64,000 bases of DNA from Notamacropus eugenii (taxonomy: Eukaryota > Chordata > Mammalia > Diprotodontia > Macropodidae): positions 142,001-206,000 of the forward strand of contig NW_027325148.1 in assembly GCF_028372415.1 (NCBI RefSeq), in the 5' to 3' direction. Made by a program: the position numbers and the translations under genes. The notes under the pieces were generated by a model. The model saw nothing but the letters and a program-made list of their open reading frames with translations, was not told where the DNA came from and did no database searches. Positions 1-64,000 of this stretch are shown piece after piece (positions within the stretch are counted from its first letter, which is position 1; the number at the start of each line of letters is the position of its first letter).

Positions 1-640
1 GTTGGATTGTGTGTGTGATTTTGAGACAGACTGTGTGTGAAATTTTGTGGGTGACAAAAGAAAAGAGAGCAAGGAAAAAAAGAGAGAGAGAGAAAGGGTA
101 TGCATGTGTGTGTCTCAGAGAGAGACACAGAGACAAAGACAGAAAGAGCCAGAGTGAGAGACCTAGGGTGAATGTTAGAGACTAAGTGAATTGAATTGTG
201 TATTTTTATAGAGCCTGAGTTTGTGAAACTGAGTTTCTTCATTGGATTCTGTGTGTGTTACTGAGACATATTAAGTGGAATACTCTGTGAGTAAGTAGAG
301 TGGAAGAGAGTGTTTGTGTTTCTGTGTGTGAGGTAGAGACTGAGAAAGAGAAAATGTATGAGTGTGTGTGAGAGAGATTGAAAATGTAGGTGAGTGGAAG
401 AGTAATTTCTCTGTGAAAGAGGTTATGAATGTGTGTGTGTCAGAGTGAGTGTGTGTATGGGAACAAAACAGAATCTGTTAGAGAAAGATGTGAAACGGAT
501 GGATAGATACCGTGCTTGTGTGTGACTGAGAGACAGAAGCTGACTGTAAGAGACTGAATGTGTGTTTTGTGAGACAGTGTGTGAGAAAGAGAAGAGAGCA
601 AGATGGAGTGTGTGTATGTGTGTGTGCTTGTCATCCAGGT
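1..640 (-). repeat. GT/GA-rich satellite-like simple sequence (reverse orientation)
   Basis: Dense GTGTGT, GAGAGA and AGACAGAG tracts with a degenerate longer pattern. The word run around 151-171 (AGAGTGAGAGACCTAGGGTG) is the reverse complement of a motif at 1592-1612, and related motifs recur in the 58.9-64 kb array. This is therefore the same family in the opposite orientation. No coding potential is believed; open frames here are low-complexity. Confidence 0.85.
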
Positions 641-1435
641 AATTGGTAAGATTGTTAGTTTTGTCTTCTCCTGTTTAAGGCAACACTTTTCCCATGGTTC
701 CTTCACTAAGGTGTTCTGATTTAAAAAATCTTTCCCAGTGTCTTAGATGATCTTTTATCATTTTTATGTCTTAGAAAATTACTGTCTGTTAAATAGAAAA
801 TTCTTGTTGAAAAATCATCCCAATTGTCTTTAAGTGTACAGTGACAGTTTTTTTTGTAGGATGCCTTTATATCTTTGAAAGGAATTTTATTAAAATTTTA
901 ATTGGTTCTGTGAAAAATAACCATCCTATAAATTGTGGTGGAAATGTCCTTGGCTTTATTGACTCAGATTTTGTTTGGATATTTTCCTCTATAATGATTA
1001 AAATGGATTCCTCTCAAGGTGTGTATTTTTGAACAGTTTGTGATGAGTTTGTCCACATTCCAACCCATTCTTACTTCTCATCCCAACATCTTTCATCAAA
1101 ATGACTTCTGGTATACCTTGCTGCTTCATAAGTGGAATCCTTCCTTTTTCAGCAAAGGTAATTATCCATTTCCAGCAGCATTTTCTACAAGGTTCTTCTA
1201 TGACACATCATTGATAAATCTACTATGGATTTTTTTTGGGGGGAGAAATTCACAGAAAACATCCCTGCAGGAAATCATTTAACAATATGAATTCTTGGTC
1301 AAGTCCCAATTAGACTTATACTTTTTAATTATTTATACTTTTAAAATTTTGTTATATTTTTAAAATATAAAATGTTTAATTCACACAATTTTAAAACTTT
1401 TCCCCCATCTTTTAAATATCTTTCACACTTTCCCT
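641..1435. other. AT-rich intergenic spacer between two satellite blocks
   Basis: Between the two oppositely oriented satellite blocks there is ordinary AT-rich sequence. Short open frames at 841-1032 and 1019-1282 show no recognisable domain or splice context. I see no gene, RNA or clear repeat family here. Confidence 0.6.
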
Positions 1436-1457
1436 GTCTATCTCTGTCTCTGTCTCC

Positions 1458-1488
<31 letters not shown>

Positions 1489-1650
1489 TCACTCTTTCTA
1501 GCTCTCTTCTCTTTTTCATTCACAAAGACTTACACACACTCTGTCTCAAAAACATATGCACAATCCAATACCTATACTTAGTCTCTCAAACTCACCCTAG
1601 GTCTCTCACTCTGTCTCTCTGTCTGTGTCTGTCTCTTTTTTTCTCTCCTC
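1436..1650 (+). repeat. TC/AC-rich satellite-like block (forward orientation)
   Basis: A run of CTCTCTC, CACACAC and CTGTCTC words with the family motif TTAGTCTCTCAAACTCACC at about 1578-1596. The same motif with small changes appears at about 59975, 60190, 62080 and 62820. This block is inverted relative to positions 1-640. Confidence 0.85.
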
Positions 1651-1779
1651 TCTCATTCAAATATGATATAGGTCTCATTTAACAATTCTAGTCCTCCAAG
1701 ATCTTTTCAAGTTTTTCCTCACTAGCACATAAATTACATTATTATTATCTATTATCTCAGTTCATATATACTACTTCTA

Positions 1780-1905
1780 ACTTGTAATAAGAAAATTTTT
1801 AGGAGTTGCAAGTTATCATTTTCCCATGTAGGAATGTAAACAGTTAACCTTACTGAATCCCTTATGATTTCTCTTTCCTTTTCACCTTTCTATGCTTCTC
1901 TTTTA
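1780..1905 (-). mobile_element. L1/HAL1-type fragment (region just after ORF1)
   Basis: The stretch around GGAATGTAAACAGTTAACC resembles 25025-25095, which lies just downstream of ORF1 in the HAL1-like element at 24.1-26.8 kb. It is a short, diverged, reverse-oriented fragment. Confidence 0.55.
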
Positions 1906-2023
1906 TAGATTAAAGACTCTTGAGAAAAGAAACTATTTCACTTCTGTCTTTTTACCCCCAATACCTAACCCAGTGCCTGGCACCTCCTAGTTATTTAGTT
2001 GACTAATGGGCTAAGACCTTGCA

Positions 2024-2362
2024 ACAAGGACAGAAGCACAGTCAGAGCAAAAAGCAGAAAATGAGAAATTCTTTATTTGGGTAGGCATCTCAAAGGGCAG
2101 GCTTGAGATGGGCTCAAAGTACAACCTACAAAGTCTCTCCAAATTTGTAGGGGCAAAGCTTCACCTCACTTATATGACAGGTGACAAAACTCCCTGCGAA
2201 CCTTTAGGATGAGGATGAACCTAGTGAGCAAGGATCTTTGCCAGGACCAGGTCTGACTTGTTGATCTTTCTTCCATGTCCTGGGAAGCTCCATGACAGAC
2301 TAGGCAGACAGAAAAGGATAAGGATGGACCCCGGGTCAGTTAATAGTAATCTCCCCAACACA
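2024..2362 (-). mobile_element. Solitary LTR-like fossil
   Basis: Read on the minus strand, this stretch opens with TGTTGGGG, carries an AATAAAG-type polyadenylation signal followed by a T-rich segment, and closes near TGCA, the usual layout of a retroviral-type LTR. No internal coding region is next to it, so it looks like a solo LTR of uncertain family (ERV1-like is a guess) and moderate age. I could not fix a convincing target-site duplication. It lies directly downstream of the SYCE1 homologue. Confidence 0.45.
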
Positions 2363-2373
2363 GTCCTCTCCCT

Positions 2374-2394
2374 TTATTATCTGCTTTTTTATTA
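2374..2394 (-). promoter_or_regulatory. Paired poly(A) signals for the SYCE1 homologue
   Basis: Two minus-strand AATAAA hexamers (2374-2379 and 2389-2394) lie about 65-85 bp beyond the inferred stop codon at 2458-2460. They sit just before the LTR-like element, so the transcript probably ends here. Confidence 0.6.
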
Positions 2395-2457
2395 ATCTCC
2401 TACATGACAGCCTCTATCTTTCAGATCTCCTTCTCCACTTCTCTCACTTCTCTCCAG

Positions 2458-5400
2458 TCAGATGGAGATTTTCCTGATGTCTATCTCTCCCTCACCCACC
2501 TTGGTAACAATGCCACTTTTCCCTTCTGTGTCTGTGTCCTTGGATTCTCTGAGGCCAACCAATTCTAACTCCCTCTTCAGCCTGTGCCAGGAGACAGAAA
2601 TGGACAACACAAATTAGGATGGGTTGTACAAGGGAGACAGACAAAGAAAAAGGGAAAAAGAGAGTGGAAGAGAGATAAAGAAAGAGGGATAGGTTGACAA
2701 AAAAGGGAAGGAGGAAGGAGAGAGACAGAGAGAGAGAGAGATTAATGAAATACAACTAATACCCACTTCCTCTAGGGGCTCACCTTTGGTATTTCTGCTG
2801 TAGCTGTTGATAGTGTAGGGAAGCTGCTTCCAGAAATTCTGTGGCTTTCTTGTTTTCTTCCTCAAACAGTCGCCTAAAAAATATTGCTTGTAAGCTGTGT
2901 GTCCTGGGAAGCACTCCTCAATCCCCCAGACCTAGTCAATCCTCCTCTACTTCTTTTTCTTTCCCCTTGTGCCCAACAGAGGCTCACACAGCTGCAGCAG
3001 CCTCTTCACTGCACAGGAAGGCATCCACACTATTGATAGTTGTGGCTTCAATCTTGGTCTCACTATGGGTCAATCTGTCCAGCTGCTTCTGGATGCTGTC
3101 AAGCTTTTCCTGAGTTAGCCTTCCTGGTAACAGGAATACAAGTTATCTAAGCTGCCCTGTCATCAGGGATTTTCCTCTCCTTTCCAATCTCACTTCTTGA
3201 AGATTCTAAACAGGGTGGACACCTAATTTGGGCTACATTTAGGGCAAATTTTCATCTTCTACATCATGGGAAAAGGATGTTATCTTTAGGAGAATCTAGG
3301 ATACAGTCCTAAGAATGGGGAAACTCATTTTCTCAAAACAAACATTACTCACCTTTAGCTTCTCATTACCCCCCTTCACCCTCCAACACAGTTTCTCACC
3401 CTCCATCAGGAGCTGTTTCTTGTTGTGATTGATGTTGCAGATTTCTTGGGACAATCTGTCTGCCTTCTAATGGAAGAAAGAATAGGAGGCCATCTGCACC
3501 AAAAAATCCCTCCCTCCTCAGTAATGCCTGTCCTCACACCCCACTAAAGATGACATGACTTGCCCTTGACTTTGTTTTGAGTGAGGAAGGGCTGTGTAGG
3601 TCACCAGCTTCACTTCTCCTCCTGAGCCATCTGGATCCAGTGACCAGATATTCATCAGGATGACTGGAGATGGCCCAGGATGCACTGGGAGACCTTGGGC
3701 CTTTCAGACTAAGGTCTTGTCACACTCTCACTAGAGGTCTTCTTTCCTAACGCACTCCTGAACAAGAACTTTTTTTTACATCACCAAAAAATGGTCATCT
3801 TCTTGAAAACTTCCAGAGATTGCAAATCTACTTTTCTTGAAACTATCTAAAAACCATAGTTGCCCATGTTAAATACAACTCCTTAATCCAGTGACTTCCT
3901 AACTACCTTTTCAATCCACCCTCTGCTCTAAACTAGTGGCTATTTCACTGTCCCCTTGTGCATGCTAGGTGTATCCCTTTGTTGAAGTATTCCCCATATT
4001 CTACACCCCACTTTCCATACTGCCTATCAATAACCATTTTTCTTCAGATCCTGATCACAGATAATCCCCTCACATGGAATTCCCATAGGGTCTTATGCTT
4101 TTCCATCATTTCTTCTAGTTGCTCCCCAAACTCCATTCTAAGGAAAAGGAAAGCACAGGATTAATGAGAGTAACTACCAAAAGAGACTAACCCTCCAACC
4201 CAATCACTAATCCCAGATCTGTGGAACCAATGAAGTTCCACTCCCCACCTGACCAAGAAGTTTTTTTTCTGGGATATAGTATCTTTCTAGAAGTATACAA
4301 AGATCCCTCCCACTTTTAAATACTAATTGCATTAAATTGTATTGCAACAATCTCATCACTTACAGAGTAACAATTCCAAAACTGAAAAGTTCACCATTTA
4401 TCTAGTCTAGGCCTCTCACTTTGAAAAATCAAGAAACAAAGGGAGGGGAGAAGAGGGGAAGGTTAGTGTTAGGGTTAAATAAGGGAAGGATGAGCTAGGA
4501 ATAAAACCCACATCAGTGGGTTTCTGGGTCTTAATTTCTTCCCCTGTAAAAATAAACGTAACTATGCTTGATATTTTCTAATGTCTAATTTTCTATGAAC
4601 TTCTCAAAGTGAGAAGAGTTGCATGATAAAAGCCCTGGACAAATGGTCAGGAAACTCAAGAAACTGCAACTACATAACTGTGCAATCTTAGGCAAGTCCC
4701 ATCCTATCTCTGAACCTCAGTTTTCTTATTTCTAAGTAAGATGCTTGGACTAGGTGATCTCCAAAGAGCTTTCAAGCTTTTTTCACTTCACTGCCATGAT
4801 CCCTCCAGTCTTGCTTTGCATGTCTCATATTTGTGGGAAGACTCAGTCCTCTACTAATTTTCTTTAGTCCACAATCTCAATTTTGCTTTGAATTCAGAAA
4901 CCATCAAGTAGTAGCCTAAAGACAAAAACAAATTTTTACCTCTGATTCCTTTTCTTCAGTTTTTCTTCCTGGATTTTGGAGTTCAACTCTGTTATCCTCT
5001 TCTTGTATCCTTCAGACACTGTCTGATGCCTGAAGAAAGAAAGGTTGAGAGAAAAGAACCTCAGAATACTCTATTTTTATACTCAGTACTTCGCACAGTA
5101 AATGTTAAGTCATAATAATGTCTTAATAAATTATTGTTACCTTGCCCTCACAAGCAAAATCACTACATCAATGCAAAACAAACATGGTACCTCAGCATTA
5201 TTTTGCTGTGGCTTTTTCTCACTGAGTGCTGGAAATGGAATGAGTTCTAGTGAATTTACAAAAAGGAGAAATGAAAGAAGTCACCAACCTTAAGGCTTCA
5301 GTTTCTTTCTCCTGGCAGTGCAGGTGAAGGATCCTTAGAGTTTCTAGAATGAAAGGGGTTAAAAGGTAACCAAAAGGCTAGAAAAGTCCTTAAATGGCAC

Positions 5401-8400
5401 ATGATCTATGTTCTCAATCCTGCCTTTTTTAGAACTACTTAAACAATGGAGCCAAGTTCCCTATTCCCAATATGGCTAGTTTCTTCTTTTTCAAAGTATC
5501 CTATATATAACTACTTTGCATTTATTTGAATTTGTTCTCTTTATACTTAATCATAATTTAGTTACATATGTACTTATTGTCTTTCCTTTACAATATAAGT
5601 TCCTTGGAATTTGGGGTTATTTCATTTAATTTACACCTAATACAATCCCCAGCATACAGTAGATACTTTAAAAACATTTGTTCATTGGCTGATACCTTGC
5701 TTCTCAATCAAGATTTCCTTCAGTTGTGTCTCCTCCAAGCTCACTGCAAGTGACAGAAATTAAGAAGTCAGCCTTACTTTTCTGTCCTCCCCCACTCTTT
5801 GCATGCCTGGCCTACAGCAAGTTCACTGGGTTCTGAGTCTACTTGCCAAAATAACTTTACATAAGCACAGAAATGTCCATGTCATAATGATGGTGTTATG
5901 GGATTTGCCCTGGACCCTAAAAGGAAAACATCATGTCTTTGAAAGCAACCCAGTCCCTGAATTTTCCCACACATTTCAGTATTCATGCTTCCCACAAGGT
6001 ATCTGGCCTTGATTACTTACTTTACTTGACACTTCTTAATGTCATCTAGACCCCCTTCTGTCTGACCTCTGGACCACCTCAGGCTTTTTGCCACTCCTTA
6101 ATCTCAACTAAAATTTCTCACAGTCTTTTTCTGTATTTTTATATATAGTACCAGTGTTACACCCATTAAATTGTGCAGATTTACTTAGAATGTCCTCTGT
6201 TTCTCACAATAAATTCACTACTTTGAGTGGAAGGCCTGAGTGAACAAATTCTTTCAAAACAGAGTGCCTGTACCTTGAAATATGGGGTTTACCTCATCCC
6301 CAAAATGCATCAGGCTCCCCATGGTTTTTAGTGTTATAATAAGTTTAGAAAAAATAACCCCAGAGATTCCCTCAGTTTGCAGGTAACAAATTGAGGTTCA
6401 AAAGTACAATTTAAGTCAACTAAAAATAAATTCTTGTTTATCTCTTACAGCTCTTCTCAATTTGCTCCCAACCAATATCCATAATACAGTGTACTGTACC
6501 AACCCAGTCTGAACTTCTCTGTTTTTTACCCAAGTTGTTTTATTTCATTTCCCTGTCTTTGTAATACACAGTGCCTCATGACTGAAATATATCCCCTTTT
6601 TATCTCCACCTCACAGAATTCTTGTTTCTCCAAATAGCACTATTTGTAGTTCTGCCTGATTCACAGAACATTCTGGAATCATTGCTCAATAACCATTGCA
6701 TAGTTTAACCATCATGTATGTGTTCTTCATATTTATTCCATATTTGCTTAGGGTTGTACCTAATGTCTTCCCCATTAGAATGTAATTTAAAGTAGAAATT
6801 TCATTCTTTACATTTCTCTCTTTTGTGCCTGGACCATAATGATATGCAGTTAATAAATGCTTGCTGACTGATTTGACATTGTGGTCCTTTCTTCATAAAT
6901 TGGAAAATTCAGAGGAAAACAGAGAGGAAACAGGCTTTCACATTTGGTGTCATAAAGAAAAGATAATTTCAGGTTACAGCCTTGGGTGGTGAGTGGCTCT
7001 GTTTATGCCACATGTAAAGCAGTAAGTTGCCTACTGTTTTGAATCCATGACATGTAAGTGAATAGGATTTAAGTAAGGGAGAGTTGGGCAAAATCAGCAG
7101 CCTTACTTTCTCCTCCAGTCATGTAGGTGTAGTGGCCAGATATTCATCAGGACAAGTGGAGATGTGGAGGGAGATGTGGGCCCTTTTAAGTTAAGGTTTT
7201 TAACAGGTGTCAGTTTCACTGAGGCAATGCCTGTTCAGTGATTAAGACTTAGTAAGAAATGAGGCATATACACACACACACACACATTCATGTATATACA
7301 TACATATACATATACACAAATATGTGTTTATCTGAGAAGGAAAGAGTGTCAGGATTTCTAGCCAAAACAGAAATACCTGAGCTTGGGATCTATTATTGGC
7401 TGACCAGCAAGTGCTGGAGTGAATTGGGTTTAAGATTGGTTTTTAAGAAAAAACAAAAAAGTTTGACAGTGAACTTTACATTTTTTTTTTGGCATTTTCA
7501 GGTAAAGGTGTGATAGGAGTGGAAGGATAGGAGGAAAAAGAATGGTGGGAAGAAAGAGATGAAAAGGAGATGGAAAGCAAGACATATAGGTACATGGATG
7601 TGGGAATGATCTTCTTTTCTTCCTTTTTTTCTATTCTTGTAGGGAGGGTACTCTGTCTAAATGGAATGTAAATTTAATTTCTAAACCTTTTGTTTTTCCT
7701 TTCTTAAAAAGCCGTGTTCATTTACCAGGTCAGTCTTGATATTATTCATAAGTCAACAAGAGGTTTGTGGGTGTTTTTGTTGTGGTTGGAAACCCTAAGG
7801 GTTTTTTATTTCAAGACTGGTTTTCTAAAATTTTTAATTAATACATGTATATAGAGGTTAAGAAGCTGTTTTCTGCCTTATTTCTTATTAGGCCTTAATT
7901 ACCAAATGGGCATTGTGAAAGTGAGACTGATTAAAGACCTGAGGTTGAAAAGGTCAAGGTTTTCCAGTGCATCATAGGAGTTCTGCACTTGATCTATAAA
8001 TTGGCACTTGACTCAAATGGATTTGGAAGTGAAAATGAGGTTGGTGACTTTGCTTTGTTGTGTGTCATTAAAATGCAGTTCAGTTGCAAGTTAGTGGCAT
8101 TAATTCTCAGTTGTTATGGTTGTTTTTGAAAAGATAATGTAATAATCAAATAATTATAAACAGATAATATTTTAGGTCTTTTGTAAATGGAACAGTTTCA
8201 ATGAATGGTCATAAAATGTAATCAAGTATGTGTGTTTTGTTTTGTTTTTGAAATTTTACTTTAAATTGTGCATTGTGTGAATTCTTGGAAATTGCATGTA
8301 TCTGTGATTTGATAATGTTTGTGTCTTCTGTATTTGTCTATCCCTAATGTATCTATTAGTTATTACTGAGTTGTAGCAACAGTATTTGTCTGTGAGGAGT

Positions 8401-9568
8401 ATTTGTAGTTAAACAGGAGTTCAAAATTTTTCAAGATTTCTTTGGCTCATAAAAATGTAAGTGTGTAAAGCAGTTAGGTTTTGGGAAGAAAAGTTTTTGA
8501 AATTGTGTTACTTACAGTTATCTAGTTCTTTTTCCAGGGATTGTCTGTGTGCTTGGGTCTCACAGAGTTCCTTATTTGCAATTTTCTTGGCTGTATATAG
8601 AAAGATGAAAAGAGATATTTATAAATGGACAGTTACACATTCTTCCTTTCCTAACTGTAACCATAAAATGTAGCAAGTTGCAGTTGAAAAAGTATGGAAC
8701 TTTTCCACAGTTTTATGTAGAAATAAAATTCAGTATACAGGTCAGTCAACTTTTTCTTTTATTGGTGGTCTGTTAACATTCTTTAGTGTCTGGTGTCCTT
8801 TTATCATTTTCCTTTGAGTAATCTAATGTATGTATGTGTGTTTACTGTGATGTGTGAGTTAGTAAAATAAGTATTAAGCAGGTACAAGGAACACAGTGGG
8901 TACTGATATATTTTTCATTTTGGTTTTTTCAAAGCCTTGGCTCACCTTGTTGAAGTTCATTAATTCTGTTCATCATGTTTTCAAGCCTAGGTTGTGGGTT
9001 TCGTTCTGTAGGCAGGTAAGATGATATTGGGTTAGTTAATATAATGAATAATTTAGAAGAAGAATTCAAAGGGTTAGGCATTCCAAAATGTTTGTTATTT
9101 GTGGGTTTTGTTTCAATCGGTATGCATCAGAATGTTTATACAGTTAGGTAAATAGTGTCAGCATTGATGGGGCTTGAAAATTCGATGATCCAATATATTA
9201 TTGATTGTTTTTGTAACTAGGTCTTGTGTAATGTTTATCCTTCCAAAGTCTACTGTTTTCCACATCGTCAATCAAGTAGTTAGTAAAGTCTTATATATCG
9301 GGATGTAAAGAAATGGTGTTCTGTTTTTTAGGAAGATTTATATTGTAGTGGATATATAAATATAAGGTTATGTTCATCCACGTGGAGTTATCTACGCGGA
9401 TATGACTGGTTTAAAATAAAACATTTAAGTAGAAAGGGAGCAGTCATTGTGTAGAAGTGTTAGGGTTACAGTCGGGGTTATCCCAAAAAAATTAACTAGA
9501 AGTTAGGGTTACTCACCCTTTTTAAAACGACTGCCTTCACCTTCTTCTGCGTATGAGGAAGACGCCAT
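2458..9568 (-). CDS. SYCE1: SYCE1 homologue (synaptonemal complex central element protein 1), complete, 11 exons
   Basis: SYCE1 is a coiled-coil protein of the synaptonemal complex central element that works with SYCE3, SIX6OS1 and SYCP1 in meiotic synapsis. Minus-strand coding exons: 9568-9517 (ATG), 9005-8946, 8590-8516, 5743-5696, 5343-5289, 5029-4940, 4137-4074, 3466-3400, 3123-2988, 2873-2784, 2581-2500. All have AG/GT borders and compatible phases, giving 273 in-frame codons. The frame then either reads through to TGA at 2458-2460 (286 aa) or splices to an unseen exon. SYCE1 hallmarks include KQETLRILHLHCQEKE, EQLEEMMEKHKTLWEFH and LHYQQLQQKYQ. The N-terminus (MASSSYAEEGEG) is short and lacks the KIEDLMEMVQKLQK-like helix I recall from human SYCE1. 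An apparent stop at the 2988 exon edge is removed by splicing. SYCE1L is a less likely identity. Introns are kept, so it is not a retrocopy. Identity is from memory, not a search. Confidence 0.9.
3545..3730 (-). mobile_element. Marsupial SINE with GAAGGACAA-type tail (intronic)
   Basis: The reverse-strand segment contains the words CCAGTGACCAGATATTCATCAG and GATGACATGACTTG, shared with 7095-7255 and with the forward copy at 30360-30612. It lies in a SYCE1 intron. Confidence 0.6.
4625..4790 (+). mobile_element. MIR-like SINE (SYCE1 intron)
   Basis: Core pattern AACTGTGCAATCTTAGGCAA, followed by CTGAACCTCAGTTTTCTTA and a GGACTAGGTGATCTCCAAA segment. This is the typical order in the MIR/THER1 family. 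Diverged and old. Confidence 0.6.
6775..6880 (+). repeat. Dispersed 3'-end repeat with TAATAAATGCTTGCTGACTGA
   Basis: This stretch ends in TTAATAAATGCTTGCTGACTG. Similar ends occur at about 5570-5690, 21180-21290, 52650-52745 and 55320-55405. It is a common marsupial interspersed repeat end, probably L2/CR1-derived; the family is not certain. Confidence 0.45.
7095..7255 (-). mobile_element. Marsupial SINE with GAAGGACAA-type tail, truncated
   Basis: Shares TTTCTCCTCCAG and GTGGCCAGATATTCATCAGG words with the 3545-3730 element. Reverse orientation, incomplete, intronic to SYCE1. A short CA/TA microsatellite follows at 7265-7325. Confidence 0.5.
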
Positions 9569-9640
9569 GGTTACCGCCCTTTCTTCATCCGCTTCCAGTA
9601 CTACGTATCAAGGTTGCGCCTGCGCAGGAGGTATTCCTGT
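9569..9640 (-). promoter_or_regulatory. CpG-containing promoter of the SYCE1 homologue with NRF1-like site
   Basis: Immediately upstream of the minus-strand ATG at 9568 is a short CpG-containing segment in an otherwise AT-rich region. TTGCGCCTGCGCAGG at about 9613-9627 resembles the palindromic NRF1 motif found at many TATA-less housekeeping and germline promoters. No TATA box is evident. The transcription start is inferred. Confidence 0.6.
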
Positions 9641-9659
9641 ACAAATTTTTTTTTTTTGC

Positions 9660-12435
9660 CTCCGTTTTTTTAATTAAAGTGTATTTATTTGTCTTTTTCA
9701 TCGTCAGTTCCACCCGGATATTTTAGTGTAATTTATTTTCCATTCTTTCATTAAGGGAAATTTCCCCAAGATTTAATATTTCCTAATTCTTTGAACATAC
9801 AAAGAATGGACTAGAAAAAGATGATAAAAATTGTAACGTGAAACTGTGAGGTGTTGCGTTTAAACGTTTGTTACTTAAAGCACAATACAAGTAACACTTT
9901 TTTAATGTGACCTTTTAAAATTTGAAAACACAGTAAAATTATACACTTCAAAATATAAAAAAAATAATAAAATTTTTTTACATTCAGCCTCTTTCTATAG
10001 TTATATTTGGGAAATTTCAAGTTTTGAATTTACTATCTTCTCCTATTTTAAACTAGTTACTGTTACTATCGAGAAGTTATCATCATTATACAGTGAAAAA
10101 AATAAAAAATTACAACAAATTCAGTGTAAGAAAAAACAAAGTTGTATAACAATCAAGGACAATCTTCTAGTAATTCACTAACATATAGTTCAGATATTCT
10201 AGTAAACAAAAAAACTACCGAAAGTTCTCATATAGTCTAGCGGTTAGGATTTCCGGTTTTTCAACTAGGCGGCCCGTGTTCGACTCCCGATAGGGGAACA
10301 CTTTTTTTTTTTTAACAAACAATGTTTTTATAGTAGAATTTCTTTATATTTTTCCCCACAGATTTTCATTACTGTATTTCATTATAATTCCTTTCCGTCA
10401 TGTTCCCTTATACTTAAGTTTACATATTCAAAAACATTTTTTCTAAAAATAAAAACTTCCTAACGAAACAAGTTCTTCAAAAAAATTTAAAAAACTTTGA
10501 ACCACAAATTCCTTAAAATGTGATCCCATGCTTGTTTACCTGCCAAAGGCAAAAAAATCTTGTGTGTTCTAATGAAAGAACTGTTTCTTCAACAACATCT
10601 CTCTTAACATCACGCATTTACTTAGTCACGTGATTTTTAAACATTTATTTCCGGGTAACATCGAAAGTAAAGAGAAAACTTCTGGTTGAGACCCACATGA
10701 TGCTTCTCCGAGGTACATTTTCTTTTTCTTTATGGTGTTGTTTTTCTTTATAAATTACTGATGGTAAAGAATAATGCATTTTTAAATGAGGTATTCAAAT
10801 CCTACTTAGTCTCAACTGAAAAAACAAAATCATTTGTTCATTAATTAGCAAAAAAAAGAAACAAATACGCAACTTATATGCCCTTAAAATTCTGTTTATT
10901 TTTATACTTCTTAACTTTAAAATACACACAAAACAGCTAAGATAAAAATAAAATGTTTTAATTACAGTTTTGATGAGGAAACTGAATCTGACAAAATACT
11001 TTTTTTACAACTCACATCATGTAATTAAAACTACCACAAAAAGCAACAAATTACTTAAATCTGTAAGACAAAAAATATACAAATGCCAAACGAAAAACGG
11101 CCAAACTCTGCAGGTACAAAAATGCAAAAATAAAAAAATCCCATACCACAAAAACATAACATTTTAACAAATACACAACAAACAAATACTTATACACACA
11201 AAACATACAAATTGCAAATACCTTTAAAACATAAGAAATTACTAAAAATTAAAACAGCGTACTATAAAAAAAAGATGTCAGCTTCACTTTACAAATTCTA
11301 ACATTACAAAATTTTTTTACAAAATTATCCCTAACAAAAAAACTTCAAAATTTTTCTCAGGCATATTTTATACAATAGCTATAACCAATGATAACATTTG
11401 TGATTCCATATACCTGAACTTTTCTCACAAAAGAAAAAAAATTCCAAACTTAATATCAAAACTTTTAGTATATTAATTTTAAATATATTTTAGTAAAACT
11501 GGTAGTACCACTTGCTCTCTGCAAACATTATTTAAAACAAAAAATGTACACATATAACATTAAATATGGCACTCTACAACATAAGTTGCAAATCTGAGAA
11601 ATCAAAAATATTTAATTTTAAAAACTAATAAAGGATATTAAAAGTATTTATTTTACCCTAATCATATTAAAACAATAAAAAAAATTTTTTGAAGCTCAGA
11701 CTTCCACTTTCTGCTCTGTTTTCTTCTTGTTCCATACATACTAAACACTCACAGGAAACATAACTACATAAAACATTTTCATATTGGCAATTTCAGACAA
11801 AAACACTCAACTCCTTCCCTGTAGGTAAATGCACTTCATCACAATTCACTTAACATCACCTTGAATCATTGTTTTGCTCACAATACAAAATCATACACAA
11901 CTCATCTAACACCATTTCTACTCCTATATTTAATGTACTCTTTGATCTATTCATTTAATTCACCATGAGATTTCTTTCCAAGTTTCCAACATAATCATAT
12001 ACAATATTTCCCAATTGATGGCATCCCTTTCATTCCCACTTCTTGGCCACCACAAAAAGTTAAACTTGTATATGTGAGGTTTTTTTTGAATTTTATGATC
12101 CCTTTGAAATAGAAACCCACTTACTAACTGTGGGTTGAGACCTGCAGAAGCAGCCACTGCTGATTCACTGAGAGCAAACCGTACCTGAGTACCTTACATC
12201 TCCTAAGTTGTCAGAGATGGGAAAAATTTTAACCACAACATTTTCTTAGATATTTGATGTTAAATTTTTTTGGAGGAAAATGTTAGGAGAATTTGACTTA
12301 GATTCTTTTTGTATCGTACCATATTGTCCCTGCCACTTTGTAATATTCTTGATAGTAATAAATAAGAAATGGGTATGGAAAGAAAGATTGAATTCAGTTT
12401 TGCATCTGTTAAGTTTATAAGAAGAGATTTTTCAT
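9660..12435. other. Gene-free, AT-rich stretch with strong strand asymmetry
   Basis: Apart from the tRNA-like locus at 10226-10298 I see no gene. From about 9.85 to 11.9 kb the plus strand is strikingly poor in G (for example, one G in 60 bases at 11161-11220) and rich in A and C. Open frames such as 10970-11167 and 11960-12157 have no recognisable homology and look accidental. Confidence 0.6.
10226..10298 (+). tRNA. tRNA-Glu(UUC)-like locus, probably a degenerate copy
   Basis: The A-box region TAGTCTAGCGGTTAGGAT and B-box TGTTCGACTCC match vertebrate tRNA-Glu closely. A T-run suitable for Pol III termination starts at about 10302. Compared with the canonical gene as I recall it, the anticodon arm has one extra base and several changes, and the acceptor stem has at least one mismatch (A-G) and a wobble pair. 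It is therefore more likely a tRNA pseudogene or tRNA-derived locus than a working gene. Confidence 0.7.
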
Positions 12436-12439
12436 ATTT

Positions 12440-12660
12440 AAAGCACATAATATCTCAAGCATGGTGCCACTTGCTTTACAATTATTATTTCATTGTACTT
12501 TTGAACAACCGTTAGGGTTATGTACTGTATTATCCTCATTTTAGAAATGAAGAAACTGAAACAAACAGACATTGTGTCTTTTGCTCAGGGTCACAGAGTT
12601 TCACCCACATTTAAACATATCTTTCTGACTCCAAATTCTGCACTCTATCCAGCATAAGTT
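12440..12660 (+). mobile_element. MIR-like SINE
   Basis: Contains CTTTACAATTATTATTTCAT, then ATCCTCATTTTAGAAATGA and GCTCAGGGTCACAGAGTT, the standard order of MIR elements. Diverged. Confidence 0.6.
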
Positions 12661-12721
12661 CAACATATCCAATAACTACTTGAAGAAAACGAAAAGACAG
12701 ATTTATACTTTAGAACTGAGT

Positions 12722-12935
12722 AAATACAGTGATAGTTCTGGGGGCAGAAAGACATATTTCTGAAGTCAAATTTGACTTCAGATGCTTGCTAACTATGTGA
12801 CCGTGGGTGAGCCACTGAACTCTGTTTCCCTCAGTTTTGTAATCTATAAAATGAGCTGGAAAAGGAAATGGCCAAGAAAACTCCAAATTAAGTCACAGGA
12901 ACTAAAACTCAAGTGAAATGACTGAATAATAATAA
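12722..12935 (+). mobile_element. Marsupial tRNA-headed SINE with RTE-type tail
   Basis: The tRNA-derived half contains AACTATGTGACCGTGGGTGA. It is followed by CCCTCAGTTTTGTAATCTAT and an RTE-like tail with CTGGAAAAGGAAATGGCCAA. The same family occurs at 17022, 31862 and, reversed, at 54735. Confidence 0.7.
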
Positions 12936-13129
12936 ATACAGATTTAAATTTAAATTGCTGATTAGCATTTTAGAAAAGTTAGATATGCTATACTTCTAGA
13001 TAACATTCATTGAAAACAGAAATTAGTGTGCCTATTTTTATGCTAGGCATAAAATGTTTCAAGAATTGAACATGTATTAGGGTATTAAAATCTTAAACAA
13101 ATTTAGAAAAGCTGTAATATTAAATGCAT

Positions 13130-13245
13130 CATTTAATCATTTCTCATAATACAATAGTATTTCATCACATTTAAACAGCATAGTTCATATACTTTCCAAT
13201 TGATGGACATTACCTGACTTTCCAATTCTTCTGTGAACGTCTGTG
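13130..13245 (-). mobile_element. L1 3' UTR fragment
   Basis: ATACAATAGTATTTCATCAC and CCAATTGATGGACATTACCT are typical of reverse-oriented marsupial L1 3' ends, shared with about 24060 and, in the other orientation, about 32540. Short and diverged. Confidence 0.6.
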
Positions 13246-14204
13246 TGTCTTCTATGGTCATAAACTCATTTTTTAAAAATTACTTTAAAGACAAACAAAA
13301 GAGTATTAATGTGTCATAAGGAGTTTAGTGGGAGTGTGGTAGAAATAAGTGACAATCATTGGCAATATGGAGATTCCAATTTAACAGAAGAATAAACTAT
13401 TGAGCACTTAATGAATAGAAGAAAACTTTTATTCACATTCTATATATATTTTTTTCATGTACCATTTATGGCTCTTTGAAAAAAGGAACCTGATGTTATT
13501 AGTTACAGAATTTAGCATGTATAACATTAAGCCATTTTTGTTAGAATTTACAGTTAAAGAAAATGTTTCTCTAAGTTCTTCACAATTAAAAGCAAATAAA
13601 ATCATAAAAAAGAAAGTAAAGATAAAAGGGAAAAAAATCTTTTAAATTATTGTATGAATACATTTTGAGGTCAGGGTTTATATACTTTTCTTTCATGATT
13701 AACAAGAGTTGGAACTTCATTTCTTGTTTTGTTGATTGGTGAGGCTTAAGAATGTAAAAAAGAAAAAGTGAAATTTAGGTTATGGTTAAAAATGAATTGT
13801 ACATATATTTTTGTATGACAAACTGGTTATTGAACTTTTAGTATCATATCCCTGCATGTACCCATTTTTTGAAACAGGTAATGTACATAGGGTACAGAAT
13901 GATATATATGTTTTTGTACAATTGAAAAAAATTCCTATATTGACCAAGTGTCTTTTTTTAAAAAGTACATTCTTTTCTATATGTCCATACAGTTTAACTT
14001 TTAAAAGTAGTTGAAAAGGAAACTGCCCGTAATAGAATTTTTATTTGTTTATAATTTTAATTTGGGTCTTGTTTTTATTATTAATTGCTGGTCTAGAATT
14101 CCATTTTTAATTTAGTAAATGTGGTGTTGTTTTGATGCCAATAAATCTTTTGGAAATACTAATTTTATCAACATGATAGCTTTAGAGTATGGTTTGCTAT
14201 TTTT

Positions 14205-14345
14205 CCTGCTCATTTTGTACATGGGGAAACTAAGGCAAATAGGGTGATTTGTGATTTGTGTAGAGTAACACAACTGCTAAAGGTTTGGGGTGCAGTTCGA
14301 ACTCAGGTCCTCCTGTTTATTCCAGGCGACTTTATTCATTGTTTT
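14205..14345 (+). mobile_element. MIR-like SINE
   Basis: GGGGAAACTAAGGCAAATAG, then AGTAACACAACTGCTAAAGG and TTCGAACTCAGGTCCTCCTG. This is a MIR-type arrangement just upstream of the HMGB3 promoter. Confidence 0.6.
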
Positions 14346-14734
14346 AGTAGTTTCATTATTTTGTTGGTCAGTGAGTTCTTAAAATTGTAAAGGAGTATGA
14401 GTATCATTATTGTAGGTTTTTTCTTTTAGCTTTTGGTTCAAATGTTATAATTTTTATTTTCAGTTTCAGCTTTCGTTTTCATTTTTCTATAAGAGCTAGC
14501 ATTCAGCATGTAATTTTGTAGTTTTATTAAAGTGTTGTTTGTGTGATAAAACTTTTTGAATTATGTTTTTTTACTAATATTAATTCATTTGGTCTGCTAT
14601 TTCTTGTGTTTGTGGGTATGTTTTTTGGAATATCAGATGGTTTTGTTTCGCGTTTTCAGGCGGGTTGTTTAATTCAAATAATTTTTATTGCTGAGATCCA
14701 ATCATCGACTGTGTCTGTTTTATTATGTGGCCAA

Positions 14735-14874
14735 TGGTAGCTCAAAGAGGCTATTTTAACTGTAGTGCCTGTTAGCCAATCACGAGGCTCTCGCGTACTC
14801 TGGTATCGCGAGAATTACGGAATTTTTTAGCCTCTCGTTGTGCCCTGTGTTATACAGAGTAGCGAACAATACAG
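14735..14874 (+). promoter_or_regulatory. HMGB3 CpG promoter and noncoding exon 1
   Basis: A CpG-containing patch in AT-rich DNA. It has CCAAT boxes (GGCCAATGG near 14730 and AGCCAATCACG near 14774) and a TATCGCGAGA element near 14806-14815, close to the TCTCGCGAGA promoter motif. It ends in a splice donor, ACAG|GTACGT, at 14874/14875. This fits a noncoding first exon spliced to the ATG exon at 16736. The exact start site is not visible. Confidence 0.65.
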
Positions 14875-16748
14875 GTACGTTTTTTCGCTCCGCCTGCTTC
14901 TGTCGCACTTTGGTCTGATTTCCTGGCTGCATTCACATATTGTGTTATAACCCTTTACCTTTTTTAGTCTACTCTTGCTCTAAATTTTCTTTCATTTAAT
15001 TTTTTTACCTTTTGCTTTATTATACTTTTTTGCATGAAGACTAAAATTTGCATTCAGTTATTTTGCATTACTAAACTTAAGATTCGTTTATTTTAATATG
15101 AAAAGTTGTATTCAGTAAAATATTCTATGTATTCTATGGTGCAAGAAAACAAGGTAAAATATTAATATTTTTGAAGATAGATAAAATTTAAAGACAATTT
15201 TCGAAAAAATAATGGAAATTTTCAAATAGATTTCCAACTGAAATTATCTTTGCTGTTACATTTCATGCTGTCACAATTTTTTGTTTCAAAAATCGATGTT
15301 AAAACGTTTAGACAAATTGAGAAAGAAAAATTTGCAAATTCAAATCAGTGGAAATTTGTATTTTTACCTTAAATATCGATCATATTCAAGATTATACCCC
15401 AGATTCTTTACTTAGTCGTTTATGCAAATGAAAAGTGTGATTTAATCCATATGTTCATTTCTTTCTTATATCGAAATTTAAAACTATTTAAATTATAAAT
15501 TCTGTAATATATTTCGAATTGACTTATGTCTAAACTATCCTTCGTTGGTTAATTTCCATCCCCTTTCTTTACTTCAATTCTTAATGGCTGAAAAGGGAGG
15601 CTTTGTTAATGTAGTGTAATAAAACTAATATTTTGTCACCTAAAACCCTATCCTAAAACTAAACCTCAAAAACCCTTTTGGAAATCTCTGAATTTTTAAA
15701 TATATTCTAAAGATAATTTACCACCAACCATCAAACACAAATTTCTAGGGGGAGGAGTGTGGCTTTGTTAGCCAGTATGAGAAGCCATTTTAGTTAAACA
15801 CCGCAGCCCTGAGCCAGAAAAGCAGTACACTGGTTTTATTTATATTTACCTTTAAAATTAAAATTCTTTATCCTTTACTCATACTCACAAAATTATTTAC
15901 CTTTTAAAAATGTTTCTATTAAAATACTCAATTGAAATATTAAACATTTTACTTAATATGTAAAAAAAAATTTTGCATGCCTTTAATTGTGCACATATAC
16001 TTTCTCAGTACATAGCATGTTATCAAAAAAAATTTGATTCATGCTTTAAATATATATGTGTAATATATAATTGCATATGTACTTATTACATATTCAGATT
16101 GAATGAAATAAAATTTATTACATAGTCAAAATAAAAAAACCATAAAAGTTTTCATTATGAAATTAAAACAAAAAATAAAAATTGATATATTAAAAATGAA
16201 ACGATTTGAAAATAACTTTTTTTGCTTTTCAAAATAAATGGGTTTACAAGTTGAATGAACTGTTTCCTTTATGTGAAAATTTACCCTATAATCAAACTTT
16301 TATACTAACAAGAAACTAGAATCAGTTTATTTTTTTAAAATAATTCTAAAAACCCTTACTACAAAAACTTCTTTAAACATTGCTAAATTGTATTAGAACA
16401 GTAGGTGCCTTAGGGTTTACAGTAGTATATATGGAGTCAAAACAACCTCAGTTCATCTTCCTCATGTGTAAAATGACAATAATAATATCCTCTGTTGTTA
16501 ACATCAATTAAGACAGATATCTGTACAACATTTAGTACAGAACTTGGCACATACTAAGAAATATATTTTATAATTCCTATCGTCTTAAAATAATTATCCT
16601 AAGATAAACTTATAACCTAAAAAACAAACTTTCAAAATATTTAAAAAGTTGACTGTCTTAGAATTGCTTATAGTTTTTCCCCCCAAAATAAATGTTTTCA
16701 GGTTTTTTTACATTCATGATTATCTTTATTTCTAGCTACACACTAGAG

Positions 16749-19700
16749 ATGGCTAAAGGTGACCCAAAGAAACCAAAAGGCAAAATGTCTGCTTATGCTT
16801 TCTTTGTACAAACATGCCGTGAGGAACACAAAAAAAAAAATCCAGAAGTTCCTGTCAACTTTGCAGAATTTTCAAAGAAGTGTTCAGAAAGATGGAAGGT
16901 AAAAATTCTTTATATTTAATTGAATTCCTGTTTCTATCTGAAAATCTGTATTTCGTTATTTTTCGTTGTTTCCCCACTGACAATAATGATCTACTTTTTA
17001 AAAGGTAAGTGTTTGACACAGTTGATAAACATGCTGGGATGGAAATCAGGAACACCTGAGTTCAAATCCAGCACCACTTGCTATCTTTGTGACCTTGGGC
17101 AAATCACTGTAACCCTATTGTCCACATATTCTTCATATATAAAATGAACTGGAGAACAAAATGACAACAATCTTTTGCAAGAAAACCACACATAAGGTCA
17201 CAGAGAGTCAAACATGAATGAAAACTTAGTAAACCACAAAAACTTTTCAAAAGCACTCATTTAAAAGAATCAGAACTTCATAATTTAATAAGTCCAAGCT
17301 TAGCTAAGCAAAATAGAATTTTTATTTTTATTTCACAATGACTATCGATGTACTCAGGACTTGTGTTACAAGGTTGCTTAGCACATTCACTTAAGTGGTA
17401 CCTTTAACATAAACATTTTAAAATATGCAGATATTTTCAGTGAAATAATACATTTGGTTTATTTTCAGAATGTTCAAAAATGTTAAACAATTCTAATTGT
17501 TAAAGAAACTAGTTAAAGATAAAGAACCTGGTGCCAGTGTTTCTTTATTTGAAGTAATACACCAAAATCCTTACATATTCAAAAAATATTCAATTTATTG
17601 TTGTAAAGAAGGGACTATTAAAAAAATGATGCACAATCTGACAATATGCAGATACCAAAAGGTTTCCATTAAAAATAAGCATATAGTATGCCTTCAAATT
17701 TAGACAATGGTTAGATAAAATAATAATGAAATTTTTTAAATTTTGATTTTTTTTTTAATTAAAGAATATGTCTGGAAAGGAAAAATCCAAGTTTGATGAA
17801 ATGGCAAAGGCTGATAAGTTGCGGTACGACAGAGAGATGAAGGATTATGGACCAGCTAAAGGAGGGAAAAAAAAAAAGGATCCTAATGCTCCCAAACGGC
17901 CCCCGTAAGTAAAACTTCTCTCTCCAAGGAAAATATTAAATTATTTTTTTGTTCTCTTATGAAAACATAACTTTTATGTTTCTCAGAAAGGAAAATTTGC
18001 TTTGTACCTTTAGAGTTTAGTATACGCAGAAAAATATCCTCTGAAATCCAATATATATATATTTTTTTACTTTAAATTTGGGGCCTCTTAAAATTAACCT
18101 TTAAGTTGTACATCACCTGGGTTTTTAAAAAAGAAAAAAAAATCTTAAATTTTGTCAGGAGTCAGATAACTAAAATCATTATCTATGACTTTCTCCAAGG
18201 TCTGGCTTCTTCCTATTCTGTTCAGAATTTCGCCCCAAGATAAAATCTACAAATCCTGGAATATCCATTGGGGATGTAGCAAAAAAACTTGGTGAGATGT
18301 GGAATAATCTGAGTGACAGTGAAAAGCAGCCATATAACAATAAGGCAGCAAAACTGAAGGAAAAGTATGAAAAGGTAAGTTAAATATCATGAGATAACCT
18401 TGTAACATATTTTCCAAAAAAATTAGTATCTTCTTGTCATCTGTCACATCTGGCCTTATGTCTCATTGAAACCTTAAATTTTTCTACTCTTTTGTTTATC
18501 CTTTCATTGCCTTCTTAAGCTAATACCCCTTAATTAATTATCTTTATTATTATTTATCTTTTTCATTCCTGTTCAGCCAATTGTACTAAACCTTCTTTAC
18601 ATTAGTTATTGACAGGCCTTCACATCTCCTGCTTTCATTTGCTCTTATACTTTTTAAAAAATTATTGATGCCTTTTATTTTTATTTTATCCTGATGATTT
18701 GAGTATTTGAGAGTTAAATGGACCAACAGAATATTCCCATATTTTGCTTAAAGACTTAAGTGAGGGTGAACACCACTACATACTTTTTAAGAAACTTTTT
18801 TTCCTGACAACTTTCTTAGAGTCCTTTTCCTCATTTGACACTGGTTCAGATACTTGAAAAATGTTATCATTTTTCCCTCCAATTATCTTTTTTTTTCTAA
18901 GTTTAATACAGCAATTCCTTCATATGATATTGCTTTAAGGCCTTTCAGAGTCCTTTTTAAACTATGATGACTGTAATTGAAAATTCCAAGAAATACTCCC
19001 TCTTCTCTCTTTATATATTATCAAGATTGCTGTAAATCTTTGAAGAACAATTTCTTATGTCTTGTACTTATGTTGACATTTTTGTGTCCAAGTTTGATAT
19101 TTTCCATTTAACTTTGTAAGATTATTATAATCTGTCAAGATCCCTTTGGATCTGACATTTCTTCCTCTATATTTGCTACCTGCAGTTGTGTTGAGAATAT
19201 CATAAGTCCTTGTTTAAATATAGACAATTTACCTTTGAGTTCACACATCCAATCTGTATATTTCCATTTCCTCAACTATAAAATTGGTATAACATTAACA
19301 CTTATTTCTCAGTGTTGAGAATAAAATGAGATAATATTCAGTGAGTGCCCAGTATTTGCATTGACTCCTTTTCCATTCAGTCCATTCTCTGCCCCAACTT
19401 TCTTACCTTTTTTCAAAGCAATTTTTATTCCTTCATAGACATTAAAAATAATTTAATGTTTCTGCATTTTGGTGAGATTTATAGTAGTTTCTGTAAATTA
19501 GCATGTGCAATTGAGAAACAGAAATATCCTTTTGTATTCCCATTCTGTATTATCCATAGCTCTGATTTTTCTAAATTTTATAATGTATTCAGTTTTTATT
19601 GTTTATTTTATTCTTGCATTCATCTAGTCCTGAGAAAAGTAAATTGAGGTCCCTCACTGTATTTTAAAATGTACCATTTTACTGTATTTTCTACTGTAAT

Positions 19701-21626
19701 TCATTTTAACTTTCCCTTCAAGTATTTGTGTGCTCTGCAATTCAGTATTGACATTAATTTTCTGTGGTACGTTTTGTTCAAATATAGTGCTGATCTCTTT
19801 TAATTACATCTATTTTTGCTTTTTTTTTCCAGAAAACTTAATTATTAATTATTAATTACTCTTCCTGCTTTTCTTAATGTCACTTGAAACATAATTTGCT
19901 TCACCAAATTATATGTATGTCCATGAGTATTTCTGTTTATATATATATATAATATACTAAATTATATATAATATATATTATAAATGGATAATTACAGCTG
20001 ATAAGTGATTATAATTCAAGGCACTCAAGGCAATGATTATTGATCTTTCACATTTCAGCTCCTAAGTTTCAATTTCAGAGTTTCTGTGTAACTGTTTTTT
20101 TCATCAGGAGTACTTGAAATACTCTGTTTCATCAGAAGTTCATTCCCCTTGCCTTGCCTACCTCACACAACCAGAAAATGTAGCATTATAACAGTCATTT
20201 TTGCTGTATAGGCTCTTCTTGGCTGTAAATCCACATCCTTTGCCTTCTGGAATACTGTATTTCAGATTCTCTGCTCTTTTGTAGTGGTGAGCCTGACTGC
20301 AGTTCCTCAGTACTTGAATTGTTGCTTCCTTGATGCTTGCATAGTCTTTTGTTGATCTGGACACTCTAGATTCTGGCTGTTACTCATGTAGCTTCTTGGA
20401 TTTTCTTTTAGGAAATGACCAATGGATTCTTTCTATTTCCATTTTGCACTTAGGTTCTCAGAGATCTGTTATGCCATGATCTGAAGGACAGGCCTGGAAT
20501 CTGCAAGCTTTTGGTGTCCCCAGATCTAGAACAGTCTGTGATTGCTGCCCTTGGTTGTGAGCTCCTGGCCTAGATAGACTGTTGCTGGACTCTCCCTTTA
20601 GCAGGCAGCTAGGGAACTCTGTAGGGTCAGAGCAGAACTGTATCCTTCCCTTTGGACAGGAATGTTTGCCCTACTTATTCCTCCGCAGGCTTGAATAGAT
20701 GCTAGAAGGGAGACCCTGCTTTGAATCTGTGATCCAACCAACATTGTTGCTGCTGCTGCTGCTGGTTCTACCAGGAGGTTCTACCTTCTATACCCAAGAA
20801 CACTATGTTATAGGAAGTGCCCTTTCTCAGTCTATTCTGCTTCTACAACATATGTTTTCTCTAGTATCTCTTCCCTCCATTGTCTAACCTGCCAAATTCT
20901 TTCTTCCCTACTAGAAACACAGCTTGATCCCCTTCATCCTGTAAAAAAAATCTCTTACTATCTATATATATATATCTTGCTAGACCTACTCAATAATACT
21001 TTGTACATCCCTCTTGCAGTTAAATTGCCTTCAAAAGAATTAGCTGTACTCCATATGTCTGCTTACTTTTGTATTGCTCACTTGCAACCTTACAATTCCA
21101 TGAAGACTTCTCTCTCTAAAGTTATTAGCTCTGTTTTTGCCAGATCTCATGAGCATATCTCAGTTCTTGTTTTTGTTGACCTTTAAAACCTTTGAATATA
21201 TAGTTCTTGAAGGCAAGGGTAGTTTTACTTTTGTTTTAGTATTCCTACTACAGCATTGAACACATAATAAATGCTTGTTGATTTATTGAATACTCTTTTC
21301 ATCATTTTTAACTTGGAAGTAGTCCATATTTTTCCCAATGGAAAAAGCATTTTTAGTTTGAACATTTTAATTCTACAAAAAACATTAATTATATTACTAA
21401 ATATTAAATTAAATATTGAATCCATATTACTTTCTACATAGATTTCTGTCTGGTTATTTGACAGGTAATTCTTTAATTACTTCTCAAACAGGATGTTGCT
21501 GATTATAAGTCCAAAGGAAAGTTTGATAGTGCAAAGGGAACAGCTAAAGCTTCCCGGAAAAAGGTAGAGGAGGAAGAGGAGGAAGAGGAAGAAGAAGATG
21601 ACGAAGATGACGAAGATGATGAATAA
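16749..21626 (+). CDS. HMGB3: HMGB3, high mobility group box protein 3, complete
   Basis: Chromatin-bending nuclear protein with two HMG boxes. Coding exons: 16749-16898, 17765-17904, 18200-18374, 21492-21626. All borders are AG/GT and phases fit, giving 199 aa (human is 200). Box A (about residues 9-79) opens with [15 protein letters not shown] and keeps the redox pair Cys23/Cys45. Box B (about 93-161) starts after [13 protein letters not shown]. An acidic tail of Glu then Asp/Glu ends at the stop, 21624-21626. Against human HMGB3 as I recall it, changes include T51[13 protein letters not shown] in box B and GTAKASRKK in the linker, more than expected for a conserved X-linked protein. Introns are retained, so it is not one of the many processed HMGB pseudogenes. 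A Y gametologue (HMGB3Y) is the favoured reading. Confidence 0.94.
17022..17240 (+). mobile_element. Marsupial tRNA-headed SINE with RTE-type tail (HMGB3 intron)
   Basis: Contains GAGTTCAAATCCAGCACCAC, TTTGTGACCTTGGGCAAATC and the tail ATAAAATGAACTGGAGAACA...GGTCACAGAGAGTCAAACATG. Same family as 12722 and 31862. It is diverged but nearly full length. Confidence 0.75.
18375..21491 (+). other. HMGB3 last intron
   Basis: A 3.1-kb intron, AT-rich, with a TA microsatellite near 19940-19975. Its main content is the duplicated L1-like segment at 20067-20862 and a short dispersed repeat end near 21180-21290. No nested gene is seen; the short frames are unsupported. Confidence 0.7.
20067..20862 (-). 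repeat. Copy 1 of a near-identical duplicated L1-like segment
   Basis: Bases from about 20073 to 20760 match 34417-35101 with no difference that I could find, at a constant offset of 14344. Copy 1 then has about 40 extra bases (near 20761-20800), about 40 matching bases with two differences, and loses homology near 20862. The reverse strand resembles marsupial L1 5' UTR plus part of ORF1 (compare 25190-25480), with an internal deletion. No poly(A) or target duplication marks either end. Confidence 0.85.
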
Positions 21627-21833
21627 AACTATATTATTTGTCTTAAATACCATAGAGTTGGGGAAACACTAAAGCACCTTTATTGATACAGTGTCAATAT
21701 ATTTGTACCATTTAACTTTTAAAATTGGAAACAAGTGTTCTAGACACTTTACCTGGTTTATATGTTACAGGTATAGGTGTTATGAGCACCTTTAAACTGT
21801 ATCAAAGTTGTACATATTTCCAAACATTTTTAA

Positions 21834-21839
21834 AATAAA
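21834..21839 (+). promoter_or_regulatory. HMGB3 poly(A) signal (proximal)
   Basis: AATAAA about 210 bp after the stop codon. A second AATAAA near 22500 could serve a longer 3' UTR. Confidence 0.6.
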
Positions 21840-23639
21840 AAGGAAATTTAGTGTTTTCCTCTCTCTGTGCACTTTGCTGTTGCTATAACAAAACATTTTA
21901 AAAAGTAACAAGATTTTGTGTGTGTTAATTATGGTTATTGTTTAGAAATCCCAGAATGTAAAGTTACACTCTCTCTGTATATCTTGGAGAGGATGGGGTA
22001 TATGTAAATATATCCACACACCCATATAAACATACACCCACATATACATACACACAACATATACATATATATATGCATATTGTGTGTGTGTTTATATGTA
22101 GTAGACAAATTCTTCTCACAAATATTTGGAATTATGACACTTTAGAAAGGGAAAATTAATTTCACTCTTTCATTAGGTGCCATGGCCTAAAGCATGCACT
22201 GTTAGAATAGCTTTATACGATGAGATTGTTCATCTAGCTCAAAGTTTTCATTTTGTATATAGTGAAATAGCAGTCTTCTGCCATTCCTTGATGTTGCAAA
22301 GGGGTTAGTATATCAGCTGGCATGAAAAATGGTTTTTTGGTTGTGGTTGTTAAATGCTGTCGTTTTAAAATGGAAGCTTTTTTAAAAAACTAGAGAGACA
22401 ATACAACAATGGCAGTTAAGACATTCTGTACCTAATATTTGGAACATTTTGTTGATTTTTTTTTGTATGTTCAGAATGCTAAAAATGTTTTCCATACTAA
22501 ATAAACAGTATTAACATTTTTAAATTGGTTTTTACAAGATTGACAATTGATGGTAATTTTTTAAGGAAACCTCAGAGCTTATTGTTGGAATTTTTAGTCA
22601 ACCAGGAACACATCTTAGAGAACAGCTGATGTAAACCCAAACTTATAATAAAAAATATTACAAACATTGCTAAGATGATGATGTTTCCCTAACATTAGTG
22701 ATAATTAGTACTTGTATCTAATTTAGCTTAATGGATGATTTTGGTTACTTTATTTATAGACTAATGTTGAGCTAATGTACAAAATGCAAATATTTTAGTT
22801 TCAAGTAAAAAATGATTTTACATTAGAAAACTATTAGTAGGAAATGGATGAATTTAAAACTGATCCATTTTAAAACACTATTTAGGACATAGTTAAATTA
22901 AGATGGTATTAATTTATTTGAAGATATGTCAAGTGGAATTGATACTCTAAATCTAGAGCTGTCTGTTTCAGTTTATTTTTTAAATATGATATATTATTTT
23001 ACTCTTAATTTTTTTCAGATTCTACTATTTTACTTATCAAAGAGAAGCACTATAAATTGCTTGATTATGCTAATGTTGAGTCAGTAGCTTCTCTATATAG
23101 ACTGTACTTAGTAGGATAGGAACATAAATTCTGATTTAGTAGTAAAGTAAATCATTTGGTAGAACTCTAGGCACTGAAAATGCTGAACTACAATTTTCAA
23201 AGGTCAGATAAAAAGTTTGATTATTTCAAATACTTTAAAACAGTTTATTCTACATTGAAAAAAAGAGGCTGTAAGTAACATCAGTATTACGAGTAAATTC
23301 AAGCTAGGAATTAAAAGTTTGATGTGGCTGATAAGTAATGGAGGTATGCAGAGCATTATAGCAAATGAAAGCAGTCTACAGATGTGAGATGGATATAAGT
23401 AACAATAACAGTAAAAATTTATCAAAATTCATTTTTAAAATTGGGAGGATAATTCATGTAACATCTCTTGTGGTTTATCATTCATTCATAGAGTTCTCAA
23501 AGTATTTGAACTATTAGATTTCAACATCAGAATTAGTAATATTAACCTCATCGAATAGTTTCATTGTACTAAATAAATCTTCATGTTATATTAGAGCATA
23601 AAATAGGTCACCTATTATTGTTTTAGTACTTACTGAACA
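21840..23639 (+). other. HMGB3 3' flank or extended 3' UTR
   Basis: AT-rich sequence with a CA/TA microsatellite near 22014-22100. No open reading frame or RNA gene is supported. The part up to about 22520 may be an alternative long HMGB3 3' UTR. Confidence 0.45.
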
Positions 23640-24108
23640 AAATCAAAACTCAGCTTCCTCCCTTGGACTACTTAGTTCCATATTCTCTTCTTTCCTCCTT
23701 ACCCTTGCCTGAAGTACAGAAGGCACATGATTTTATGTAGATCATATGAGCACAGGGATGCAAAACAATATTTCCATATTAGCCATATGCAAAAGAAAAC
23801 ACCAAAAAAAAAGAAAGTCAAAAAAATTTCCTTGGACCTATCTTCAGTCTCCATCATCAATTCTTTCTGTGGAGATGGACAACATTTTTCAGCATAAGTC
23901 CTTCAGAATTGTCTTGGGTTGTTGAAAGTGAAGTCATTCGCAGTTGATTATATCACTATTATTACTGTAAACAATATTGTCTTGATTCTGCTCACTTAAC
24001 TTTGCATCACTTCACATAAATCTTCCCAGGCTTTTCTGAAACTTATAAAAGCAAAATATACACTACAATAGCAATCATATACTACAAATTGTTCAACCAG
24101 TCCAAGTG
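23640..24108 (-). mobile_element. L1 3' UTR fragment
   Basis: AAGTCCTTCAGAATTGTCTT, TTCTGCTCACTTAACTTTGC and CTTCCCAGGCTTTTCTGAAA are reverse-oriented words of the marsupial L1 3' end. The fragment stops where the HAL1-like element inserted. Confidence 0.7.
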
Positions 24109-24118
24109 GACAGGTATT

Positions 24119-26824
24119 CTTTTTTTTATTTTACCCTATTTTATTTTATTTTTTTAAATTTATTTATTTATTTGACTTTTAACATTGATTTTCACAGAAT
24201 TTTGGGTTCCAAATTTTCTCCCCCGTTGTCCCCTCCCCCCACCCCAAAACACCAAGCATTCCAATTGCCCCCATCACCACTCCGCTCTCTCCTCCATCAT
24301 TCCTCTCTGCCCTTGTCTCCATCCTCTCCTCTGTCCTGTTGGGCCAAATAACTTTCTATACCCCTTTACCTGTATTTCTTATCTCCTAGTGGCAAGAACA
24401 GTACTCGACAGTTGTTCCTAAAACTTTGATTTCCAACTTCTTTTCCTCCCTCCCTCCCCACCCCCTGCCTTTGTAAGGCAAGCAATTCAATATAGGCCAA
24501 ATCTGTGTAGTTTTGCAAATGACTTCCATAATAGTCATGTTGTATAAGACTAACTATATTTCCCTCCATTACTTCTATTCTCTCTTTTGATCCTGTCCCT
24601 CCCGGTGAGTGTCGACCTCAAATTGCACCCTCCTCCCCGTGCCCTCCCTTCCATCATCCCCGCCACCCTTCTCCCCCACTTTCCTGTATTGTAAGATAGG
24701 TTTTCATACCAAAATGAGTGTGCATTTTATCTTTATTCATGTTTTTCTCTCACCTCCCCTCTTTTTCCCTCCACTAAAAAGTCTTTTGCTTGCCTCTTTT
24801 ATGAGAGATAATTTGCCCCATTCCATTTCTCCCTTTCTCCTCCCAATATATTTCTCTCTCACTGCTTGATTTCATTTTTTTAAGATATGAGCCCATGCTC
24901 TTCAGTTCACTCTGTGCACTCTGTCTCTATGTGTGTGCGCGTGTGCATGTGCATGTGTGTGTGTGTAATCCCACCCAGTACCCAGATACTGAAAAGTTTC
25001 AAGAGTTACAAATATTGTCTTTCCATGCAGGAATGTAAACAGTTCAACTTTAGTAAGTCCCTTATGACGTCTCCTTGCTGTTCACTTTTTCATAGTTCTC
25101 TTCATTCTTGTGTTTGAAAGTCAAATTTTCTTTTCAGCTCTGGTCTTTTCATCAAGAATGCTTGAAAGTCCTCTATTTCATTGAAAGACCAATTTTCCCC
25201 CTGAAGTATTATACTCAGTTTTGCTGGGTAGGTGATTCTGGGTTTTAGTCCTAGTTCCTTTGACTTCTGGAATATCCTATTCCATGCCCTTCGATCCCTT
25301 AATGTAGAAGCTGCTAGATCTTGTGTTATCCGGATTGTATTTCCATAATACTTGAATTGTTTTTTCCTAGCTGCTTGCAATATTTTCTCCTTGACCTGGG
25401 AACTCTGGAATTTGGCCACAATATTTCTAGGAGTTTCTCTTTTTGGATCTTTTTCAGGTGGTGATCGGTGGATTCTTTCAATATTTATTTTGTCTTCTGG
25501 TTCTAGAATATTAGGGCAGTTTTCCTTGAAAATTTCATGAAAGATGATGTGTAGGCTCTTTTTTTGATTCTGGCTTTCAGGTAGGCCCATAATTTTTAAA
25601 TTGTCTCTCCTGGATCTATTTTCCAGGTCAGTTGGTTTTCCCAATGAGATATTTCACATTATCTTCCATTTTTTCATTCTTTTGGTTTTGTTTTGTGATT
25701 TCTTGGTTTCTCACAAAGTCATTAGCCTCCATCTGTTCCATTCTAATTTTGAAAGAACTATTTTCTTCAGTGAGCTTTTGAATCTCCTTTTCCATTGGGC
25801 TAATTCTGCTTTTTAAAGCATTCTTTTCCTTATTGGCTTCTTGAACCTCCTTTGACAATTGAGTTAGCCTATTTTTCAGGGTGTTATTTTCTTCAGCATT
25901 TTTTTGGGTCTCCTTTAGCAGGGTGCTGATCTGCTGTTCATACTTTGCTTGCATGTCTTTCATTGCTCTTCCCAGTTTTTCCTCCACCTCTCTAACATAA
26001 TTTTCAAAATTTTCTGAGCTCTTTATGAGCTTTTCCCAGGTCTGATCCCATTGAGTGGGCTGGGATACAGAAGCCCTGACTTCCGTGTCTTTCCCTGATG
26101 GTGAGCACAGCTCATCAGAAAGGAGGGGAGGAAAAACCTGTTCACCAAGAAAGTAACCCTCTATAGTCTTGGTTTTTTTCCCTTTTCTGGGCATTTCCCC
26201 AGCCAGTGACTTGACCTCTGAATATTCTCCTCACACCCACCTCGCCTCCGGATCCTCCCAGCCAGCGCTTGGGGTCTGAGACTCAAATGCTGCTTCCCAG
26301 CCCCAGGGCTTTGGGCGGGGGCAGGGCTGCTATTCAGTGTGAGATTAAGTTGAGGGGCTCAGTTCCCTCAGGGGGTTTATGCAGAGACCTTTAACAATAG
26401 ATCCGGGCTCCTGCCTGTTTGGGGAGCCCCGGTCTGCTCCAACCTCCGCTGGTGCCTCCCGAGGGGGCCTGACTCATGGGCCCTCTCAACCCGCCAAAGA
26501 GACCCTCTCACTGACCCTTGTCACCTGTGGGTGGAGGGACCCGCACGGCTGCTGGAGATTCTGTCCCTGAAGCCTGCTCGGATCTGCTCCTCTCAGCGCT
26601 GGGCAGCCGCGGCAGGGCTGTGCTCGGCTCCACATCCACAGCGCGTTGGACCTTTTGCGAGAGGTTTTCAGGCTCTCTGGAACAGAAATCTTATCTGCTC
26701 CGCTGTTCTGTGGCTTCTCCTGCTCCCGAATTTATTGGCAGCTCTTTTCTACAGATATTTCATAGGCTGTGGGTTCGGAGCTAGCGTATTTGTGTGTTTC
26801 TACTCTGCCATCTTGGCTCTGCCC
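24119..26824 (-). mobile_element. HAL1-like LINE (L1 with ORF1 only), full length with target-site duplication
   Basis: On the minus strand the element starts at 26824 with GGCAGAGCCAAGATGGCAGA, the usual L1 5' end. A GC-rich 5' UTR, ORF1 (26194-25102) and about 1 kb of purine-rich 3' sequence ending in an A-rich tail (T-rich at 24120-24165) follow. There is no ORF2: the reverse transcriptase region is absent rather than decayed. GACAGGTATT flanks it at 24109-24118 and 26825-26834, so the whole 2.7-kb unit inserted as such. This organisation matches the half-L1 (HAL1) class. Which L1 supplies its enzyme cannot be seen. Confidence 0.85.
25102..26194 (-). pseudogene. L1/HAL1 ORF1 protein gene, one reading-frame break
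   Basis: The first frame (26194-25628) encodes MPRKGKKTKTIEG, followed by a long Lys/Glu-rich coiled coil. The second frame (25644-25102) covers the RRM-like and C-terminal domains, with LENRSRRDNLKIMGLPE and the family signature YPAKLS. The two frames overlap at about 25628-25644, so one frameshift separates the coiled coil from the RNA-binding half. Otherwise the frames are long and open, suggesting a fairly young insertion. ORF1p is an RNA-binding chaperone of LINE particles. Confidence 0.85.
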
Positions 26825-26837
26825 GACAGGTATTATT

Positions 26838-28450
26838 CTTCAATTGTTCAGTCATGTCTGATTCTTCAACACCCCATGAACCATGGCAGGCCAGGTCCTT
26901 CTATTTTCCACTGTATTTTGAACTCTGTCCAAAGTCTGTTCAGATTTATTCTTTCCATGACACTATCCATCTTATCTTCACTGTCCCTTTTTTCTATTGC
27001 CTTCAATGTTTCTAATATAAAGGTCTTTTCCAATAAGTCACATCTTCTCATTAGGTACCCAGTGTATTTAAGCTTCAGCTTCAATATTTGACCTTCCAAT
27101 GAATAGCCTGAATTTCTTTGAGTAATAACTGACTAAATCTTGCTATGCAAGGGACTCTCAAAAGATTTCTTCATAATTGGTATGATTCTGCAGTGCTCAA
27201 TTTTCCTTATACTCTTACATTGATACTAGAAAAATTAGGACTTTGACCTGCTGTCTAGACATGTCATAGCTTTCTTTTCAAGGATCAAGCATCTTTTCAT
27301 TTTGCGGCTGCAGTAGTCTTTTAGGCCAATACTAAAAAACAAGAACAAAAAACTGACACAGCTTCCATTTCTTCTCCCTCTTTTTGCCAGGAAGCAATGG
27401 GACCAGTTGCCAAGATCTTAGGTTTTTTAATATTACACTTCATTCTCTTCTTTCACTATCAAGTGGTTTCTTAATTTCTCTTCACTCTCTGTGGTATCAT
27501 CTATATATCTGAGATTGTTGATATTTTTCCCAGCAATCTTAATTCCAGCTTTTGATTCATCTAGCCTGGCATTTCACATGATGTACTCTACATATAAGTT
27601 AAATAAATAAGTTGACAGTTGTGATCTTTTCCCAATCTTAAAACAATCAGTCGTTTCATGTTCTATTCTAACTGTTGCTTTATGGACCTCATACAGGTTC
27701 CTCATTAAATAAGATGATCTAACACTCCCATCTCCTTGAGGACATAGCACTTTTTTTTTTCACTGTGATCTACACAAACACTTTAGCATAGTCAGTGAAG
27801 CAGAAGTAGATGTTTTTCTGAAATCCCTGTATAGTCCAGTAAATGCTGGCAATGTGGTTTCTGTTTCCTCTGCCCCTTTGAAAACAATGCTCTTCCAGTA
27901 ATTTTTGACTAAGTTGAATCTTAGCTTACAGAATCCTAAGTATGACTATGCTGGCATACGAGTGCAATTGTTTGGTGATTAGAACATTCCCTAGCACTAC
28001 CTTCTTTAGGACTGCCACATAAACTGATCTTTTCCAATCCAGTGGCAACTGTTAAGTTTTTAAATTTCCTGGCACATTAAGTACAGCACTTTAACAGCAT
28101 AATCTTTTAGGGTTTTAGGTAGCTCAGCTGGAGTACATCACCTCCACTAGCCTTTTTGTTAGAAATATTTCCTAAGAAAGACCCACTTGATGTAATTTCT
28201 TAGGATATCTGAGTCTAGATCAGTCACCACACTATCATGGGTATGTGCTTATGGGTCAGGTAGAGATCTTTCTTGTATACTTATTTTGTGTAGCCTTGCC
28301 ATATTTTTCTAATTGATTCTGCTTGAATCCTTATCATTTTGGTCTTTTATCATGCCCATTTTTGCATGAAACTTTTCCTTGATATCTCCAATTTTTTTTA
28401 AAGACATCTCATCTTTTCCATCCTATCATTTTATCCCCTTAATTTCCAGT
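26838..28450 (-). mobile_element. RTE/BovB-type LINE, old reverse-oriented remnant
   Basis: Reverse-strand BovB-like words are plentiful. They include CAGTCATGTCTGATTCTTCA at the 3' end, TCTGAGATTGTTGATATTTT, ATGATGTACTCTACATATAA and AAGCAGAAGTAGATGTTTTT from the reverse transcriptase region, and CTTGATATCTCCAATTTTTT further upstream. The frame is broken by many stops. Its 3' end matches the tails of the tRNA-headed SINEs in this window. Confidence 0.8.
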
Positions 28451-28499
28451 CCTTTGACACCACAAAAAAAGTATTGCTGTAAGTATGTTTGTTAGAAGT

Positions 28500-29650
28500 C
28501 CTTTTTCTTTTTTATTCTTTGATCTGTTTGGGAAATAGGACTAAATGTCACATTTTTGACTCAAAGTTTTATACCTCTTTAGGCATAGTACCAAATTGTT
28601 CTCCAGGATAGTTGGGATCAGTTCACAGTTCTATCAACAACTTATTAGTATACCAGTTTTTTCACATCTGTAATTTTCCTTTTCTATCACAGTAGCCAAT
28701 TTGCTACATATAACATAGCACTTAAAAGTTGTTTTAATTTGCATTTCTCTAATCAATATGGGATTTTTATATGACTAAACAAGTGATTTTTTATTTTGTA
28801 AACTTCCTGTTCATATCCTTTGAATGACTTGCTTGCTTATCCCTATAAATATGACTCAGTCATTATTACATTTGAGAAATGAGGCCTTTATCAGAGAAAC
28901 TTGCTTTAAATTTTCCTCCAGTTTATTGATTTTGTTATAATCTTGGCTACCTTGGTTTTGTTTGTGCAAAACCTTTTTAATGTAATGTAATCAAAGTTAT
29001 ATCTACCTCCAAAAAATTTTTTTCTATCTCATTTGATCATTAATTCTTTCCTTTTCCAAATGTCTGAAGATATGTTTCCATCCTTCCAAAATCTGCTCAC
29101 AAACCCATTTCAACTTTATCTTGACATATGGTATGCAATGTTGTCCATGCCCAATTTCTGACATACTATTTTCCATTCTCTTAGCAATTTTTGTCAAGTA
29201 ATGATTTCTTGTCCCAGAAACTGTGTACCAAATGTGTTTCACTGATTCAGAAACAGTGATAGTTTTATTTCCTCATTGTCTGTTCTAATTTCTTTAATTT
29301 TTTTCTTGCCTTATTATTATTCTAGCTAGCATTTCTGGTATAATATTGAAAAATAATGGTGAAAAATAATGGCCTCCTTGCTTCACCCTTGATCTTACTG
29401 GGAAGACTTATTACTTATTTCCACTACATATAATACTTACTGATTGTTTATCATTTTAAGGAAAACTCCATTTATTCCTATACTATTCCTATATTTTTAA
29501 TAGGAATGAGAGTTGTATTTTGTCAAAAGCTTTTTCTTCATTTTTATGCATTTCATTGTGAGGTTTTCTAATTTAATATATCCTGATTTAATATCCTAAT
29601 GATACATATTAAATTTTGTGTTCTCTGTCATGCTGAAAAAAAGGTATTTT
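28500..29650 (-). mobile_element. L1 ORF2/3' UTR remnant
   Basis: Words such as ACCAAATTGTTCTCCAGGAT and AATTTGCATTTCTCTAATCA belong to the marsupial L1 3' region. GTATTTTGTCAAAAGCTTTT near 29520 is a reverse ORF2 signature. Reverse orientation, many breaks. Confidence 0.7.
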
Positions 29651-30359
29651 TTTTCTAATTCTTTGTAAATATTGGGAGAAGGGAAGGTATACAGACACTG
29701 GAACTACTTCTCACCAATCAAGCCTAAGAAACATCTTTGTTTCCTTTTATGGAAAAACTAACCTTGTTGGTACAAAAAGTAAGTATAGTACAAGTGATAG
29801 GTAAGAGGAGTTCTCAGAGTCGTGTAATTAGAGATAAATGTAAGACATATTGTAGAGGGAGAAATGGTGAGATCTGTCTATTAATTGGATACATAAGAAG
29901 AGTTAAATAAGGAATCAATAAGTTGTGAACTTGACTGACTGGCAGATTGGTGAAACCCTCAAGATTAATGAGAAAATTCAAAAGTTGAGTCAGTTTGAAG
30001 GAAAAGATAATTGGTTCTATTTTAGACATTCTGAGTTAGAGCAACCTACAGGACACTCAATCCTAAACAACCAGGGGCTGTTTCATAATTTGAATGTAGA
30101 ATTCTGGACAGAAATATGGGTTGAACAATAACTGAATCAATGGAAGCTGAAGACTCCACTGAGAGTGTATGTTGCTGGTTAGTCATTTTTTTTTCACTCA
30201 CAAGTCCCTACCTGTCTAGCACAGAGTGGACTGAAATTCTGTTTTACCCAGGAACCCTAAGGATCTTCTTCTCTTAATTTGATTTTTTTTTTCCTGATGA
30301 AAAAGGGCTGCCTTTTGAGTAACTATTTAAAGAAGCCTATTCATTGAATGGATGTATGT

Positions 30360-30612
30360 CACTCAAAGTGAGAATATGACCTTAGCCTGAAAGGGGCAGG
30401 GTCTCCCATTGCATCCTGAGCCATCTCCAGCCTTCTTGATAAAGAAGCCTAAATATATAAATAAATAAATCTATATCCAGATGGTTCAGTAGGAGAAGTG
30501 AGGTTGGTGACCTTGCACAGCCTCTCTCACTCAAATCAAAGTCAACTACAAGTCATGTCACCATCTTGATGTCATGCTCCCCTTTGAGAATGAAGGACAA
30601 ATACAACTGAGC
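30360..30612 (+). mobile_element. Marsupial SINE with GATGTCAT...GAATGAAGGACAA tail
   Basis: GAGAAGTGAGGTTGGTGACC and CAACTACAAGTCATGTCACC are followed by a tail near 30580-30610 with GAGAATGAAGGACAAATAC. Reverse relatives lie at 3545 and 7095. The tail is shared with the LINE remnant ending at 34236. Confidence 0.65.
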
Positions 30613-30839
30613 CCTCTAGAGAAAGTTTGCTATAGAAGAAAAGAATATCTAACCCTAACCCAGAGTAACTCAGTATAATGTTGAGAAGCTGGAGAATTGA
30701 GAAGAGACCAGTATGAAATATTTACTTTAGCCACATATATCTTTGGTTTTTAAAATAGAGAAAACTTGTACTAAAATGAGCAGCTAAAGTTGTTTTAAGC
30801 TAAAGCTGTTTTATATGTCTAAATGTCTTCCATCCACAG

Positions 30840-31720
30840 AGAGAAAGAATACATTAAAACTTGAACAATATTTTTTTTTAATTAAGCAACAAAGTAGAAA
30901 TTTAAGACACAAAGAGATTAATAAAAAATTTTAGAACTATTGGTTGAAAAAATTAGAAGTTGGTGTTCTGGATATTTTTTTACACCCAAGGAAGAATTTA
31001 ATAATAAGTAATTAGCTAACTAGATTTTTAGAAAGACAAATGAAAACCAAATTGATAAGATAAAAAATAAACAAGAAAAAAAATTGCTCAGATTGTTCAG
31101 AAAAAAATTCACAGCAAATGAAGATGAAAATATATACCAATATCAGTACAAGAAACTATTTTCCAAATTAGATGCTAACAAAACTGTTAACTTAAAGGAA
31201 ATAGATAAATACTTACAAAAATATAAATACCCAGGTTAACAAAGCAAGAATCACAGAATCTAAGTAATCTAGTCCCAAAAAAAATCAGGATAGGCACAAA
31301 TGAATTCTCATGGGGAAAATAAAAACTGCAGTATCAAATGAAGTTTTTAAAAATTCTATTATTCACAGAATTAATTGCAATATTACGTGTATAATTTTCA
31401 ACAATAGGAAAAGGAGGGACTTTCTTATTCCTTCCTATGATACAATTCTCATTTGAAAATACAAATATGGTTACAGGGAAAAAAAAGAAGAGAAAGAAAA
31501 ATGTAGCTCAAATATTAAAATATAAACACTGCTATGAAAACGTAAGTAAAATACTAGAAAATATAAGAAGGACTATGCACTTTAATCAGAGTACAGAGTT
31601 GTTTCTGTTCAACATAAAAAATACTACAAATATAATAAATTGTGTTAGAGTTAAACTAAGAAAAATGATATCGCACTCTACCAAGCTACTTAACTGCTTA
31701 TGAGAACATACAAGAACTTT
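30840..31720 (+). mobile_element. L1 ORF2 remnant
   Basis: A-rich sequence with words such as AAATATAAATACCCAGGTTA and AATAGGAAAAGGAGGGACTT that recall L1 ORF2. The frame is not continuous. It may belong to the same element as the 3' end at 32480-33070, interrupted by the SINE at 31862. Confidence 0.55.
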
Positions 31721-31861
31721 AAAAAGCATATCCCTAGAACTTGATAGGTTCCTGTCTCTTGGTTACTTGAGGGCATAAAAAGATTCAGTCATTCAGAGGA
31801 CAGGTTTTTCAGACTTACTGGGTGCTTGAGATTAGTCAAGTGCTGAAGCTAAGCTAAAACC

Positions 31862-32070
31862 TGAAATCAGTAGAATCTGAGTTCCAATCTGATCTCAGAC
31901 ATTTACTGTGTGTTCCTGGGCAAGTCACTTAACCCCATTTGCCTCAGTTTCCTCATCCATAAAATGATCTGAAGAAAGAAATGGCAAACCACTCCAGTGT
32001 CTTTGCCAAGAAAAGAACATCAAATGGGTTACAAAGAGCTGAACATTACCATAAATGACAGAACAACATA
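31862..32070 (+). mobile_element. Marsupial tRNA-headed SINE with RTE-type tail
   Basis: GTTCCTGGGCAAGTCACTTA and GCCTCAGTTTCCTCATCCAT, then the RTE-type tail AAATGGCAAACCACTCCAGT and TCTTTGCCAAGAAAAGAACA. One of the best-preserved SINE copies in the window. Confidence 0.8.
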
Positions 32071-32479
32071 CTCTACCATCCAGGTAGATTGTATTTGAAA
32101 AACGTTTTTTACTGCTTCAAGTTTCTTGACCACATTTTAAAAATCTGGCTTCTGATTTCATTTTTCCACTATTAAGTATTATCATCATTTATCAATAATC
32201 TCTTTTTTGTTTTTATTTTTCAGTTAACAGTTTCTCTCTCCTTTCCACTTACCTGCAGTCAATTAAGAAGAAAAAAAAAGTATTGTATCACTTATAAAGC
32301 AAAACATATTTTCTTATTAGCATTTTGCATCACTAATCCTTCACTTTTGTATTTTTATCCATTTTTAGTACCATTACTAATTGATAGAATTCTCCACTTG
32401 AAGTTGCTTGTATACCACATCATTAGTATAGGAATTGTTTTCTGAGTTTCTCTCTGAATCAATTCATAATAAGTTTTAA

Positions 32480-33070
32480 TGGGCAAAATGGAGACAGAGC
32501 AATATATTTCAAAATATCCTGCAAAGTACTACTACTATCTCAGTGGGGGAATGGCTGAACAAGTTGTGGTATATGATTGTGATGGATTACTATCATGGAA
32601 TAAAAAAACAACAATCCATAATACTGGAAATACTTATATGAACTGACGCAATGTGAAATGTGCAGAATCAGACCAAGAGAATATAGTTCACAGTAAAAAC
32701 AATACTTATGATGATCATCTGTAAATAATTTAGCTATTCACAGCAATACATTGATCCAATACAATTCTGAATGATGAAAGGGCCTCTATCTCTAGAGAAA
32801 AAAATTGGTACAGCCTAAATGTAGATGGAGGATAATTTTTCTTTACTTTTCTTCAGGTTATTTTTGTCTGTGTTTTCTTTCATAGCATGACTTACTAGGA
32901 AATATGTTTTGCATAACTACACATATTATAATCTATGTAAAATTGCTGACCTTTTTAATGGGGTGCAGGAGGGAAGGAGAGAGAGATTGTAGAATTCAAA
33001 ATTTGAAGAAAAAATATTAAAATTGTTTTTACATGTGACTGGACAAAAATAAAATATTAAATTGTTTAAA
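32480..33070 (+). mobile_element. Marsupial L1 3' end
   Basis: CAGTGGGGGAATGGCTGAAC, TGGTATATGATTGTGATGGA and TTTTACATGTGACTGGACAA, ending with AAAATAAAATATTAAA. This is the standard marsupial L1 3' UTR in forward orientation. Confidence 0.8.
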
Positions 33071-33484
33071 AAGTTGAAGAAAGAATCTTGCAAAGCTATG
33101 ATCATCAAAACAGTTAGGTACCTGAAGAGGTTTATTATTGGAACAGATTAGGCATGTTAATTTACAGAAGCAAAGGAGCACAGCAAGTGTAGTTTTTGAC
33201 CCAAAACACAAGCTGTTGGTATAACTATTCAACAAAAAGTGTTATAAAATTTGGAAAGCAGTCTGACAGACAGTAACCCCATACCAACATGTCACACCAA
33301 AATGAGTTTATGATTTAGATATAAAGGGTGATATAAACAAATTGGTGAAACAGAAGAAATTAAGGAGATGAGAGAGTCACATAAGATGAAAATGGACATT
33401 ATAATTATGTAAAATTGTAAAAGTTGTGCAGTATATATCTTATATGTTGATCATATTATATTTAACCAATGTATAAAATATATA

Positions 33485-34236
33485 AAACTGATGCCATATA
33501 TACTCTAAATTTTTGCAGCCATCAGAGGTTGATGTACTCATTGCCAGAGCTAGCTTAGTGTTTGGGAGGCTCCAAAGAAAATTTTGGAGAGAAGAGGTAT
33601 TAGAATGACTACTAACATGAAGGTCTACAGAGCCATTGTGCTCACCTTGTTGTTGTAAAAAACCTGTGAAAAAACCTGTGAAACATACCTGCACTATGCC
33701 AGGAAAATGAATCACTTCCATTTGAACTATCTTAGGAAGATTCTGAGGATCACCTGGCAGGCTCAAGCTGAACTGCCAAGCATTCAAACTATGCTTCAGA
33801 GAGAGCAACTCCAATGGGTTGGCCATGTAGTTTGAAGGCAAAAATGTATGCTTGCCAAAAAGACTATTTTATGGAGAACTCACATGGGATAGGTGATCAC
33901 ATGGTGATCAGAAGATACAAGGACACTCTCAAAGTCTCTCTCAAGAACTCTGGATTTGACTGTGCAACATGGGAGACACTGGCACAGGACCATTCAGCAT
34001 GGAGTGCCCACATCAGAAAGGGTGCTATGCTATCTGAGCAAAGCAGAATTGAGACAGCACAAAGTAAATGTAGAATGCGAAATTTGGAGTATCCACTCCA
34101 AATATTCATGCAGAGTATCTGTGCCCAATTTGTGGTACAGCATTCTAAGCTTGTATTGGTCTGATCAGCCACAGTCATACACACTGAAACTTCACTTTAT
34201 CACGGTGATGTCATTTTGGTCCTCTTCAAGAATGAA
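33485..34236 (+). mobile_element. LINE ORF2 C-terminal remnant with GAATGAAGGACAAC tail
   Basis: Plus-strand pieces in several frames read like the end of a LINE ORF2 (for example FGRLQRKFW and a QREQLQWVGHV-like segment). The element ends near 34236 with TCAAGAATGAAGGACAACAA, the same tail type as the SINE at 30360-30612. The clade is not certain. It is heavily broken, so the open frames here are not genes. Confidence 0.6.
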
Positions 34237-34410
34237 GGACAACAAACAATTATCAAGACACAATAGAGTCACTTTATTGATGATCTAATTGGATTTCTTC
34301 CATGGCACTTGATGATAATGTTCATAGAAAACACAGAAACATCTGGCCATATTTGAATATAAGCAGTTTGCTACCTTTGTTTAGTCTCATATTGTCATTC
34401 ATATTTACCT

Positions 34411-35147
34411 TTTCAGTTTCAGAGTTTCTGTGTAACTGTTTTTTTCATCAGGAGTACTTGAAATACTCTGTTTCATCAGAAGTTCATTCCCCTTGCCTTG
34501 CCTACCTCACACAACCAGAAAATGTAGCATTATAACAGTCATTTTTGCTGTATAGGCTCTTCTTGGCTGTAAATCCACATCCTTTGCCTTCTGGAATACT
34601 GTATTTCAGATTCTCTGCTCTTTTGTAGTGGTGAGCCTGACTGCAGTTCCTCAGTACTTGAATTGTTGCTTCCTTGATGCTTGCATAGTCTTTTGTTGAT
34701 CTGGACACTCTAGATTCTGGCTGTTACTCATGTAGCTTCTTGGATTTTCTTTTAGGAAATGACCAATGGATTCTTTCTATTTCCATTTTGCACTTAGGTT
34801 CTCAGAGATCTGTTATGCCATGATCTGAAGGACAGGCCTGGAATCTGCAAGCTTTTGGTGTCCCCAGATCTAGAACAGTCTGTGATTGCTGCCCTTGGTT
34901 GTGAGCTCCTGGCCTAGATAGACTGTTGCTGGACTCTCCCTTTAGCAGGCAGCTAGGGAACTCTGTAGGGTCAGAGCAGAACTGTATCCTTCCCTTTGGA
35001 CAGGAATGTTTGCCCTACTTATTCCTCCGCAGGCTTGAATAGATGCTAGAAGGGAGACCCTGCTTTGAATCTGTGATCCAACCAACATTGTTGCTGCTGC
35101 TGAACACTATGTTGTAGGAAGCGCCCTTTCTCAGTCTATTCTGGCTT
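34411..35147 (-). repeat. Copy 2 of the near-identical duplicated L1-like segment
   Basis: Matches 20067-20862 base for base from 34417 to about 35101, lacks the roughly 40-bp insert of copy 1, and shares a further 40 bp with two differences. Sequence to the right (to about 35375) continues as an L1-like 5' UTR on the minus strand, which copy 1 lacks. Both copies lose similarity at the same left edge. Confidence 0.85.
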
Positions 35148-35375
35148 TGTGATCCAATGCTTTTGTGTTGTTCTAAGACCTCCTTTTGTCTGCAGTTTCT
35201 TCCTGGGAACTAGAGTGTGCTTTCCGCACTCTCCAAACAAAGCTGGGCTGAACAAAGGACCTTTCTGAATTTTCTGATCAGGATTAGGAAGTGCATTTTA
35301 TAATTCTCCTTGGAGGAGTTCTGAGTACAAGAGTTCAGCTAACATTACTTCCTTCTATCCTACCAGCATGGCTCC
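35148..35375 (-). mobile_element. L1-like 5' UTR continuation beyond copy 2
   Basis: TTTGTCTGCAGTTTCTTCCT and AGTGTGCTTTCCGCACTCTC resemble reverse-oriented marsupial L1 5' UTR. The end near 35365 (CCAGCATGGCTCCC) recalls the GCCATCTTGGCTC 5' terminus. Confidence 0.45.
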
Positions 35376-38344
35376 CAAATCATTTTACAAAATAGTTTGC
35401 CCATTCAACAATTTCCCCAAATTTTTTTTCCCTTTTTTCCCCTTATCCTCTTTAATGTTATTTCTATCTTTTGTTCATTTTTGTCAATTTTCTAGGAAGA
35501 AGGTTTTGTAAGTTTCATTTTTCTTATAAATTTTGTGAAGCATTTCTTCCCCCTGCCACCTTTGTTGTACTTCTTTTTAAAATTTTATATATATGACATT
35601 CCTAATGTTCACAAGTCAGATCCTTCAGAAAGCAGTTTGCAATTTTATTAGCAATTGAAGTAGAAATCAATCTCATTGGTATTTAATCTGAAACACTCCA
35701 TTTTCTTCTTTTTTGAGAAGTGGTATATCTGTCCTCCAATCCTGGCCTAACAAGAACGTTTTAGGTTACAGCCTGAGAGTGCTGTAACATTTTGAACCCA
35801 CACCTCTGTATTTCAAATAAACATTTCACTACTTCTGAGAGAAACAGAAGTAGAAAAGGAGAAATCACACAAAGTTATATGGATATAGTAGACCTGAATT
35901 ATGCTACTCAAAATCCTTTCTCATATATATTTGGGGAAATAAATACCTAAAAGTTAGTAATAGTACTGAGGAGAAACTGGGCAAGGAAATTGAGGAGTGG
36001 TTATGTTTACTACAATTAGTTGAAAAAAAGGGGTATTTATCTTGGAGAAAAAAAAAAAGATAAGTTAAGTCTCCAAGTATTTAAAAGAGTTTCAAGGATG
36101 AATGAAGGGTTACACTAAGTTAGCTGGATCAACCCCATGACACATTAAGCTTCACTCAAAAGTCACTTTTAACTTTTTATGTGTCTTCCATGATTCTTTA
36201 ATTCTGGTGTTTAGGAACTGGAAATCATCTGGTTCAACTCTCTTTTTTCCTTATAAAGATTGGAACCCAGGGAAGGGAATACGAAGAAGGGTGGTTTTAA
36301 AGTTCAAAAAGTAGGCAGAGATGTTTAGGGGACAGTGTGGTCATAGACTCCCGAATGATTCTAGTTACCTAGAAATTTAATCCACTCTGAACTTTGATTT
36401 TATTCCACTATCTCCATCTTATCCTATAAAAATATTCTCTTCCTTAAACCTCAGAATTTCTAAATATACTTTCATAGCATTCTAATTCACTTCCTTTAGA
36501 ATTAACTTCCTATGACCTAACCTCTCCAAAACGAGACTTGTTGCGACTGAAAATTCCCAAAGTCTCCAATGCTGACCAATCTATAATTCAAAACCCCAAG
36601 ATCCTACATCTCAGTTGACTCCTTTTTCTGTTCTTTATCTAAATGAATGAAAAAATTCCAAATCATAATTCCTCCAATATGGTGAATATAAGTTAACCAT
36701 GTCCCACCAAGAGTTTCATATGAGTATAAGGAGGGGGAAATATATCCAGAGATGCTAAGGACATGAATTGCTTATTTTTGCTGTGACAGCAAAATAAATC
36801 TATTTTTGTTAAATGATTTAAGAATGCATTTCATCTTAACATCAAAACTGAGAAAGTTTTAGTTAACTTGACTGTGACAAGATAAAATAGCCCAGTGCAA
36901 CTCGTATCATGACTGAGTTGGGGAAAATAATAGCATATATATGAAGGTAGGGTGATCATTTGGTATGACAATAGTTACTGCTTCCAGTAATCAGAGCCCT
37001 CCTGATCCATATATAGAGGATCCTCTATATCAAACAGGGAGTAGTTAATTGACTACATAGCCTCTCTGGTGAAGATAACTCTTGATGGGAGTAGATACTT
37101 CCAGAGTACCATTTCTGACCCAGAAATTCCAGTTGCCACTGAGATCTGGAGCTAAAAGAAAGGAGAGCCAGTGTGAAAGTGAGGGAAAAGTCTAATCCTG
37201 GAAAAGGGGTGCTTCCTAAAGGGAGAAACCAATAGATTTAATATTTAAATGTAGTAACTTCCATACACTTTGGGAGGTTTCTGAAGATTTTTATGAAGTC
37301 AAATACATTTATTTGAACTTTCAGATAAAGACTATGTCAATTTTTAGGGGTCTGAGATGGAGAGTTATTTAAACCTGGTTCTAAGAATTTGTGAAAAACC
37401 AGCTGGTTTAGAAGGGATGAAAATCCTTAAAGAAATGGTTTTGACAGGTAGGACTTAAGTCCATCAGCATCCCCTTCAAATGCAGTTTTATTTAGGGTCT
37501 AGAGGCAGTTAGATTTAGCTTCTAGTAGAGCCTCATCATATCTTAATTGGTGAAATTCTATCAGGATTTTAGCAACCATCTAGTAAGAGTACTAGGGAAT
37601 GGAGGTCCTGTAAAGTCCTGCCAATGGACTGAACTAAAGTCAGTCAATAATCAATTATCCAGGCTGCATAACTAACATGTGAGAGTGTTGAAAAATAGAG
37701 CAGAGATCACTTACACTAATTCCTGGTTTTTGACCTTGAGTATGACCCCGTTTGGGGCCTGGATCTTTTTGCCAATACTTCCCACTTTCTATCAGAGTTC
37801 CAGTCTGAATTGCAGCCTCAGAACATTTCATTATGGGCAAGACATGAAGTGCTTCAGTTTTGTCACCTGCCTCTATGTTGTTGTAAAATGAAATATCTAA
37901 TAAGTACTTTGAATGCAGGGCCAGTTTAGACATTGAGATGGTGATAATATGTTATGCTGGGCTCCCAACCCCTTTCATATGTCTTATCCCCCCCCAAATA
38001 AGCCAGGAAGCAAAAGTAAATACGTGTTCCTCACTTTTTTTACCACTGATGTACAAAATAATTTTCCAAAACTATCCTAAATAGCTCAGGAAGTCAACCA
38101 CATAAACTTCTGGGGTTTGGAGAGCTCACTGTTATGTCCAAATAATTTTCTCAGATCAAATCCTGTAAGACCAGCATCACCACTCCTTTTTGAGTAACAC
38201 TGGCTTATAAAGCCATCATCATGATTACATGTATTGTCCCCACTGTAAATTCATCCTAAGAATTCAACCGTCTTAGAGATTGATTCAGCTTTTTTCTTAA
38301 CTTACCTACTGAGAGTAAAAGAAGAGTTTTGGAGTGCAAAATCT
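35376..38344. other. Gene-free intergenic region between HMGB3 and UBA1
   Basis: AT-rich sequence with no convincing exon, RNA gene or well-kept repeat. Short open frames near 37655-37933 and 37679-37891 overlap in opposite strands and show no domain. Diverged old repeats cannot be excluded. Confidence 0.5.
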
Positions 38345-38700
38345 CCAGCTTTCATTTTTAAAAAAAAAAAACCCTCCCTGGGATGGTAAGCCATCAGATA
38401 TAGGTTATACATGTGCAATTATGTAAAATATTTCCACATTAGTAATGTCCTAAAAGAGTTGAATAAAAGTGAAAAAAATGAAAAATAGCATGCTTCAGTC
38501 TATCCTCAACAGCAATCCTTTCAACTGAAGTGCATAGTAAGCTTCATCATGAGTCCTTTGGAATCATTGTATTGCTGAGGATAGCTACATCATTCAAACA
38601 ATACTGCTGTTATCGTGTAAGAAGAGCCCAGTCATTTAAAAAAAACTAATTGTTCTGCTTGATTTCACTCCGCATCACAGATAACCTCTTTCTAGTTTCC
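38345..38700 (-). mobile_element. L1 3' UTR fragment
   Basis: GATATAGGTTATACATGTGC, AAAATATTTCCACATTAGTA and ATAGCATGCTTCAGTC are reverse-strand words of the marsupial L1 3' UTR, matching the forward copy near 32830-32990 in layout. Confidence 0.7.
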
Positions 38701-39714
38701 TTCTGTGCTATCTTTGTTAATTACCCTTTTTGTTGCATCCTCAGTATTTAAGCAAATGCCTGACACAGAGTTCTCAAAGATGTTTACTCTATCTTTGAAA
38801 GAAGTCTTACCAGTGTACCACTTACATCTTCCAAGGTTTTCAGTCACCCTTTTTTTTTCAGAGCAGTCTTGCTTAGTACTCCCACCACTGAACTTTGTAT
38901 GCTTGTTCTGTTCCCCTCAGAAAATTACTTTTTTCATAGAGCCTTTATTGCTTCAGCAAAAATAGAATATGAGATCACAGAACAGGAGTAATTTCATATG
39001 CTGGGATCCCATGGCAAGGACACCACAGACTTACAGTTTACTAACACAAAAAAAGAAGGCAATAAAAAGCATTATCATTTATTTATGCCAGAATGCAGGC
39101 CCCTCAGAAATACCTACCATTCACACAGAGCCAATGAATTATTAAAAGTTAGAGTTTGTGTCTGCCCTGCCTACATTTTTTTTTTTCAGCAAGGGCCTGA
39201 TAATGTATGTGCCAACTGTCTTAGAAAATTTTTCCTATTATCAAGAACTGACAGAAGTGCCTGGAGTTGGGCATGACAGAAGAGGAATGAGACATTGGTA
39301 TTCAACTCTTATCTTTTGTATGTATAGAGTGGAGCCTGAGAGTTAGGATTAGGTGATAGTGTATGGAAATGACCTAAACGGGAAGGTGTTTTATAACCCA
39401 TCCTAGTCCCTGCAGAGAACATTTTTAGGAAATGGATGCTGGAGTTAAATACTTCTGCCTTAAGATACCCACTGGTTTTATTGTAAGAATGATTACAACT
39501 CCATTATTGTCAAATTGACCTGGTTTGTGGGGACCATGGGGTCAAATTTGGAGTCTACATTCTGATAAGTTCCAAGGGCCAGAGGAAAAATAAAGAATTT
39601 AGAGGTATGGGCAGATAGATACCCTATGAACTTAGAGGTATATGATAAAGGGTCTCCATCAGCTTCATACAGCTAAGATAGGAAAAGGATTTATGAGACA
39701 GAAGAGATTTAATA

Positions 39715-39915
39715 ATAATAATAATATCTAATATTTAACTGTTCTAAGCACTCTACAATTAGTTAGTTTGATCCTTACAACCTTGCAACCCCATTTTACA
39801 ATGAGAAACAAATAAGGTAGATGGGTAAAATGACTTTTCCAACATCACACATATAAGTGTCTGAGGCTAGATTGGAAATTAGGTCTTCTTAACTCCAAGT
39901 CTCAGTACTTCCACC
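39715..39915 (+). mobile_element. MIR-like SINE
   Basis: TAATAATAATAATATCTAAT, CTAAGCACTCTACAATTAGT, then CCTTACAACCTTGCAACCCC and ACATCACACATATAAGTGTC. Typical MIR order, moderately diverged. Confidence 0.65.
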
Positions 39916-40239
39916 AAAATGCTGATTTAGAAATTAGTGTTTCTTAAAAATCAGAGAAAAAAATCCAGGTTTAGGAAATAATGGGTAAAAATTTATAAAA
40001 GGAATCCCTGGTGAACTAAGGTTTAGAAGGTGGAGAGACTGGTGAAGAAATATGTATTTCCTCTGTCAAGTTACAGGAACCAGTTCAACCTGAAAAAGAT
40101 TAGGATGTGGCTAACCAGATCCATTTCCTTGGATACCTGGAATGCTGTAAAACCAAAGATGTTGTGCTGGAACTTTTTAGGTAGGCAACATATATAGTGC
40201 TGCAGGCCAAGTCTTATACCACCTGCTGTGAATACAAAG

Positions 40240-40241
<2 letters not shown>

Positions 40242-40272
<31 letters not shown>

Positions 40273-40273
40273 A
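40242..40273. repeat. (TC)n microsatellite
   Basis: An almost pure TC run of about 30 bases. Confidence 0.9.
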
Positions 40274-40663
40274 TGCTTAAACTGTAAAGTTGTACACAAA
40301 ACACTCTATTTACATCATCTAGCTTGTCCTTATTTGTCAATCTTTTCTGTAGAGAACACTTGTAATTGACACAAGGTGACATTTAACCAGGTTTGGTGGT
40401 TTTCTGTTATTAAACCGAAATTTTGAAGAATAAAAAATAAATAACGAACTAGTTTCTTTTTCTGTAGAAGACAGACTGTAACATTCTGGCTTTTCCTTTT
40501 CCACAAACATGTTGCATCTTTGTGTCCTTTAAAGATAAATACAGGAGTTCCCAATAAAAACATACATGTATTCTTAAATCTATCTCTCAAAAAAGAGGCC
40601 TATATTCACAAGTCTTGAGTTCAGTGTTTCTCACATAAGAGTGTTGCAACGGTTTGTAACTCT

Positions 40664-40669
40664 TTTATT
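40664..40669 (-). promoter_or_regulatory. UBA1 poly(A) signal
   Basis: The minus-strand AATAAA lies about 190 bp beyond the UBA1 stop codon (40857-40855), giving a short 3' UTR like that of other UBA1 genes. Confidence 0.75.
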
Positions 40670-40854
40670 TTGAATTCAGGATTCAAACAGCAGTAGAAAG
40701 ATTCCCCACATGCCCTGAGTGCCAAACTGAGCAAAGCTAAAACCAGTGGCCTAGGCCACCCAGCCAGTTTACTGGGGAAAAAAGGTGATTACGGAGAAGA
40801 GTAGTGGGTAAAGGATGATAAAGGGAGAAGGGTAAGAAAAGCAACAGCCAAGGA

Positions 40855-48915
<8,061 letters not shown>

Positions 48916-51100
48916 CTGGTAAAAATGGAAAAACATTGAGTGGTCTGAAGAAGGAAAAGTAGTCTGAGGTTAAAATGAAAGTTCAAAAGGAAAATGAGTC
49001 CTGTCCACTTTTGTGTAAATCTATGACTGAAATAATTAGAAAAGTGTAAAAGTATAAGGACATGGATAAAGACAGAGTTAAATACATTTTTGGGGGTGAA
49101 AGATCTTATTTTTGAAGGTATAATTAATAGTAAATATTTGGGTTACTCTGGGAGTATTAAAGAGAAAGTGGAAGTAGAATGAGCAAGCATTTATTAAGTC
49201 TATAGTAGTCTGCTTGATCCTTATAACTTTGTAAAGGGGTTATTGTTATTGTTTTACAGATGGAGTAAATGAGGTAAAGTGATTAAGTTATTTGACTCGG
49301 ATTTAAATGGCTAAAAAGGTTCAATTTGCATCAAAATCAAGAAAATGGGTCAACAATGATTGCATTACTTTAGGATAAATGATGGGAAATAATTTCAAAG
49401 AGGTTTTAATTACTTCACACATACACAAAATGGCCGACGCAAATAAAGAGTCCTGGATAATAAATATTGGTTTATAAAACAATTTCAACTAATGCTTTAA
49501 GTGCAAAACAGTCAACAGAGAACTGAGAAATTACAGAACTTCAAACTACTAAACAATGTTATATACAGAAATGTACATTTAATGAAGCTTTCCCTAACTA
49601 AAAGCTGAAAGTAAATACTGTACCTGACTTTGTATTCATCAAAATGCCTATTCTACTGTAAGCGATTTATCAAAACAAAGCTAAATTGAACTCGTGGTCA
49701 AAAAATAAAAAGGACAAAAATTAAAGATTTTTAAAACAAGTGGTAATTTCTCATGAAATTATGAAGGAATTGCACAAAAAGTATTGAAGTATTACGATAA
49801 AACTGAATAATACAAGAATATATTTCAAAGCGAATATTCCCCTCCCCATTTTAAACCTAACCATTTCAAATTTCAGTAAACAATGAAAAAGTTTTTAAAA
49901 ACTACCTTTTTTCCAACTAGGTTTTGTTTAATCAGGCCATGGAATGTCTCTTTTCTGGATTAACCTTACCACTTTACCACGTAAGAATCGCCTCGACTCC
50001 AAGTAGGATATTGAAAAAAAGGAATTCGGAATCAAAGCAGGACTGTACCACTTGGCAGAGGGGAGACCATTTTTTTAAATCAAGTCTTACTACCTATGCC
50101 ATTAAATAATAACATTAAAACAGATCATGTCATGAATTTATATGAAAGTTTTTTTCAAACACACTTTCCTGTTTTCCCATATTCTTCAGAAACGCTTTCA
50201 CCACATTTCCAAAATAATTTTAAGTAAAAAGTATGGTACAGTCCAAAATTTGTCGCAAAGCAACTTGGGTTACTTTTGACCAAATCGTATCTTGTAAAGA
50301 AAGACGTACATTTGAACCTTATTTTAGGATATACAATCATTTCTTTTTGTGTACTACAGTAATTTGAAAATGCTCCCTTTTAAGGGGAATACAAGAAAAC
50401 ATTTTTTGGGTTGGAGAACATTCATTTAAAAAATCCTCAAAACTGTAGCTTAAGTACAAGATGAAAAATTATAATTTACATAAGTAATTTTAATTTCAAA
50501 GTGATATAAATATATATAATATATGAATATAAATGATAGTTAAAATAAAACTGAATTCGAATTTGTATTGTTGTAAACATAGCAAAGGAAAATTTATTCT
50601 GTTTGGTAAGAACAAATATACTTGGTAATTTACAAATTTATATTGTTTAACTTGAATCTTAAGGACACCTATAATTATGAAAGTATAGTATTTTTTAGGT
50701 AAGCAATGAAACATGGAAAGGGAGAAAATAAGTAAAATGAAAACATTAAAGGTATAGTAGATGCCAATTTCAAAGTACTTTTAAACTACATATTATTTAT
50801 AAAGCAAAAACATTGAGTACCAGTATGACGTTGGTGATGAGTGTGTTTTGATCATGAATGAATGTAATTTGTTCCTTTTTGCTAAAATATGTTGCTTTTT
50901 AAGACGCCTTCTGTACATTTACCCCCAGCAATGCTGTTATTTCGCGGGATAACTGCAAAAACAGAAGTCCTTCTTTGTTGTAACTACAAAGACATAATAA
51001 CGTAGAAAACAAATTTCAAATAAAGTACACCACACCCCGAACCCTCCCCCCCAGCCCTCCCGCCCCTTTTTCCCACTTTTTCTCCAACCTAACGGCTATA
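48916..51100. other. UBA1 first intron or upstream region
   Basis: The UBA1 coding exon opens directly after an acceptor AG at 48917-48916, so at least one noncoding exon must lie upstream. I could not place it. The stretch is A-rich, holds one MIR-like element near 49175-49330, and becomes CpG-containing only after about 51.0 kb. No separate gene is seen. Confidence 0.55.
49175..49330 (+). mobile_element. MIR-like SINE
   Basis: GCAAGCATTTATTAAGTCTA, GATCCTTATAACTTTGTAAA, GTTTTACAGATGGAGTAAAT. MIR-type order, diverged. Confidence 0.5.
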
Positions 51101-51548
51101 GTCAACTAAGAACCACGCCTTAGGGGGCGTGGCTTGGGGCAACCTGAGGCCTTAGTGACGGAAATACCTACCAATGAAAATCGAGATGACGTAAGTGCGT
51201 GACTGCGGCTTCCAATAAATGTACTTCGAGCCGGAACTGTCACTATGGTAACTGAGACCCAACACGGTTTGTTGTGGTGATTCAGAGTTGCGGTGGGGGT
51301 AGAGTCAGAAGCATCGCGAAGGCCGCCATTTTGTGGTGGCTCTCTTTTGGTAGTGTGCGTTTGGCTTTACCGAGGATGATGGGTGGGGTTGGAGGGGGAG
51401 CAGAAAAAATAATCCGTTCCCTACATCCAGCCTCTCGTTTTTCTAATATTTGACAGGGTGCGTGAGCCTTGGTACTGTACATACGTTTGCGCGCCTGAGC
51501 GAGGGGGCGCCTCACCGAACTCCTCGCCTCACAAATCGAAACTAGCAG
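51101..51548. promoter_or_regulatory. Presumed divergent UBA1/RBM10 promoter with RBM10 noncoding exon 1
   Basis: The most CpG-rich part of the UBA1-RBM10 interval. It has GATGACGTAAG (CRE/ATF-like, about 51184), an inverted CCACGCC/GGGGCGTGGC pair near 51112-51133 (KLF/SP-like), and AAGGCCGCCATTTTG near 51317-51331, a YY1 site typical of promoter-proximal first exons. A plus-strand donor, AGCAG|GTGAGTG, at 51548/51549 fits the end of RBM10 exon 1. UBA1 reads away on the other strand. The start sites are inferred. Confidence 0.6.
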
Positions 51549-54251
51549 GTGAGTGAGGGAGGAAAGAAAATTGAAGAAATACTGTGACAAAGCTGAGGAG
51601 TGAGAGAGGGTTAGGGTTTGGGTACTTGTGACTTTGGTTTAAAAAGGAAGGGGGTCACAAACTTCTGTGGAGAGGTACACTTCTGAAAAACAAAAACGGT
51701 AGGCCTAAGCATCCAAAACGTAGGCGGGAGGTTGGGAAGGAAAAAAAACCGTTAGACATTTGTGTTTTCCTCCCGAGATCCGCTGAGGGATAAAAAAAAT
51801 TGACATTTGGTTCCTTGACTTCTCCCACCAAAAACGTCAAAACTTTCAAAGTTTGAGTTTCAAAAAAAACCAATATGGTACTGTTACAAACCCACAGAGT
51901 TCCTAAAAACTAGACGTTAACCTAAAACATTGTAGATTATTATTCTCAGTTTGAAAAAGAAATTATCCCCAGAAAAATATGCCACATGGGGTGGGAAAAC
52001 CAAACGGTAAAAACTTTTACATATGTATTCAAAAAAGAATCAAGTTATTATTTTACTGACAGTAAAACTAATTTCAGATTACTTATTACTTATTAGTTAC
52101 AACTAGTATTAATTACTCTTGGAAACTTAGAAAGTAATCCAAACACTCAACACATTTCCTCCCCTAAGCCTGTTAAACAAAACCCAAATTGTTTCTTCTC
52201 ATTTACACAAATTAAAAATTCTTCGTAACTTTTAAGTAATTTTTTGTCACAATTCCCTGTCCCTCTACATTTTCCAACTTAAAAAAAGTAACACTCCATT
52301 TCCTTAATCCACTTTTATCTACACCACTTCCATAAAATTCTTTGTACCTTCTTAATTTTCAATTTCTTTGTTTTATCCTGTCTATTCTCAAGCAAGAACA
52401 CTGATGACTATAACCACTGTTAAAATTTTAGAAGGAAAAAACTTAGATAAAAAACAAACCCTAACATCTCAGCTTTTAAATTATTTATTCTACTGCAAAA
52501 CCAAATTATTTTCTTACTTTAGTAATTTAACAATCTCTCATTCTACCTACATTTACTTTTAATACTTCACCCACTCATTTATTTATACAATTTATTTGCA
52601 CATTTTCTGCTTATACTTCATTGCCTGGAATTTCTTCCATTAAATTATTAACTTCTACAGAGCAAAAATTATGTTTACTCTTTCTTTGCATTCCTACAGC
52701 TTAACACAGTATGTTTTCTATAGCAAATCCTCAATAAATTCTATTTTGACTTTATTCTATCTGCTAATCCCAAAACCACCCTCTAAACAAAAACATGCTA
52801 TCATTTTTTCACTTCTGCTTACATTACTGGATGTTAATTATAACTAGACACAACAAAATACCTACTTGGTTGCACTAAATACAACACTGGACATACATGG
52901 AATAAGACATCTTCCCAAGTTCAAGTAAAAGTTCAAACAGTTACCACTAAGGCCTTTTTACTTCACTTTCCTCACCTGTAAAATGAACTGGAAAACAAAA
53001 TAAAAAATTCAAAATGGGCTCATGAAAATTCTGAAAAAAACAAAATAATAGCAAACACTATTTATCTCTAATACTTCTTTACTAAAATGGAAAAAAAAAA
53101 CATATTCCTACGTATCTTCCTTAGAACAACTTCCTCTAGATTCCTAGTTTTCTCACTGTTATGTACCTGAAATTTGTATGCCATCTGTCATAACTTTTTG
53201 TTTAGACAAATGTCAAAATTCTAGTAGCTAATATATCTAGACACCATTGGGTGAAAATATCAAAATAACAATACTAAAAATCAGTACTTTACATTCAAAT
53301 ACAGAGGACTAAAAGGACCTGTGAAATTCCAGTTCTTTATTGCTTATAACAAATCACCTCACCTGTGTTTTTGTACCAACTTTTGTACAATAGCTTTACA
53401 TATTATGTGGCCCAAAGAAAGATTAGGGTTAGAGTTAGGTAGCATTTCCTTTTTTTTAAAAAGTTGGAAAACAAAGAAAAGACACCTTGATGGATCATAC
53501 GATGCAGGAGAAAATAAAGCCATAAATATAAGACCATAAGTCCGTGGCTAACCATCATAATTCATCTCTTTGGTAATGAAAGTGAAGTCAGAAAAGCAAC
53601 ATGACTTGCCTGATATCAAAACACAAACACAACTCCTCATAGAATATAAACCACTTTTAGAATGCCATGCTAATTCATGGGACATAAAAGAAAACTTATT
53701 TAAGCAAAATGACCATTTATGGTAGGACTAAAGATAAGCAAGAAGAATGGGATCTTCTGAATTTGAGTTGGAGGACAGTAGAGATAGCTTCATTAAAATA
53801 CTTCTGTATAATCTGTACTACACCTCTCACCAGCCAATAATAAAACAAAGTGACTAAAAAACACACATAAATTTAAAATCAGTCTCTAGCAAAAAATCTT
53901 GGAATGATCTGAGGAAACTGATCCATTCCCTACTTCTGTTTGTCTCTCTTAAAATGTAATCAGTACAGGTAAGCCCAAATAAGGTAGTTTTCACATAATA
54001 CACCTAATTTTAGGCTCCCAAGTCTGTTTTTTTGACCTTTGGAAAACTCCATTTATCTTTTCCATTCTGTACAAATCCTAACCAAGTAGTTTTATTTGCA
54101 TGTTTTCGTTTGTCCTTAAAAACTCTCGTCTATTTTGTTCACATCATCATCAGACACCGTGCAGGCTTGCAGAACATGGTGTTGGAAGCGTGGTGGTAGT
54201 TGTGTCTGAAAAATAAAGAGAAGCCATTGCTCCAAGAAAAATACCCAAGAG
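51549..54251 (+). other. RBM10 first intron (and 5' part of the ATG exon)
   Basis: AT-rich, and from about 51.9 to 53.4 kb strongly depleted of G on the plus strand. A weak SINE tail-like stretch lies near 52905-53045. No other gene is seen. The ATG exon probably begins near 54153, after one of several nearby AGs. Confidence 0.5.
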
Positions 54252-57031
54252 ATGGAGTTTAAAAGACGGTAAGTCAGTCAATAAACCTTTAGCACCATTC
54301 TAAGCACCAGGGTTACAAAGAAAATAAAAGATAGTTCTCGCTCTCAAGAAACTCACAATTTAGTGGACACAACATGCAAATACCAATTAACAAGGTACTT
54401 ATACTTAGAATAAATTTTAAATAATCAATAGAGGGAAAAAGTTAAGTCATCAGAGGGAAGATAAAGAGGTAAAAGATTTGGGATAGGGAAGGGGAGATCA
54501 TTCTGATTTTTTTTCTGAAAACTTTGTCTCTTTAAAGTAAGAAGGTTTTACAACTGTTAGATATTCATTTGTGAGATGTAATAATAATATTACCTAGGAT
54601 TTTTTAGTGCTTTATGACACACTGTAGCCCTATTTGAGTTTCACAATAGTGTGAAGTAAGGGCTGTTGTTAGATGAGGAAACTGAAGCTGAAGGGGAAGT
54701 AATTTGCTTAGGATCCAACGGTAAGTGTCTGGTAAATGTTTCATGTTGAAATTTCAGTCATGTCTGACTCTTTGTTACCCGTTTTGGAATTTTCTTGGTA
54801 AAGATACTGAAATGGTTTGCAATTTCCTTCTCCACCTTATTTTACAGATTAGGAAACTGAGACAATATAACTTGTGTCTGAGGTGGGATTTGAACTCAAG
54901 AAGATGAGTCTTCCTGACTCCAAGACTTTCATTCTGTATTCAAATTCAGTTCTTTCTGATACCAAATCCAGCAGAGTTCCACTATAGCACCTAACTGCCT
55001 TCCTCAATGTAAAAGGACAGGGCCTTAAACACAGTATCTGCACTTTATTACTAGAAGATGGCATCTAACAGCTAGCAACAGAGTACTGTCTAACTCTTCT
55101 GTCTGCACACTTCCTAGCTATGTGACTCTAGATCAAACACATTAGTGTGATTCAGTATAAAAAGGGTCCCTGTAAATAAACCACAGATCCAGAATTAAAA
55201 AAAATTTTTTTTTAAAAGGATAGTGATACTATAGAAGAGATGTATCACCTAAGGCCACCAACTTTTCCATATGAAGCTTTCAGTCTGTTAAGTTCTCATC
55301 TATTTACATCTTCTATAAATCTCTTTAAGATTTATTTTGTCTTTTATACTCATTGTATTTCACTGTGTTTTTTGGAGTAGGCACTTAATAAATGTTTGAT
55401 CAATCAATTAATTGCTTTTGCCTTCTGATTTTTTTTTCTCCTTTGTACTTTAAATTCTTTGACCCTTTATTCCTTAAGTTGCTTTAGGGTTAGGGTTAGA
55501 GTTACAGAAGAACAGAAGAAACAAAAACCTAGAAACAGGGTTGTGCTGATAAATCTTTTGGCAACTGTACTTTCTAGAAAGGAAAAAAAGGACCTATAAT
55601 ACAATTTTAAGTTTAATCTGCAATATTGACACTTTTCATCACTTTGTGAAATGCAGACAATCAACAGAATAATAAATCAAGCTCTAATTGGTAACTTGCT
55701 CACTTTAAATTGTACATGCTAATACTGAGAATTTAACAATTACCTCAGCGTAAGTTGTATACTAGAATTTTTAGCTACCTGTCAGAGCTCAACTAATCTA
55801 ACCTGTTTATCTCTGTCTTCTGCAGTGGTGGCCGCGGAGATAGAACTGGCCGATATGGTGTATCTGACTGCTCCCAAAATGAGGGAGTAGAAAGCCGAAG
55901 TCTTAGAGACCACGATTATTGGGATGTGGAGTACCGTTCCTATCCCCGTGGCTTCAACAGTCAGAAACTCAAACATGATTATGACTCATCTGAGGAACAG
56001 AGTGCAGAGGTAACCATTAAGAACAAGAAAAATTTCATTGGTTTTCTTTCCCTTTTTGTTCCCATTGCATTGCAATGAAAAGAAATATTCTGACAAAATT
56101 AATTGTTCCTAAATTTGACTCTAGCTGTCAGGAGAAATTTTAATAGCTAACTATTTTGTGCAACTCTGCCTCACTTAAATGCAGTTCATGCATGAGTCAA
56201 AACATGGTGATGTTCACTATTGATTTCTAATTGTAGGAAGTACTTAAGGAATTTATACTATAGCTTTCTGAGGAGCCTAGGAGAAGAAGGTATTGGCCTT
56301 TGATTGTTTACTTCACTGTCCCCTTTTTGTTGCTTTATCTGGTCAGCTATCCCAGTCATCTTTTGTGATCCTTAGGTATGGTGCAAAAATTATAAGGAGG
56401 CAATGGATCAGAAAGAGAGGCTGGCACTGGCAAGCAATGGGAAATTGCTTAAATTGGACTTCTTGGCCCCAAGTGTAAGAAACTTGAAAGTTCAGGATGG
56501 GTATAAGAAGGGGAAAGGTTCAGTCTAAGTGGTTTTACTGTGATACTTTGGTTTAATATTATAAAGGAGGATAATGCTTATTGTTGTTTTGGTGCTTTTT
56601 TCTTTCTACCATATGGGACCTAATTATCTAGTCCTGCCACCTTTCTGCCAGATATAAATAGGTAGAGTATGTCTGAAAACCTACACAAATCAAAACAAAG
56701 CTGTTTGTTTCCCAGTCCTGCCAGTGCCAAGTTAAGCCTATGTCCTTGAGCAGGGCTTTCTTCTCTTCCTGTCTAGATTTTATAACCATGTGTAAGACCC
56801 AGACTCAAAGACTTGTCTTTTTCATTTCCTTCTTATGCTTAGGAATGTTATGAGGCTTCTTCAGGTTCTGAAACACAGCGTAAGTGGGAAAGCCCTACTG
56901 ATCCACTTGGGTTTCCTGGAGATGGTAACTACCGAGATCAGGATTATCGCACAGAACATGGGGAAGAGGACGAGAAGGCCAGTTACATCATCATGCTGAG
57001 GATGCTGCCACAGGCAGCTACTGAACATGAC
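54252..57031 (+). CDS. RBM10: RBM10, 5' part only (first three coding exons), diverged
   Basis: RBM10 is a nuclear splicing regulator with two RRMs, zinc fingers and a G-patch. Coding exons: 54252-54268 (MEFKR), 55826-56009 and 56843-57031. Borders are AG/GT and phases agree, giving 130 codons. Matches to human include [32 protein letters not shown] and [12 protein letters not shown], which lies just before RRM1. Human RBM10 is normally nearly invariant among mammals, yet here about a third of the second exon differs, and the Arg-rich and poly-Glu runs of the third are shortened. No RRM1 exon follows in the 1.9 kb before the satellite, so the gene is truncated or has a very long intron. It is divergent from UBA1, whereas human RBM10 and UBA1 point the same way. 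A Y gametologue or its broken relic. Confidence 0.87.
54575..54735 (+). mobile_element. MIR-like SINE (RBM10 intron)
   Basis: AGTGCTTTATGACACACTGT, GAGTTTCACAATAGTGTGAA, AGATGAGGAAACTGAAGCTG. MIR order. It abuts the reversed SINE at 54735. Confidence 0.6.
54736..54990 (-). mobile_element. Marsupial tRNA-headed SINE with RTE-type tail (RBM10 intron)
   Basis: The reversed tail CAGTCATGTCTGACTCTTTG and TTTTCTTGGTAAAGATACTG is followed by the tRNA-related half (GGATTTGAACTCAAGAAGAT). Same family as 31862. The tail word is also the 3' end of the RTE at 26838. Confidence 0.75.
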
Positions 57032-58929
57032 GTATGTTATGTCATATTGTCCCAGGCTATCTGGGTCCTGTGGGAGGGCTCATGCTAAGATGGGTGACTG
57101 TGAGTTGCAAGGAGCTGAGAGCTATTGGACATTACATCTGTAACTTCCTTAGATAAAGACTTCTCAAACTGTAAAATACTATCATTATAGAGACTGTTTG
57201 AAGGTTCTATACAAGAGGAGCAAATGCTTCCTTTTACCCAGTTGCTCAACTTTTAGGAGCTCACAGTGTTGTGTGAGTGTGTGTGTGAGTGGTGTGTGAG
57301 TAAATCTGATGTGGAAGGATGGGATATACAGCAGTTTTGTTTCAGAGGATCGGTAGAGGAAGGTGCTGATGTTGGTGATTTTTGTTGGGCCTTTCCTTCT
57401 AGTGGAATAAATTTCTTGATCTTTTACCATTCTCTTTTTTCTTTAAATTCCTCTTCTCTTTATAGCTCTTGGAATTTTCTTTATATCGCTGCACTTTAAT
57501 CATCTCTCCAGTGTTCTCTATACATCAGTGGCCAGTTCCCCATTGCTCACACAGTGATATTTAAGCATAACCTTACCTTACCATTTTTTTTATTCTTTAG
57601 TATTTTGAAGATTGTACTCCTTGCTCCCCCCACCTTTTTTCACTCTTATTTTCACTTCTACACATCTTTCCTGACCTAAAAGCAGTTTAGTTCAATTAAC
57701 AGGCATTAAATATTCAAAGAGTATAACTTCAAGAAACATTTTATTGGGAAAGAACATTAGAAAATAGTGGAGATGGGGGAATGAGTAAAAGCTTGAAGAA
57801 GGAACTGAAGTTTTGAAAAAGATTCTGTGAGGAGTAGGTAAGTAGAGACTATTTCAGACATGGAATATGGTTGTGCAAATTTTCTGAATGGGAAATTTTG
57901 AGACTGGGGGAAATTAGTTGTCAGTTTGGGCTAGAAAAGGGAATTCTTAGAGGAGCTAAAAGAAGGAGGGGAATATGGAAAGGTAGGTGAGATTGTTGAA
58001 CCTGTTAAATACCTGGCCAGTGAATTAGTGGTACCTTTTTTATCTGTCAACATTAAGGAGTCATTGCAGATTTGTAATATGAAACTTGTGCGTTAGGAAG
58101 ATGATTATTATCTTAGGACTTAAAAAGTGTTTTTTGATAAGTGAAATCAAACAATTAAACAAGAACTCCCAGTATAGTGAGTGATCTTCTATATAATGTT
58201 TAATTACATTGTGCCCTATTTGTCCCATGACCCTGCCAAAGGAAAGAATACATATATATATATATATATGTATATTATTTGTTCTTTAGGCCCATTATTG
58301 ATTTTTAAAATTGTAATTTACAGTTTTATAATCAATGACCTGCTTATTTTGTTCTGTGTCTCTTCATACAGGATAGCATCATTTGGAAAAAGGAGAAAAT
58401 GATGAATAAAAAATAAACTAGTAGCTGTATGAGTAAAATTATAAAATGGATATGACTCAGTAACTTATTGTATATGGAAAGTGAGAAAGTAATAAAAATG
58501 ACTCTAAAGTCATCTGAATTATTGATATTGATATCCATTGCCAATAGAGAGAAATACAGAGAGATGAGAGAAGTTTATTGAGAGAAAAGTAATAATTAGA
58601 ATTGAAAAGAAAAAATGTGTTTTCTCCTAAGTCTAGCTTTTCTTTCAAGGCCCAGTTTTTGTTTCTCTTTTTCCAGGAAGTTTTCCTGCTAACTATAGCC
58701 CGTATTAATTTCTCCTTTTCTTTCTAGGCAAAGCCCCTTGAACCAAAGTTATGAAATCTAGGGTTTGAAAAAAAATAAAAATAAATTAAAAAATAGTTTT
58801 TACTGTATCATATTACATACACGTTTTTAATCTTCGCTATAAGATCTAGGGACATAGTAGATAGTAAATAGTTGTCAGACATCCCTTGTTCTCTTCTCTT
58901 TGAACCTGTTTCATCATTTTAACGTTCTC
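57032..58929 (+). other. Sequence after the last recognised RBM10 exon
   Basis: No RRM1 exon (expected to begin with IRGQLQ-like residues) is present. Two acceptor-like sites are visible: CATACAG before 58372, followed by a short frame, and TTTCTAG before 58727, followed by AKPLEPKL and a stop. Either could give a short non-homologous end to RBM10, but nothing supports their use. TA microsatellite at about 58250-58270. Confidence 0.45.
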
Positions 58930-60390
58930 TTTTCCCATTCTCTTACTCTACTATTTTCACCATCCATTTCATGAGTATGATTTTCTGTCTGTCATCCACT
59001 ATTCCTTTCTATATCTCTCTCACTCTTTGTCTCTGTCTCTATCTTTCTATCTCTCTCTCTCTCTTCCTCATTCTTTTTCTTCCTCCCTACCTTGCTGACA
59101 TCCTCTGTCACACAGTCATACCCACACACTGTATCTCCCGGATACACAGATTCACTCATAAATACACTCTTTCTCATTTTCTTTGTCTGTTACTCATTCT
59201 CTGTCTTACACAGACATTGTTCTCTTTCTCTCTGTTTGTCTGTCTGTTTCTTTCTATCTCTCTCTGACATAATCTCTTACACTGACATATAAACATTCTC
59301 TCCCTCTCATCCTTGGTCCTACACACTCTCTTTCTCTCCCCTTCCTCTAAAGCTCACACATGCACTCTCTGTCTTTTTCTGTCTTCCATCCAATGTCTAT
59401 CTAACAAACACAACTACATTCAACCACATCCTCTTTCAAGCAAAAACAAATCCCATTCACACATATATGCAATCTCTTTCTGATACATTCCTCCCATTTC
59501 ACTCTGTTTCTCTCTCTCTATCTCACACCTCCCCCGCCAAAAACATAAACACAAAGTCACTCTTGATCTCTTTTCTTTCTTACCCACAACATCTGATGGA
59601 AATTTGATCTGAGACAACATACTAAACCTAATTTTCTCTCTATCTGTCTGTCTGCCTCTCTCTCACACACACATACACACACATTGTTACTTGCTGGCTT
59701 TTCTTTCTTAACCCCTAAGTCTCCCACACACTGTCTCAACTATACACAAAGACTAGAACACTAACAGTCCTTCACAGTACACCTAGGTCACAATCAAAAA
59801 TGGATACACGACGTGTTTTCTTCTCTTTCACTGTAATTCACACATACTGTCAGTCAAACACTCAAAAAATCTCTTTGTGTTTCTGTTTCTATTACATATA
59901 CACACACTTACTGATTCTTGGTCTCTTTCACAGACAAAAAAACACACACTCACTCAAAATCATACACAACCGAACACATACTCTCTCAAACTCACCATAG
60001 AACTCTTTCTTTCTGTGTCTCTCTCTCTCTCTCTCCCTCTCTCTCTCTCTCACTCCCCCATCCCCACCCCCCCTCTGTCCCTCCCCCTCACATACACACA
60101 GTCTCACTCTTGGTATCTTTTCTTTTTTACCCAGAATGTCTTACACATCTCCCTTCTCCAAAATTGACACACAATCCAACACCTGTTCTTAGTCTCTCAC
60201 ACTCACCATAAGTCTCCTTCCTTCTGTGTCTCTCTGCCTCTTTCTCCCTCTCTGTCTCTGTCTCCCTCTCTCTCTCCCTCACTCTCTGTCTCCCTCTCTC
60301 TTTCTACCTCTCTCTCTTTCTGTCTTGCCCTCTCTCTCTATCTCTCCCTCTCCCTCTCTCTCTGTGTCTGTGTTTGTTTGTCTCTCTCTC

Positions 60391-61109
60391 CCTTTTTGCC
60401 TCTGTCTCCCCCTCACTCTCACAGTCATTCTCAGTCTCCACAAGCCTCTCACCCTCACTCCTTCAGTAACACACACACCTTTCCACAGAAATCCTTCGTC
60501 TGTCCCAGCGCACTTTCCTCACTGTGGCCCTCTCTCATTGTCTCTCTGAATCTTTGTCTCTTTTTTGTCCCTGTCTCTGTCCCCCTTTCTGTCATTCTTC
60601 CTGAAATGCCACGTCTCCTTCCATCACAGAGAAAGACCTTGTCTCCCTGTCCCTCTCTCTGTTGCCCGTTCTCTTTTGCCACCTGCAATTCTCTCTCTAC
60701 TTCACTCAGAGGCACAGAGATTGTCAGTCCCTCTCTTCCACACACTGTGTCGCAGCTGCACTCTCTCCCCTTCTCTTTCTTCCAATGCACATCTACTGTA
60801 TGTCTGTCACAGAGCCTGCCCTCTGTCTCATTTCCTCTCCCCCACACTCTCACAGGTCACCAGTGCAAACTCGCAAGTTCTGTGACACACACTTTCACTC
60901 GCACACCCACATTTCTTCAAGCCCTCTCTCGCACAGGTTCATCCCCCTGCTCTCTCTCTACCTCCCTCCCTTTCATCCTCCCTCTCTGTCTCTCTGTCTC
61001 TTTTCATCTCACTACTAAACGTGTTCACAAAATACCAACCTGTATCTCCCACAAACACGCACTGCGTGGGAGATGAACTCTCCCACACTATCTTTCACTC
61101 TAATGCACA
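60391..61109 (+). repeat. Satellite higher-order unit, copy A
   Basis: Matches 63282-64000 at a constant offset of 2891 bases over 719 bp with about seven single-base differences (roughly 99 percent). The match begins after a variable TC tract. The unit may be longer than what can be compared here. Confidence 0.9.
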
Positions 61110-61890
61110 CATGATCTCTCTCTCTCTGTCTCTGTCTGTCTCTGTGTCCCTCTGTCTGTCTCTCTGTGTTTTTCCATCACTGACAATTTACTTCACTGAC
61201 AAACGGGCAGAGTTATCAGAATGTCTTTCACACGTAAATTTGTCTCTCCCACACATATTTAATTTGTCTTTGTAAAGCAGGCAGACATACACATTCTCCA
61301 AGTGTTTTCGTTCTCACCCAGTCAGCCCCACGCTGTGTGTCCAAACCAACCACATTCGCACAAGGACATTCTTTCCTCTCTTTTTCTCTGTTTCGCCTTT
61401 TCTCTCGGTCACACTCACAGAACATTTTGGTCTCTCTGTTGTCCTTCATACTTACAATTTCCCAGGCAATATGTCTGAAATAGAGCCACGATTCAATATG
61501 CACAGTCCATCTGTCCCACTCTCCTGCTTTGTGTCTGTCTCTGTCTGTCCCTGTCTGTCCCTGTGTCTCTTTCTGTGTGTGTGTATGTGTGTGTGTCTGC
61601 ATCTCTGTGTCTCTGTCTGTGTCTGTTTATCTCTCTCTCTTTCCCTCTGTTTCTTTCTATCTGTCTTCCTCATTCTTTCTCATGCCCTCTCCCTCTGACA
61701 TCCTTCTCTGACAAAGCCGTAGGCGAACACTGTGTCTTCCAAAACCACTGATAGAGACATTCTCTCTCCCCCATTCATTCTCATACAGAGATACTTTCCC
61801 TCTCTCTCTGTCTCACTCTCTTTCTCTTTCTCTCCCTCTCTCTCACTCCCTGTCTCTCTCTTTGTCTCTCTTTGTCTTTCTGTCTGTCTG

Positions 61891-61898
<8 letters not shown>

Positions 61899-61957
<59 letters not shown>
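61899..61957. repeat. (TC)n microsatellite inside the array
   Basis: An uninterrupted TC run of nearly 60 bases. Confidence 0.95.
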
Positions 61958-61961
<4 letters not shown>

Positions 61962-63281
61962 CACTCTCTGTCTGTCCCTCTCTCTCACATACACACATTC
62001 TCCCTCTTGCTGTCTGTTTTTTTTGCCCAAAATGTCTCAGACATCTCTGGTCTACAAAATTGACTCACAATCCAACAGCTCTTCTTGGTCTCTCACATTT
62101 ATCAAAGGTGTCTTTCCCTCTCTCTCTGAATGCTCTTGTATGTATTCCTGTCTCTCTCTATGTCTCTCAGTATGTGTCTCTCTCTTTCCATTTCTCTCTG
62201 TCTTCCTCACTGACTTCTTGTATTATCACAAGTCTTAAGCACACACTGTATCTCACAAAGACACAGTCTGACTTCCAGAAACTGTCTCATATTGTCTTCC
62301 TGTCTTACCTATTCTCTCTCTTACAGAGGGATATTTTCTCTCTCTCTGTCTGTGTCTCTCACAGACACCCCGTACAAGTGGATTCCCCCTTGCTGCCTTT
62401 TCCTTCGTTCCCATAAAGTCTCCTGCACAATCTTTCTGAAGGACACACGCCGAATGCAACACACTTAGTCTCTCCCAGTCCAGCTCGGTCTTTTGTTCAG
62501 GCTCTCTCTTCCGTATGATCCTTCTGTCCCTCTCTCTGTGATAAAGTCCTTGTCACACAGTCATAGCCGCAGAATGTTTCTTACACCCACATACCGTCAT
62601 TAGGAGACATCGTTCCTATCTTCTTCTCTTTCCCATAATCTTTCTCTCTCTGTCTCTGTCTCTCCCTCTCTCTCTGTCTCTCTGTCTCTTTCTCTCTCTC
62701 TCTCTGTCTGTCTTTTTCTCTCTCACACACATACACATGGAGGTATACCCTCATTCTCAGTCTCACAGGTACTCCCACAGTCCCCCTGTGAAAACACATG
62801 CACAATTCCACACATTCACTTAGTCTCTCACACTCACCCTTGTTATCCCACTGTGGCGCTCTAACGTTGTCTCTGTCCATCTCCTTGTAGCCGTGTCTTC
62901 CTCTCCCTTGGAATCCTTCTCTTATTCCCCCTGAAATACACTCTTTCATTCCAAGAGAAACACCCACCTTCTTTCTCCCTGTCACACACACTCAGTCATA
63001 ATAGACTCTTTCACATTCTCTTTCTTTCTGCTGCACATGTAGTCTCTCTGTCACACAACCTGCTCTCTGTCTCTTTTGTTGCCCCCCAGACAATCGAGAT
63101 CACAAATACAAACTGCCATAGTCTATGAGGGACTCTTTCCCTCTCCTTCGCACCAGTCTTTTCAAACACTGTCTCACGCACTTTCATGCCCTCTCTCTTT
63201 CTTCCACTCACTCTCTCTCTGTCTTTCTCCTTCTGTCTCTCTGTCTGTCTCTGTCTCTGTCTTTCTTTCTCTCTCTCCCTT

Positions 63282-64000
63282 CCTTTTTGCCTCTGTCTCC
63301 CCCTCACTCTCACAGTCATTCTCAGTCTCCTCAAGCCTCTCACCCTCACTCCTTCAGTAACACACACACCTTTCCACAGAAATCCTTCGTCTGTCCCAGC
63401 GCACTTTTCTCACTGTGGCCCTCTCTCATTGTCTCTCTGAATCTTTGTCTCTTTTTTGTCCCTGTCTCTGTCCCCCTTTCTGTCGTTCTTCCTGAAATGC
63501 TACGTCTCCTTCAATCACAGAGAAAGACCTTGTCTCCCTGTCCCTCTCTCTGTTGCCCATTCTCTTTTGCCACCTGCAATTCTCTCTCTACTTCACTCAG
63601 AGGCACAGAGATTGTCAGTCCCTCTCTTCCACACACTGTGTCGCAGCTGCACTCTCTCCCCTTCTCTTTCTTCCAATGCACATCTACTGTATGTCTGTCA
63701 CAGAGCCTGCCCTCTGTCTCATTTCCTCTCCCCCACACTCTCACAGGTCACCAGTGCAAACTCGCAAGTTCTGTGACACACACTTTCACTCGCACACCCA
63801 CATTTCTTCAAGCCCTCTCTCTCACAGGTTCATCCCCCTGCTCTCTCTCTACCTCCCTCCCTTTCATCCTCCCTCTCTGTCTCTCTGTCTCTTTTCATCT
63901 CACTACTAAACGTGTTCACAAAATACCAACCTGTATCTCCCACAAACACGCACTGCGTGGGAGATGAACTCTCCCACACTATCTTTCACTCTAATGCACA
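63282..64000 (+). repeat. Satellite higher-order unit, copy B (cut by window end)
   Basis: Second copy of 60391-61109. The match continues to the last base of the window, so the repeat unit extends beyond. Confidence 0.9.

Follow-up and report, generated by a model that had tools for sequence, protein, structure and literature searches.

The gene on the minus strand at 2458–9568 of the window (the whole 64,000-nucleotide stretch of DNA that was analysed) can with good confidence be seen as SYCE1Y, the Y partner of the X-linked SYCE1 of marsupials, which has stayed intact in a small cluster with UBA1Y and HMGB3Y and most likely works as SYCE1. This SYCE1 very probably sits on the marsupial Y chromosome, and it is best read as a gametologue. 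The SYCE1 protein zips chromosomes together in meiosis; its gene is autosomal in human, and the marsupial X and Y never synapse. X and Y copies of a synaptonemal-complex gene in such a setting offer a direct handle both on why some genes survive on the Y and on what builds the marsupial dense plate.

A Y-linked SYCE1 with an X partner is already in print: passages of PMC10582058 place SYCE1Y of the brushtail possum on male-specific scaffolds and report an X-linked homologue, SYCE1X. Thus, the phenomenon is real and interesting, though not new, and the statement of the initial annotation that SYCE1 is absent from lists of X and Y genes in marsupials has to be given up. The possum copies are differentially expressed, and the discussion of that paper backs adaptive evolution on the Y; its main text names the gene in a single results sentence and takes it up once more in the discussion without giving the name, both passages being silent on function. 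In the literature searched, the names SYCE1Y and SYCE1X occur in this paper alone. As a Y-borne marsupial homologue of SYCE1, the possum gene suits the window gene by description, the passages giving no gene structure, and the window locus may be the same as the possum SYCE1Y locus or orthologous to it.

Gene model and relationship to human SYCE1

The coding model runs on the minus strand from 9568 to 2458 and comprises 11 exons with a coding sequence of 861 nt for 286 amino acids, free of internal stops, all ten introns being GT-AG and all exon phases consistent. At the composition of the gene, a random frame of 286 codons would be open with a chance of about 3e-8. In a profile search, residues 22–170 match the Pfam SYCE1 family (PF15233) with 176 bits (E 6.7e-52), the curated cut-off being 27. 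The eleven-exon intact homologue of the initial annotation is therefore recovered with the same ends, splice sites, phases and open frame.

Exon 1 (9517–9568) holds the start codon and encodes MASSSYAEEGEGSRFKK, for which the alignment gives no clear human counterpart; clear homology, as seen in the Pfam match and the alignment, starts with exon 2 (8946–9005), near human residue 47–50. Passages of PMC7467691 describe mutations of human SYCE1 splice sites at c.197-2 (codon 66) and c.375-2, the latter removing residues 126–155, and the window exon boundaries coincide with both of these human ones in codon and phase alike: exon 3 (8516–8590) starts at codon 66 like the human exon of c.197-2A>G, while exon 6 (4940–5029), with 90 nt, matches the human exon for residues 126–155 (c.375-2A>G). 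The model further places exons 4 (5696–5743), 5 (5289–5343), 7 (4074–4137), 8 (3400–3466), 9 (2988–3123) and 10 (2784–2873), with exon 11 (2458–2581) carrying the stop codon. Two AATAAA poly(A) signals follow at 65 and 80 nt past the stop (2373–2393, minus strand), and a third lies at 381 nt.

The human and mouse protein sequences used for comparison, here and below, are working versions and not database entries. Human SYCE1 has 351 amino acids, and the window protein aligns to human and mouse SYCE1 without gaps over human residues 47–198. Its identity to the human protein is 72/128 (56%) in residues 52–179, 52/122 in 177–305 and 133/277 (48%) overall, as against 92/128, 85/127 and 213/327 between human and mouse for the same three regions. 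With the Pfam profile, SYCE1 reaches 235 bits in human and 218.6 in mouse, and human SYCE1L reaches 176.3, so that the window protein stands under the former two and level with the last. The exon for residues 126–155 and the C-terminal helices are kept in the window gene and absent from human SYCE1L, in which the Pfam match is split into two stretches, and this may speak against a SYCE1L identity.

The SYCE1 core (residues 25–179) forms an antiparallel dimer (passages of PMC6823292), on which residues 25–50 pack as a helix (passages of PMC7467691). Of this N-terminal helix little is left in the window protein, with identity at 2 of the 11 residues that align; the remainder of the core is kept. 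An equivalent of KIEDLMEMVQKLQKV, the human exon piece for residues ~31–46, was sought on the SYCE1 strand across 9006–16500, intron 1 included, and was not found: the best score was 20, against a median of 20 and a maximum of 30 in 100 shuffles and a self score of 71. Thus, the window protein may not act exactly as SYCE1, even if this helix is one piece of the known SYCE1 architecture and not a signature of the family. Human residues 177–305, described in the published work as the downstream, second SIX6OS1-binding region and as lying within the stretch without which SYCE3 binding is lost too, are kept as sequence in the window protein (52/122, as above, against the human protein). A search of solved structures with the window protein gave no match at E 0.001. 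Taken together, the likeness to human and mouse SYCE1 lies in the Pfam family, the exon boundaries, the ungapped core alignment and the downstream binding region, whereas the difference lies in the missing residues ~31–46, another N terminus and a short, dissimilar C-terminal tail. To this may be added that the window gene is probably sex-linked, while the human gene is autosomal.

Chromosomal setting and origin

The company of the gene consists of intact UBA1 and HMGB3, both known from marsupial Y chromosomes, together with a decayed piece of RBM10. The marsupial origin of the window is itself read from these genes. HMGB3 (16749–21626, plus strand) has four coding exons for 199 amino acids and is identical to human HMGB3 at 185 of 199 positions. 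UBA1 (40855–48915, minus strand) has 25 coding exons for 1058 amino acids, retains the motif around Cys632, which we take to be the active-site residue, and is identical to human UBA1 at 905/1058 positions (the human sequence used equals PDB 9mc4 over residues 1–957). The RBM10 piece (54252–57031, plus strand) holds the first three coding exons, with 97/129 aligned residues identical to human RBM10, a shortened Arg run and Arg to Trp or Cys changes, and then gives way to satellite. A CT-rich satellite with a unit repeating at about 2.9 kb flanks the cluster at 58900–64000, and related CT/GA-rich satellite occurs near both window ends. UBE1Y is among the tammar Y genes (passages of PMC3820666), UBE1X/Y is an old therian pair (PMC3477149, in part), and an antechinus Y scaffold carries an HMGB3-like gene (passages of PMC9631953). 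The probable Y gene island of the initial annotation thus finds support in this company, in the two-sided satellite and in CpG decay.

The decay is pervasive away from promoters: CpG observed/expected is 0.02 in the SYCE1 gene body (2400–9000, five CpG in 6.6 kb), 0.01–0.27 in 18 of the 24 2.5-kb blocks of bases 1–60000 (the six around the three promoters being left out) and 0.28 in the satellite end at 60001–64000, with the highest single 500-bp bins outside promoters reaching 0.55 in satellite, 0.48 beside an L1 and 0.44 near RBM10. The SYCE1 promoter region (9001–11500) has by base composition the top value among 2.5-kb windows stepped every 250 bases, with 42 CpG, observed/expected 0.79 and GC 0.29. 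This retention resembles that at the HMGB3 (14300–15500, plus strand; 0.95, GC 0.30) and UBA1 (49000–52000, minus strand; 0.64, GC 0.35) promoter regions, the two intervals being set by hand. We read the pattern at SYCE1 as the long-term absence of methylation at a promoter active in the male germ line, and the low GC of all three promoters fits a chromosome without recombination. About 48 bp 5' of the SYCE1 start codon lies GCGCCTGCGC (9616–9625, plus strand), an exact match to GCGCMTGCGC, which we take to be an NRF1-like motif; it is the only such match in the whole window, and none arose in 100 shuffles. The distance of 5 kb to HMGB3 given in the initial annotation holds for the HMGB3 promoter region, while the HMGB3 start codon is 7.2 kb away.

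The main rival would have the window come from the X, with the gene being SYCE1X beside UBA1, RBM10 and HMGB3. The gene company is compatible with this, because the same genes have copies on the X that are neighbours there or X-linked: the possum has an X-linked SYCE1 (PMC10582058, passages cited above), and tammar UBA1 and RBM10 share a single X BAC (passages of PMC3046482). Moreover, SYCE1, HMGB3 and UBA1 are all intact, the small divergence of HMGB3 does not favour the Y, and the X chromosome also undergoes CpG decay. Against it stand several features of the neighbours. UBA1 differs from human UBA1 at 15 of 52 human Arg positions, and 14 of these 15 carry His (7), Gln (6) or Cys (1), the very products that CpG decay of CGN codons gives; here the direction of change is unpolarised and the yardstick is human, not marsupial UBA1X. 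The HMGB3 and UBA1 promoters combine kept CpG with the low GC expected without recombination, and satellite lies around the cluster. Further, UBA1 and RBM10 stand head to head in the window, in contrast to their tandem order in human. Finally, just three RBM10 exons, decayed and running into satellite, are found in the 9.7 kb up to the window end; a search with ~420 human residues matched two of these exons, the short first one being positioned by eye, and gave no later exon between the RBM10 piece and base 64000. RBM10 is thus likely a decayed and truncated 5' piece, the truncation being unproven as the remaining exons could lie past base 64000. On balance, an X origin of the window appears unlikely.

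Even less probable is a later transposition, at the DNA level, of autosomal SYCE1 to the Y, independent of the X copy, which the initial annotation had offered as one of two origins. The autosomal location in human and the retained introns would suit it. CYP2E1, which presumably adjoins SYCE1 in human, is absent from the window when searched with its C-terminal part, though a transposed block need not carry it. The X-linked possum homologue makes an X-Y pair the simpler account (passages of PMC10582058); given SYCE1X and SYCE1Y in possum, the preferred reading takes the window gene for the surviving Y member of such a pair and not for an autosomal newcomer, and its retained introns call for no account of their own. 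Of the two origins, the second, in which the locus belongs to the chromosome pair, is therefore favoured.

That the window SYCE1 is a young, unconstrained duplicate which has yet to acquire stops is very improbable. In favour of this reading, 1% of neutral divergence would bring only about 0.46 stops. Against it, the CpG contrast between gene body and promoter suggests a long stay in the male germ line, splice sites are canonical throughout, and greater age is also suggested by the missing exon and by an identity of 48% to human SYCE1, both of which could predate the copy.

Like marsupial pairs of the UBE1X/UBE1Y type, the window SYCE1 would match an X gene with an intact copy on the Y, and it lies next to UBA1. 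It differs in that the tammar Y genes are mostly ubiquitous in expression (all but ATRY and RBMY of ten, according to passages of PMC3820666), whereas SYCE1 is a meiosis-specific structural protein.

Proposed function and the dense plate

One study of several mammals, the opossum included, takes SYCE1 as its marker of leptotene (passages of PMC9834047). SYCE1Y would be transcribed in early spermatocytes at this stage, ahead of sex-chromosome silencing, from its unmethylated promoter, and its product would be a coiled-coil central-element protein. Its core would pair with itself or with the N terminus of SIX6OS1, while the downstream part would bind SIX6OS1 and SYCE3 and stabilise SYCP1 zippers. 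Its retention probably reflects either a need of male germ cells for two doses of SYCE1 or a male-specific role of the Y copy.

In the marsupial dense plate, SCP1 is present from diplotene to telophase I (passages of PMC1557784), and in mouse diplonema SYCE1 is seen in what is left of the synaptonemal complex at chiasmata and paired centromeres (passages of PMC3386176). By term counts, SYCE terms are absent from the text of PMC1557784, PMC8853506 and PMC10166821. A role of the window SYCE1 in the dense plate is possible and makes a fair hypothesis. Its specific form is a long shot: SYCE1Y would have turned into a central-element protein specific to males and shortened at the N terminus, which helps load or hold SYCP1 in the X-Y dense plate. 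Were it true, the Y would code for a component of the very structure that secures its segregation without chiasmata.

Other sequence in the window

At gathering scores Rfam gave no match in the window, and ARAGORN found no tRNA gene in it. Pfam was scanned with eight of the 46 listed open reading frames, all at 20.7–34.3 kb: seven had no match above the cut-off, and one carries L1 ORF1 domains. The three promoters show a strand asymmetry that supports no conclusion, the sense strand being rich in G+T upstream in all three but the downstream side varying by gene.

Arginine replacements in UBA1 and RBM10

Among the positions at which the intact minus-strand UBA1 (40855-48915) departs from an arginine in the human protein, 14 of 15 carry His, Gln or Cys, i.e., residues that arise when the CGN codons of arginine lose their CpG. 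These replacements read as a signature of CpG decay, apart from which the encoded enzyme is intact. Arranged head to head with UBA1 are three coding exons of RBM10 (54252-57031), which show a shortened arginine run along with Arg to Trp or Cys changes and probably represent a decayed Y copy.

Composition and strand asymmetry around the promoters

The promoter regions of SYCE1 (9001-11500), HMGB3 (14300-15500) and UBA1 (49000-52000), the latter two delimited by hand, retain CpG without being GC-rich: observed/expected CpG ratios are 0.64-0.95 at a GC fraction of merely 0.29-0.35. Around the SYCE1 promoter (7000-12000), the plus strand is G+T-rich toward the gene and A+C-rich upstream, an asymmetry running opposite to the usual transcription-linked pattern. 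A G+T-rich sense strand is also found upstream of HMGB3 and, more weakly, of UBA1; downstream, the asymmetry is not alike among the three genes. A decayed tRNA-Glu-like sequence was recognized by eye at 10225-10299 (plus strand); ARAGORN called no tRNA.

Repeats and element remnants

In an L1 ORF1 remnant (25102-26230, minus strand), a single frame encodes both an RBD-like and a dsRBD-like domain; it is adjoined by a coiled-coil frame (25628-26230) assigned from its position alone. Two direct copies of a 692-bp sequence (20067-20758 and 34411-35102; 99.86% identity, 14 kb spacing) point either to recent duplication or to a pair of repeat elements. A satellite unit at 60292-61109 recurs at 63189-64000 (period about 2.9 kb, 95.7% identity), and CT/GA-rich sequence at 1-230 and 1419-1647 is weakly related to it.
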